From contig JAFCMP010000510.1 in NCBI GenBank assembly GCA_017506865.1, forward strand, positions 558,001 to 622,000: a stretch of DNA of 64,000 nt, written 5' to 3'. Origin of the DNA: Tribonema minus (taxonomy: Eukaryota; Sar; Xanthophyceae; Tribonematales; Tribonemataceae). This document shows, one piece after another, positions 1 through 64,000 of the stretch. The notes under the pieces are model-generated. The model did no database searches. It was not told where the DNA came from and saw only the letters and a program-made list of their open reading frames with translations. Position 1 is the stretch's first letter; the number at the start of each line of letters is the position of its first letter. The position numbers and the translations under genes are program-made.

Positions 1-45
1 GGCGGCGGCGGCAGCGGCGGCGGCAGCGGCGGCGGTCGCGGCGAG
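1..45. repeat. GGC/GCG triplet repeat at left edge
   Basis: The window opens with imperfect GGC/AGC triplets running for about 45 bases. Read on the minus strand this would be an alanine/proline/arginine-type low-complexity tract. It may belong to the minus-strand partial gene whose exon lies at 340-494, but I cannot connect them. Confidence 0.7.
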
Positions 46-339
46 GAGAGGAGTGGGTGACAGGGTGAGACGCATATTCCACACATCTGCTGAAAGGCAA
101 GATCGGCGGCTTTTTGCGACTTGAACAACGACATGAATGCGTCGCGCTGAATGTCCCCTGCCGCAGCGGCGCTGCTGCCAGCGGGTCAGCTATGGCCCCC
201 AAACAAGCGTAGTATTGCAATTGAGGTTTCTGCTGTTCGAGCAAGGCAGCGTTCAGCGGCAAGCAGCGCCAATCTGCGGCGGCGTTCTCATCACACCTGA
301 CCATCGCCCTTCTGGTGCCAGGAGTGAGTGTTGGGGGGG

Positions 340-494
340 GGGGCGGGGGGCCCCGCCCACAGCTCGAATGTGATGCCGGCCTTCGCGCCGGGGGGAGCGG
401 GGTCGGGGATCAGCGGCTCTTCGATGACGAAGCGTTCGTCGAAGACGGGGCGCTTGGTGCCGGGCTGCTGGTCGGAGTTGAGCGTTGTGCCCAC
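340..494 (-). CDS. Partial exon, possible C2-like domain (hypothetical gene running off the left edge)
   Basis: Minus-strand reading gives a protein-like segment starting VGTTLNSDQQPGTKRPVFDE and continuing through ERFVIEEPLIPDP to AGITFELWAGP. A consensus 3' splice site (attgcag followed by gtgggc) sits just upstream, so the exon starts at 494. The TKRPVFDERF pattern resembles the 'kTk.p.fdE.f' strand of C2 domains; this is a weak resemblance, not an identification. The 3' end of the exon is unclear because a run of Gs around 337-353 disturbs the frame. The exon's first 60 bases and its acceptor are copied upstream (about 622-681 and, degenerate, 823-867). Most of the gene would lie outside the window or in exons I could not recognise. 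Confidence 0.4.
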
Positions 495-880
495 CTGCAA
501 TGAGCACGGGCAACGCGACGAAAGACGGCGGTTACACTTGCTGTAACTGACAAGCATACGCATGGCTGCGGGTAGACCAGCTGCAGTTTTGAGGCAGCTG
601 CATGTATGATGGCGGCGCATGTTCGTCAAAGACGGGGCGCTTGGTGCCGGGCTGCTGGTCGGAATTGAGCGTTGTGCCCACCTGCAGGAAAAGGCAACAT
701 GGCGGTTAAACTTGCTGTGACCGGCGAGCCCCTGAGGGAGGGCCAGTGGTACGCATGGTTGCCAGCATACCAGCTGTACATTGCAGCAGCTGCATGTATG
801 ATGGCGGCGCATGTGCATCAGAGACGGGGCACTTGTTTGCCGGACTGCCGGTCGGAATTGAAATTGGCCGGAGTTGAAGT
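432..880. repeat. About 190-bp tandem repeat, 2.3 copies, including an exon edge
   Basis: The block gacggggcgcttggtgccgg recurs at 444 and 631, and a degenerate form recurs at 823 (spacings 187 and 192). The copies also share gcagctgcatgtatgatgg before the next unit. On the minus strand each copy contains a splice-acceptor-like tgcag followed by the start of the 340-494 exon. The array therefore looks like tandem duplication of an intron/exon boundary. Confidence 0.8.
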
Positions 881-2700
881 TGCCAACGTGCAAAACACAG
901 GCCACGGGGCGGTCATAGTACTTACAAAATTACGCGCAGTGGCTCAAGAATGCGGCAGTAACGCGCTGTGACACCGCTGAGCCCTAGGTCGGCATTGTAT
1001 TGAGGTCAGGATTGATGAAGTTGAAGTACTATTGAGAGGCATCAAACTTGGCAGCCCCAGAGCGCCAGCGGTGCACACGAGTGCGAGCAGAGCAACTGAT
1101 CTTCCGAGGCGACGCGTGGTCGTGCTACATGCATGTTGAACTTGGCAAGGTGCACGCAGCAAAAAGTATCGTATCGATGCGCGTATTTATGTGCACATTG
1201 GCAGTAGCTAGACTGGGAGGGTGTAGTGCAGACTAGGTTGTGGTAAAAAAATTGCAAACCCTGCGCACACACACGGGACACCTGGGCCGGCCCTCTCGGG
1301 ACCTTCATACATACAAGTCTATGAGTACACTCTGACAGCGCCTGGATATGCGAGTGCGCTCAAGCGTGCCTGACCGCTGGCTTTGCTGTGAAAGTAGGCG
1401 AACGCATGCCATGCATCTCTGCAAGCCGTGGACAGAGGAAACTTGACACCCCCGAGCTGTCTTCACACATCAATCTGAGATTGAAGTTATATATATGCGT
1501 GCGGCACTGGCACTTGAGCATGTACCAAGCCCTCCTAAGCGATGTCCTGGAGTACTGTTTCATCGTGCACGTCGGCCTGCGGCATGTGCGCATCTACCCC
1601 CCGTTCGCATTGGCCACTTTCAATAATTCAACTGGTGCTTGAACGTTGTCGGTAAAAAAAAAATCAGCAGTGGCAGACCGGGGAGGTCGGGCGCCAAAAA
1701 GCAGAAGGACGGGACTGGGACTGCTGAGAAAGAGACGGAGAGACCCCCTTTCATTCCACCGTACATGACAAGCTCTGAACAGCGCCAAAGCCGCTATGCG
1801 AAGTCGCGTACAGCAGACTTTGAATGGCGGACAGCGTGTGTGCTGCAGCTTGTTCACTTATCCTGTTTTGACAGCATTGGTTGCACCGAATCTGCCAGCA
1901 ACGAAATCATCATAATAATAATGCTCTCAAGGCCAGTTTGCGAGCCCCCATCTTGCGTGCTAAAATGCATGAGCGAAGCGAAACGAATCGTGCTGAAGCA
2001 ATAGAAAGGCGCACACAAGTGCTGGCTATCAAGTCGAGCGCAGCGGCTAGTGCACGACGAGGCAGAGGCATCAAAAGTGCTGCTGGAACGACTACACATT
2101 ACCAGAGAGTCTAAGGTACATTACTGGCGAAGATGAGCCGATCGCCAGCACAGCAAGTGAGGTTTCTTCAACTTTAACACGCGCAACTTGCCTTGACGCC
2201 ATTGTAGAGCACTGTAACGAAGCTCACGTCGCCAGATTTAGTGGGCACATTCCTGGCGCTGACGATGTGCACGTGCAGCACAGGTATTTTGCGCAATGGT
2301 GAAGCCATATAGCTCCCCACACTGAAAGAGTTCGCTGCACCGCCTGGCCTCTTGCGCGCCCTGGCCGCCTCAGCACACCCGCGTCATGCGAAGTGGCACA
2401 TGATCTGCCCTACACAAAGCCACAGCCATGCGGTATGCTGCTGAGAGTCGGCGAGGTTTTTTTGAAACAAAAAAGTAAGAATTTGACCTCCGGGAACGCT
2501 CCTGTCCCCGGGAACGCTGAGCATCACACCTCTCTCTCTGAACTTCAACTTTCACGCCCCCCCCCCCCCCCTCCCACCCCACCCCACGTACGCGCACTCA
2601 CCGGTGCACGTTGGCGCATCGCAGCGCGTGCCAGTCCTTGCCGCTGAAGATGATAAAGTTATGATACAGCCTGTTTCACGTGACAACTAAGTGATGGGCC
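881..2700. other. No gene recognised
   Basis: I see no convincing coding sequence here. It holds short ORFs with no domain signature, a C-rich pyrimidine tract near 2557-2585 and scattered TTGAAGTT words (for example about 1013). The last also occur at LINE junctions elsewhere in the window. Confidence 0.5.
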
Positions 2701-3227
2701 ATGGGCGACCCTTGTCGGAAGTACCGTAGGACTGGGATCCGCCGGGCCACCGGGAAGTCGCAGGATGGACATCGTGCTGCCTGCCGACGCCTTCCCAGTG
2801 ACCGGCTACAACGACCCGAGACGTCAACTACCGCTCATGGTAGACGGTTACCTGCTTCGAGGCACAGGTGGCGTCGCGGGCGCGGAAGACTGCAGCAGAC
2901 CCCGAGCGTTGCTGCCGCGACCAAGAGGCCGCCAAATACACCCACTTTTCTGGTCATTATGATTAAAATTGCTACAAACTTGTCACTTTGGCAATCGGGT
3001 CATTCGGCAGCATCGGGGAGCAGGGGCGGAAGCTGCTGGAGGCTGTGGCGGAGGAATACGCCAGCAGGATGTCAGTGCCCGGAGGAGCGCGCCCTAAAGC
3101 TCTTAAGGGCATCGCCCTGGCGCGCTTACGCTTGGCACTGTCGGCAGCGCTCCACACGGCGTACTCTGGCCGTGTCATGACACCCATGGCAGAATCCAGG
3201 GGGGGGGGCACATGGAGGAGGACGTAG
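2701..3227 (+). pseudogene. Decayed fragment of a non-LTR retroelement C-terminus (probable)
   Basis: Two plus-strand reading frames look like eroded protein. One at 2765-2959 contains PVTGYNDPRRQLPLMVDGYL. The other at 2988-3227 contains GSFGSIGEQGRKLLEAVAEE followed by ARLRLALSAALHTAYSGR. The second resembles the tail of many algal and protist RT-endonuclease proteins (SFG-x-I-G-x-x-G-x-x-LL ... AR-x-RLA-x-SAA). The frames do not join without indels and neither has its own start. I infer an old retroelement relic. The family match is from memory of motif shape and could be wrong. Confidence 0.35.
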
Positions 3228-6200
3228 GGGAGGATCCCGAGATGCCATTTGGCGGCGGCGGCGGTTGAGTGGTTGTCGTTGAGACACTTTCAGACTGTCA
3301 CACGACATGTACATTCCGTACAGCAAGCTTCAAGTTAGATGCCATTCATCTGGGCTTTTTCGCGCCCTGAGCGAGAATTAATATAAAGTACCTTAGGATC
3401 CTTTGACGCTGGGTTCTTCACTTTCTTATACTGCAGCGCTACATGCCCGTTGGTGCACTGTGCCTGCTGTTGCGCAGGTCATACCACATGTGCAGTAACT
3501 GCATTTGATGCGCGATGTGTATCTGGCGCCAACAATTCAAAGCCCGCCTCCAGAACTTCACCCCAACAGTCATTTTTTCACCAAAGGCAGCAGCACTCAG
3601 CAGCAGAATAAAACCTTGAAAACAAAAAAGAAAAGAAGAGAGCTAAGAGGAAGCAGGCGCCTAGGGAGCGCAGAACCCAGAAACATTCAAGTTGAGGTCA
3701 CTGCCACCTGCACGGGATAAGCAACGTCCAGAGCCAGCGTACTGAAAACTCATACATACAAATGGCTGACTTTCACGGCGACGACCGCAGTGTAGCACGA
3801 AGATGCAATTTGGACGCAACGACAAGTTGTTCAGGTTGCAGCAGGGACCAACTGGAGTGAGGCAACCCTTAGGTGGAGCAGTAGTTGAAGTAGGGCTTGC
3901 AGTGCGAATGCCTTTTTCACCTTTATAAGACACCTGACACCATGACCTCCTGACTGGACTGCTTTCCACTGCCTTGGCTGCTGGCATTGCTTCCATTTCA
4001 TATGGGCTTGCACACAGTACACAGGCGTGTGGAAGTGAGGTCTCAGGAGTGCTGAGGTGTGTAAATCTGTAGCAGTAGATCATATACACACAGCAGTAAG
4101 GAAACTCATGCTCAATATGTACGACGAAATGCGTTGCATTGACCACCCGGGCGCACACAACCACAAAACTACAAATCTGACTGCAGTACTGCTCATGACC
4201 GACCAGTGTTACAGTACTAAAGAACACACCGTGAGCGACTTAGACACCATGGCAGACAAAGCATAAGTTTTGAATACAACAGAGGGTAGAAGGTCACTCA
4301 AATCGTGCATTGCCGTTCATGTGCAAGACAGCAGATCAAGTTCCTCTGTGAAACTCTTCAAGTTGTGACCTTACAAGTGCAAGTCTACTTATACATTTGA
4401 GGGCATAGGCAACGATGCAGTGCTGATAGAAGACATGTCTGCAGGTACATGGTGCACATGCAATGCACGGTGCTCCTCACTCAGGCTGGTACAGCGACCA
4501 TTGTGGCACACGCTACGCGTGCTCTATGCATAAGCACCGCGTCTGTGCAGTGTGCATGTATCTAGAGCGCAAGCGCTTACTCTAGCTGCCTGCTCGTCGG
4601 CTATGCAGCTGCCTGCTGCTGCTGCGCTGCTGCTGCTGCTGCTGCGCTGCTGCTGCTGCTGACCTAGTGGCATGTCGCCTGCCACTGTAGGTGGCGTTGC
4701 TGCCTGCATCTGCCTTGCTACCTGCAGAATTTTGCGCTGCACATATGCGTCGAGTAGCATCAAAGGGACAGGACATTCGTAGCTGACCAATGACGTGAGC
4801 AGCAGTGTTTGTGATTGTGTTTGTAAATGTTTGCAAGCCTGTGATATGGCCAGCCAGCATTTTGCAACAATTGCATGCTAGCTCACCCTATTTTCATATG
4901 CTTTCAACGCAATGCCCGCCTACCCTATAGCATGTACGTACGTACGTTGTCGTTGAACCCTTTGTGATGGCTGTTGTGTATACAACTTCACATGGCATTA
5001 GCACTAATGCATATGGCATAGCATTTAATGGTGACACACGGCCGGATCTGCAACACGCCATCGTTCCTCATCATCGTAGATGCTAACATGTATTGTTTAC
5101 TGTAGGATCACCCTCTCTCCCCCCGGCGGGTCGTCGCCAGGCAGGGTGTTCCTGTCATGGGAGCTAGGAGGATAATGACGCGCTCAACAGCGGCAAGCGC
5201 CTCGGCATCTAATAGCGCAAGTGGTGGTGGGCGCGGGGCGATGCCAGCTTGGGCGTAAGCGCAAGTGGTGGTGGGGGTGAGGCGATGCTAGCTCGGGCAT
5301 CAGCGCTGTATACGTGAGTTCGTTAGCCTTAGTAGCAAATGCACACGTCATGACATCATGTTGCCCATGCTGATGCCCAGTGTTCTGATGCACCGTGACA
5401 CGCTGACCTGTCAAGTGCTCTCCGGCCTTGATATGGTTTCCCAATGTTCAAGCGCATTGGCAGTGCTACACTGCTGAGAAAGTTGAAGCGGAGTCTTGAG
5501 AATACCGCAAGCCACATAAAATAATAGTATGATATAATACAGCTCTGCTACAGTGAACATTGCGTTTTTGGCTCCAAGTGCTTTGGCAATAAGCTTTCAT
5601 CATCTGCATTGCCATTGCGCTCTGGTGTTGTTGTGATGTGACAATTGCAGTTAGAGTGCGCAAATCGAAGAAGGCAAATGTAGAATGTCTGTATGATGAC
5701 ATCATCATCAACAACTCACTGCTGCCGGTCTGCTTGCGCACTTGTAATGCTACAGTACACCTGTGTGCAAATCTACTGCATGAACTTTCACAGTCGGGAC
5801 GAGACGAGTAAACGAGTATGAGCCCTATAAAATTGCTGCCTCAGGATTCGTGCACGAGTATGAGTACTGTGCGAGTACTGCCTCAGTATGTATGCACGAG
5901 TACTGTATCATGATTGCCAGCTATTACAGAAAATAACACTGCAATTCTTGCAGTCAGTCCCATAATTGATGTGCTGTCGAGCGTGGTGATGGTGATGACA
6001 TGTCCTCATACATCTCGAGCAGGTCTGACGAGGTGTGCGTGATGGCAGCAGGTGAGGCATAATGATTAGGGGTAGCCTATGTAGAGCCTGCTCAGTGACC
6101 AACTTTCTGTTCTGCGCCACCATGTGTGGGACTCAGGGTACCTGGTCTGCAGCCATTCTGCATGCAACAAATGTACATTGGCTGTGATGTGTAATGCACC

Positions 6201-7506
6201 AGCAACGTATTTGAGGGCATGTATTAAGAGTACAGCCGTGCTCTTGCTGCACGAGTAGACGTCCAACTTGGTCGAGTATTTCCTCATGGTCTGATCTGCC
6301 GCCGCACACGCTGCTTTGATTGAGCTTGCTAAGCTGCAGCAGCTACTGGCAAGCAGGTTGAACGACTTGTCAACGCGCTACTGGACGTATTCATACATGA
6401 TCCTTCAATGTGACGAAGCGTGCAACACAGTCTTCACCAACAAATATGTCCAGTCTATGCAACGTGTCATGCTGGCGTGAGAGCCAACGGCATTCATCAG
6501 AGTGCTTGCATGCGTGCATCTGCCAATGACCTCAATTGACCTACTTGCTTGCACTGCTGCTGCTGCTGCTGGTACTGCTGCTACCTTTACAGGCCAGCAC
6601 CCTTTACTCTCCATGGCTGCTGCTGCTGTGCGCTGCAGCTGAGGTCTGCTGGGCTCACCTGAGTGTGAGGCGCCTACTGAGACATGCTTGTGTCCAGCAA
6701 CATACATCTGTGCTATTGAACATGACAACCACGAACTCCAGCCATGTTGCCACAGCGCCATAAGCGACCATCATCTCCAGCCATGTTGCAACAGCCATGA
6801 TGCCAGCGGCTGCGGTGCTAATGCAATGCTGATGAGCAATTTGGCCATGATCAATGTACATACTTCATTGTTGCTGCAACTCTGATTATTTTTCTGCTTT
6901 TGTTGGCCGCATTATATGCATTTGTGGCGACGTGCCTGTCAATGGCGATTGCTTTGCTCGCTGTGCGACATGTACTGTACATGTGAGAGAGTCAGGATCC
7001 TTGGTTGCTGGTTCACATGACTTTGACACACTCCATGTTACATAGGTGCATCAGGCCGCGCAGACCGCAACGGCAGCACAGAGCAATGCGCATGCTGGTC
7101 AGGCATGTGAGGCGTGTTTCAAAGTTGTTGCAGCCTGTTTGAGTCAATGAGATGACAGGTAACATCTGGCAGCTTGCAAATCTATTTCATGCTCTTTTTC
7201 AAAAGTTGTCATGCGACTAGCAGGTAATGCAGATGTGCATGGCAGACAGTGCCGGTAGTTGTCGTCGCACGGCTTACTGGCAGTTACTGCAAATCACTCC
7301 TGACATCATGTACAAGAACGTCGGTGAATGCATGAAGAGCAGTCCGCACGGGTTGCGAACAAGTGTTACCACAACACACAGGTGATTACATGCAGCAGCA
7401 AACAGTGGCTGTATCAAAGACGACGACAGAACGAGAAGAACAGAAGTGTTGCATATGGATGCTGTGTCACATGTAGGTGTATTGCATGTGAAAGGTGGCA
7501 TGCAAT
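3228..7506. other. Repeat-rich non-coding stretch
   Basis: No supported gene. Contents seen: a divergent copy of the 276-bp repeat (separate entry); a CTG/GCTG run at about 4614-4663; a 45-48-bp direct duplication at about 5213-5290 (gcgcaagtggtggtggg core); a cluster of gagtactg words at 5810-5910; another CTG run near 6550-6580; and paired catctccagccatgttgc-type repeats around 6730-6795. Long ORFs such as 3661-4227 (minus) cross the repeat copy and have no protein-like conservation I can recognise. Confidence 0.5.
3846..4116 (+). repeat. Divergent solo copy of the 276-bp repeat
   Basis: This stretch aligns end to end with the 276-bp direct repeats at 34398-34673 and 37499-37774. Shared blocks include ttgaagtaggg, catgac-tcctgac, gaggtctcaggag and aactcatgct, with many substitutions. 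It is clearly older than the two identical copies. It shows that the 276-bp sequence is a dispersed repeat family (solo LTR, or a MITE- or SINE-like unit). Confidence 0.8.
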
Positions 7507-10500
7507 CTACCTCTTCTTTTTCTTGGGCCCCGCGGTGCTGCCCGGTAATCGTTGACCTATTGGTGCCTTCGAACGGCGTTGCCTGATCAGAGGATCGTGA
7601 ACATTGCCTGCCACTCTGTCGCGGACTATTCGGCCAACATGCTGCAGCAACGCCAGTCCCTCCTGAGACGGCAGTGCCTTGGCATCTGCCAGCAAATTCT
7701 TGACAACAGCCCACATCTTAGTGTGAAGGATCACAACGCTCGCAGGGGCTACCTCCTGCATAACTGCCCCCCAGTCTTCCCCTACTACAACTTCGACCCC
7801 GCACGCGCCAGCACCGTAGCGCTGCGCGGCCAGCGACACAATCTGCGCCAGCACAAACGGGTCTCCGGCGTCATTCGTAATGCAGGCGGCTGTCAATGCG
7901 CTGGAGGGACGCATCCACCGAGGGTGTGTGTTGCGAAAGACGGCAACCGCAGTAGAACGAGGCACACGGTGGCAGCGTTTGCCTCCTGCAGACTGCGTAC
8001 AGGCGGGCCCCCTTGTTACGACGCTAAACTCAACTGGCTTTCGGGTCTTGGGCATGCGCTCTGGAACCCGCTCAGAGCGCACGGTCAGTGTCGTCTCTGA
8101 AGGGCGCTTTGACAGCACATCGCTAAGAACTGCTTTCGCATCCTTCACCGACAGCCTGTCAAGGTTGTGCCCATCAATTGCAGTGATGATGTCACCTACT
8201 GCGATGGCCCCACACACTTCTGCCGGAAGCAGTGCGAGTGTGGTCTTGTGCCGCGTGAACGCTTCCACGGTCACAACCTGATCAACAAAGCTAAACACAA
8301 CCCCAAGGCCCTCGCTATCCTCCAAACGCAGAGTCACGTCAAATATGCGAGCAGAAGCCACCTTGCTGTCAGCTGCAGCAAGCTCGCTCGCTGCGCAGCC
8401 GCTGCCGCTGCTGTTGTCTCCGTTACTGCCCAAGTCACAGCCCCCGCCGCACTTGCTAGCAACGACCGTGACTTGAAGCATGCAGGCGATGATGTGGCGG
8501 CAGAGCATCCCGGTGCGCGGTGTCTCCAGGCAGGTGCATAGAGCGGCCCCTGACGCAGCAATCACGACGGATTGACATGAGCTGCCCATGGTGGCAGAAA
8601 CGCTAAACCACTCCTGTTCTTGGAATGCTGAGCTCCGTTGTGCGATGGTGCGCAGCATGCTGATGCTGGCCCTCCTGCTGTCGTTGTCGTCCAAATCTGC
8701 ATCTGGTTCATCCTCTGCAGCCATTTCTGCATCGGCGCACACAAGACATCAGAGAGTGCAGTGAGATCAAAGCGAATGGTGGCGCAAGCACTGCAGAATG
8801 GCAGTTTCCATAGGTCAAAAGAGCTGCCATCGCTCGAGCAATGAGAAATTTAATATGACACTAGGGGTTGCATGAGGCAACAATCATTGCAACATAATGT
8901 CATTTGACTCTAGTTGTACTTAGCGCAAGACTGGTCCAACGTTGACGCGCACTTGCGCTGCAATGTGTCATTCAGCTCAAGCGGTGAGGTTCATGTGACG
9001 TGCCGGCGCCATCAATATCTGCTCGTGAGGTATTCAATGCACACACCTGCCGGCAAGGGCCGCATGTGACTGTGCGACATCACTGGAACAATTCAAGGCT
9101 TTCCAGACAAGGTGCGCCCAGCCAGCGCTGGGGGCTCCATATGTCATATGTCAGCAGGTGCCATGCCATGGATGCCTGATGTGAAATAGTCGTAAGCTGA
9201 CCTAAAGTGGTGAGAGGGCCTCCATCCGGTGCTTGTGCTACCGGATCATGTGATGGAAGGAACTATTATCGCATCTATTCTTGCAGCGAGACAATTGAAC
9301 GTGATGCTAATGCTATACAGCATATGCATGAAATGACGACGCAGGCAGGTTTACCTGGCAGAAGTTATATAACGCCACATGCTGCATTTATATAGCTCCC
9401 TAAGTCAGTGCCGTGCCCACCTCCTAATCATTGTATCACACCAACAAATACTAGTATGAGGTAGCTTCTGCATTGTGCAACAGTGTCACACACGTGTAGG
9501 ATGGCAGAAGGTGATTGGCATGTGGGGGTCGCATGAACGCAATGTTTCATAGCCATAGCGAACAAACATTTTTTTTAAACAGATTGTCTGAGAAGCACGG
9601 AATACACATGTTCAGCGACACAAGCAGTCGGCACAATTGTGTGGATTACGGTCCAGACAGACAAGTACAGCAGGGGCGCTACCAGGGCAAAGTGCATGTC
9701 AGCGGGACACAAGTTCTGCAACTATACAGTAGGGGGCGTGCATTGCATTGCTGTGCTGCTGATGCTGAGTGACCAGCCCACACATTAGATCTATGTGTGC
9801 AAAAGTTGTGCGCTCACCATTGACCAGGCTGCTCAGCAGACAAGGGGTCGCCAGCGTCCGCACACCACAGGCACACTTCACGGTATCTTTATGTTTTCTG
9901 CTTGAACAGGCACCTCGCCAAAGCAGAACTGGACGCTGACTGCCCTTTTGACATATGCAACGTCTAACAACCAAGAGCCTGCCAGCTTTAAGACTAACTG
10001 CGACCTCGGCATCAGATTCCAATTTGAAATCAATGCGCGGTTTACTTCAGACCATGAATGACTGACTGCCTTGGCCTTGCAACCCTGCTTGCCGCTAGCA
10101 ACAGGACGACACATGTCACGCATCAACCTTAATGCTTGCAGCACCCCAGATACTGGCAACACTATGTAGGTCAATTCATCTGAACGCGATGCATCCTGAG
10201 CTGCCAGGCAAGCCTGGAGCAGGCTATCAAGTACGACAAGCATTTCCGAACTGCGCAGTGGCAGGCATAGTGGTACTTGCCTCCCAAAAGTGACTCAACC
10301 GGCTCATCAGATTCGCCTTGATGTTGTTCATAAATGCCACTCGCAGATCAGATGGACTGTCCCCGGCCACGAGAGGGACATGGCGGCCTCAGCAGCGAAG
10401 TCCCTGCGGCAAAAAACAACATGGCATGATGCAAATCATCGTCAGCGCTGCTCCAAAACCTAAAGCTCCACAATGCAGAACAGAAACATATGGCAGCGAA

Positions 10501-12211
10501 GAGCAGCACATGTGCAATTGTGCAATCGCTTGCGTCTCTAGAAACAAGACTTGTTTCCTACCTGTCTGTAAAGCACACACGTGGATGCTGATTGCTCACC
10601 ATCTTGCTGTAGTGGTCAAAGAACCACGCGAAGGTCTGAGTATCCTCGCCATCCAGAACTGCCTGGCAGAAGAGGCGCGTTCTGCGGCAAAAGAAGCCAA
10701 GACACAAATCTTCGAGTGAGGCATTAAGCGCAAAAGTCTGGTTGAGGGCGCATCCCACAATACTGAACAAGACAGTGTGACCGCTAGCAACAGAATTAGG
10801 AGCTACAGTGCCACAATCACAATTCAGTAGCGAGAGTTTTAATTGCCATTGAGTAGCAGCAGTTCAAGAAACACATCAGCAACGACGACTGCAGCAACAT
10901 GGCAACACATTCTCACTTGCTCTCGCCATTGACACCAACGATGATGCTGAGCGGCAGGCCGCACTTGTTGGTTCCAAATGTGCAGTCCTGCGCATGAACC
11001 ACAGCAGGCGTGGTGATAATGAATGAGTGACCTGAAAACAACAACGATGGCTCAGCTCGTCACCGGGCTCGAGCACCGCCACAGATTTTGCAATGAAGCC
11101 GCTCTAAGTGTGCATGGGTAGGATGATGCAGGTTAACACATACAAACACATTTCTAATTGGCAAAAATACATGTACAATTGGCATATGCACTACATATTT
11201 CATGTGCTTTCACAAACAAAATATTCATCATCATCAGATAGTGGATCAAGCTACACACCTCCCATGATAACAGCACCACTATCAGAGAGGTGCTTGACCT
11301 GTCCACCACAATTGCAGCAGGTGCAGCTTCATCAGCTACAGGTGATTACTACGTTTGCAGGAGGCCATCCTGGAGAAAGCTGCAACAGAGTTACTGACCT
11401 GCAGGATGACGTCTAAGCCGAATTCATTGGCGCTCTCCACCTGTTCCGATGTAGCCCAAAAGGCACGGCGAAAAGTGCAGTCCTCCTCGAGATCATACTC
11501 AGCGTACCCTCCAGTGGCTCTCACATCGTTCAGCGCTGCAATGAAGTTTTTGCTATCGCCTTTGCTGAAGGCCGCTCTCGCTTTGGCTTCCGCAGCTATG
11601 TTGTTGAGTGTTTGGACCGCCGCTGGCTCAAACACAGCTGTTGAGTCGCCGCCGAAGTGATGGTACAAGACGGTATCATGCAGTGTCTTGCCGTGCATGG
11701 TAGGTACCTTGCTCCAGGTCCTGACATTATTCAGTACTTCCTCTGTCAGTTCTGCTTTGCTGATGATGCGGCAGCTGCCGTCACCAAACGACACTACTGC
11801 CTTCTTGTGGACATAGTCCAGAGGGTGGTTGTGGCCGTCGGTGAAGGATGGCGGCAACACCAGACACCACCTTATGGCAGAGTCAGCGAAGCTGCCGTTG
11901 ACTGCGGTATTCTCGTCGCTGGCCTGGGGCTGCACTACAATACGCCACTTGCAATCGGATTTGATGCATGGTATTACATTACGGCGCGGAACGTCAGGCC
12001 TGAGGTCGAACGCCCTTGCAGGTGGCTTGTCTGCGCAGTGGCAGACAATCCAGTAACGGGGGGGTCCTGAAGCCTTGCCCTTGGATTTCATGTAAACATC
12101 AAAGCCAGGCTCTGATGTGGTGACATGTAATCGCGCGGCCTCTAAGGCTGCTTGCGCTGAACTGAATGCTGTGTCGTGGAGCGCAGCAGCTGTCTGCGTC
12201 ATGGCAAACAT
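7507..12211 (-). CDS. MULE-type transposase-derived gene with SWIM finger and PDZ domain (multi-exon, one apparent frameshift)
   Basis: Exon 1 (12211-11399, 271 codons) has a FAR1/WRKY-GCM1-like zinc region, with CIKSDCKW then DGHNHPLD, and ends FGLDVILQ. Exon 2 (10987-10917) gives DCTFGTNKCGLPLSIIVGVN, the first catalytic-Asp block. Exon 3 (10762-10562) ends HPRVCFTDR, the second Asp block. Exon 4 (10403 to about 10281) gives WPGTVHLICEWH, after which a 1-base shift is needed to read FMNNIKANLMSRL. All these joins keep phase with GT-AG introns; a GC donor may end exon 4. The region 8743-10280 is unresolved, and the block with the third acidic residue was not found. The last exon (ATG or acceptor near 8742, stop at 7507) has a SWIM finger, CTCLETPRTGMLCRHI, then a PDZ domain (EGLGVVFSF ... 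GAIAVGDIITAIDGHNL), and ends in a basic KKKKR. Expected role: DNA transposition, or a domesticated DNA-binding protein. It is divergent to OLA1. Confidence 0.8.
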
Positions 12212-12829
12212 GCAAGGACAACAGAGAGCAAACGGAGAGCACACAGAGAAATGTGTAACGAAATCATCGCCGTCGATCAACGCGGCGACACGATGAGCAC
12301 AGACGCTACAGCGATGTGCGTCATGGCAACGGCGCCAATAACAGTGCGCTCTACGCGACGGCAGCCCTTCGCTGGTGAGCAGCAGTTGCAGTGCCAACAC
12401 TAGCAACTGCCAAATAATTTGGATCTGGAGCTGGAAACGATGAGAGAGACGACCTCACCAGGATCAGTTCTTTGCACACTTTATGAGAATCGCTGCCTGA
12501 GGTTGATCGCTGCAGCAAACTGCTCACCTGGGCCGCCGCTGCTGTTGTGTGCGCTGTGGCAGCAGCAACTGGGACTGGAGCCGTTCCCCGCATTACAGGC
12601 GCGAGAGCTTCCATGTGGTGCACCACAAGCACTTGCTGCCTTCTCGGCTGTCACTGGCAGGCCACGAACAGCACCAGCACCTCACACCACCACTTGAGCC
12701 CCAATCGCACGATTGAAGTCTGCTGAGCAGAGCGGCGCAGGGGGAACCTGCGCCGCAGCGGCGCAAATATGGGATCCGCTCACGGAGGACACGCCTCGAT
12801 TGAAGATTGAAGTTTGTGGTGTGGGTGTT

Positions 12830-12830
12830 G

Positions 12831-12866
<36 letters not shown>
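12830..12866. repeat. (TG)n microsatellite in the MULE/OLA1 intergenic region
   Basis: About 18 uninterrupted TG dinucleotides lie 38 bases upstream of the OLA1 start codon, within its presumed 5' UTR or promoter. The 690-bp gap between the two divergent start codons would hold both promoters. I see no clear TATA box. Confidence 0.9.
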
Positions 12867-12867
<1 letters not shown>

Positions 12868-12903
12868 TGATCTTAGCAGAGGAAGGCAGCAGCAGCAGCA
12901 AAG

Positions 12904-15900
12904 ATGGGACCTAAAGCGGCGAGCGCGGAGCCTACTGGGGCGGCAAGGTTCGGGAGAGTGAAGGCGAACCTTCGCATGGGGATTGTGGGGCTGCCGAATG
13001 TGAGTATTGCCTTCACTTTCCAATTGCCGCAGCTATCAGGCGTACGGTCTACAACAGCACAAAATCAGCATCAGCTGCAACTTAATGCAGCAATAGCAGC
13101 AGCGACAACAGCAGCAGTAGCAGCAGCAGAAGTGTTTCAGTTGTGTGTTCACATGCCAGACGCACACGGACTTTCATGAGTTCGTACGCGCTAGATTGCA
13201 CTGTTATGTCTTGCCCCTGGGCTGGTGAAATGGGCCAGTGCGTATTAATAAGTGGGGCGTGTATATGGGTCATCTGCACGTCTTTGGCAGCTATAAGCTC
13301 TGACCATATGACGCACCGAAGTACGATGTACCTGCTCGTGAGCACATGAGCACTCACTGCAATGCACAAAAGCTGCGTCTACTTGTTAACTTATCAAAGG
13401 TGCATCCATGTGATTCATTTGTGCTAGAGCCTTACCTTGGGGTCAGCATATAAACAAAAAGTCATGTATAGTGCCGCCCTGAGAGAGGCGGCAGCCAGCA
13501 CAAAATCGCCTGCGCTGTACTTGCCTTGGCTCACGGGGGCTTGTCAGTAAACATATATTTAGTCCGTAAGGCAAGCACAGAGGGGGGCAAGCCTGTCAGC
13601 TGCTTCTTTTTCTTACCACACTATAGCGCAATCTTACCGCATGCCAGGCGTAGCTATGTCAGACGTCAACTGTATGGCACCAGAGGCGCCGACACCTTGA
13701 TGGGACGTAGAATGCCAGACTGCAACTGTCCGTTTCATTGGCCATTCAGTATGCAAGGTTGATGCATGACACAAAATTGTGTGCTGCAGAGGGCTCTAGA
13801 ACGTGGTGAGTCCTGCAACACTTCCAAGTCTCCTGTAGAATCAGCGCATCCGCCTCTTGTAATGGCAGGAGCACGATGGTAGAAGCAGGCAATTTGCCTG
13901 CAGCTTCACTTGCAGCGTAATTTTCCCTGTGCAATTTCTGCTGCTCTCCAGTGGCCTGCCAGACACTTCTACATTGCTGCCGCTTGCAGAAGCGCAGGGA
14001 CTGGGCACTATCCTCTTTGAGGCCTGGCACTACAACAGCGCTTTCAAAGCCGCGTGGTAGGTGCCCAAGCGCCGTCAGACACTGGTACTCACAGCCTTCT
14101 CTTTGACGGCGTCGTTGCACACACGATTGCTGCTATGAATGATGTTTGATCAACAAAGGTGTACTGGCCGTCCAAGCCTCGCCATTGAGTGCAGCAGAGC
14201 GTGGGCGCGTCACTTTGGGGCGCACCAGCGTGGTATGTGTTTGATGCAGTTTGCATGACGCTAACACCATAAATGACTCATTATCATGGTCTGGTAACAA
14301 CTGTTCTGCTGCTTGCTTGACAGGTGGGGAAGAGCAGCTTGTTCAACCTTCTCACGGAGCAGTCGGCAGCAGCAGAAAACTACCCTTTCTGTACCGTCGA
14401 ACCCAACATTGCCAGGTGACCGAGTGTTGGATTTGTTTGTATATAAAATGACATCAGGAGCCACAGCAACATGTGGTGCATGCCATACCTCATTTGTTAG
14501 TGTTAATTTATTTGCCGTACCACACATCTCAATATGACGACAGTACATAGTGTCAATTGCCAACAATGGCTTCTGTCAGCGATCCCACACATCTTAAACT
14601 GAAGAGTCGGCAACAACGCTTTTTCATGCAAGTGAACGATAGACTCACTCATGTCGGGCAGACCTCGATGCTGGTCGTTTCCGCTCTATACCAAACGTAA
14701 TAGACAATAACCTGTTGTTGTTGATGACGCTTCCAATCAACTTGAGCAGCTGTAAGCGCTTGCGACCTGCCTATTGAGCGCCATATCATGCTGATCGCCT
14801 CCACTGAGCAGGTCGGCTGCTTTGCAAAGGAACTCAGCTGATTGTTGATACATGTGCTGTCCCTGCAACAAATTTGTGTCGTACATGGCAGACACGTTGC
14901 AAGGTAAGTACCACATGCGCACTCGGCAAGTGAGTGTCAGAGCAGCCAATCAGCACCACGCATCAAGTGCCAGAGCAGCTGTCAAATCACTACGCAAGTC
15001 CATCTGAAAAAGATTTTGCAGCAGCCAAACAGGCAGTCTGATGGGTTTTGGCAAGCCAACTGTTCTGCTGCTATGTCCTGCAGTTGACGTGATCAGTCAT
15101 ACTTGTTTGCACATAGCAATACAAGGTGACCGGCCTCCAAAGTCTGGGCAAGGCTCCGCAGTGTTGTGGATGGTGATAATGTCGTACCGGCCGTTTTCCC
15201 CTGCTTGTGCAGTTGTACAAAGTAAATCACGGTACAGGAACGCTATTATTGCGACTGTAATGTCCCCATGGTGTCAAAGGTGATCGTCTTGCACAAGGGC
15301 GCATGACACCCCCAACACGGTTGCATGCAACAGCTGCATGTGGTCATAGATCTGGCCTGCAGTATATCCATACAGGTCAGAATCAGGCATCTGACGCAGA
15401 GTGGCTCTGTTCTGAATTCATAAGCTTAAGCTGCCCGGTGGCATAATCGGCGGCCGTGAGCATGAGCGACCGCATTGTCCATGTAGGTCATACATCACAT
15501 GAGTTGCTTTGTACCATCGCAGAACCTGGACCTCTGTGTTGATGTCAATCATGCGTGTCAATCATCTCAGCTCAGTGTCCACCAGGTGGTAAAAAAAAAA
15601 ATCCAGCTGAATTTCCTCCTTGGGAGCTTTCAAGTTCAGTGGCCTTCATCCTTCTTCATTGTGTGTGCAGGTGCCCTGTGCCGGATCAGCGGTATGACTG
15701 GCTGTGCGAGGTTTGGCAGCCACCCAGTACCTATCCAGCGTACCTCAACTTGACTGACATTGCGGGGCTGATCAGGGGAGCCTCGGAAGGAGCAGGCCTG
15801 GGCAATGCTTTCCTGAGTCACATACAGGCGGTCGATGGCATTTTCCACTGCGTGAGTTGCACAGAAGCTCTCGCCAGTCGCAAATGAGCACATCAATCTC

Positions 15901-18900
15901 GCATGCCCGAAAATATCTTTTCATTGCAGGCTGACAGACTGACTGTCAGAATCCGGTAACACGTACCACTAGAGGAAGTGGTGACCGTCTCTTCTGTAAA
16001 ATACGCTGGTGTGATCCTCATCCATGTGTATCATGGTGGCAATCAGCAACTGGCACACCCGCGTTGCGTTTTCATGCTGCATCAAGTCAGCACGTGCTAG
16101 CTACGATCAATCATGGACATCTGCAGCAGTGCCGCCCCCGAGTGCAGCACACGTCAAGTATTGCATCAAGTCAAACATGCTGCAGATTTTTGAAGTCCGC
16201 AGCAGGATTTCAACTCTCCATCCTGTCGAGCATGCTGATTGCCAACTGCTGCCCTGTTCAGCTTGACAATTGGAGTAAGAATTGTATCAAGCCCTTCTCG
16301 TCGGTTTCGCTTGACTGTGGTGTTGCTGTGGCGTACTGAGAGACGGAGCACCAAAAATGGCGTTGGGAGTCAATTGTACATAGGCCAGCGTGGCCCGCCC
16401 ACCTTGAGACCTCACCAATCTTTGAGAATGTGCAACCTGCATCATGGATGTGGACCGCTAGCCCAATGTGCATCAGTGGATGGCACTCTGCTCTTGCATT
16501 TGGAACGCATATCGGGCCGCCTATCACTGATGTCTGATGCCTGTCTTACAATTTTGCAACCTGCCTCATGAATGTGAACCACTTGCACAATGTTCAATGT
16601 TGGATAGCACTCTACTCTTACATGCTGCTCTTGCATATATATACACATATGCGCTAAAGTCGGGCCGCCGAGCACTGATGTCTGATGCCTGTCTTACAAT
16701 GTTGAATTGCTGTTGACCGCGTCCCTCAGGTGCGCGCAGCAATGATATCCAATGCCTGTCTTACAATGTTGTGCTGCTGTTGACCGCACGCGTCCCTCAG
16801 GTGCGCGCATTTGAGAGCGAAGAGGTGACTCATGTGGATGACAGCGTCGACCCATGCCGCGATCTAGACACCATCCAGAGTGAGCTCTGCAAGAAGGACA
16901 TGGCCTATGGTAAGCCGCAGCAATCAATTGGCATTGAGGCATGTTTTCTTTTGTGGTCTTTGTGGTGCTTGACCTGGCTGCCTGCTGGACAGAATTTGAT
17001 GAGAGACAATGCTGATTGATGCCTGTTGCTGCATGGAGCTCCTGTGTGCTCCTTGCTGAATGTATGTTAGACTCGTGGTATGCTGCCAAATTTTCTGCAT
17101 GAATGTGTTGGTTGTGCAATATATGCATGGGCAAGAATTGATTCTCATCAACGACAAAATCGTGTTTTTTGCATTTGATCAGAGACCTGCAGTTACGAGC
17201 TACTCAACTATATTGTGCCGCTCTCCAGTCACCCAATTGTCAACCCCCGTGCTCCCATTAGTGGCCCATTGCGCCCTTGCTGGCAAAGTATCAGCAGCGT
17301 CCATGCTGCATCAGGTGCGTGTCGACAACCGGTCGGAGCACTTTTTCGAGGCATCATCATGTGACGCAACAGTGGTGGCAGTCCCTTATTATGATTGTCA
17401 CAACTCGCGTCATCACAGCATCACAGCATGGCTTTGGCGGCAGCACAGCATGTCGCTCCACTGTACCTCTACTTTTCGCACCTCTACACTGCAACCTGCA
17501 TAGGATGCAACGTTGCTGTGTTTACGACCTACTGCCTTATTTGAACGGGAGTGATGCTAACCGAAACCGACGCTTCTGTTGATCTCTGCCCGCTGCTCAC
17601 CTGTCTCCCCTGCATTCTGCTGCTTCTGCGGTGTTGACTTGCACACAGTGGCCGCACAGCGGGAAGCACGCGAGCGCGACTGCAAGAAGACACCCAACGC
17701 AAAGCTGCCCCCCCTCTTCTACTCCACATTGGACAAAGTCGAGGCCATGCTGGCGGACAACATACCCGTGCGCACCGGCGATTGGACCGCGCCAGAAGTT
17801 GAAAAAATCAACGAGCTCATACCCCAGTGCATCACCACTAAGCCGCTGGTGTACCTGGTCAACCTCAGTCAGAAGGCATTCGTGAGCAAGAAGAGCAAAT
17901 GGCTCCCAAAGATTGCGGAGTGGGTGGCAGCCCACGGCGGCGGCACCATCATACCGTTCAGCGTCGAGTTTGAGCAGGTCAGTAGTGCACACTTTCGTTG
18001 TTGATCGATTCTTGCAACAGTCTGCCGTGCTTAGAGCAGGACGGGTACATGGTCTGTGCCTACACGTTATATATGTCGCTGAGTGATCATGCGGCGTCGG
18101 CACCAGCAGACCCTTCAGCATCGAGTTTGAGCAGGTGGGCAGACAGCGTTTTTTTTTTTGCTTGCAATGGTGCACTCTTCTTACAACAGGTCATGGCAAG
18201 GGTATGTATGTTCAAAGTCTTTGCTTGGCAAATATATGCTGGATCATGGCCTGCAGCAGTGAACTCATCTTAGTGTAAGACCACCAACGTTCGTGCATAA
18301 GCATCATGTACTTAGCGCCTGCACGGCGCAGACTTATCCGTTTACGGGGGAGCAGAAGACATATACCCTTTGGGGCTGCACAGATCATGCACTGCATATA
18401 TGTTGTCTATGCGATTGACACGGCAACCTCGAGCCCCATGAGAGCTTTACAGGTTGGTGCGTTTTGTTACTGTAGGTAAACATACGCAATTATACATGCC
18501 CTCACGCATGCTTGCCGCGCAAGTGACTTCAGCTTTCGTTTCCCCTGCAGTCGTAGCAATCTGATGCACCGCTGCACGAGCGGACTAGCTGAAGTGCTGT
18601 ATGGCAGCAATTGATCGCAGGGCACATTGGCGACAATACTCTGCCAGAAGTGGCAAAGAGTGTGTCTTTGTGTGGCGCACTGTTCATCTGCAGGCAACAG
18701 GACTGGCAACATGTTGCGTGTCTGGTCTTTCGATGGAAGAGGCGGAACTGCAGTTCATGTCTTTCCGGCAGTTCCCGGACAAGGGGTCTGTGCGGTAGTG
18801 AGCTGCATTCCTGGTCGTTGCGTGGGATTGTCCAGTGTCAGGATCGTACAGTGTGCTCCTGACGCCATTGGCCGGAAATGTTCTTTGCCACGTCTTGAAA

Positions 18901-21900
18901 GCAGCTGGCAAGATTTTGGCAACCGCATTCCAGTGCCCGTTTGCTTGTAACGGCATGTGCCAGTCAGGCACCGGTCTAGAGACTTCTGATAGTAAACAAC
19001 GGCACATGATTGTGACCCTGTGGAGTTTGTTGCTGTCCGCCTGCTTGTGTCTGCACCGCAGGCATTGTGGGACTTCAATGACGATGAGGACGGCCGTGCA
19101 GCATTTTTGGCCACCTGCGGTGCCGGTGTGAAATCGGTGCTGCCGCGTATGGTCAAAGTGGGGTATCGAGTATTGCAGCTCATATACTTTTTCACAGGTG
19201 AAACACTTGAGCTCTCAGAATGGACTGCTTGTCTAGCTTTGGGGCCCTTGAAGTGGTGATGTACTGACCGTCCTGACCGGTGTCGAGGTGGCAGAGCTAT
19301 ACAAGCGTTATTACTTGACCACAATTGTAATCATTTGTGCTCATAGATGTACAGTGTTGTCTGCAATCAGTGCCAGGGTCTCACACCTGTTACCCGACAA
19401 ATCGGTGGCATGACTTCCATGGCGCTTGATCAGTATCTTGTGTGGTTCAAGTCAAGGTACGAGTCTGGATATCCTTCAAGTATGATACAAAACTTTGCTT
19501 TGGCGCTCTCTTTCTTTTCATGCGTGACGCGGGGAGAGGCAGGCAGGTCATACAATGTTGGAAAGCAGATAAGCGAACACATGACTCAAGACCTCAATTG
19601 TCGTGTCATGCGAAACGTAGGCCAGGTGTTTAGCTCGTGCTGAGTGTGGGGCCAGGCAACAGGTCTCTCCTGTGGGATCCACGATCGCACAGCCCTTTCT
19701 TTGTGAAGCTACAACACTCCAAACACACGCAGTGCGTCGCTCATCGAAGCAAGGTGCTGGACGTTTGCCACAGGTCACTGCTGGTGCAGCTGATGGCCAT
19801 GCAGAGTAGCAACATGCTGCGCAGCGAGATTCCAGTATTCAGGACTTGAGGCGCCTGGAAAGCAGCAATGAGTAAGGCAGCAGCAACTTCTCGCAGTAGC
19901 GGTATCACGGCGATACAAGCTGTACCACAACTCTTGCAGCATCATGCCACTTTGTGGATAATAGACGTCCAGTGCCCCTCAGGTTGCAGACGCGTTGCCA
20001 ACTCAGCGCGCCAAGAGAACACAGTTGGACTAGATGCACAAAACGTAAAGCATGACTCATCGGAGAGCGGTGTGGTGGTCCGGTGTCCGGTGCTGCTCCA
20101 GCTACAACTATTCCTCCTTGGCTAGCATGTGCGCATGTGATTTTGTAGCATTAAATACTGCGTTGCATCGAAGTTGGTGTCATTGACTTGTCAGGTGGAC
20201 CAGGAAAGTTGGAAGAAATCGTCCTTCACATCACTCCAACAATGATCCCTGTGTGGCACACTGTGCACAGGGTGAAAATTTTGATGCGCCATGCTGCCAG
20301 CAGCAGCGCAACATCGCAACATCTGTACAGGCGTTTCCAATACTAGGCTAATGGTGAGATGCATGGACAGGTGCTTCCCGGGCATTGTCCACTGAAACGC
20401 ACACAGTTCAGCTGCAGTTGCAAATCCGCTTGGTATGTCAGAAGCACCACCGACATCATCACCTTGCTTGTCACCTCCTGCATTGCTTGTCCATTGCAGC
20501 CGGTGAGACCGAGGTCAGGTGCTGGACCATACCACAGGGCGCGCTGGCCCCGCAGGCAGCGGGAGCCATCCACAGCGACTTTGAGAGGGGTTTTATCAAG
20601 GCTGAGGTGTGTTGGCTGTTACATTGCGCTCTCTGCAACCTGGCTCAATGGTAGAAAATGTGCTGTATTGCCTGTGTCTGGTATTGGAATGCCCTCTTTG
20701 TTCGGAGTTTGCTAGCTTCGCCTCCTTGTCATGGAGCGATATCAAATGTGGCAGGCCCGGCGCTGGACACAGTATTGCTTGATTGTACTCTCATTGGCGA
20801 ATAGCAACATCAACATGGTCTGTGCAGGGTCAGGTGCCGTTGTCTCAAAGCGCACTTGCTGATCGCAGGCAATCTATGGTGCTGAGCCACGTCTGACTCT
20901 CCTCGGGTCTTGTGGGTGTCATGCACCTTCCCCCCCTGCAGCAGCACCCACGTTCCCGGCGCAACGAACGCATCATGTGTGATCTGCTGCAAATGACGAT
21001 TTTCTCTCCGTTGTTGGCGTGTTTAAAGGCAGCAGCATTGGTTTGTGCACAGGCAGGGCCAGCTGTGTCTTGTGACCTGCTGCAGGGTTGTTTGAGCTGT
21101 GTGTAATACAAGTGTTTCATTGCACGCAGTATTGATACATGCATGTGAGTCATGCACACTTGTGATACACATCTGCCATCTACTTTCTCCGGCGGCGACA
21201 ACGACACACTGCGAGAGCAGGCATATTGGCAGCGTGTCTGCATGCGTGCGCATCAATCCTAGCACTCAACATTAATGCTTCCATGAGTACAACTTGCCTG
21301 CCCTGCCTGTATCGGTGACCGTCAGCGACCATGAAAATCCAAAATTGAACACGTTACCATAGTCATGGCAAGCCACTGTGCTTGTGTGCAAGTCCATTGT
21401 CGATGCTCTTAGGGAGCGATTGTAGGCTGGGCGCCTCACGCCATGACCAAGTCGGCGTGGTATGCAACAAGCCATGGGCGATGTAATCATGATGGCAGTT
21501 GGTTGTTATTGTCTTTTGCAGGTGGTGTCATTTGCCGACTTCAAAGAGCTTGCTGATGGCAAGAGCATGGCCGCCATCAAAGCTGCCGGCAAATACCGGC
21601 AGGAGGGCAAGCAGTACGTGGTGGCAGGTATGCGTATACCCGTGTGTATGATACCAAGTGTGTGCTGAACAACATGTGATTGTATCACAGGCAAGCAGCA
21701 TATGGTGGCACGTACACACCTTGCATCTCGTATAGGCCTTGCATCTCGTATAGGTGTGTTTGTGTACGCAGAACACTGCTTTCCGAATTGAGGTTTTAGC
21801 AAGATATTCTGCGTCCATCACGGTTGACATCATAGTGCAGGTCAGCCTGTGTCATGCTATGTGCCACAATCTACAGCTGCTCTCTGTACAGTATGCTGAA

Positions 21901-22616
21901 TAGGACCGACTGACTCGGGTGAGTACAGCACAAGATTTCAAGACATGTCATCGTTATCATGGGGGCCAGCTGCCACGCCTTCTGCCACTAGGTTCTACAT
22001 AAGCATGTGCTTCACATTAGAAACTTCCCATATGCTGCTGCGCATGTTGTGCGGCCAGCTGGTCCTGACTTGCCATTGACAACAGACCCAATTTGCTGGT
22101 GTACATATATTATAGTCAGATTAGCCCCAACGGGCCGTGAAAGGCACTTTGCGTGCGCTCATGTGCTGCTGCCGCCTTTATGGGTCGCATGCGTTGTTGT
22201 GTCATCTCGATTAAGATCCGCACAACTGCTGGTGCAGAAAGTGCTTTCCGCTTGCATGCGAGTCATGTGCGCTCTTTATGGAAGTGATGCCCTGCATACT
22301 TTTGCCTGAAAGATGTGATATAAGTGTTTTTTAATACTTGCTACCTCCGATTCCACAGTAATTGATTTAATCATATGTACATCATGATAGCAATACATGA
22401 GTCATGACGCTGGAAGGAATGGCGCACATGCATGCCACCGTACTAGTGATGTCAAATTGAGGCTCCATCATATTGCACGCAATCTTGCGCATGGCCCACA
22501 TCGGCTGCACTGACACTATGCCAATGACCTGCTGCCCTGCCATGCCACCTTGTCCGGCTGCTGCAGATGGCGACATCATACACTTCCAGTTCAACGTGAC
22601 GACCAAGAAGAAGTGA
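12904..22616 (+). CDS. OLA1: Obg-like ATPase OLA1/YchF family, nine exons
   Basis: Exons: 12904-12999, 14324-14415, 15671-15851, 16801-16909, 17649-17977, 19062-19197, 20500-20606, 21522-21627, 22567-22616. All are bounded by GT-AG and all phases agree. The total is 1206 bases, 401 residues plus stop, close to the usual length near 395. The P-loop GLPNVGKSS is split by intron 1 between N and V. Switch region [20 protein letters not shown] follows. The G4-like motif is NLSQ in [11 protein letters not shown], where OLA1 proteins have NxxE/Q instead of the GTPase NKxD, which fits ATP preference. The C-terminal TGS-like domain contains [20 protein letters not shown] and [20 protein letters not shown], ending in KKK. 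The family is cytosolic and binds ribosomes and ATP in translation and stress control. ATG at 12904 is the only start that fits the conserved N-terminus. Introns of 0.9-1.9 kb contain repeats of exon edges (separate entries). Confidence 0.96.
16686..16809 (+). repeat. Duplicated 3' splice site of OLA1 exon 4
   Basis: The segment cctgtcttacaatgttg ... ctgttgaccgc ... gtccctcag/gtgcgcgca occurs twice, ending with acceptors 71 bases apart (about 16731 and 16801). Only the downstream one continues into the conserved VRAFESEE reading. Use of the upstream acceptor would add codons starting [17 protein letters not shown] and then a TGA, so it would be a premature-stop decoy. Confidence 0.85.
18111..18140 (+). 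repeat. Copy of the OLA1 exon 5 end and donor inside intron 5
   Basis: Bases reading cccttcagcatcgagtttga gcaggtgggc repeat, with few changes, the end of exon 5 (ccgttcagcgtcgagtttga gcaggtcagt at about 17957-17984). The copy would encode PFSIEFEQ in place of PFSVEFEQ and carries its own gt donor. No acceptor or upstream coding is evident, so it reads as an exon-edge duplication rather than an alternative exon. Confidence 0.8.
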
Positions 22617-22665
22617 TGCGGTCAATTCGTTGCAAGATCTCAGCGCATTGGCCTTGCTGACGGTA

Positions 22666-22666
22666 T

Positions 22667-22738
<72 letters not shown>
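22666..22738. repeat. (CAG)n run downstream of OLA1
   Basis: About 23 CAG triplets, interrupted by a TAG and a CAGCG step, lie about 50 bases after the OLA1 stop codon, probably in the 3' UTR or just beyond. Confidence 0.9.
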
Positions 22739-22739
<1 letters not shown>

Positions 22740-23829
22740 CAGTCCACCTCGGGGTGCTCAGCACCTGAGCATCATCGCCGACAATGTTCAAGTGGGATAT
22801 TGTTCATTCTGTGCCACATCAGTGCTTCTTGAAGTAGCAACAAGTGTGTTGCTGGGGCTGCGTGTTGGATTGGTAGTGCTCTAAGCTACCAGAATGTGCA
22901 AGGGTTGCTGCTGAGCAATATGCTCAGTGCTGTCTGCAAACCCATACAGCTCTTCCTCCGCCAGCAAGATCGCGTTGCCCAACACAATTGAACGAAGATT
23001 GTCTGACTATCTGCCACCATGGCACATGTGGCTCACAGCTTCAAGTTCTTTGCAGCGTTTGCTTCTCTCCTGCACCTCACATGTTTCTGAGCTGTCCATT
23101 CTGCCTTCAGCTGCCGTGTATAGGTTTCATTCCGCTTGCTGGGCTGCTTCTTGCTGTACTGGCAGCAAGGAGTTTCAGTAGAAAACGCTTTCAAGCATGT
23201 GTTGACACGATGCCTGCAGCAATTTGTAAACCCATTGCCATCACGACATACCAGCATTCGAGAGTCACTGTAAGTTGATTGATCCCCCACAAAACATGCG
23301 AGGTCACCTTAGTTGTAACCCTTGACGCCCATGTGGCACCATATGTCAGACACTCTGTCATACATGGCTGAGTGCTCTAGATCCAACTGCCATAGAAATT
23401 AGGCACCTCCACTCCAGACGGCATTAAGGGTTGTTGCTAAGTGGTATGCAAAGCAGCGCGGCTCACTGACTGTTGAATCTTGAGCTTGTCCAGCCTCCAG
23501 CTGTCGTGAGCCTGAGGGGCACGGTGGACACGCTTGACAGGTGTGGCGTGCCTAGCTGCATGCTCAGCTGCCTTGCTGACCTGTTTTCCGCATATCGGTT
23601 ACATGTTCAAGACCGGTCGACTGTAGATCAGGCAGCACCAGCCACGGCCTCCAGGTCAGCAACATCAAAGCATGCAAAGCAGCACGGCTAACAGCGTTGG
23701 AACATCGTCTTTGCCTTGAGTTTGTCCAGCATCCAGCTGCCATGAGCCTCAGCTGAGGCAATCTGGATACCTGACACACGTGGGTGCTCGGCCTGACTTT
23801 TTCCGCAGATGGCCCCACTCAGCTCCCAA
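22739..23829. other. Intergenic, no gene recognised
   Basis: Short ORFs only. A weak internal duplication is seen: gcatgcaaagcagcacggct at 23671 resembles atgcaaagcagcgcggctca near 23448, and both are followed by similar gttg-aa-cttgag-ttgtcca text. This gives a roughly 225-bp direct repeat of low identity. Confidence 0.5.
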
Positions 23830-23838
23830 TTGAAGTTG

Positions 23839-24906
23839 TATATTATGTCCTGGACCGCATGGGCTGCGCGCACGATAAATCGGGCTTGCAATAACTAAAT
23901 CTACGGAGGAGCCGGCGGTTCGGCGCTGGCCGGCGAGGGCCGCGGCACTTGCAACAGTGCGATGCGGCGGTAAGCGCTGACGTCGCCATCAGGGGCAATG
24001 ACTGCGTTCCAGTTGTCGATCACGACACGTGTGAGCGCGCGCTGTAGCGCGAGGGAGGTGCGGCGGCGCCAGAAGGCAACGCGCTGCGCGAGATTGTAGC
24101 TGCCCTGCGAGCTCTGCTCGGCGAGTGCGTGTAGCAGCGCTTGGGTGTCGCGTGACATAGCGCCGAAGTGGTCAAAGGCTGCGGAAAATAGGGTGTGTGT
24201 AGTGGGGTCCAGGGCCCCTGAGACTACGTATGTGTCTATCTTTTCCTGCGAAGCCGATTCAAGCACGCGCTGCACATCGCGCGCGCCCCCCTGAGCCTGA
24301 CGGAGGCGGGAGGGGCATGAGCTGTCACGTATGGTGACGTCTATGCAACAAGCTACTTCAAAGCCGCCGCGCAGTTTAGTGCACCGGCCTGCTGCTACCG
24401 CGTCGGCGCTCGGCTGCACTTTAGGGACTGGAAGGCAGACCTGGTTGCTGCCAAAGACGATGTCCATGAACTTGTTGAACCCGTGGCGCGCCGCGTAGCG
24501 GCGGAAGGGGGCAAGGGTGTCCCGGTCGAGACCGCGGAGGTGGGCCACCTGCTTGAGCAGCTGAAAGAGCGCGTCTGCGAGCAAGTTGTGTCGCGTGACG
24601 TTAAGCCCTTGTGTGCAGCGGCGCAGGTGGGCACCCGAGTCCACTGGTCTATGGCACTTGGGGCACCGCGCCGCAGCGGGGGCGGGGCGCTCCACGCCCA
24701 GGTGGCGCCGCAGCGTCTCGCGGAATTCCGGCGGGGACATGGTCTCCGCTGGGTCAGTGCTCGGCAATTGCGCCAAGAAACCCATGGCCCCCTTAGAGGC
24801 GCCGCTGCGCCACGCCGCGACTGCTTCCAACGCATTTGCTGCTTCAAGCCGACGCAGCTGCGTGGCGGCGAGCGCTGCGTCTAGCACCCGTGATAGCGCC
24901 GCTTGA
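23839..24906 (-). mobile_element. 5'-truncated LINE copy (endonuclease end)
   Basis: This is nearly identical to the 3' part of the full LINE (38032-39099); I saw one substitution, G/A at about 23959. It encodes the last ~335 residues (zinc knuckle CPKCHRPVDSGAHLRRC, RHN, CIDVTIRD) and the same 3' end, ttataC-side reading aatcgggcttgc on the plus strand. It stops abruptly at 24906. Both boundaries carry TTGAAGTTG (23830-23838 and 24903-24911), consistent with a 9-bp target duplication or with insertion at that word. 5' truncation is the usual product of target-primed reverse transcription. The 24907-25031 part of the apparent ORF is flanking DNA. Confidence 0.93.
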
Positions 24907-24911
24907 AGTTG

Positions 24912-26600
24912 ACAGCGAATTAGCAGGGGCTCATGGGCAGTGCATGACATGCTGTGTCCACACGATCGCGTAGTCAGGCGCAGCAGGCAAGGGCCATGGG
25001 GTACTCTGACCTTTGCTGTACGGTGTGGCACTCCGACTAAGGACTGTGGTTTGTACTACAATATTGTCCATGCAGATGATTTTAGCTATATGTAGCATAA
25101 GTGGTAGCATACTGAGTCGGGCACCATGGGGACCATAACAACCAGTAATAGCTGCACAAAAATGCTGCGCTTCGCATGGCCCCACCAGCTGTGCATGGCA
25201 TGAAATGCGTGCACATGCATGGAACTCGCAGTTCATGAGCGGGAGCAGGTGCAGATGCGATGACCATTCATGTCCTACCACCAGTTTGGACTTACATGGA
25301 AACATCAAAAAGCCTCCTGCATATGCTCACCATTGCGACCAACAGCTTCGACACAGCTGAAGGCTGAAGCAGCATGCGTAGTGCATTGCTTGGGTGCAAA
25401 CAATGCCTGGGCTCCTGTCAGCACTGCTTGCAATACCTTTGAAGGCAGATGCAGCATGCAGGGCAACAATTGGCATTCACGTGCCCTTACTCTAGATGTT
25501 GCGAGTCCCCCGCACATCCAGGACGCTCAAACAATCATGCAAAAGGCATGGAGGCTATGAGTATCAGGAAGGAATCGAAATGTGGCAATAACAATAGTGT
25601 CTTGTGCGGTACAGTATGAGACCATGCAGCCCTCTTATCTCAAGCATACCGCAATGATTAAAGCAGGATTTGTGCCTCCGGCAAGTTGAGCATTCAATCA
25701 GATGAAGTGCTGTTTATCATCAACTCAACAACAACTATAGCTCAGGCTAATTGTTGATGCTGCCCACGCCGTCGGCTTCCAGTGGCTCCAACTCCAATAT
25801 GATACTGCTACTTCAATGCATCCCAGAGTTCGTGCTTTGTGGGCATGCGCCCCCTGAGGCTCCACCCCGCCTTGCCTCCCAGAACCAAACATTTACTACT
25901 GTAACAGGGCGGCCCACGCTGATGGTGCACTGCGGTGCGGCATGTAACCACCCCCTCGCCTTTTCAATTGCCCAGCAACTTGAAATTTGCCTTCATTTGC
26001 ACTTTATACACTCCCTCTTCTTCTCTTGTAATTGCACGCAACACACCCGCTCTTCGTTGACCAACACACACCCTCTCCGTGAACCCCCAGCTTGCCGCTT
26101 CATGACTTTTTGGCAGCATGACGCTCTGGCACACGTTTGCTCTCAGACTACACACACCGTGCACATTGCTGTAATGCAGCAGCAACTGCCTGTTCTCCCG
26201 CCGCACCAGGGCGTCCAGTCTGGCTGCCTCAGCTCACAATGCAGCAGCATCTGCCCATTGCTGCTGATGGCACTGCCGCATCCTGTGTGCCACTGGACAC
26301 TAGTGGTATCTCTTTGGCGGCTACTGCAGGCTCCTGCTTATTCGGTGGTGCTGGCGATGCAGCAGCACTTGCCTTTGCGTCCACTGCTGTGCTTCAAACT
26401 GTGGAGTGGACCAAGTGGTGCGATTTGTGAGTTTAGGTATACATGCAGGCAAGATGATGACCACTTAGCGGGTCCACGTACTACACTGTAGGGCTTGCTT
26501 TGTGTGTACCTCGCGTGTGCTTGAAGCGCTACTTGTCATCTGAGCGAGCTCCATATGGCTGGCATCGCCAGGCATACCTTTGAGGATTCAAGTTAAGTAA
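24912..26600. other. Intergenic, no gene recognised
   Basis: No supported gene. A 246-codon plus ORF at 25751-26491 consists largely of Leu/Cys/Pro/Gln-rich low-complexity text and lacks recognisable domains, so I did not annotate it. Confidence 0.5.
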
Positions 26601-26750
26601 TATCCAAGATTTGCCACTACTGATGGCACCTTGTTTGATGTTTCGAATGGCATCGACTCAGACAAGATTCTGGTCCCACATGAGCACTGCCTCAACGTTA
26701 CAGATGAGAAGTCACCACTTACACCTCAAGATTATCCTGTCATGCTACAG
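26601..26750 (+). CDS. Possible internal exon of an unknown gene
   Basis: An open stretch reads RFATTDGTLFDVSNGIDSDK then ILVPHEHCLNVTDEKSPLTP and QDYPVML, which has a natural protein-like composition unlike the surrounding ORFs. It ends at a plausible donor (ctaca/gtaggagt at 26748). No acceptor or partner exon could be established. It lies 1.9 kb left of the LTR element and on the same strand as the gene at 47.6-54.6 kb. It could therefore be an upstream exon of that gene, now separated by the retrotransposon; this is speculative. Confidence 0.3.
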
Positions 26751-27224
26751 TAGGAGTGCCAAGGTCTTACAAAAAGCTTTCGCTGCACCTAATGCGTCTG
26801 GCCTTTTGTCAAAGTTGAGAAGTATTGGGACTGTCCGGTCCATGACGTGTGCATAGTTTGGGGATATCAGGGGGTGGCGCAAATAGTTCCAGATTTTGAA
26901 GGGTTTTCGCGGGTCAGTGTTGGGATATCAAAGTGGCATGACACTAGTGCGGTAACTTGCACACCCGCTGCAATATAATGCACGCACTACTGGTCAACTC
27001 AACGGAAAGCGCGTGGACTACTGCGTCCATCACACTTCCACATCCACGCACTTGCCCGCCGCGGCGTGAAGTGTGTGCTCTAACACCACGGCACCGGCGG
27101 CATATTCCTGCGGCATCAAGGCCTGCATGCAAGACCCAAGACATCAACCGCAAGGCCTGCGGTAAGTGCCAAGTTATTAGGTGCGCGAGCTTGCTTGTTC
27201 CAGGACTAGAGTCGGCGTAGCCTT

Positions 27225-27500
27225 GGTCTGATCTGCAGTCTTCGACGCACGGATTGCTTACCGTGGCTCTTTCCTAGCTTGGGCGTTGGCGGCATCTGCA
27301 GTCTACCACGCAAAGACAGCGTGTCATGGCTCTTTCCTAGCTGTGGTGTTGGTCTTATCTGCACTCTGCAACGCAAGGCCCGCTGAACATGGCTCTTACA
27401 CGGCCAAGCGGCAGCGGATCATCCGCAATCTTCAAGGCTAGCGCGGTTTGTGCTGGCACTTGAGGCAAGCGGTACACATCTGCACTCTATAAGGGACGCA
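27225..27500. repeat. About 62-bp degenerate tandem repeat
   Basis: Four units share ctgcagtct-c-acgca and catggctctttcctagct followed by gttgg/gcgg (starts about 27225, 27290, 27355, 27415). The last unit is strongly degenerate. Confidence 0.6.
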
Positions 27501-27886
27501 CTAAATGATGCACTCTGCAAATCTACCGCTTCTTGTCTGCGCTTTACAAAGCCAGCGCTGTAGTCGCTGCACAGAGCAGCATCTTGGCTGCTCTACAGGA
27601 CTATCCGCTCCCGAGCCTTAGTGTGTGATCTGCAGCAGCCTGTGCTGCTGCTGCTGCCAGCTGTGGTGGTGCTGCTGCTGTTGTTGCTGTTGTTGTACTG
27701 TTGCTGCTGAGGGTGCTACTGCTGCTCACACCTTTTAGCTCTCGCACTTTGCAGGAGGGCTGACTGCTGGACCTATACCATACAGCCTAGGGCTATTGCT
27801 GCATGGTTTGACACAGACAGAACATCGTGTAGCCCTTGCACCTTGCAGGATGGATGCTGGATCTTCACTATGCAAGCCTAATACAT

Positions 27887-28085
27887 CATTCACAACAATT
27901 TGTGGCACTCGCATGACAGGGCTGGCAGGACTGTTTTGAACGCTGCGCTAAGCAACACAGCAGAGGTACTGGCCTGCCAGTGCTGCTCATTCACAACAAT
28001 TTGTAGCACTCGCATAACAGGGCTGGCAGGAGCTCTTCCAAACGCTGCGCTAAGCAACACAGCAAGAGTACTGGCCTGCTGCTCA
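27887..28085. repeat. 101-bp direct duplication
   Basis: The block cattcacaacaatttgt-gcac, cgcat-acagggctggcagg and aacgctgcgctaagcaacac occurs at 27887 and again at 27988. The copies are about 90% alike. Confidence 0.85.
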
Positions 28086-28379
28086 TACTTTCGTCTCCTG
28101 CTGCTCTACCTTGCACAGGCCAAAAGACTTGACAAGCTCTGCAGGACGGGACCAGCACATCAGAGCACTGCTTACAGGTGAGCTGGTCGATGGTCGGTGT
28201 TGGCTTTCCTATACACAGTGAAGCAGCACGCTAGTAGCGACCACATGAATTGCGCTAAAGCATTCTGCAAATAACAGCAGTGGCAATATTGCAAAACTTG
28301 TATACTGGATGGTCGTATTATGATCACAACTCAATCGTATCAAGTGTGTCAGCTGCTGTCAGTGCGTGTTGTGGCACCA

Positions 28380-28504
28380 GAGAACGCACAGGAACATGGG
28401 GCACTTGCACATTGCAATTCTAGTGCTGCACATCCTACAGGACTCTTGCTGCACATTTCAACACAGTCACAAATGTTGTAGATTTGCACCTTGCAGAGCT
28501 AATG
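28380..28504 (+). repeat. Left remnant of the 80-bp array interrupted by the LTR element
   Basis: Words typical of the 46951-47575 array (gctgcacatc, aacacagtcacaa, cttgcagagctaatg) occur here up to the LTR boundary. The terminal aatg (28501-28504) is the 4-bp target copy. Degenerate related text (actttgcagg, caccttgcagga) extends further left to about 27750. Confidence 0.8.
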
Positions 28505-28803
28505 TGTTTTATGAGATCTCAGCGGTGTGCTACAGCATGCTAACTTACCTTGTTGTCGGTGGAGGCCTGTGGAGGTGGGGGTGTCCTCAGCTATAGCTGT
28601 CTTGTGCCGAGACCGGAGGTAGAGAAAGAAGTGAGTGTGCAGCTGCCTGTTTTGGCAAGTTGCAATTGGATCCTCGGCACCATCCAGGGGATCTGACTCA
28701 GGAGTAACATGTATGAAACCCTGCATCATCACCCGACATACCAGGGGTATGCCCTAATAATGGCATCATCAGACACGGATACCACAATGTACAATCCGTA
28801 ACA
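28505..28803 (-). repeat. 3' LTR
   Basis: This 299-bp copy matches 46652-46950. The differences I see are atct/agct near 28517, gcctgtttt/gcctttttt near 28651 and caccatcc/cacaatcc near 28680. It begins TGTTACGG and ends AAAACA in the element's orientation. Confidence 0.95.
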
Positions 28804-28820
28804 GCTCCCCCTTCTTCGAT
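28804..28820 (-). other. Polypurine tract of the LTR element
   Basis: On the minus strand, gaagaagggggagc lies directly against the TGTTACGG start of the 3' LTR. This is the expected position and composition of the plus-strand primer for Ty3/gypsy reverse transcription. Confidence 0.85.
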
Positions 28821-28999
28821 TCGTCGTCGTCCTCGACGGCGGTATCAGGGATCAGCGCTGCAAACAGAGGCACATTGGGCCCACAGGACTCGCACGCTAA
28901 GACTCTATGTTGACACATGAGCGGCTGGTGTCAAGTAAAGCTGTTCGAGTCAGAGCGGTAGGAGGGATGGCGAGCCCCACAGGGTGAATCCGGGGGCGG
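28821..28999 (-). other. 3' untranslated part of the LTR element
   Basis: The sequence between the pol stop codon and the polypurine tract holds no ORF or recognisable motif. Confidence 0.6.
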
Positions 29000-31900
29000 C
29001 TAAAGCACAGCACGGATGTAAGCCAAGGAACTCTCAATGGACACGGGTGTGTCGGCTTGGTCGACAATGAGATTCCAAGTGCTATGGGGGGGATCCGTCA
29101 GCGGAGCGTTGGCGTCTTGCTCGTTGACTTTGTAGTACCCCTCACGCAAGCGCAGGCTCCGTGGCCGTGCTTCGCCTGTGAACAGCACATCGAAGGTGTG
29201 CCGTGAATGGCGAGGGTGGTACGCTACAAGGCGGCCGCGAGACCAACCAGTGCAGCTGCTGTAGTACCGGATCACATCACCGACGTTGTCTGCACCGAAG
29301 TTGCGAGGTAGCAGAGGGCTGGTGACAAGAGTGATCTGCGGCTTGCTGGCGGTGATGCCGCGTCTCTGGGCTTTGCTCTTCGCTGCTTCAGCCAGGGCGA
29401 TGGCAGCCTTGACCTCAGTTGCGTTGAGCTCTTCCCATTCGCCATCGTCGTAGCGAGCGCGCCAGTAGGGGTGGAGGTAACCGCTGATGGCACCCCAGAT
29501 GTACTCGCGTGAGCCAGAGGGGGTGGTCACCTCGCGCACCACTGTCGTGCCGCGTGAAAACCACTGTAGGGCCTCCTCAACCGAGAGCCGTCGCGTGGCT
29601 GGAGGCTCGGGGCGGCGCGCGTACAGGGGTATGCAGTCGCCATGACGCAGCTCATACATGGCGTGGAATGTGTCAAGTACCCACGGCTGCGTCATTTCAA
29701 GCATGGCAGCTTCGCTGGTGAAGTCGCTCTGCTGGCCCGTTCTGTCGATGTAGCGGTACTGCCACTTGCCGTTGGGGCCGACGCGTCTGTCGACTATGCG
29801 TTCGAGCCATTCCTCATGGGGAAGATCTTGCAGTTGCGCTGCTGTGAGTTGCACGTGTGGAGATGTGTTCTCAAAGTGGCTGGGGCGGAGCCGGAAGGGC
29901 TTCATGTGCGTGACGTGCACAGATTTCTGTTTGATGCGGCTGCCCATCATTCGACATGTGAAGGAGAGTCCTGAGTTACCTGCTTTTTCCATCACTTGCC
30001 AGGGCCCAGTGTACTTCTCGTCCATCTTGCGTGCGCGCTCTTCGACTGGCTCTCGTCTGACGAGGACCCAATCTCCGATGGCGACGTTGACGGAGCGTTT
30101 GATAATGTCGTTTTGCTTTGCCACTTTGGCAGCACGCTTGCCGAAGGCTTCACTGATGACCTTTTCAGCCAACAGCCGTGACTCAGAGCGCTTTTCGACC
30201 TCCATGTGTAGGTCCATGGGACGGTCTGCGTGGTGAAACGCGTCGTGCGGCAGGGTGGCTTCACGTCCGTAGACGCAGAAGAACGGTGACAGGCCCGTTT
30301 CGTCGCGAGGAGTTGCTCGCAGTTGAAACTGTAGTGTCTCGAGGCCTTCGTGCCAGTTGTCTTGGCGGTGACCGTCGTTCACCCACAGGCGGAGTGATTG
30401 CAAGACGCGAGCGTTCATGCGTTCGGCGACGCCGTTAGTCTGGGGGTGGTAGCCACTGGTTTGGATCTTCTTCACGCCCATGCTGGTGCACAAGTCATGC
30501 ACGACCCCAGCAATGAACTCTCCACCCTGATCAGTGACTATCTCTTCCACGAGGGCGCCTGCCTCTAAGATGACAGTGTAGAGGTGCGCTGACACCTCTT
30601 TGGAGTCTTTAGACTTGAGTGGGAAGAGCCACACAAAGCCAGACCTGGCCTCAACCACAGTAAGAATGTACTCAAACCCTCCCGCCCTCGAGCCCGGCGA
30701 GACTAGGTCTGCGTTGAGCCGTTGGAACATGCGAGTGGGGGGAAAGAGGTGTGTCCTGTACCGGGATGTGTTGGCCTTCTTGTTCAGCTGGCACGCCATG
30801 CAGCTGGTCACATAGGTGCGGGTGTCATGGGCCATGCCAGTCCAGTAGTAGCGCTCAAACACACGAATGTGGGTGGCGCTGACGCCGGAGTGGCCCGCGC
30901 TGGCGTCGTCGTGGCACAGACGAAGCACCAGGGTGCGTAGCGCGGCAGGGACGACCCATTGACACAGCACTTGTCCGCGTTTGGGATGGCTGCTTGCGAA
31001 GTGTATGATGAGACCGTCATGCTCAAGATTGTAGCACTCGCGTGCCACCATCAAGTGCACGGCAAGGTCTTTGTCCGTGGGCAGCTCCTTGTCAGCCAGC
31101 AGGCAAGTCACTGCACAGCAGAAGGGGTCGCGGCGCTGAAATTCGATGAAAGCCTCACGACTCAGCATGGCAGGTGTAGGCGGCGGTCCAGCACTGGCAG
31201 GCTCTGGCTGCGCAGCAAGAGGCGTGGGCTCAGACCGCGGCAGAGTGCGCTTACGGGGGCGCTCACCGTCACAGTTGGTACGTGCAACGGCGGCGTCAGC
31301 GGGGTCCGCGTCGATTGTCACAGTGGTGGCAGTGGTGGTGGCCACCTGGACGGCCTTTCCTGCGTTGCTGCGACGCTTCTTGCTTTGACGCCAGGGCTCG
31401 AAGTTGCCCAAGCCGAGGCTGTCCCTGTCCCCTTTGAAGTGTTCGTCAAGGAGAGCGTTCATGTGCATATCCATGGTGGCCGGGGTGAGCAGTGTGGCGG
31501 CTTCACCTAGTGCGACCTCACATGGGGACTCATCTGCGTGCATGTGGAGCAGCTGCTTTGCTTGCTCTGGGGTCACCTCGCTGAGGGACTGCGCGAAGCC
31601 TCCAAAGCTGGCCAGGCAGGCTGCAAGCTCGTTAAGGCGGAAAGGCGTGCCCATAGAGTGCTGCACGACGTAGCCTTTGTATGAGGCCACGGTGGCGGCG
31701 CGCTCGTCAGAGGGGCGCTGGCCGGGCTCCGTGGTGTCGGCTCGCTCCACTGCGTGTGTGGTGGCTGGGTCGTCTGCGAACTGCACACCTGACGGCGGCG
31801 CATCAAAAGTGGCAATGGAGTCGGGCCACTCCTCATCGGCATGGTCGACACGGCGGGGCGCGTCTAGCTCTGCCTGCTGAGGCAGCCGAGAGGGTCCATC

Positions 31901-32653
31901 GGCGTTGGAGTTGACCTTGCCAGGTCGGTGCTGGACGGTGATGTCGTACTCTTGTAGGCGCATTGCCCAGCGGAGCAGCTTGCCGTCATTCGATTGAAGT
32001 GTGAGGAGCCAGCGGAGGGCAGCTGCGTCGGTGACGACAGTGCATGGCCTGCCCCAGACGTAAGGCCGAAAGTGGTTCATTGACAAGACTACTGCAAGAC
32101 ACTCGAGAGCTGTGGCTCCCATCTTGGCGTCCTGAACAGAGTTCATCTTTGAAAAGTAGCCCACAACGACCTCACGCTGCAAGGTCCCTTCAACCAGGCT
32201 AGTGCGCCCAGTGCAGGTTGGTGGCTTGGCTTTCATGAGCGGGCTGTCAAGCTCCGTGACCGGCCGGAACTGCGTGAGAACACCGGCAGTGGCGACCTTG
32301 GAGGCGTCCGTGTAGAGCACGAAGGGCAGTGAGAAGTCGGGGTGCATCACTATGGAAGCGCTACACATCTCCTGCTTCAGCCGCTCAAAAGCGTCTCTGC
32401 GGCGTGCGTTCCACTCCATGCTCGCGCCATCCTTGGTGAGCTCGACAAGCGGGGCTGCGATGGCGCTAAAGTTGCGCACGTAGCGGCGGTAATAGTTGAA
32501 CACGCCTAGAGCGACTTGTACGAGCCGCTTGTCTGCGAGGCCCCTAGCGTTGAGGGGTGCGCTCATGTCTGCCATTGCCTTCACCTTCTCAGGGTCAGGG
32601 CGAATGCCACCTGCACCAATGATATGTCCAAGGAACTTGACCTCAGAGCGGAA
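29000..32653 (-). CDS. pol: Gypsy pol, second part: RNase H, integrase, chromodomain-like and two Tudor-like segments
   Basis: This part continues in frame after the stop at 32654-32656. It begins LFRSEVKFLGHIIGAGG, the RT connection. Numbering from the first Met (32584): RNase H about 85-235 (YTDAS). Integrase has an HHCC zinc site (H558, H565, C595, C598) and D626 (NADLV), D685 (VTDQGGEF) and E721 (ERMN), so D-35-E. A GPY/F-type module lies near 836-900 (GDWVLVRR, KYTGPWQV, HVTHMKPF). Residues 922-975 look chromodomain-like (EWLERIVDRRVGPNGKWQYR). Two Tudor/Agenet-like pieces follow at about 1020-1062 (YWRARYDDGEWEELNATEV) and 1104-1150 (WSRGRLVAYHPRHSRHTFDV). Integrase joins cDNA to chromosomal DNA, and chromodomain tails of this clade direct insertion to marked chromatin. 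The double Tudor-like extension is unusual. Confidence 0.93.
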   Translation of the reverse strand, partial: FRSEVKFLGHIIGAGGIRPDPEKVKAMADMSAPLNARGLADKRLVQVALGVFNYYRRYVRNFSAIAAPLVELTKDGASMEWNARRRDAFERLKQEMCSASIVMHPDFSLPFVLYTDASKVATAGVLTQFRPVTELDSPLMKAKPPTCTGRTSLVEGTLQREVVVGYFSKMNSVQDAKMGATALECLAVVLSMNHFRPYVWGRPCTVVTDAAALRWLLTLQSNDGKLLRWAMRLQEYDITVQHRPGKVNSNADGPSRLPQQAELDAPRRVDHADEEWPDSIATFDAPPSGVQFADDPATTHAVERADTTEPGQRPSDERAATVASYKGYVVQHSMGTPFRLNELAACLASFGGFAQSLSEVTPEQAKQLLHMHADESPCEVALGEAATLLTPATMDMHMNALLDEHFKGDRDSLGLGNFEPWRQSKKRRSNAGKAVQVATTTATTVTIDADPADAAVARTNCDGERPRKRTLPRSEPTPLAAQPEPASAGPPPTPAMLSREAFIEFQRRDPFCCAVTCLLADKELPTDKDLAVHLMVARECYNLEHDGLIIHFASSHPKRGQVLCQWVVPAALRTLVLRLCHDDASAGHSGVSATHIRVFERYYWTGMAHDTRTYVTSCMACQLNKKANTSRYRTHLFPPTRMFQRLNADLVSPGSRAGGFEYILTVVEARSGFVWLFPLKSKDSKEVSAHLYTVILEAGALVEEIVTDQGGEFIAGVVHDLCTSMGVKKIQTSGYHPQTNGVAERMNARVLQSLRLWVNDGHRQDNWHEGLETLQFQLRATPRDETGLSPFFCVYGREATLPHDAFHHADRPMDLHMEVEKRSESRLLAEKVISEAFGKRAAKVAKQNDIIKRSVNVAIGDWVLVRREPVEERARKMDEKYTGPWQVMEKAGNSGLSFTCRMMGSRIKQKSVHVTHMKPFRLRPSHFENTSPHVQLTAAQLQDLPHEEWLERIVDRRVGPNGKWQYRYIDRTGQQSDFTSEAAMLEMTQPWVLDTFHAMYELRHGDCIPLYARRPEPPATRRLSVEEALQWFSRGTTVVREVTTPSGSREYIWGAISGYLHPYWRARYDDGEWEELNATEVKAAIALAEAAKSKAQRRGITASKPQITLVTSPLLPRNFGADNVGDVIRYYSSCTGWSRGRLVAYHPRHSRHTFDVLFTGEARPRSLRLREGYYKVNEQDANAPLTDPPHSTWNLIVDQADTPVSIESSLAYIRAVL

Positions 32654-32656
32654 GAG

Positions 32657-33960
32657 TTAGCACTTCTTCCAGGCTACACTCATGCCTGCAGCCTCTATGC
32701 GCGTGAGAACTGCGTCAAGGTGCTGGAGGTGGGCCTCCATGTCGGTGTCATAGACGAGCTCATCATCCACGTACACGGTTGCGTAGTCCTTCAGGGCTTC
32801 CTCGCCCAGCACACCGTGCATGAGTCGCGTAAATTGTGCAGGCAAGTTCACCAGGCCAAAAGGGGCCACAGTGTACTGCCAGAGTCCACCATCAGGCGTG
32901 CGGAACGCCGTTTTGGGCTTTGCGGACGCGGTGAGGGGCACCTGGTGGTAGCCAGCAGCCATGTCCAGCGTGCTGATCACCTTAGTGCCTTGCACTTTGT
33001 GCAGCATGTCGTCTATGTTGCCCAGCCCGTGGCTGTCTCGCTTGGTGACAGAGTTCAGCTTGCGGAAGTCGATGCAGAAGCGAATCTTGTCACCCTGTCG
33101 TGCGAGAACGGGGTTGCAAGCCCAGGGGCTATTGGAGGGCTCAATCTGCTTGCGTGCGTGCATCTGAGCCACCTGTTGCATGATGTACTCAGCCTCTGCG
33201 CGGGCCCAACGTCTGGCTCTGTCCGCCATGGGCAATGCATCACCGGTGTCAATGTCGAACTCGGTGGTGTCTGTGACGTGCGGGTTTTTTGGGTCAGCCG
33301 GGAAGCAGGCGCGATGCCGCTTCAAGACGTCAAAGACTCGGTCTGCCCATACTTGCCCCTTCGAGTCCTTCTCCTTGAGTATGGGGTTGAGTTGACCATC
33401 GGTCATGAGCATGGTGCGCAGCTCCTCATCCCCACAAACGTCTGAGACGGAGCTGTATGCGTTCACTTGGGCGGCGGAGCCAAGTGAGCGCTGCGGACTG
33501 TGTGTGCCTGGCGCAGTGCTGGGGGAGTCTGACTCCTGTATGGGTGGTTCGGAGGCTAGGGCTTTGAGTGCAGCGTCTGCGGCCTGCCTGAACGCCTTCG
33601 ACTGGTGGTGTCTGACTGCATATTCCAGCACGCGCTTCTGCAACTCACGTTTGAGCTGCTCTGTGTTCTGACTGGTCTGCTCATCAAGCTCAAGGATGTC
33701 CTCCTCTGTGGCAGGAATGGCTGTGCCCACAAAGGTGTTCTTGCGGATGAGGACAGGCAAGGAGCCAGTGTTGACAAGCTTGACCATGACAGGGTTGTTG
33801 GGTGCGACTGTGACCGCAGTGAAGGCTACGCGAAGGCCCTGCGCAGCTAGGCTCTCCATCACCTGGTCATGGCTCGCATGAATCAACGCAGTGTGCTCTG
33901 GCGTGTCCTTAGGAGGCGGGAACAGTGCGAGTTCGACCACTTGTTCCTGAGAATGGTGAC
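32657..33960 (-). pseudogene. pol: Gypsy pol, first part: reverse transcriptase, ended by an in-frame stop
   Basis: Open from a frame change near 33960 (SQEQVVELALFPPPKD). RT motifs in order: IRFCIDFRKLNSVTKRD, STLDMAAGYHQVP (catalytic Asp), APFGLVNLPAQFTRLMHG, and TVYVDDELVY (YVDD box with two catalytic Asps). It runs to SVAWKKC and then TAA at 32654-32656, where the family has a sense codon in 'KC-x-F'. The next codons continue the conserved LFRSEVKFLGH in the same frame, so the stop is a nonsense change or a read-through site inside the RT domain. An N-terminal linker of about 230 residues precedes RT. Confidence 0.92.
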
Positions 33961-34397
33961 ATCACAACCTCTTCTAGGAGGCGCGCACTGCGTTTGGCAG
34001 TGGGCGGGGAAACAGGGGCTGCGACAACTCTGTCCACGAGGCCCTTGAAGTTGCACAACCTCGATGCCTTGTCGTCTCGCTTGTGCCGCATGGGGATGGC
34101 AACGCTGGAGTCTGGCGTGGGGAAGAACTCCATGGTAGAGTACGACAGGCTACTGCCAAAGCTCCCAAAGAAGTCGCCGCCGATGATGGCAGGCATGGGT
34201 ATGTCGGTCACATAAAACCGATGACGAACGAGGGTCTTCCTGAACCGCAGAGTCATCTGCACCGCGCCGGTGATAGGGATGCGTGTTTTACTGTCTGCAA
34301 GTTCGATGGCGGTGAAGTCACCCTGTCGCAACGGTTGTACGCTACCCTCTGGGAGCCGTCTGCTCTGCTGTATGCTCAGCAGGCTCGCCGTGGCTCC
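33909..34397 (-). pseudogene. Gypsy aspartic protease, C-terminal part (cut by the nested insertion)
   Basis: The minus-strand reading starts TGATASLLSIQQSRRLPEGS, matching the sequence just after the retropepsin catalytic Asp. It continues LRQGDFTAIELAD and PAIIGGDFFGSFGSSLSY, the 'ilG-DfL' strand. The catalytic Asp itself is lost at, or lies on the far side of, the insertion at 34398. The frame ends at 33909 and overlaps the RT frame, which is shifted by +1. The frame change may be a Gag-Pol-type frameshift or a mutation. Confidence 0.82.
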
Positions 34398-34673
34398 TGT
34401 GGTGAGGCGACCCTAGGTGGAGCCGTTGTTGAAGTAGGGTTGTGTAACCGCTTGGTACACGACATGCCTTTTGTGCTCTATACAAGATACCCAACACCAT
34501 GACTTCCTGACAGGACTTCTCTCCACTGCCTTTGGCCGCTGGCTATGCTCTCATTTGATATGGGTTTGCACACAGCACATGGGCATGTGGAACTGAGGTC
34601 TCAGGAGTCGTAAGGTGTGTAGTTTCTAGCGTAGTTCATAAACACAGCAGTGAGGCAACTCATGCTTATGATG
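34398..34673 (+). repeat. Left 276-bp direct repeat
   Basis: Starts tgtggtgaggcgaccctagg and ends aactcatgcttatgatg. It appears identical to 37499-37774. Confidence 0.95.
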
Positions 34674-34979
34674 GCAGATCTCGGCAGTCTTTAGCCAGCC
34701 AGGAGACACGCTGGGAAGGCTTAGCGCAGCAGTACGCGGCGCCAAGCTCCGTTGAGCTCGTGCTGCAGCATCAAGCAGGGGCAGTCGGCGGAGCTTCGGG
34801 ATTTCAACAGCTGGGGGCGTGTGCTAGTTGTGGCGAGCTACAGCGACACTACTGCGCCACCTTCAGTTCAGCAACAGCAGCAGCAACGCTGCTTTGGCGT
34901 GCAGCGACGTGCCTAACCGTAGGTGCACGCCGGCATCGGTTCAACAACAGCACGTGCACACCTTCTTGCTTGCAGCAAA

Positions 34980-36782
34980 ATGGTGTGGGGGGAGGAACGT
35001 GCTGCTATAAGTCGTGAGGAGGCATTGGAAATTCACAACTGGCTTGTCACAGTTGGACGAAATCCATACAGCAGCTGGCAGCGAATGGAGGAAATGAAGG
35101 GATCGCAGATTGAGCCGCAGTTCTGGAGTGTATGCGATGCATTGGAGCACTTCTATACAGACAGCGAGCGCCTAATTGGTGTTCAGCGACGACTCAAAAC
35201 GCGTCTAGCGGAGACAGAAGAAAGGGTCGCTGAGGAAAACCTGAGGGTATTGCAGCTGCAAGATCGTACAGTGAGCAGCCAGGAGGCAGCGGTAGCGGCA
35301 AGGCTGGCGGAGCTACACATGCAGCAGCAGATGCAAGAAAGGCTACAGCAACAGCAGCAGTTACACCAGCAGCAACAGCAACAACTGCAGCAGCAGCTTA
35401 CAGGCGTAAACGAGCGCCTAGAGCAGCAGATGGAGGAGGCGGACGGGCGAGAGGGCCGACTGTGGGCTCGCATCAAGGCGCTAGAGCAGGGGGAAGCGCA
35501 CTTGGAGCAGGAGCTAGCAGAGGGCTCAGCGCGTCGAGGTACGCTGGAGGCGCGAGTGCTGGAGCTGGAGTCGTCTGCAGCAGCTATGCTTGCAGTGGAG
35601 CTGCAGCAGCAGGTTCAGCGTTTGGAAGCGCAGAATGCTGGCCTGCGTGCTGCAGTGCAGGCTGCGTCGCTTACCACTTCATCAGCCAGCACCGTGACAC
35701 CAGCGGCCAGCAGCATCCCAGCACCCGCTCGTCAGCGTGAGCAACAGGGTGCAGCAGCTGACGATTCAGCATTGCTTTCGCAAATGCGGAGGCGGGTGTC
35801 GGAGCTGGAGCAGGATGCTGCTAGCAGCAGAGCGTTTGCGGAAGGTCTGCAGCAGCGGCTTGCTGCAGCTGACGCTCAAAGCGTGCACCTACACATGGTG
35901 TGCGATGCGGGAGCGCGTGCGAGCGCGGCGTTGCGTGAGCAGCTTGCTTGTGCGCAGGCGGCCGCTGCGGCAGCGCGTGTGCCCACAAACACGGGTGCTA
36001 ACGGTGGAGATGCTATCAGCGGTGTTGATATCGCTGCAACATCAGCGCCCACGGCGGCGCTAACATTAGCGCCCATGGCGGCGCTTACATCAGTCATGTG
36101 CGGGGGCAGCGGCGACACTCCCAGCAGCAGCGGCGCATGCAACAGCAGCGACGGCGCGCGCAGCAATAGCAGCCACAGCGATGCTCGCTGCAACGACGCG
36201 CGCGGCGATGCACACGGCAGCGGTGCTAGCGGCGGAAGCGTGTGCGGCAGCGGCGGGCACGGCGGTACTGGCGGCAGCACGCGCGGCGGCAGCGGCAGCA
36301 GCGGCAGCGGCGGCGGCGCGATCGGCAACAGCAGCAGCAGCTGCATGCGCGGTAGCAGCGCTCCGCGCAACAGCGGCACGCCAGCGCTGCACGTTCCGGC
36401 GCACGCGAGAGGACGCGGCATCAGGCGGGCGTACAGTGCGGCGGCCGGCGGCAGTGTCGGGCGGCCGCTCACACGGCGGCAGCAGAAAAGGAGGGAGTAT
36501 TGGGCGGCTTACACGCCTGAGGAGCAGCAGCATCTGCGCGATCGCCAGGCGAGGCGCAAGGTGATGCTCACGCGCTGCGTCAGCAAGGCGGGAGGCAGCG
36601 ATGGCGCGCAGCTGCCGCCAGACTTGGCAGCAGCAGGTGCGCACAGCGGCGCACACTCAAGCGCAGCTGTGGCGCTCCGCAGCAATCAGGCTCCTCATCA
36701 TAGCGCATATTGCGCTGATGTTTGTGAGACACACACAGCAGCAGCTCTTCTCTGTGCCATGTGTCTTACAGATACACCTTGA
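34980..36782 (+). CDS. Coiled-coil, Gln-rich and Gly/Ser-rich protein of unknown function
   Basis: The ATG at 34980 (aaaATGg context) gives about 600 residues; an upstream in-frame ATG at 34923 is also possible. An N-terminal segment of about 70 residues (EEALEIHNWLVTVGRNPYSS ... FWSVCDALEHFY) looks globular. A long coiled coil follows (LKTRLAETEERVAEENLRVL onward) with a Gln-rich block (MQERLQQQQQLHQQQQQQ), then Ala-rich helices. Next comes a Gly/Ser/Asn/Asp/Cys-rich linker at about 36100-36360. A basic segment (LTRRQQKRREYWAAYTPEEQ, DRQARRKVMLTRC) near the C-terminus may bind nucleic acid. I do not recognise the family. It could be a Gag-like product of the nested unit or a captured host gene. 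Confidence 0.6.
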   Translation: MVWGEERAAISREEALEIHNWLVTVGRNPYSSWQRMEEMKGSQIEPQFWSVCDALEHFYTDSERLIGVQRRLKTRLAETEERVAEENLRVLQLQDRTVSSQEAAVAARLAELHMQQQMQERLQQQQQLHQQQQQQLQQQLTGVNERLEQQMEEADGREGRLWARIKALEQGEAHLEQELAEGSARRGTLEARVLELESSAAAMLAVELQQQVQRLEAQNAGLRAAVQAASLTTSSASTVTPAASSIPAPARQREQQGAAADDSALLSQMRRRVSELEQDAASSRAFAEGLQQRLAAADAQSVHLHMVCDAGARASAALREQLACAQAAAAAARVPTNTGANGGDAISGVDIAATSAPTAALTLAPMAALTSVMCGGSGDTPSSSGACNSSDGARSNSSHSDARCNDARGDAHGSGASGGSVCGSGGHGGTGGSTRGGSGSSGSGGGAIGNSSSSCMRGSSAPRNSGTPALHVPAHARGRGIRRAYSAAAGGSVGRPLTRRQQKRREYWAAYTPEEQQHLRDRQARRKVMLTRCVSKAGGSDGAQLPPDLAAAGAHSGAHSSAAVALRSNQAPHHSAYCADVCETHTAAALLCAMCLTDTP

Positions 36783-37498
36783 GTACTACTCGGAGTAGCT
36801 AGGCCTGCTCAGCTCGGTCAGTTACACATGACAGCGCTTGGCATATTGCACGTTAGCAATGACGTGACAGGAGGCGTTTTGCAGGTCTATCTCTGGGCCT
36901 GTACGTTTTAGACACCACACTACTTCGGTATAGGCTCAGCAGTGTAGTGTCTGGGGGCGATGTCGTACAGGTACCGAGACACGTGCATGGCACAAGTGTC
37001 GACAACACCTGGACGCACAAACCCACCCGCCCACCCTAAAGATTGTTTCGGCCACCGCGCACTTGTTTTGCGCGTGTGTTCGACACAAACGCTGGGGGGG
37101 ATTAGTGCGCAGTGCCAACATGTCGGGGGCGTACGTTGAAGTAGAATGGTGGTGTGTTTGCTTGCGTTGATTGCGCAGTGCCAACATGTCGGGGGCGCAT
37201 ATAGCAGCGGAGCAAGTTGCTTGCTCAAACTTGTTTTTGTGCTGCAGCAGTAAGATTGTATTGTTTGCAGCAACGCAGGTACTACTCCGGCCAGACGCGC
37301 TGCAGTCTTTCTGAGACTTGGTGGTAGCGGAGGGTTAGTGGTATATGCCAGACGCCCGCGTTCTCTTCGAGAGTTCGGCGGTAGCGGAGGGCTGCTGTTC
37401 TTGCATTCGTAGAGATACTGAGTGTCTAGCACCTAGGGCACCTCACATGTGTGCATGTCTTTCCACTTGCGGAGCAGAAGAGCCATGCAGGGGGCGTG
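36783..37498. other. Interior of the nested unit, no gene recognised
   Basis: Contains two copies of gcgcagtgccaacatgtcgg (about 37106 and 37171) and paired gtagcggaggg words (37324 and 37382). It also holds a 60-bp segment (36960-37019) that recurs at 37776-37835. No coding sequence is convincing. Confidence 0.55.
36960..37019. repeat. 60-bp repeat, inner copy
   Basis: From atgtcgtacaggtaccgaga to cctggacgcaca, this is identical to 37776-37835, which abuts the right 276-bp repeat and runs into the gypsy protease/Gag text. On the minus strand one frame reads VRPGVVDTCAMHVSRYLYD, protease-like with DTC in place of DTG. Confidence 0.9.
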
Positions 37499-37774
37499 TG
37501 TGGTGAGGCGACCCTAGGTGGAGCCGTTGTTGAAGTAGGGTTGTGTAACCGCTTGGTACACGACATGCCTTTTGTGCTCTATACAAGATACCCAACACCA
37601 TGACTTCCTGACAGGACTTCTCTCCACTGCCTTTGGCCGCTGGCTATGCTCTCATTTGATATGGGTTTGCACACAGCACATGGGCATGTGGAACTGAGGT
37701 CTCAGGAGTCGTAAGGTGTGTAGTTTCTAGCGTAGTTCATAAACACAGCAGTGAGGCAACTCATGCTTATGATG
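37499..37774 (+). repeat. Right 276-bp direct repeat
   Basis: Identical partner of 34398-34673. It is followed directly by the 60-bp repeat copy at 37776-37835. Confidence 0.95.
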
Positions 37775-37822
37775 AATGTCGTACAGGTACCGAGACACGT
37801 GCATGGCACAAGTGTCGACAAC

Positions 37823-38027
37823 ACCTGGACGCACACTCCGTTGTCCAGCATGCACTCCATGTTCAGCTCTTTGATGTCTCGCTGGTGGGGCATGCGTGTG
37901 ATGAGGTTGATGAACCGTTGTGCGCTGGGGCTGCCTGTGGCGTAGGCCACCTTCTCGCCTGGCTGCACAGGCACGTGAGAAAAGCTAAGCGCTGCGAGGT
38001 TCGCAAGGGGCTGTTGTTGAAGTTGAA
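37823..38027 (-). CDS. Gypsy polyprotein segment between methyltransferase and protease
   Basis: The minus-strand reading QQQPLANLAALSFSHVPVQP then GEKVAYATGSPSAQRFINLI and MECMLDNGVCVQVL continues the Gag-methyltransferase ORF after the LINE. It leads into the expected first strands of the aspartic protease ('NGV-VQVL-DTGA'). It is isolated between the LINE (right) and the nested unit (left). One base seems to be missing near the catalytic Asp. Confidence 0.7.
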
Positions 38028-41000
38028 GTTGTATATTATGTCCTGGACCGCATGGGCTGCGCGCACGATAAATCGGGCTTGCAATAACTAAATCTACGGA
38101 GGAGCCGGCGGTTCGGCGCTGGCCGGCGAGGGCCGCGGCACTTGCAACAGTGCGATGCGACGGTAAGCGCTGACGTCGCCATCAGGGGCAATGACTGCGT
38201 TCCAGTTGTCGATCACGACACGTGTGAGCGCGCGCTGTAGCGCGAGGGAGGTGCGGCGGCGCCAGAAGGCAACGCGCTGCGCGAGATTGTAGCTGCCCTG
38301 CGAGCTCTGCTCGGCGAGTGCGTGTAGCAGCGCTTGGGTGTCGCGTGACATAGCGCCGAAGTGGTCAAAGGCTGCGGAAAATAGGGTGTGTGTAGTGGGG
38401 TCCAGGGCCCCTGAGACTACGTATGTGTCTATCTTTTCCTGCGAAGCCGATTCAAGCACGCGCTGCACATCGCGCGCGCCCCCCTGAGCCTGACGGAGGC
38501 GGGAGGGGCATGAGCTGTCACGTATGGTGACGTCTATGCAACAAGCTACTTCAAAGCCGCCGCGCAGTTTAGTGCACCGGCCTGCTGCTACCGCGTCGGC
38601 GCTCGGCTGCACTTTAGGGACTGGAAGGCAGACCTGGTTGCTGCCAAAGACGATGTCCATGAACTTGTTGAACCCGTGGCGCGCCGCGTAGCGGCGGAAG
38701 GGGGCAAGGGTGTCCCGGTCGAGACCGCGGAGGTGGGCCACCTGCTTGAGCAGCTGAAAGAGCGCGTCTGCGAGCAAGTTGTGTCGCGTGACGTTAAGCC
38801 CTTGTGTGCAGCGGCGCAGGTGGGCACCCGAGTCCACTGGTCTATGGCACTTGGGGCACCGCGCCGCAGCGGGGGCGGGGCGCTCCACGCCCAGGTGGCG
38901 CCGCAGCGTCTCGCGGAATTCCGGCGGGGACATGGTCTCCGCTGGGTCAGTGCTCGGCAATTGCGCCAAGAAACCCATGGCCCCCTTAGAGGCGCCGCTG
39001 CGCCACGCCGCGACTGCTTCCAACGCATTTGCTGCTTCAAGCCGACGCAGCTGCGTGGCGGCGAGCGCTGCGTCTAGCACCCGTGATAGCGCCGCTTGAC
39101 GCCGCGGCAGCACGGCGGCCGGCGGGGCCTGGGCAGAGCCTGGCTCGCGCGCCACCGCTGGCGCAGCAGCGCGGCGCGCGCCGGCGCGAGTCCGCATGCC
39201 CGGCCCCGCAGCTCCGCCTGCCCGTTGCAGCAGATCGCGCAGCGCCCGCCATGCGCCGTCGTCCTGGCGCCAGTCCTGGTACCAGACCGTGGGCAGGAGC
39301 AGTGCGAGGGCCGCTGCAGCCTCATCGCTGCCGCTGCGCAGCTGCTGCAGGCAGGTAGCTATCTGGGTGAAGGTGAAGCCATAGCGGGCATGCTCTAGGA
39401 CGCGGCTGCGTGCCGCGACTGGAAATGCCGCCAGTGCCGGCCCCATGCACTCGAGGGAACGTGCAGCAAATGCGGCACATGCACGGGGCGCCGCGCCCAG
39501 CACGCCAAAGCCACCACTCCCCAGCCGCAGATGCACGCGTACCTGCTGATGTGCTGGTAGCGTCACTGGGGCCTCGCCACCCCAGTCGGCGCCGCGTACC
39601 CATGCCACTGCCGCCGCCCACAGAGAGGGCGGCGCCGCCGCCGCCGAAACCGCCGGCGGGCCGCGGCAATCGTCACCCGCCGCCGGCGCGCGCTGGTGGG
39701 CCGGCGGCGTAAGACCCGCCGATGGCTCCTGCGCCAGCGCGGCCACGGCCGCTAGCGTGATGGCGTCGAAGCGCCGTAGCTCCTCGTGCGTGAGGGATGG
39801 CGCTGTATTGCGCGAGACATGCCCTGCGCGGGCGGGGACGGCAAGACGCAGAATGGAGAAGGCAGCCTGCACATCCTCCATCTGCACAAGCTCCGCAACC
39901 AGGCGGTCGGTGCCGGGGGCACGAAGGGTCGCCGCCACTTGCGCGCGCACGAAGCCCTCGGTGCTGACCGGCACCCCCATCAGCGTGATGCCGTCGTCAC
40001 ATACTGGTACGGGGACATTGGCGGCGGCAAAGACGGCGGCGGCGCGCTCGCGGGCGCCGCCTGAGGCCGGCACCACCGCCGCGCATTTCGTGACGTTGAC
40101 CTGAATGTTGAGCTCGCTCAGCGCCTGTTGTATGAAGCAGAACGCGCGGCCAACGTGGCCGAGCACCGGCGCGTCACAGCTGGGCGTCATGATGGTGAGG
40201 TCATCGAGGTAGCCCGGAAGCGCCAGTTGCGGGAACTTGGCGCGGGCAGCCACCATGGTGCCGCGCAGTGCCAGCGCGAACAGCAGCGGCCCCAATGGGT
40301 CGCCCTGCTGCACGCCCTGTTGGGAGAGGATGATGGCGGCGTCGGCGTGCCCATCTAGGCCAAATTGTAGCCAAGGGGCCCGGCCGGGGCCGTAGATGTG
40401 CTCGACGTAGCCGTACAGGCCAGGCAGATGCTCGGCCACCGCGGTGAGGACTGCCGAGCGCGACAGCGCGTTGAAGGCATTACTGCCGTCAATGGCAAGG
40501 AGCACGCCGCCGCACTCATGCGTGAGCTGCGCCATGAGCGCCACTCTCTCTGCGCCCCCCCGCGCGCCGACCCCAAACTGGCCAATTGGTTCCAGCAGCG
40601 CGGAGACGCGGTCCCGGGTGTCCGTGCAGAAGGTGCGGGCGAACAGGCGGCGGATGGTGTCGCCGCACGCGATGGGGCGCGCCTTCTCGCCCACAGCGCT
40701 GAGGCGCGCGGCCGCGTGAAGGCGCCAAAAGGGGGCGGGCAGCGCGGCGGGGGTGGAGTACACCGCGGTACCCAGCCACGCCAGCAGCTCAAGGAGCCAG
40801 TCAACCGTGCGCCCCGACGTGTGCGCCGTGTGCCGGACGCACTGCTGGAGGTGGGAGTTGCGCAGCCCAGAGGGACCGGCGGCCGAGCCAGGGTTGGCGG
40901 CGAGGATGGCCTCGCGTAGCCCGTCCGCCGTGAATGAAGCGCAGTTGAGTGGTGCCGGCGCCGCCAGCGCCGCCGCCGCCACCAAGCTGCGCGCCCGCGA

Positions 41001-41996
41001 TGCCGCGGCATCCAGCTTCGCAGACGCATCGCCAGCTGGGTGTTTAGCCTGCAGTTTATGCAAGGTAGCAGAGTCGCGGGGGGCAGATGTGTCAGCACCC
41101 TCCGCCAGCAGCCGCGCGGCGCGCCCGACGCCGCCCGGCTGCCGCGCCGTCGCCGCCGCGCGTTCCCGCACTGCCGCCGCCGCCTCCGTCATAGACCTAG
41201 CGCGGCGCGTGCACGCACGGGCGGCGCCGCGGCGGCAGAAGGCCAGCGCTGTGCGCGTGAGCAGGTCCAGGTCGCCTGCCACGAAGGCCGCAAAACGGTG
41301 CGCCCGCGGCAGGGAGCCGTCGGGTACAAGCAGCAGGCACGGCAGCAGATGCAGCAGCTTGCACCATGCACCGGCTGTGGCGGACGCCTGTGCCGCTGCC
41401 TCAACCCCGTGTGCCTGCGCTACCGCCGTCTGCGCTTCCCGGAGGCCCGCCAGCGTGGCCGTCAAGGCGGCTGTGAAGTCCGAGCGGTGCTCCAGGCGAA
41501 TGCGGCGGCCGACCACCAGTTGCTGCTGCAGAACATAGTCAAAGGAGAGGTCGTCAAGCGCTGCGCGCGCGGGCGAGAGCGGCGCCAGCGTCCAGAGCGG
41601 AAGCGCGCTGCGCCATGTTGGCCCTGCCGCAGCCACAGCGGCAGCTGCGCGGGCGCCGGGGCCGCGCGCGCCGCCGCTGGCTGTAGAGAGGGGGAGGATG
41701 GGGGGCAGAGGCGCGACGCGGGGCCCGTGTGGCCGCTGCGTTGCGGCCGCCCCCCGGGACTTGTACAGGTGGTCGCGCTGGTGCAATTTCGTGCGCACGC
41801 ACCCTGGCTCGCCGCACGAGGCGCATGCGCAGAGTAGCAGCTCGGGTTCCACGGCGTAGTAGGTGCCCGCGCCGGCTCGGTGGAGAGTCAAACACTCATC
41901 GTCGACCGCCTGCATACGCGCGAGAAAGTCGGCAGGCACATTCGGATGCTCGCGGCGCTGGTGATCCGCCAGCGTCGTGGCGATGCGGCGCGCCAG
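38025..41996 (-). mobile_element. LINE with RT and restriction-like endonuclease, nested in the gypsy element
   Basis: The boundaries follow from the truncated copy (shared 3' end), a sharp rise in GC content between 38.1 and 42.0 kb, and TTGAAGTTG at both edges (38017-38031 as TTGAAGTTGAAGTTG; 41997-42005). Removing it restores gypsy text on both sides (GGELQQPQLQ before, QQPLANLAAL after). Length is about 3.97 kb. I cannot tell whether the 5' end is complete. There is no poly(A) tail; the 3' end is a short TTCAAC-type repeat, as known for several endonuclease-type non-LTR elements. Confidence 0.93.
38094..41996 (-). CDS. LINE polyprotein: reverse transcriptase plus C-terminal restriction-like endonuclease
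   Basis: About 1300 residues, read in frame with the upstream gypsy Gag-methyltransferase; residue numbers here are from 44888. A Cys-rich knuckle CACASCGEPGC lies near 1019-1030. RT spans about 1330-1620: EKARPIACGDTIRRLFARTF, LLAIDGSNAFNALSR (catalytic Asp), GVQQGDPLGPLLFALAL, and GYLDDLTIM (YLDD in place of the common YADD). A C-terminal zinc knuckle CPKCHRPVDSGAHLRRC lies at 2011-2027, RHNLLADAL at 2035, then CCIDVTIRD (D2119) and a Lys/Tyr pair in QEKIDTY. This order is that of restriction-like endonuclease LINEs (R2/CRE/NeSL/Utopia-like). I found no APE endonuclease. It replicates by nicking the target and priming cDNA there. Its own start codon is unclear. Confidence 0.92.
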   Translation of the reverse strand: MARRIATTLADHQRREHPNVPADFLARMQAVDDECLTLHRAGAGTYYAVEPELLLCACASCGEPGCVRTKLHQRDHLYKSRGAAATQRPHGPRVAPLPPILPLSTASGGARGPGARAAAAVAAAGPTWRSALPLWTLAPLSPARAALDDLSFDYVLQQQLVVGRRIRLEHRSDFTAALTATLAGLREAQTAVAQAHGVEAAAQASATAGAWCKLLHLLPCLLLVPDGSLPRAHRFAAFVAGDLDLLTRTALAFCRRGAARACTRRARSMTEAAAAVRERAAATARQPGGVGRAARLLAEGADTSAPRDSATLHKLQAKHPAGDASAKLDAAASRARSLVAAAALAAPAPLNCASFTADGLREAILAANPGSAAGPSGLRNSHLQQCVRHTAHTSGRTVDWLLELLAWLGTAVYSTPAALPAPFWRLHAAARLSAVGEKARPIACGDTIRRLFARTFCTDTRDRVSALLEPIGQFGVGARGGAERVALMAQLTHECGGVLLAIDGSNAFNALSRSAVLTAVAEHLPGLYGYVEHIYGPGRAPWLQFGLDGHADAAIILSQQGVQQGDPLGPLLFALALRGTMVAARAKFPQLALPGYLDDLTIMTPSCDAPVLGHVGRAFCFIQQALSELNIQVNVTKCAAVVPASGGARERAAAVFAAANVPVPVCDDGITLMGVPVSTEGFVRAQVAATLRAPGTDRLVAELVQMEDVQAAFSILRLAVPARAGHVSRNTAPSLTHEELRRFDAITLAAVAALAQEPSAGLTPPAHQRAPAAGDDCRGPPAVSAAAAPPSLWAAAVAWVRGADWGGEAPVTLPAHQQVRVHLRLGSGGFGVLGAAPRACAAFAARSLECMGPALAAFPVAARSRVLEHARYGFTFTQIATCLQQLRSGSDEAAAALALLLPTVWYQDWRQDDGAWRALRDLLQRAGGAAGPGMRTRAGARRAAAPAVAREPGSAQAPPAAVLPRRQAALSRVLDAALAATQLRRLEAANALEAVAAWRSGASKGAMGFLAQLPSTDPAETMSPPEFRETLRRHLGVERPAPAAARCPKCHRPVDSGAHLRRCTQGLNVTRHNLLADALFQLLKQVAHLRGLDRDTLAPFRRYAARHGFNKFMDIVFGSNQVCLPVPKVQPSADAVAAGRCTKLRGGFEVACCIDVTIRDSSCPSRLRQAQGGARDVQRVLESASQEKIDTYVVSGALDPTTHTLFSAAFDHFGAMSRDTQALLHALAEQSSQGSYNLAQRVAFWRRRTSLALQRALTRVVIDNWNAVIAPDGDVSAYRRIALLQVPRPSPASAEPPAPP

Positions 41997-44906
41997 TTGA
42001 AGTTGGGGTTGTTGGAGTTCTCCCCCTTCTTCTGAGCAGTCCATGGGCTCAGTGTCAGAGTCAGCGTCTGCAGAGACTGGGTCAGGTGCTGCATCTCTGA
42101 GAAAGCTGGGCGCGACCGCGTCTGTGTCGCTCTCCTGCTCACCAGTGTTGTCTGGCACTAAGTCGACTGCAGACAGCTTGGCACGTGCTGTGCTTTCGCT
42201 GTCGCGGGAGATGCGTTGGACAGCGTTGATGCAGCGTTGCATGAGCGTGTGTTGCGTCTCTCGTGAGGCCGTGCCGTCTGTGTGTTCAAGCGCGGCAGTG
42301 CTGTCAGCGAGCCACTCAGGTGTGGGCGAGTTGCGATCCAATGACATTGCAAAGCCATCATCAGAGGGGCTGGACTCTTGCATGTCAAAGATGCCACTGC
42401 ACCATGCAGCAAGCAAGAATGCGTGGGCGACATCAGGCATGACAAGGTTGGCCAGCCAAAGCTGCAACTGCTCTTGGCTGCCAGTTGGCAAGTCAGACCT
42501 GTATGTCAGCATGAGCGCCATGTCGCGGGGGGTGACAGTCATGGCATCACGTACATCACATGCGTCATCGAGGGATGGGATGTAGTGAGCAGGGTTCACA
42601 GGAGGCAAGCCAGGCCAGCGACGCGTGGGGCTGCCAAACAGTCCATCAAGGTCATGCACGCCTTTGGAGGAACGCACGCGAGGGCGCAAGAAGCAACCGC
42701 GAACACGGCGTGGAACCTTCAGAACGTGTCTCATGGAAAGTGGAATTCCATTATTGCACATAGCATTGAGGACTGCGCAGAGGCGCTGGAGCGCGGCCTT
42801 GACACCAAAGCGGTTGCGCACAATGAGAACAAACGCGCGCGTACGCCTGCAGCAGGTGTCGAGCTCCGATGCCTTGATGACTGTCTCAAGTACTGCGTAC
42901 CCGTTGGCCAACAGGTGGGCCTTCCCCCTACCCCATGCTTGCGACTTGAGCATCTGCGGGACGTTCTCTGACAACACCAACTCAAGCTCTGCCTCCGTAA
43001 CCACCTTGGCCAGCTTGTATGTCAGCTCCGCCGCCTCTCCCTCCACTCCCTCCCCGTTTGCAAAATCTGTGCAAGGGGTAGAGGACGTAGTGAGGTGAGG
43101 GCGCAGCTTGCGCAGTTGGTGGATGATGCGGGGATCATCAAATGACATGCACTGGGGTGCGGCAGACGTAGGGTGTGTCTCCCTATACGCGTCACACGTC
43201 TTCGCGCAGTTGTCAACAGCGAGCACTGTGTTGACATGCAAGCCAAGTTTACTTGCCTGCGCAAACCCTTCCTCCCAACCGCCTATCCCGCAGCACAGCG
43301 ACGCGTGCGTGAGATGGCGCTCCATCGCCTGCTCCCTAGCACGCTCACTCATCTGAGGCGCGGCAGGGGTCGCAGCAGCAGGGGGAGGGGGAACAGCCAC
43401 GTGAGGGCGTGCATGGAAGGGTGCCGGCGGTGCAGTCATGCCAGCGTCAGTAGGCGCAGATGCAGCAGAGGCATGCGCAGCATGCGGTATCACCGGTGCC
43501 GCAGGGGCACTCGCACCAGGCGTAGATGCCGATGCAGCGCGCGCAGCGTGCAATGTCGCAGGTGCAGCAGGGGTACTTGCAACAGGCGTGGGTGCAGACG
43601 CATTGGCAGGCTGAGCTACAGCAGAAGACATGACGCCCAGCGCAGCAAGCATTGCGGTCGCGCAGCGGGGTGCGTGAACGCTTAAGCGGCTGTCGAGCAC
43701 TGACTCACTGTGTTTGGTGGCCATGGCGGCGGCAATGGCTGCCTGGATGTCGGCCGTCCACGGCTGCACTGCGGCAGCGGCCGCAGTGGGGGCTGGGGCT
43801 GGTGCCGGCGCCGCGGCAGCAGGTGCCTGGTACACGGTGGGCCAGGAGGGTGCGGGGCCGGCACCGTGCATGGCAGCCAGCTGCGGGACCACTTGCGGCG
43901 GCATGGCATAGATGGGCGCTCCCTGCATCGCGAAGACAGGCGCGGCAGAGGCAGGCGGCGCAAGGTCGCGGCTGCGACTGCGCGACGGGGTGCGGCGGTT
44001 GTCCCGACACTCAGAGCTAGCGTGATGATTGGCATACCGTTCGCCAGTGGTAACCATCACACCACAGCGCTTACATGTCCAGTTGTTGAACGGCTTGTAG
44101 GTCAGGCCAGGCTTAGGGTTAGAGGCCGGCTGACCGTCCTGCGCTGCTTTGCGCTTGCCGGAATTGAGAGGCGTGGAAGGCGGCGCAGCAGCAGGGGCGC
44201 CCTTGCCATGGAGCACCGCAAGCTGCGCAAACGCCAACTCCGTGTTATCCGCCTCTAGTGCAGACCGGGCTGCTTGGACACACTCTTGCCGCTTAGCCTC
44301 CTTGGACGCCTTGCGCCGGGGAAGGCTTGCAGCATCAGGCGCCTGCGTAGGGGTGCCTTTAGGGGGGGTGACAGTGGCGACAAAAGCGGGAGTGTCGTGA
44401 GCGCCAACGCTGTCTGGGAGCGGGATCCCATGCTCTTGCAAGTGAGTGCGCCAGACGGCGGCGGCGTGGTTCACGCTGACTGTGAGGGGGTCCTGCCAGA
44501 AGTTGTCACATCTGTCCAGCTGAACCTTAACAAAGTCAGGCATGCAGCTGTAAAACTTCTCACGGCGAGTGGCCTCGTTAGAGCCCCCCTCTACACGCCG
44601 GCCATAAGTGTCAAGCCTGTTGGCAAAGTCACGCGGGGACTCAGCATGCCAGTCGTATACGAGGCGAGACCACTCATCGCGCGCAGTATGGCGTGCAGTC
44701 CAGTCATCATATTTGGTTGTGAGGGCAGCTACGCGCTGGTCATAGGTGAGGGTGTCCCAGCCCGTGGTAACCCCGTCAATGGTGGCAGAGAGCCCAGACA
44801 CCTCAGCACGCTTGTCTGCAGGGATGGCAGCATCAAGAGCAACAGACCAATACTCCCTCTTCACGCCCCACTGCCCACATGCGTTCACGTGAGGAAAGCA
44901 CAGATG
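41997..44906 (-). CDS. Gypsy Gag C-terminus, zinc finger and C5-cytosine DNA methyltransferase
   Basis: Numbering from 44888. Residues 1-155 are Gag-like (ARHTARDEWSRLVYDW ... KFYSCMPDFVKVQLDRC). A zinc-finger-like CKRCGVMVTTGERYANHHAS lies at 272-291. A long Ala/Pro linker (300-510) follows. The methyltransferase spans about 527-828: motif I LCCGIGGWEEGF (531-542), the acidic AVDN (557-560), motif IV TPCTDFANGEG with catalytic Cys606, motif VI ENV (641-643), motif VIII RRTRAFVLIV (681-690), and IX/X-like TPRDMALMLTYRSD and WLANLVMPDVAHAFL. The PC and ENV catalytic motifs are kept, so the fold should be active for cytosine-5 methylation of DNA. An acidic linker (895-960) leads to the LINE junction. 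There is no ATG at the 5' end. The upstream Gag frame overlaps (44833-44906) with a +1 shift. Confidence 0.88.
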
Positions 44907-45897
44907 TCAGCTGCAGCGGTTCAAGGCATAATGTGGAGGGGAGTTTGGCGATGATGTTCAGCTGTGCAACGCGCTCCCTGTCAGGATCGCGGGAGGGTGC
45001 GTCGCGAGGAGCGTCGTGGGCAGGCAAGGGGTTAGCAATACCTGCGCGAGCGTTGCGCTTGGCGGCGATGGCGTTTACGACCTCTTCAGCGGTAGCGCCA
45101 CCGTTGAGGAGGTTTAGGGCGTGAGTAGCTAGCTCGCGTAGGATGACCAGCTGAGCGCTGCTGGCCTCGCGGGGTGCCCTGTAAGAGATCAGCGCAGCGT
45201 CGAACTCTGACTTGTCGGCGGAGAGAGCAGTGAGCTGCTCGCGGATATCGGCGCGCTCAGCGTCAGTGGCGGCCTTGACAAGAGACTTCTGAGCGCGTTG
45301 GATGTCGGCGTCCACGCACATCAGAGCAACCTTGAGCCGGTTAACGGCGTCAGAGGCTTGGCGCGACTCCTCTGCGAGGGAGGTGTGCTCAGCGCGCAAT
45401 GACACAAATAATTCTTTGACCGCCGCCGGAGCGTCTGTCGGGGGGTCAGGGATGAGAGCTATGGCCTTGGATGCGCGAACAAGCTCCCTGACGGTGGTGT
45501 CCTGTGCGCGACCAGGAGCGGGAGGAGTGCTAGAAAGTGCGTCTTGGCTGCGGCTCACCGGGTTTTGCGCGGCGCGCTCGCTGCGTCCATCACCCTCCGA
45601 GGCGGAGTTGTCCGCGCCAGAGCGTGCACGGGGACGGCCAGCGGCTTCCTCCGCCTGCTTGGCAGCAGCTTCAGCAGCAGCAGCGGCAGTGGACGAACGC
45701 GGAGTGGTTGCAGGGGCTGCGGCTCTGGCGGCAGCGGCACGCTTGCCATTGCCCCTGCGCTCAGCTCCCTGGTTCCCAGCCGCGTTACCACTCTCATTGT
45801 TTGCCATCTGCTGAGACGAGAAAGTAGGGAGAGGGTGAGCTCCAAGACTTTGGTGCATGTAGTCAGTGGTGGTTTGTATGCTCATGCGTGTGGTCAT
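44833..45897 (-). CDS. gag: Gypsy Gag N-terminal ORF
   Basis: 354 codons from ATG 45897; a second Met (MANNESGNAAGN) about 30 codons in is also possible. The N-terminal third is Ala/Arg/Ser-rich and low complexity. Residues about 140-300 form predicted helices with coiled-coil character (VKELFVSLRAEHTSLAEESR, REQLTALSADKSEFDAALIS). The conserved Gag text breaks off after RVAQLNIIAKLPSTLC and resumes in the +1 frame as VNACGQWGVKREYWSVALD. The last ~20 codons (SSRERMWAVGREE) are therefore probably out-of-frame text, and Gag continues into the methyltransferase ORF by frameshifting, splicing or, before mutation, directly. Confidence 0.75.
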   Translation of the reverse strand: MTTRMSIQTTTDYMHQSLGAHPLPTFSSQQMANNESGNAAGNQGAERRGNGKRAAAARAAAPATTPRSSTAAAAAEAAAKQAEEAAGRPRARSGADNSASEGDGRSERAAQNPVSRSQDALSSTPPAPGRAQDTTVRELVRASKAIALIPDPPTDAPAAVKELFVSLRAEHTSLAEESRQASDAVNRLKVALMCVDADIQRAQKSLVKAATDAERADIREQLTALSADKSEFDAALISYRAPREASSAQLVILRELATHALNLLNGGATAEEVVNAIAAKRNARAGIANPLPAHDAPRDAPSRDPDRERVAQLNIIAKLPSTLCLEPLQLTSVLSSRERMWAVGREEGVLVCCS

Positions 45898-46651
45898 GAA
45901 CCAACAGGAGCAGCGGGCACAGCGTCACATGTGCACTTTGCTGCCAGTAAACCACTCCTCCCCCCATTGCGATATGATGCTGGGGTCGCTGCGAGAGGAA
46001 TGGTGCATGTGAAGTCCACGGCCCTACCACCAAAGCCGTGGCGGCGTCATGACATGCAACACGGGTGGCCACCTGTACGCCTCGCATCTTGAGCGTGGAG
46101 AGGGCAGTGCCAGCGTCCGACGGCAGCTGGCGCGGCAGACAGTCTCTGTCAGGGCTGCCCTACTGACTACATCACGTCAACATTCAAGGCTCGATGGTCG
46201 ATCATGGCAATGTGCGAGCACCTGGGTGCTGTCGGGACACACATGTGCGCATGCCTGCTTGAGCAACACAGGAGAGCAGCCGCGGGAGACTGCACGAGCC
46301 AGTGAATGCCGGCTGCTTCGCGCAAACACACACACACATATAAACTAGTGCCACTTCGCTTCGAAGGCGGAGCGCCCCACTTGAGGTTAGCTGGCCACGG
46401 CAGGCGGCCACGATGTGTACGGGTTAATTGTCGTTAGCTGGCCACGAGAGGCGGCCACGATGTGTACGTTCAAGCGGTGCTACACTACGCTGTGCTACAC
46501 TACGCTGTGCTACCCTGGAAGCCTACGGAGGGCGGTCGAGCTTAGCGTGGCTCCGCCATTGAGGCAGACGACCGTGTACAACGCTGTGAACCGTTGCGAG
46601 GCCTCGCAGCTAAGGCGGAGGACACGCACAAGCGCCTGCTTCGAGTGCCAC
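45898..46651 (-). other. Gypsy 5' leader with primer-binding-site candidate
   Basis: Directly after the 5' LTR (minus strand) comes GTGGCACTCGAAGC. TGGCACTCGAAGC begins with the TGG expected of a tRNA primer site, one base from the LTR, but I cannot assign the tRNA. The leader also holds a 48-bp direct repeat (ggcggccacgatgtgtacg at about 46404 and 46452) and a short tandem gctacactacgctgt near 46476-46512. No ORF is supported. Confidence 0.5.
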
Positions 46652-46950
46652 TGTTTTATGAGAGCTCAGCGGTGTGCTACAGCATGCTAACTTACCTTGT
46701 TGTCGGTGGAGGCCTGTGGAGGTGGGGGTGTCCTCAGCTATAGCTGTCTTGTGCCGAGACCGGAGGTAGAGAAAGAAGTGAGTGTGCAGCTGCCTTTTTT
46801 GGCAAGTTGCAATTGGATCCTCGGCACAATCCAGGGGATCTGACTCAGGAGTAACATGTATGAAACCCTGCATCATCACCCGACATACCAGGGGTATGCC
46901 CTAATAATGGCATCATCAGACACGGATACCACAATGTACAATCCGTAACA
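46652..46950 (-). repeat. 5' LTR
   Basis: Matches the 3' LTR at 28505-28803 over 299 bp. The flanking AATG (46951-46954) equals 28501-28504. It would contain the element's promoter and polyadenylation signals. I cannot point to a TATA box with confidence. Confidence 0.95.
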
Positions 46951-47575
46951 AATGCTGCACTTTGCTAATGCCATGCTGCAAACTTAAACGCAGTCACAAT
47001 AATTGGGGCACGGTTACATTGCAGGGATAATGCTGCACATCTTGCACGGGTTATGCTGCAAACGTCAACGCAGTCACAGTAATTAGGGCACTTGTACATT
47101 GCAGGGATAATGCTGAACAATCTTGCAAAGGCCATGCTGCAAACTTCAACGCAGTCACTCATGCTGTGGCTTTACACATTGCAGGGCTAATGCTGCACAT
47201 CTCGCAAAGACTGTGCTGAAAACTTCAACACGGCTACAATAGGTGGAACACTTGCACATTGCAGGGCTAATGCTGCACATCTTGCAAAGGCTGTGCTGAA
47301 GCTTCAACACAGTTACAATAGTTGCGACAATTTCACATTGAAGGGCTAATGCTGCACATCTTGCAAAGGCTGTGCTGAAGCTTCAACACAGTTACAATAG
47401 TTGCGACAATTTCACATTGAAGGGCTAATGCTGCGCTTCTCGCAAAGGTTGTGCTGAAACTTCAACACAGTTACAATAGCTGGGACACTTTCATTGCAGG
47501 GATAATGCTGCACATCTCACAAACCTTCAACACAGTCACAACATGTATTGACGTTTATCCCTTGCAGGTCTAGTG
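46951..47575 (+). repeat. 80-bp tandem array, about eight units, with acceptor-like ends
   Basis: aatgctgcacatcttgca starts recur at 46951, 47029, 47109, 47189, 47269, 47348, 47428 and 47504 (spacing 76-80). Each unit carries aacttcaacacagt-acaat and ends cacattgcag/ggctaatgctg, which resembles a 3' splice site. The last, divergent unit (cccttgcag/gtctagtgctgg, about 47560) runs directly into the first recognised exon of the next gene. Confidence 0.9.
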
Positions 47576-47581
47576 CTGGTA

Positions 47582-50500
47582 TTATACAAGAGCTGCTGTT
47601 GACGCTGCACGCGCCATTGCTTTGTCATCGCTCTCAGGCACCATGTTGAGCGACATCGTGGGCAAAAACATGGCAGCTCGTGCCAGCAAGCACCTGTACG
47701 GGAGAGCCAAGACGCACTTCAGCACTCTTGTTCCCAACTGTAGTCCTGAGAATGTGGAGATTGGCATGAAAGAAGAGGCGAGGATTAAGGCGCTGGCGGT
47801 ACCATCGCGTCCGGTTGGCGAGACCTTCGACTTTGAAGAGTCCACAATCGAAAGCGAGGTAAGCTCAATTCGGCAACACCTCATTTTGCATCTGCATGCC
47901 ATAGTGCACCTTCCCAACAAACTCAGCATTGCACATTGAACCGGTAACACATCTCCAGTGCTAGCAGCTTGAATCCAGCGTGCAGCTACCACATAGCACT
48001 TGCTGGTATGTTTACTACATCTGTACTCAAAGTTTGTACCTGACCATACACCTGTATCGCTCCTGTACTGTGCAGGTCTCCTGGGTGAGAACAACCAAGT
48101 TTTCATCAAAGCTGATCCTCACAAACGTGGTCGACCCTGCCACGGGCAAGAACAAGGCCCTCTACTGCACCCCCCGTCCCACACCATCATCACAGCAGGA
48201 GATCATCTTCAACTACACCCGCTGGGCAGACATCACCTCATACGGGCTAGTGCCTGGCAAGACCGTCCTCAACGACGGCGGCGTACTTGTCGACACCAAC
48301 GGTCAACACTTTGTGGTGCGTTATGGAGATGGAGCTCGGCGCACCCTTTCTGCTCGGGCGGCTGTACCGCCGCCCCCGCCTCCACCTCTAGCGCCGGCCC
48401 CAGCACCGCTACCACCACCGCCACCAGCTCCTTCTGCGCCCAGATACAACCTCGTCACTCAGATGCCGGACCCAACGGAGTTCACCGACCACTTCTCCGG
48501 GTACAGGATCTTCTTTGCCAAAGATGATCGCTGGCACATCGGCGACATCAAGAGCTGCACCATCAGTACAGGGTGGACTCCTGCTTTCCAGGTTGAGGTG
48601 TCGTTCAACATGAAGCAGATAGCCTCAACCACTGCGATGGCTTTGCTGGAGGAGCCCGAAGTGTTCAGCTTTAGAGTCCTGCACAGCCAATACCTCGGCA
48701 GCGGTGAGCTCAAACACCGCGCCAGCGGCAATTGGTTCCTAAAGGAGGTACTGTCAAGGTGAGAACTTCCCCTGAACCTTTGTGCACACTTGAAATTTCT
48801 GCCTCTGGGCCTGTCGGAAAGTGCTTTCAGAGGCTGACACTAAATGGGGTCGGTGCGACACTAGCTAGATGTTGTAAGGTGCAAATAATCATGGTCCAGC
48901 ATCAAAAGAGTAGGTGAGATCAGTGTAAGAGAGGTTCCAGCGTCCCCCAGCATTAGCAGAGGCCATACTAAGGCTTAGAGCACAAAGTTGAACTTGTGTT
49001 GAAACTGAAATGGGCCTGTCAAGAAGAGAGTTCATAAAGTGTAAATAATTGTGACTCATGATCGAAAGTGTGGGTGGGGTCAGGCTAAGAGAGGTTCAAT
49101 CTATCCCTACATGAGCAGTCACCATACTAAGCCTTGCAGCACAAACTTGAACTTTGGCACACACTTGAAGTTCCTGAGGCTGGGCCTGTCGGAAAAAGTA
49201 TTTCTCAGAGGCTGACCCTAAATGGGGTTGGTACGACGCTCGCTAGATTTTTGTAACCTGCAAATAAATAGGGCTGCTGATCAGAAGTGTAGGTGAGATC
49301 AGTGTAAGAGACCTTCGGGCGTCCCCAGCATTAGCAGAGGCCATACTAAGCTTTAGAGCACAAAGTTGAACTTGTGTTGCAATTGAAGTGGGCCTGTTGA
49401 GAGAAGAGTTCATAAAGTGTAAATAATTGTGGCTCATGATCGAAAGTGTGGGTGAGGTCAGGCTAAATGAGGTTCAATCTATCCCTACATGAGCAGTCGC
49501 CATACTAAGCCTTACAGCACACACTTGAACTTTGGCACACAGTTAAAGTTCCTGAAGCTGGGCCTGTCGGAAAAAGTGTTTCTCAGAGGCTGACCCTAAA
49601 TGGGGCTGGTACGACGCTCGCTAGATTTTCGTAACTTGCAGATAAATAGGGCTGCTGATCAGAAGTGTAGGTGAGATCAGTGTGAGAGAGCTTCAAGCGT
49701 CCCCAGCATTAGCAGAGGCCATACTAAGCCTTAGAGCACAAAGTTGAACTTGTGTTGCAATTGAAGTGGGCCTGTCGAGAGAAGAGTTCATAAAGTGTAA
49801 ATAATTGTGGCTCATGATCGAAAGTGTGGGTGAGGTCAGGCTAAATGAGGTTCAATCCATCCCTACATGAGCAGTCGCCATACTAAGCCTTACAGCACAC
49901 ACTTGAACTTTGGCACACAGTTAAAGTTCCTGAAGCTGGGCCTGTCGGAAAAAGTGTTTCTCAGAGGCTGACCCTAAATGGGGCTGGTACGACGCTCGCT
50001 AGATTTTCGTAACTTGCAGATAAATAGGGCTGCTGATCAGAAGTGTAGGTGAGATCAGTGTGAGAGAGCTTCAAGCGTCCCCAGCATTAGCAGAGGCCAT
50101 ACTAAGCCTTAGAGCACAAAGTTGAACTTGTGTTGCAATTGAAGTGGGCCTGTCGAGAGAAGAGTTCATAAAGTGTAAATAATTGTGGCTCATGATCGAA
50201 AGTGTGGGTGAGGTCAGGCTATGGCTGCTGATCAGAAGTGTAGGTGAGATCAGTGTAAGAGAGGTTCAATCTATCCCTACATCAGCAGTCACCATACTCA
50301 GCCTTACAGCACACACTTGAACTTGTGTTAGAACTTGAAGTTCCTGATGCTGGGCCTGTCGAGAAAAGGGTTCATAAAGTGTAAATAATTGTGGCTCATG
50401 ATCAAAAGTGTAGCTCAGAGAGGTTACAGCTTTCCCTACATGAGAGCTCGCCATACTGATTAATGACACAAAGTTGAGCTTGTGCTTAAACTTGATGTCA

Positions 50501-53500
50501 CCGAGGCTGGGCCTGTCGAGAAAAGTATTCATAAACTGCAAATTAATTAGGGCTCAAGATCGAAAGTGTAGGTGAGGTCAGGCTAAGTAAGGTATTTCCC
50601 TACATCAGCAGTTATCATAATCAACCTTACAGCACACACTTGACGTTATACACCACAACTGCAAAGTCTTGATACCTACTCCATCAATTGTCACTTCCAC
50701 ATCTTGGCAGGCATGCGCCTCCAGCTGCCCCCGCCGCGCCAGCCGTCACTCCAGCCGCCCCTCCAGCCACCCCTCCAGCCGCGCCAGCCGCCACGTCAGC
50801 CGCCCCTCCAGCCACCCCTCCAGCCGCGCCAGCCGCCACGCCAGCCGCCCCTCCACCCATCCCTCCAGCCGCCCCCCCTGCGCCTCCAGCCGTACCTACA
50901 GGGGTGGAAGAGTATGGGCTGTCACACATTCTCTCCGAGGCTCGTCCCGGCCAGGGCGTCACCTCCCTTGAGGATGCTTGGCGCACATTCCTGCTGCAGC
51001 GCGCCGTCATCATGTTCAACGGAGTCCTCATCTTCCACGACTACACCACGGATCCAAGCAGAGTCAAGAAAACCGGCAAGCGCATTGACACCATCAACTA
51101 CAAGAAGGACGGCATCATGAAGCTGAGGCGGTACAACAGTAAAGGGCAGAACGGGGAGGAGGTGCAGGAGGAGAGCGTGGGGGACGAGGAGGGTGGGACA
51201 GACGAGGAGGATGTGGAGGACGAGGGGGACAGCGAGGACAGCGACGATAGCGATGGTGAGGACGAGGGGGATCAGGAGAGCGGGGACGGTGCGGAGAGCG
51301 AGGGGGAGGAGGACTGGGCGGAGGCTGGGCGCGGTGACATCGGAGGTGGATACGTCAGCATAGCACTGGGCGCACGCACAGGCGGCATTATGCAGGCCAT
51401 CGTGGACTCGGTGACCGCCCGTCAGCTGCTGCCCCCCTCCGGCCTCTGCCTCTACAGCAACGCGGTGCTCGACACGGAGTACGGGCAACTAGCCTGGCCG
51501 TCGTTGTCATGGGATGTAGTCAACAGCTGCCGCCTCATGAGATCCCCAGAACTCACCATCGGCAACGCATCAGACATCCCCGTCAACAACTGCATCAAGA
51601 TCCTCAGCTTAGCGGCCGTCATCGGCCGCGCTCCGACGTGCACATCTGGCTGCACACTGCTCACACCCGCTGAGGTTCAACTCGTGTTGAAGCGGTGCAA
51701 GGGCGCCGCGCGCGTTGACGACCCCGAGCACACCCGTACCCCTAAGCCTCCCATCTCCCTCAGGGGCGCACTGCCAGCGTCACTGGCGCATCTCGTCTGG
51801 GACTACGATCTCAAGACTCGCCGTGAGGTGGTGGACAGCTGGACGCTGGTGAGAGCGGAGATAGCATGCAAGGCGGCGGACGTCGGCGTACGAGAGGAGC
51901 AGTATACCGCCACCAGCATCAACAACATCAACTGCGCTGCCTGTTACCTGTCCCACACCGCCAAATACTTCAACACCACGGCTGAGGCAGAAGAGCACCT
52001 TTCCGGCTACTTCAGCGTGCTGCACAAGCAGCAGGTGAGCTACCAACTGTTCTGGCGCAACCAACTGGCGGCAGAGCACTCCGCCAACATCACCAGCAAC
52101 ATCAAGCTGCGCAAGGGGCGCCTCGTCGACACGGCCACCTGGGAGTACGTGAACGATCGCATGATCGGCGTGATGGTGGAGGGGACGTGGGACCCTTTTC
52201 AGCGCGCCATCGACAAGTGGCTCAAGGACAACGGCAAGTCCTGGGCGGATATAGACGGCCTCGGCAACATCCTCGTCAAGGTCGGCGAGAGCGACAACTT
52301 CGGCACCAACAGGGGCAAGAAGCCCGATGCCTCCCACCTCACCGGAGTTGGCTGGGTGCAGGAGCTGGCAGCGCACCTGCGGGAAACAGTCAAGGTCAAC
52401 CTCTACGACTGCTGCAACTTGGAGCTGCTCACCCACCTTCTTGCCTACATGGAGAAGCCGGTGCGCCAACAGGACGTCTGGCATAACAGAGCATCGCTCG
52501 TCTTCGCCAAGATCATCAACGGAGAGATACGCCTTTTCCTGGTGAGTGATGTAGTGCCTGATAGGCTGGATGTGTTTGACTGCTGTGGGCGCCATTGAGT
52601 TTTGTTATGCAGAGTACATGCGATGAGGTCATGCATGCTCCGCGTGTTTGCTCTAGCATATGTACTTCAATAGTTCATAGAACTTGCATCAAACTGCTTT
52701 CAAGTGTGCTAAGTAGGTACGGCATTTCAGGCAAAGTCCTCCACCACTCCATACTCCCAACTTCAACTCATCTGTTAATGTTGTAACGGTTCAAGGTTGA
52801 CACATTAGTGATGTGTACTGAGCACAAAGCAAAGTATGTTGCAGTAGTTGCTGAATGTGCAACGCCATGGCTTTGCTGTCTGAGCTCGTGATGTACTGAT
52901 GTCTGCAAGGCTTTGCATGGCGATGTGCACTGATGCTATGATTGTTGCATGTGTGCCTCTCCCGAACCATTTACTTGTTGTACAAAACGCGTGCAACTAA
53001 ATAAGGCCAAGCATGATCTGAGCATTATACATACCGTTTGCTATAGCACAAGTACTTCAACAGTGCAAAGAACTTGCGTTACACTGCGTTTCATGTATGC
53101 TAGGTAGGTATGGCATTTGACGTAGAGTGCTCAACCGTGACATCAATGACTGTACACTACAAGCTACTGCTACAAGCTACTTATTTGACATGCCTGAAAC
53201 TTTGCGAGAGTGACACATCAGTAATTTGTACTGAGGACAAGGCATAGTATGCCGCAGCAGCTGCTGAATGTGCAGCGCTATGGCTTTGTTGTCTGAGCTT
53301 GTTGTATACATATTGTGTCTGCAAGGCGTTTGCGTCACCGTATATACTGATGAATGCTACTGTCACATGTGTCCCTCTCCCAGACCATCGACTCGCCCGC
53401 CAACAAGAAGTCCATGGGGAAGGGCAAAGGGAGGGCCGGCAACCTCAACGACCCCCTCCCCACTTCCATCCCACTGCCGAAGGAGCTGACTCGCATGTTC

Positions 53501-54622
53501 CTCGTCAGCCTCTTTGTGTGCCGTACTATGCGGCTGCAAGTCCAGCAGAGCGAGTCCACCAAAGCCGCTGACCGAGCAAAGCCTGTGCCCGACTTCGTCA
53601 TCGGCCTCTGCGGCAACAGCAACAAGAGGATGGGAAAGAAGACCTTCACCAAAATCCTCACCAGGCTGGGCATGTGCCACTTTGCGTTGGCCAGGTGGGG
53701 TCCTTACTCCATCCGCAATCAGTGGGTATCGGACATGTTCATGCAGGCGCACAACATTGAGGTGACAATGGGGAGGGCCGCGGCGCAGGAGTACCTGGCT
53801 AACGCGATGAAGGACATCCACAGCAGCGTAGATGCGGCAATCACCAACTACAACCAGACGCTGAGGATACAGTACGCCAGCTGCCTGCGGCCGTCCAAGT
53901 ACAAGCGGGTCAACGACGGGTATGGGACGCAGGCAACTGCTAGCGCCAGCGAGAGCGTCAGCAGCGGCGGCGGCTCCAGCGGTGGCGGCATCAGCAGCTG
54001 GGGGGCAGACACATACGGTGGGGGGGCGCACGCCATGCCTCTTGGCAAAGACATGTTGATCTTGCAGCAGCGGCAGACTGCTGCTATGGAGCAGATGGCA
54101 GCAGCCACAGCAGCGGCGCAGGCCACATCGGCTGCGGCGCAAGCCACACTGGCCGCTGTGCTGGCTCATATACAGGGTAAGCAAGATAAGACCGATGCAG
54201 CGTCGGCACCCTCCACCACAGCAGCACCCTCCCACGCCGCATCACCCTCCATTGCTGCACCGCTGTCCAGCGCCGCACCACCGTTTACAAAGGCTGCAGC
54301 GCCAACGATGCCCCCTCAGCAGGTTGCCCAAGCGCCGCCCCCCCTACAGTACATGCAAGCGCAGCCCCCCCAACAGTACATGCAGCTGGCACTTCCCCAC
54401 CAGTACATGCAGATGATGCTCCACCAGCAGTATATGCAGATGGCATTCTGGCAGCAGGCTTTTATGCCCCAAGCTCATGTGCACCAGCTTGGAAATGCGC
54501 AGCCCATGCGCCGCACAATCAGCGAGTCCCCGCATGCGGTTCCACGCAGTGTTCAGAATGGCCCTCCCGGTCTCTACTTCACAGGCCTTGAGCACATGGG
54601 CAACAACACAAACAGGCCTTGA
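47582..54622 (+). CDS. Unrecognised multi-exon gene with acidic, Pro-rich and Gln/Met-rich regions
   Basis: Exon A ends at 47858 (STIESE/gtaagc); its start is either an acceptor near 47567 or ATG 47643. Exon B is 48076 to about 48750 (VSWVRTTKFSSK ...). The intron to about 50710 is filled by a 378-bp satellite. Exon C is about 50711-52541 (donor ctg/gtgagt). Exon D is 53384-54622 (TIDSPANKKSMGKG to NTNRP). Exon B holds a Tudor-like FVVRYGDGARRTL and a poly-Pro run. Exon C starts with a Pro/Ala minisatellite, then GVEEYGLSHILSEARPGQG, an acidic block at about 51160-51320, and a conserved-looking region to NRASLVFAKIINGEIRLFL. Exon D has a basic region (GNSNKRMGKKTFTKILTRL, ARWGPYSIRNQWVSDMF) and a Gln/Met-rich tail (QQYMQLALPHQYMQMMLHQQ). 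Joins A-B and C-D keep frame. No family is recognised. A nuclear or DNA-associated protein is a guess from composition. Upstream exons may lie left of the LTR element. Confidence 0.7.
48775..50650 (+). repeat. 378-bp higher-order satellite within an intron
   Basis: ggcctgtcggaaa recurs at 48808, 49183, 49561 and 49939 (spacings 375, 378, 378). Each unit comprises two related halves: one with gagttcataaagtgtaaata and catgatcgaaagtgtgggtg, the other with tcagaggctgaccctaaatg and tgatcagaagtgtaggtgag. After 50210 the order collapses into about three degenerate half-units. The middle two units are almost identical, which indicates recent homogenisation. Confidence 0.93.
50714..50900 (+). repeat. 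Pro/Ala-coding minisatellite at the start of exon C
   Basis: Units of ccagccgcccctccagccac and gccgcgccagccgccacg repeat two to three times (period about 63). In the exon frame they give PAAPPATPPAAPAATP. They begin directly after the splice acceptor. Confidence 0.85.
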
Positions 54623-55384
54623 GCAGGGGGCGGGGTACTGTCAAGGGTTCGTTACTGCATCGTGTGCCGTGCTTGTAACATTAGTCATCCGATAAGTTGG
54701 CTAGGACGCAGTGGGCGTGCATGCCTCGGGTGCCTGTGGAACTAACCAGAGTGAAAGTGTTCCTGAGGCACATTTGCTTTATGCTGTGTGTGGTAAGCAG
54801 GCTAAGTTCAATCTGAAGGCTCTGACGAGGTGGTGCTGTTCTGCTGTTCTGCCTTCTGTTGTCGTTGCTTGTGCATTCTGACATTGTTTGCTACATGTAA
54901 TCGCAGCACGCTGGCCACGTTTGCAGTCCTGCATTCTGGCACTCCGCCAACGTAGATGCATGCACATGCTCATTGGGTGCAATGCTTGCCTGCCACCACC
55001 AGCCCCAAATTTGTTTCCGCGTGACACCGCTGACACTGCCGGCATGCGACTGCTTATGTTGTGCAATAGCCATGATGTGCCCCCGGCCGGATAGTCATCA
55101 TCTCGCTCGTCAATGTTGAGGAATTGACCATCTCTTAGCCTGATTGCGAACATATGTAGCGTAACGAAATACGCACAACTCGTGGAAATCGAATACCAGC
55201 GAAAGCAGCAGCATGAAAAAAAAACAGCACACAAATAGAAACAGAGGCTTCAGGGTTGCGAACATATGTGGCATGACGAAGTGCACACAAGCATGGAAAC
55301 TGAATACGAGCGGAATTGGCAACATAAGAAATCACAGCACGCAAATCGAAATCCAGACATCATGATGCCCGAGCGTTGATTTTA
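54623..55384. other. Intergenic between convergent genes
   Basis: No gene. A 130-bp direct duplication is visible: gcgaacatatgt-g-gtaacga at 55145 and gcgaacatatgtggcatgacga at 55257, each followed by a-cacaa-c-tggaaa-tgaatac and gca-gaaa text. Confidence 0.6.
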
Positions 55385-57157
55385 TTACATGGCACAGCGC
55401 TTCTGCAAGTTTGCGCAATGGTCTAGCTGGTCGTCATACGTGGCACGCAGCTGGTGGTTCTCCTTTTGTAGCTGCTGCAGCCGACCGCGAATATGGTCAT
55501 TGTGCTGAGCCATATCGAATAGTGCATCACTCTCACTGCTGTATTTCCCGATAAATATGCCCCTTCCTCTACACATGCTAGTGACCTCAGCCCAGAGCTC
55601 ATACCTCTGATTGGCCAAGACATCACGTGCAACTTTTAGCGCTTTGACCTCCTGCCTCAGCTGCTGTTCATCCTCTCTCAGTGACCGACTCTCCTCTAGG
55701 TGTTCCGCTCTCATGTCCCCCAGCCTTACAAGCCAACGGCTCTGCACATCCTGCATTCCCGCCGCCGTCGCCTCCGCGGCTTCTACGCTGGCGCGCAGGC
55801 GCGTTGTGTCCTCCTCTGCTGCCTTGCGCGCACGCCTGTCTAGCACCTTCTGCAGCACGTCCGTGCCATGCTGAGTTTAGATGTGCTGCATTGTTGCCAG
55901 CGCCTGCTGCGGGGCGCCAGAGGCGACCGTGCTGACAATCTGGCGCACCTCCTGCTCACCGCCATGTGTTATAGCGTGTGCGACATGGGTCGCAGCTGCC
56001 TCCATGATGTGGGACAGCATGGCACTCTTGTTAAGGCCAAAGCCCCCTTGAACGATGTGACCAGGCAGCTCGATGTCTGACACCACCGGCCACAGCGTAC
56101 GCACCCCCGCATTACTTGTTACTATGGTCCACCGATCGGTGTACACGTTGCCGGAGTAGTCCCTCGGTAGACTGATGCGGTACCCGGTGGAAGCACGAGG
56201 CAGCGACGTGTGGAAGTGCCGCACGCCAAAAGAGCTGCTCATCCGCCCCACTGTGCTGATGAACGACTTCAGGCCGTCCCGAGTCGGTTTGCATCCGCCA
56301 CCGAGGTGCACGAACAGGAAGAAGGACGGGGCTAAAGCTCCGCTGCGCGTAGCCATGACGACCGCCGCAGCATCCACCACATTGCACAGCAGCGCCGTGG
56401 TCCATATGCGTGCACAGATTGTCTGCGTATCGGCGTGTGGAAACAGCTGCCATGAGGGGTTCCGTGCATCCTCGACTTCCGCAACAGACCAGCCCTCCTC
56501 TTCTTGGTGGCGAAGATCCGTGAGGCGGTGTTCGGAGAAGATGAAGTCTGTGCCGCTGCTTGTCGTCTTGACGTATGCAACGTCGTGCAGGCTGTTGCCG
56601 GGCAGCCGCTTCTGGAACAGCAGGGGATGGTAATTGATCTGGATGATGTAGCCGCACCACTGGCTCGGCAGCCGCTGCTGGTGGCTCGCCACGAACTGCT
56701 GCAGGCGCGGGTAACTGTTGTTGAAGGCCTGGAACACGTCTGCATCCACCGAAATGCGAGGGACGGTTGCGGCAGTTCCTTGAGCGAACGGAACCAGTGT
56801 ACCGGCAGTCGGCGCGGGGGCCCTTACCAACGACAACTGCTGGCCAGCAGCCGGTGGAAATAAGCGTCGAATCTCGTTCTGACCCGCAATTATGCTGCTG
56901 GCCTCCGGCTGCACGAGGGTGATGGTGTCGCCGAGCTGTTTCTGCCTCATCGCAGTTGCTATCTCCTTATAGTGGGCACGGCAGCTGCGGTTTGTCATGC
57001 TGATTAACACCGATCCATGTGGCCCAGGCACAACGGCCTTTGTGGAGGGCACACTTCGCGCAGCTTGCAATACCAGCTCCGCTGCTGCGGGTACATCGCT
57101 GATGTACTCCAGCCGGTAAGCGCTGCTGCACTTGTGTGGATCCTTGTTGGGCGACAT
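55385..57157 (-). pseudogene. Unrecognised gene, core domain plus C-terminal coiled coil, split by an in-frame stop (paralog 1)
   Basis: ATG at 57157 (MSPNKDPHKCSSAYRLEYIS) gives about 425 codons to a TAA at 55877-55879. The same frame then continues TQHGTDVLQKVLDRRARKAA to 55385 as a coiled coil (VKALKVARDVLANQRYELWA, LQQLQKENHQLRATYDDQLD). Core landmarks: SVLISMTNRSCRAHYKEI, QWCGYIIQINYHPLLF, DAAAVVMATRSGALAPSFFL, SNAGVRTLWPVVSDIELPGH. The same landmarks occur in the plus-strand gene at 61.1-63.0 kb. I do not recognise the family. The stop may be a nonsense mutation, a terminator followed by an untranslated relic, or part of an unseen intron. A proline-capped linker (about 56770-56880) separates the N-terminal module from the main core. 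Confidence 0.65.
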
Positions 57158-58519
57158 GGTGCTTGCAGCAGTGTCAGCAGCAGCAGTAGAGCCGGTGACG
57201 GTGTGCTCTGTCCTCAACCGCCACCCTGGCAGCTATACCGCAAGCACTCACCGCTCTCTATCTCAAGAGCAACTTTGTCCCTCAGCCCACTGCTGCTGCT
57301 GCTGCTGCCTAGTTTTGAAATCGTCTCAAGGGGTGGGGTGTCTGCAAATTGTTCTGGAACGCGCTGTGTCCGGGGTGTCAGCTGCTGCTGCTGCTGCTGG
57401 CTGCTGTGAAACCACATGACGCTTGTTGTAACTGGTCTTTTCGAGGAGGGGAGTGCAGCGAGTTGTGTTCTCAGTCCCTGACCTGCAGCTGCGAGCCCGA
57501 GAGCTGCGCCGCGAGCTCGGTTCGCCGCGAGCTCTCACAACACAAACTTCTTTTCCCAGGCCTCTGACGCATTCTCTTAATCTGTCACAAAGGGTGTGTC
57601 TACAAAGAAGTTGTCTGGACCCGAGAGCTGAAGATGAGCTCGCGGGTCTCGGTTGCCAGCTGCTGCTGGTTTCTAAGGCATGACCTTTTTTGTTGTTGGC
57701 CTCGTCAAGGCGACCAGCGGTGGTGATGTTTTGTGCCTGCTGCGATCCACACCTTTGTCAATGGTTCTACTTCAAGTTCCTTTGGGCAACCTCAACTGCA
57801 CCGGTGGTTGTAGCTGTCGTTGCCTGTTGCATTAGATGACTTAAGGCGCGAGATGCAGATGATAATACAGGAGCGGGCGTGCAAGATTGACAAAGATGGC
57901 TCACTGCCCTACTTGCAGCCAAGAAGGCGTTGCAGAACTACCGGTGGTGACAGTGCTATAGCCTGCCTTGAAATTGGCGACGGACTCCGAGGCGCAACAA
58001 TGCAGGCAAGGGCAAGAAGTGTGCGCACCACCATCCTTGATGAAAGGCAGCAAGTCAGCATGCAGACATGTGCAGGAGAAGCCTGACACCACCGTTAATA
58101 CATGGTGGCCTACTCTTTCTCTGTCTTGAGGCTGAAACATGTTGAGCCCTCATGTAGGGGATGCTCCGACCTCCATCAAACTAATACCCTGCTGATAGCT
58201 TAAAGCTCACCCTCTTGCAGTTCCTTTAGCTTACGCTGGTGCGCTACTCTCCTACACAGTGAAGGTTTGGTGCAGCCTCACACCATCTGATTTGATCTGA
58301 TCATTCACGATAATCATTCAACACCAACCTAAAGGAGGCTTTTCTGCTCTTGCTCTTGCACGCCACGTTTGTTCTACCGAGCGGTAGACATCTGGAGGGA
58401 GTGCTTCATCTCTTCCCTCAAGGCACAAAGGCAGGCAGCTACACGCTCATGAGGAGGACTTGTTTGGATTTGACATTCAACAGCAATTGCAAGACACCGC
58501 TGTGTGAGGGACACCCCCC
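57158..58519. other. Upstream region of the paralog pair, no gene recognised
   Basis: Contains short CTG/CAG runs (57289-57308 and 57381-57402), a repeated gagctcg word cluster at 57500-57540, and no supported ORF. It is the presumed promoter side of the minus-strand gene. Confidence 0.5.
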
Positions 58520-60950
58520 TACACAGTCAGCCCGTCAGCCCCCCAATGGTTCCAGCCTCCATAATCACCGCAGAACATGCCCCTCCATGTCAACTTTAGC
58601 TGCAGATATCCCGGTCGCCGAGCGCCTAACGACTAGGCGCGCCAGCCAAGGCCTTCACTTATTGCCAAATGCGATTTCAGCGCAACAGAACTCATAGGAG
58701 ATTGTGATGTGAAGCCTTTTTGTGTGCTCTCAAAAACAACAGTGGCGCCTAGGCGCTAGGCGTAGGCGCAGGCACTTTTGTACATACCATCAGTCAGCGC
58801 CTCAGCCCCCTGAGTGTTTCCAGCCTCCATATCTACAGCAGAACACGCGCCTCTATCTCACCTTTAGCTGCAGATGTCACCTGGTCCGTTCGCCTGCGCC
58901 TAATGTCTAGGTGCGCCAGGCAAGGCCTTGACTTACTGCCACATTTATTTTCAAACAGAACTCAGGAATTCCTGACCTGTAGCCTTCTGGTTTGCTCTAA
59001 TTTACGCACACAGGTTACTGTCAGTGACAGCCTAGAAGGCAGCGGCAGCGCCTAGGCGCTAGGCGCTAGGCGTAGGCGCAGGCATTCTTTTGGATTACGT
59101 ACCATCAGTCAGCCCCTCAGTGGTTTCAGCCTCCATAATCCTAGCAGAATATGCCCATCCATCTCAACTTTAGCCGCATATCATCTCAATTTTAGCTGCA
59201 CATATCACCGGTCCCTAGCGCTTAATGACTAGGCGGGCCCGATACGGCCTTAACTTACTGCCACATATCTTCAGCCAAATACGGCCTTGACGTACTGCCA
59301 CATATCTTCAGCCAAATATCTTCAGTGAAAGAGCTCTCATAATGATATTGTGATCTGAAGCCTTCTTGTTTGCTCTCGAAGAAAGAAACAGGTCAGCCCT
59401 ACTTGGCAGCAGTAGCGCCTAGGCGCAGGCGCAGTCAGCCCCTGGGTGGTCTCAGCCTCCATAATCGCGGCAGCAATCGATCAACTTTAGCTGCAGATAT
59501 CACCGTTCGCCTGCGCCTAACGACTAGGCGCGCCAGGCGAGGCCTTGACTTACTGCCAAATTTATTTTTCAGTCAAAGAGATCTCATTGGATATCCTGAT
59601 CTGTAGCCTTCTGGTTTGCTTTAAAAAAGACACAGGTCAGCCTACATGGCAGCGGCGGCGCCTAGGCGCTAGGCGCTAGGCGTAGGCGCAGGCATCCTTC
59701 TGGTTTACGTACCATCAGGCAGCCCCTCAGTGGTTTCAGCCTCCATACTCCCAGCAGAATATGCCCATCCATCTCAACTTCAGCCGCAGATCATCTCCAT
59801 CTAGCTGCAGATATCACCGGTCCCTAGCGCTTAATGACTAGGCGGGCGCGATAAGGCCTTGACTTACTGCCAAATACATTCAGCCCAATATCTTCAGTGA
59901 AAGAGCTCACATAACGATTATTGTGATCTGAAGCCTTGAAGTTCTTGTTTGCTCACGAAGAAAGAAACAGGTCAGGCTACATGGCAGCGGTAGCGCCTAG
60001 GTACAGGTGCAGTCAGCCCCTGGGTGGTTTCAGCCTTCGTAATCACAGCAGCAATCGCTTAACTTTAGCTGAGGATATCACTGTTCGCCTGCGCCTAACG
60101 ACTAGGCGGCCAGAAAAAGGCCTTGACTTACTGCTGTTTTTTTTCTTCGGTAAAAAAAAAAAATAGATCTCATAGGAGATCGTGATCAGAAGCCTTCTTG
60201 ATTGCTCTCATGAAAAAGCAACAGGTCAGCCTACACGGCAGCGGTGGCGCCTAGCCAGTAGGAACATAGGTGTAAGCTTTTTCTTACAACATACAATCAG
60301 TAACCAGCTCCTCAGTAGTTCCAGCCTCGTAATCATAGCAGAGCACGCCTCTCCATGTCAGTTGCAGCTGCAGATATCACCGCAGTCGCCTGGCACCTAA
60401 CGCCTCAAGGTCAGCTAGGCGCGTGTTGTGTGCCCCCTTGCTTCCGATCCAGTATCGAAAAGCCCGTGCGTTAGTGTAGCTCCTCTACCAGGTGCTCAAC
60501 ACTGCCTAGGCGCTAGGCGTAGGCGTAGGGGCTAAGCGGCGCCGAAAGCAGGCGTGAACTACAGACTTCAAGCTGTAGCACCAACTGAAGCGCATGCGCC
60601 TAGCGTCCAGCGTTTGCTTCTCGCCTCGACTAGCTCGCCAAATATTTTTCGTGAAAGAGATCTCATGATGAGAATGTGATCTGATGAAGCCTTCCTGTAT
60701 GGTCTAAGAAAACATAGGCAGCACGTCGGCCCACCCGGTTGCGCTAGGCGCGTCTAAGGCGTAGGAATTTTTTTCCAAGCGTGTAGTATAACCAGTCAGC
60801 CCTTAGCGGCTTGACAGCAGAACGCGCCTCACCGTCTTACGTCCAGCAGCAGACATCACCGCAGTCGCCTAGCACCTCACGCCTGACGTCTAACTCGGCA
60901 CGATTCGTGTGCTGTTTGCTTCTGAACCGATAACGGTTCTTTGTCGGCTG
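58520..60950. repeat. Tandem array of about 270-320-bp modules with GGCGCCTAGGCGC hairpin arms
   Basis: ggccttgacttactgcca-type words recur at about 58652, 58922, 59241, 59542, 59856 and 60118. Each module has agcgcctaggcgctaggcg ... taggcgcaggc at one side and gcctgcgcctaacgactagg cgcg at the other. These are imperfect inverted repeats around a roughly 170-bp core (ccatcagtcagcccctcagt, cagcctccataatc, gctgcagatatcaccg). Units become degenerate after 60250. The array fills the gap between the two divergent paralogs. Confidence 0.88.
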
Positions 60951-61049
60951 TGACGGTGAATACAGCTGCGTTACCAGGTGCTCAACACCGGCGCTAAGCG
61001 TAGGCTCAGAATACAGTGACAGAGCGGCTCAGAACAATAAATAACAAGT

Positions 61050-63003
61050 ATGGAAGAGAGCAGGAAGAGAACTACGTACTACAAGCTGGAGTACGAGCTG
61101 AGAGGCCCTAACCCAGATGCTCAGTCGCAACTCATAACAGCCGCGTGCAGTCTAGATAACACGGATACTGCAGCAGCAGGTGAGGGCAGGTCTGTGGTCA
61201 TCAGGCTCAAGCAACAGAGAAGCTGCGAGACCCACTGTCGGCTGATGATACAGGCACTGACCGCTATGGGCGTCACATCAATCCAGTGCGCCCTCCAATA
61301 CCTGCGCCGAAGCCACCTCTCTCTGTTCCAGCAGCGACGTCCACAGCAATCGTTCCAGCTGCAGCTCAGGGGCAGGCGACCCTCCATATGGACCAAGAGA
61401 TCGCCAGCGCCTTTTCGGAGAACCGCATGCACCAGTATGTGGAGCAGCGCCAGCGGCAGCAGTGGGGCGGCTACATCTTGAAGCTACAACTCGCACCACA
61501 GTGCTTTGGCGTCGCTGCCCGGCCAGTCTCTGGTGCTGGCTGGCAGATTCACGTCATGGAGTACCTCAACGTCAACACTCACACTGTCAGCGACGCCAAA
61601 AGGGTGGCGGAGTCTAGAGCCCGCTTCGAGCAGGAGCAACGCCGCCGCAGAGCCGAAAATGGTCATATCGAAGATGACAATGCTTACAACGACGCCGAGC
61701 CGGGTTGGATTTACGGAGGCGACCAGGAAGCGATCAGAGGACCACACAATCCGCTGTGGCGCTCATTCACGGAGGACGACTACGTGCCATTTTGCCAACG
61801 TGTGCGTGCCGCGGTCTCAACCCACATGGGCAGCGCCGTCGAAGCGACCGCTATCGTCATGGCATCACGGAAGGCACCTCTAGCGCCGTACTTCTACCTT
61901 TACGTCAAAGCTGCTACGCCAACCCTCGCTGCCCTCCAGATATTTCTACAGAACATCAGCCAGGTGCTGAGCGTTTCAAAGTGCGCACCGCCGTGCTTGA
62001 GAATGGAAGTGCCCTTGCCGCCCCCAAAGGGCAATATTAACAACATGGTCAAGTACTCAAGCGCGGTGGTGACCATGGACGGCATGCTGACAGCTTGGCC
62101 TCTGGCGACTGACTTTATGGTGCCTGTCGAAGCCTTTCGAGGTGGCACGACTTCCGCCAACAGCACTCTCCTACGCCATCTCGCACAGCATGCTGTTCCG
62201 CACATCGTGGACGCTTACTGCTCGCGGGACCCGCAGCGGTTGGCGTTGGCATTGTCAAACACTCTGCTGGGCGCAAGTGGACCGATGCGTGCATATCGCG
62301 CGCTGGAGGACATTGTCAGTGACGGCGGCGGCAGCGAGGCGATGCAAGCAAGGTTGGAGGCATTCAGGTGTACTGAGGTGGAGGAAGATCTCTTGTGCAT
62401 CCAGCAGCGGCAGGAGAAAGTGGAGTTGCTGCACCAGCAGGAGCTGGAGCAGCTGCACAAGGATGCGGCGCAGCGTGAGCAGGAGCTGGAGAGCAAGGTG
62501 CGCAACTACAGCAGTCGTACGCCCGCAAGCAGCAGGAAGTCCACGCACTGCAGCGCCAAATCAAGGAGCTGGACGAGCACCAATCGTCGATGATGGTAAG
62601 GCACCGAGTTGCCCTTCAGGCCATTGAGTTAGGTGAGGGGGGGTGGGAACAGGACTTTGTTGAGTTGCAAACTCAGTTTGCGTCTCTTGTTCGCGAGGCA
62701 AAAGACGCTGTTTGGACTGCAGAAATCAACCACGGGCGGTGGGACAGCAGGGCACAGACACTACGCGCACAGTATAAGCAAACGTCTGCAGTGCGACAGC
62801 AATTGCGAAGCCTGACACAACAGCTTGAAAAACTGCAAGATGAAACTGCAAATCTGAAGCGCAAGAGCCGTAGTGCCTTGAATGAGCAGATGAGGTTGGA
62901 GGTTGATCTTGAGATTTCGCAATCAGGTATCGAAGAGCAATTCGTACTGCTACACGACCAGGCGCACAAGCTGGGGTACCAGCTCACTGTCACCAAACTT
63001 TGA
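61050..63003 (+). pseudogene. Unrecognised gene, core domain plus C-terminal coiled coil, with two frame changes (paralog 2)
   Basis: ATG 61050 gives MEESRKRTTYYKLEYELRG up to about GVTSI near 61280. The conserved reading then moves to the frame of 61286-62593 (VRPPIPAPKPPLSVPAATST, QQWGGYILKLQLAPQCFG, ATAIVMASRKAPLAPYFYLY, WPLATDFMVPVEAFRGGTT). After ELESKV near 62500 it moves again to AQLQQSYARKQQEVHALQRQ and on to the coiled coil ending LGYQLTVTKL at 63003. Landmarks align with paralog 1 in the same order, and the extra loop near 61600-61740 is charged (ARFEQEQRRRRAENG). Each frame change is one base; short introns, sequence errors or decay are all possible. Function unknown. Confidence 0.65.
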
Positions 63004-64000
63004 TGGAAGCGGACAGCCATCAGTTAACAATTGTCGTTGTTGCATTGACTACACTGCACACATGCTGGTGCGGATCAACTGCCGCCATCTTGCTTGTTCT
63101 TTTGAAATGGTATGGTGTACTAACTTAAAGTCTTTTGTTATGTGTAGGTGCACAAACCCTCGGTAGAGCGGCCCACAATCTTTCATGTTGTCCGCACAAG
63201 CAACCGGCCTCCCTCGCGGCCCCTTTTAACAAGAATATTAATAAGCAGCCAACAAAAGATGTACTACTGCCGATATTGTGACATGGTGAACCCAACATTG
63301 CGCGTGCAGCCTGCTGTGCCACAGCATGGTGCATCCATTGCCCCACAGGTTTTGTCAATGGCTGTAATGGTGCAGGCAGATGAGCATGGTTTGGGCTCAG
63401 GGCCTGGCAAGGGTTATGTTGCTGAATACGTGAAAGTGTGCCAGTGCAGTGTGCGACCCATGTATGCTCCTGATTTGGTCTGGTGACACCTTGGGCACCC
63501 ACTTTTGCGGCGTGGACTCGGTTACATGCATCACAACTCACCTCTACAATAGGAGCCATTGCAGCGGCGGCAGGCACCACAATAGTTTTCCGCCGCCAAG
63601 CCAGATGAATATAGACGGTTTAACACGGGGCGCAAAAGGAGGCCGAACAAGTGCTAAGCAGGTTGCCAAACATATATCGCGGATGTGTCGGTATTGCTGG
63701 GGGGTATATCGCGGGCGTATTGGCATTTCTAGGCGGTATACGTATATAGCGAACGCAGAAGGCGCAGCCGAGCTTATGTGCCAGCCCTGACTGGCCTGCA
63801 GAAGATAAATGAGATAACATGTCCATATGCTGTTTTAGAATGATGAAAATGCCAGGACACGACAGCAGAAAATTTAGTCAAAAAGTAGTTACCCCTAGAG
63901 TGGCAGACGCCAGCCACAAAGACATCGCCACAGCGGCGAGCTGGGGGGGGGGGGGCTTCTTTGAAGCCTGTTCTTGTCTTACAGATTCTGGGCGAACTTC
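63004..64000. other. Right edge, no firm gene
   Basis: A plus-strand open stretch (63148-63486) follows an acceptor-like gttatgtgtag and contains MYYCRYCDMVNPTLRVQPAV, a possible CxxC exon, but I could not confirm it. Between 63660 and 63760 short words (tatatcgcggg, ggcggtatacg) repeat. A run of about 14 Gs occurs at 63942-63955. Nothing else is supported. Confidence 0.4.

Follow-up and report, generated by a model that had tools for sequence, protein, structure and literature searches.

A Ty3/gypsy retrotransposon lineage of Tribonema minus with a C5-cytosine DNA methyltransferase between Gag and protease

The window analyzed here, a 64,000-nucleotide stretch of the Tribonema minus assembly GCA_017506865.1 (contig JAFCMP010000510.1, positions 558,001 to 622,000), contains a copy of a Ty3/gypsy LTR retrotransposon whose coding part includes a C5-cytosine DNA methyltransferase (DNMT) domain and in which two further elements are nested (Table 1). 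Sequence comparison shows that a Ty3/gypsy lineage took in a DNMT upstream of its protease and kept the catalytic motifs while diverging into at least seven families; where Gag was seen, the domain follows the Gag zinc finger and precedes the protease. The principle of DNMT capture by retrotransposons, which a sequence-only reading of the window had given as known, is already published (PMC5890265, available text) and rarely reported; the placement between Gag and protease and the apparent non-DNMT3 class of the enzyme differ from the published gypsy case.

That reading had proposed a gypsy element with the methyltransferase between Gag and protease, and this was borne out by the PF00145 match, the LTRs, the pol domains, and the other copies. 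The element was also said to be a full LTR element with polypurine tract and target duplication, and these were recovered: the LTRs are 299 bp long, start with TG, end with CA and differ at three positions, and CATT is found on both sides. Two features by which Ty3/gypsy elements are recognized are present, i.e., the pol order protease (PR), reverse transcriptase (RT), RNase H (RH) and integrase (INT), and TG...CA LTRs with a short target duplication. The Pfam search on the two pol frames returned RNase H (E 4.7e-23), Integrase_H2C2 (4.3e-18) and rve (3.7e-8) besides the RT. A tRNA scan of the window and 24 loci found no tRNA gene for the primer site. The C-terminal tail after the integrase has, here and in two other loci (L041 and L043), a weak sub-threshold match to the Tudor-like model PF21743 (E 0.03-0.17), and is maybe a chromatin reader. 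The element adjoins the first of two tandem arrays (46951-47535 and 48773-50643, periods ~79 bp and ~378 bp).

Table 1. Features of the gypsy copy and its nested insertions, in window coordinates
Feature	Position	Strand	Basis or remark
Whole element (family A), two nested insertions inside	28505-46950	-	LTR pair, target duplication, Pfam pol domains, 16 other loci without the two insertions
5' LTR, TG...CA	46652-46950	-	99.0% identity to 3' LTR; target duplication CATT just before
Putative primer binding site TGGCACTCGAAGCAGG	46635-46650	-	adjoins 5' LTR, starts TGG
Gag, first part, 363-aa frame	44833-45924	-	single frame in other copies
Gag zinc finger CX2C...H...C	44007-44075	-	sequence reading
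C5-cytosine methyltransferase domain	42267-43328	-	Pfam (PF00145 stretch 42807-43307), motifs
Nested 5'-truncated LINE fragment with RT	38032-41994	-	11-bp flanking repeat AGTTGAAGTTG
Protease start, up to active site LDNG	37836-38031	-	profile and reading
Nested split-repeat element within protease active site	34398-37835		4-bp repeat CTCC; repeats 34398-34673/37499-37774 and 36960-37019/37776-37835
Protease remainder and linker	33962-34397	-	reading; out of RT frame in window copy
Reverse transcriptase frame	32660-33961	-	RVT_1 E 3.6e-23
RNase H, integrase (H2C2, rve), C-terminal tail	29003-32656	-	Pfam
Polypurine tract GAAGAAGGGGGAGC	28804-28817	-	directly before 3' LTR
3' LTR	28505-28803	-	LTR pair comparison; target duplication CATT just after

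The profile check suggested for the methyltransferase was significant: within the 969-aa frame at 41998-44906, PF00145 matches residues 534-700 (E 1.3e-14, 54.8 bits with a cut-off of 22), and the dcm model TIGR00675 also matches (E 2.6e-12, under its curated cut-off). The motifs read earlier from the letters were located at 43263-43304 (I), 43062-43082 (IV, with the catalytic Cys), 42954-42968 (VI, ENV) and 42819-42848 (VIII), along with IX-like (42501-42542) and X-like (42423-42452) stretches named by eye against phage enzymes; the motif names are presumptive. We sorted the DNMT-like sequences of the genome into alpha (the window type), beta and gamma. In an alignment of eight alpha/beta DNMTs (A2, made up of L006 and of seven sequences whose families were seen to be gypsy), the catalytic Cys, ENV, both Arg of the motif VIII RxR and the motif-I glycines are invariant in 8/8. 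Within family A, TPC is present in nine of the ten copies read, the tenth being the open-frame copy C117, where Leu replaces the Pro of motif IV to give TLC (an eleventh copy, L012, was missed by the search pattern), and ENV and RxR in 9/11, the other two again missed by the pattern. In family be1, Ser replaces the Pro before the catalytic Cys. The target-recognition part is short, motif VIII and the SPT motif being ~60 aa apart.

Comparison with solved structures suggests that the captured enzyme belongs to a non-DNMT3 lineage, unlike in the published gypsy case. The alpha/beta profile matched DNMT2 best (6fdf, 3.4e-12), then 3qv2 (2.5e-8), 3g7u (3.3e-8), HhaI (1.8e-7) and the DNMT1-named chains (plant DNMT1/ZMET2, 1.7e-5), and DNMT3 is absent among the 38 solved sequences matched at E<=0.01; the gamma profile matched DNMT2 and DNMT1 alike. 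The window domain alone had no solved relative at E 0.1. Its AlphaFold model is fair in the core and poor past residue 190 (mean pLDDT 60), and Foldseek groups it with MET1, HaeIII, DNMT1, DNMT2 and HhaI alike (best E 2.6e-10, TM-scores 0.34-0.40 by query length). Taken at the level of a predicted structure, this confirms the fold and not the class, since the model's alignment was built from phage enzymes. Viral or bacterial near relatives of the alpha DNMT were confirmed neither in IMG/VR, scanned with the window protein and with A4, nor in prokaryote genomes scanned with A4, both by a few short patterns that miss distant kin, and a single weak phage match has 22% identity. The gamma query (A3) matches 43 IMG/VR loci at 21-39% identity, 12 of which entered the tree and 10 the fold alignment.

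The window copy itself is a dead element: it has frame changes, a LINE is nested after the DNMT, the split-repeat element interrupts the protease active site, and RT and RNase H are separated by a stop codon. The Gag frame changes near 44833-44906, protease and RT lie in different frames, and the in-frame stop is at 32657-32659. Of the Gag-DNMT-protease layout that had been claimed, the order stands, in one frame, in other copies, whereas in the window Gag is frame-split and the protease is split by the second insertion. The nested LINE has an RT (RVT_1 E 2.7e-8) whose best solved-structure match is R2 (weak, E 6.5e-4); it is also found at window positions 23830-24906 and at ~100% identity over 3963 bp in at least 36 loci including the window (best 36 of 515 candidates), and it is very young. 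Some of these loci adjoin one another. The split-repeat element shows A-ORF-B-A-B direct repeats, TG...CA ends and a 619-aa ORF on the plus strand, in which only weak Pfam matches and no RT were found. We take it to resemble a non-autonomous DIRS/LTR hybrid, the DIRS type name being presumptive, and L022 contains, twice, a ~80% relative of part of it. Both insertion sites are uninterrupted in all 16 other loci fetched, with overlaps of 4 bp and ~11 bp.

The ORF carrying the DNMT in the window reaches 38094 and counts 2270 aa, because the LINE inserted there. Thus, the placement of the DNMT in a Gag-proximal ORF holds for the frame, while the window ORF has its length only through the LINE. A LINE that had captured the DNMT and encoded a genuine DNMT-RT protein would also present a single unbroken ORF, and a similar one occurs in C218 (L033/L037), a second gypsy DNMT copy with a LINE nested in frame between DNMT and protease (13-bp repeat GTTGCTTTGTACG, 3370-aa frame). 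However, no LINE occupies the site in the 16 other family-A loci, where the 11-bp duplication is resolved, and C34 and C543, sisters of the C218 element, pass from the DNMT straight to gypsy PR-RT-INT. We therefore regard the 2270-aa ORF as a nesting artefact and reject both it and the 3370-aa frame as DNMT-LINE proteins, and likewise the idea that LINEs took a DNMT from gypsy elements, since these comparisons point to nested insertions. On the sequences compared, capture by a LINE is refuted for both loci, and we regard it as extremely improbable. An OTU-like part of the C218 LINE was a by-eye impression with no Pfam match and was dropped. Nested insertions can mimic DNMT-LINE fusions, and a gene caller would report a false one at C218.

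Other copies of the same family were searched for in the 158-Mb assembly (554 contigs). A DNA search with partial gag and DNMT gave 25 rows among the best candidates, of which 13 loci including the window are 98-100% identical over the full query, and the remainder comprises one 97% insertion-split row, two rows of 83% identity, a composite row, a row truncated at the end of its contig, and short pieces. The protein search gave 17 family-A loci at >=95% (18 rows), and in six of these, corresponding to about four insertions, the frame stays open for 3129 aa or more. Two pairs may each be one insertion assembled twice: C386 has the same 5' flank as C311, and C545 matches C352 at 99.8% over 9.2 kb. 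In the last two (L014, L015) the 5' end enters a long TGC triplet array in place of the LTR. The other copies encode Gag, zinc finger, DNMT, PR, RT, RH and INT in one frame, so that copies with the same order, for which a search had been suggested from the window alone, do occur; among the gag and DNMT matches listed, none joins gag to the remainder without the DNMT (C392 is cut by the contig end). A 4-bp target duplication is present in 5/5 copies with both outer flanks (window, C21, C514, C47, C117), and a sixth LTR pair comes from C290, which adjoins another copy. LTR-pair mismatches are three in the window, two in C21, one in C47 and zero in C514, C290 and C117, i.e., three of six pairs are identical. 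Based on the order in other copies, the open frames, the LTR pairs and the target duplications, family A has been recently mobile, with the DNMT as a stable part and not a late insert in one copy.

Merging four DNMT-domain searches gave ~280 DNMT-like loci in 158 Mb, fragments and low-identity rows counted (132 alpha, 62 beta, 87 gamma); rows entered were 115/115, 117/117, 63/120 and 69/121, and those left out are 33-52% identical and assumed to be covered by the other lists. A PF00145 search of the genome found 378 candidates, at least 123 of them in scored rows. We could see which type of RT accompanies the DNMT in eight families (A, B, C, D, E, be1, be2 and ga1; for C by similarity to the A pol and by reading rather than by Pfam). 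In all seven alpha/beta families examined (A; B, L041; C, L053/L054; D, L042; E, L043; be1, L035; be2, L036), a gypsy protease, RT, RNase H and integrase come after the DNMT; the order DNMT-PR-RT was read in 6/7 loci, the seventh (L053) beginning past the DNMT, and the protease is confirmed by a profile match to retropepsins (E 3.2e-6). Pairwise comparison links the Gag cores of A, B and D (E 2e-6 to 2e-12); that of C is linked to A (6e-5, by profile 1.7e-6), and its pairwise comparison with B and with D gave nothing useful. The CX2C...H...C finger is common to A, B, C and D, the families whose stretch before the DNMT was read. In ga1 (L034), also a gypsy element, the DNMT follows a protease-like end that was located by reading and has no Pfam match; the PF00145 match of ga1 covers nearly the full profile and its chromodomain match is sub-threshold (24.5 bits, cut-off 25.1).

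In the DNMT tree, which includes no named DNMT classes and thus no named DNMT3 sequence, alpha groups with beta (100/99), the gamma sequences make up a second clade (100/99), and these clades join at 92/89 apart from phage enzymes. In the RT-RH-INT tree, the lone gamma row is remote from alpha and beta, and its branch is very long and was flagged by the program. Both trees recover ((B,E),D) and (be1,be2); C is placed with B, D and E by its DNMT (92/89) versus with beta by its RT (94/96). Since the distant gypsy lineage has its DNMT after the protease-like part, the data suggest two captures, one by the alpha/beta lineage and another, independent one by gamma, with a single older capture or domain exchange between lineages as a possible alternative. 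Three free-standing DNMT frames (L001, L002, L003; C223, C181), which by eye we take to be like giant-virus genes, are possibly endogenous viral stretches; the neighbor of L001 is dNMP-kinase-like. By eye, L004 (C523:358815) was presumed to be a DNMT2-like host gene, and the host row so taken falls elsewhere in the DNMT tree, with a long branch and 44% coverage. Canonical DNMT1/3/5 were not recognized in the small number of rows read, and genes with introns give weak matches. It would be a far-reaching and, in our view, unlikely reading that retrotransposons are the main DNMT source of this host, with two independent non-DNMT3 captures at two polyprotein sites, ~280 loci and any 5mC written largely by elements instead of host DNMT1/3/5.

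Nei-Gojobori dN/dS values for the DNMT are 0.15 (B-E), 0.17 (B-D), 0.20 (be1-be2) and 0.30 (A-B, with dS 2.0 near saturation), A-be1 being saturated; for RT-RH-INT they are 0.074 (B-E) and 0.13 (A-be1, dS 3.8), other pairs being saturated. Both domains are thus under purifying selection, and the DNMT is less constrained than RT-RH-INT in the B-E pair. Among nine copies (the window and eight of the 16 other loci), transitions at CpG exceed other C/G transitions (56/713 versus 87/2179, odds ratio 2.05, P 9e-5), as would be expected if element CpGs were methylated, by the element's enzyme or the host's. CpG observed/expected is 0.84-0.85 in the coding part versus 0.72 and 0.73 in the window flanks, and 0.43 in the single LTR measured (299 bp). 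CpG depletion was therefore rejected as a sign of self-methylation, and heavy long-term self-methylation is not evident.

Carriers of DNMTs have been described in the available text of De Mendoza et al. 2018, where Symbiodinium has LINE and DIRS carriers and Klebsormidium a gypsy element that bears a DNMT3 (PMC5890265), and Copia and DIRS carriers of DNMT3 followed in 2025 (PMC12344493, available text). The parts available of PMC9998398 and PMC9246332 name no further gypsy carriers, and a title and abstract search, with subscription papers and preprints outside its scope, found no report of a non-DNMT3 gypsy carrier. As described in the available text (PMC5890265), KnitGypsy-Dnmt3 of Klebsormidium nitens is likewise a gypsy with a C5 methyltransferase in its coding region under purifying selection; however, its enzyme is of DNMT3 class, lies in the Pol ORF and accompanies a DIRS-like repeat arrangement, whereas the Tribonema element has simple LTRs, its DNMT between the Gag zinc finger and protease, and no DNMT3 among its 38 structure matches. 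SymbioLINE-Dnmt, compared by description only, is similar in its many copies and in a DNMT outside the named classes upstream of the RT, but it is a LINE with the DNMT in the ORF before the RT ORF, while ours is an LTR element (PMC5890265). SymbioDIRS-Dnmt3 also joins DNMT and RT in one polyprotein, but is a DIRS element with tyrosine recombinase and DNMT3, unlike the rve-type integrase and 4-bp target duplications found here (PMC5890265).

As the best reading, which we hold with about even confidence, the captured DNMT is made with Gag-Pol and methylates the element's own cDNA or new copy. The enzyme would be made as part of the Gag-Pol polyprotein, enter the particle together with Gag, be freed by the protease and then methylate DNA of its own element, either the double-stranded cDNA or the newly integrated copy. 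The new copy would reach the nucleus already marked like host DNA, and would escape defences against unmarked DNA, or the mark would keep it silent in a tolerated and heritable way until conditions favor expression. Packaging in the virion is plausible, since other copies encode a single Gag-DNMT-PR-RT-RH-INT frame. Methylation of self DNA is ranked first because two DIRS-borne DNMTs methylate CG de novo in yeast, the authors of that work suggesting cDNA methylation (PMC5890265, available text), and because the enzyme would be made with Gag. The PF00145 and dcm matches, the invariant Cys, ENV and RxR, the one-frame copies with long open frames, the low dN/dS, the agreement of the two trees, the near-identical LTR pairs and the CpG transition excess are all in line with it. 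Against it, coding CpGs are not depleted, the CpG excess fits an element or a host enzyme equally, the DNMT is under weaker constraint than RT-RH-INT, the best solved match is DNMT2, an RNA methylase, and an open-frame copy, C117, has lost the motif IV Pro; moreover, no methylation was obtained in yeast with the published gypsy and LINE enzymes, a result that the authors called inconclusive (PMC5890265, available text). The published SymbioLINE-Dnmt is CpG-depleted (PMC5890265, available text).

The DNMT2 match also raises the reading that the enzyme methylates RNA, either the element's genomic RNA or the primer tRNA in the particle, aiding stability, packaging or priming. The margin of 6fdf over HhaI and plant DNMT1/ZMET2, the location of a Gag-side enzyme with RNA and the short target-recognition part agree with this, as does its having been raised by the 2018 authors for LINE enzymes (PMC5890265, available text). 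However, the DNMT2 match is limited to the common catalytic core, the fold search ranks the five reference enzymes alike (in a model aligned from phage enzymes), and CpG transitions are in excess; we consider an RNA target rather unlikely. Action in trans on host chromatin or rival copies, as counter-defence or to silence competitors and with self DNA not the main target, was proposed by the same authors for Symbiodinium (PMC5890265, available text), and the ~280 DNMT-like loci could affect the whole methylome; no feature links the enzyme to host sites, the Tudor-like tail being sub-threshold, and we consider this rather unlikely as well. Finally, an enzyme that restrains its own element and controls copy number, an idea also present in that paper (PMC5890265, available text), would account for purifying selection without obvious gain, but the copies with identical LTRs point to recent spread, and this seems very unlikely.

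If the DNMT acts on the element's own DNA, transposons would write the silencing mark themselves. The results suggest that DNMT capture by gypsy elements is not limited to DNMT3 but includes a further enzyme lineage. The question of self-marking becomes testable in a genome that has two lineages of gypsy DNMTs, copies whose LTRs are identical, and sister copies that are broken, and the family allows asking if transposons themselves can lay down the chemical marks by which they are normally silenced.
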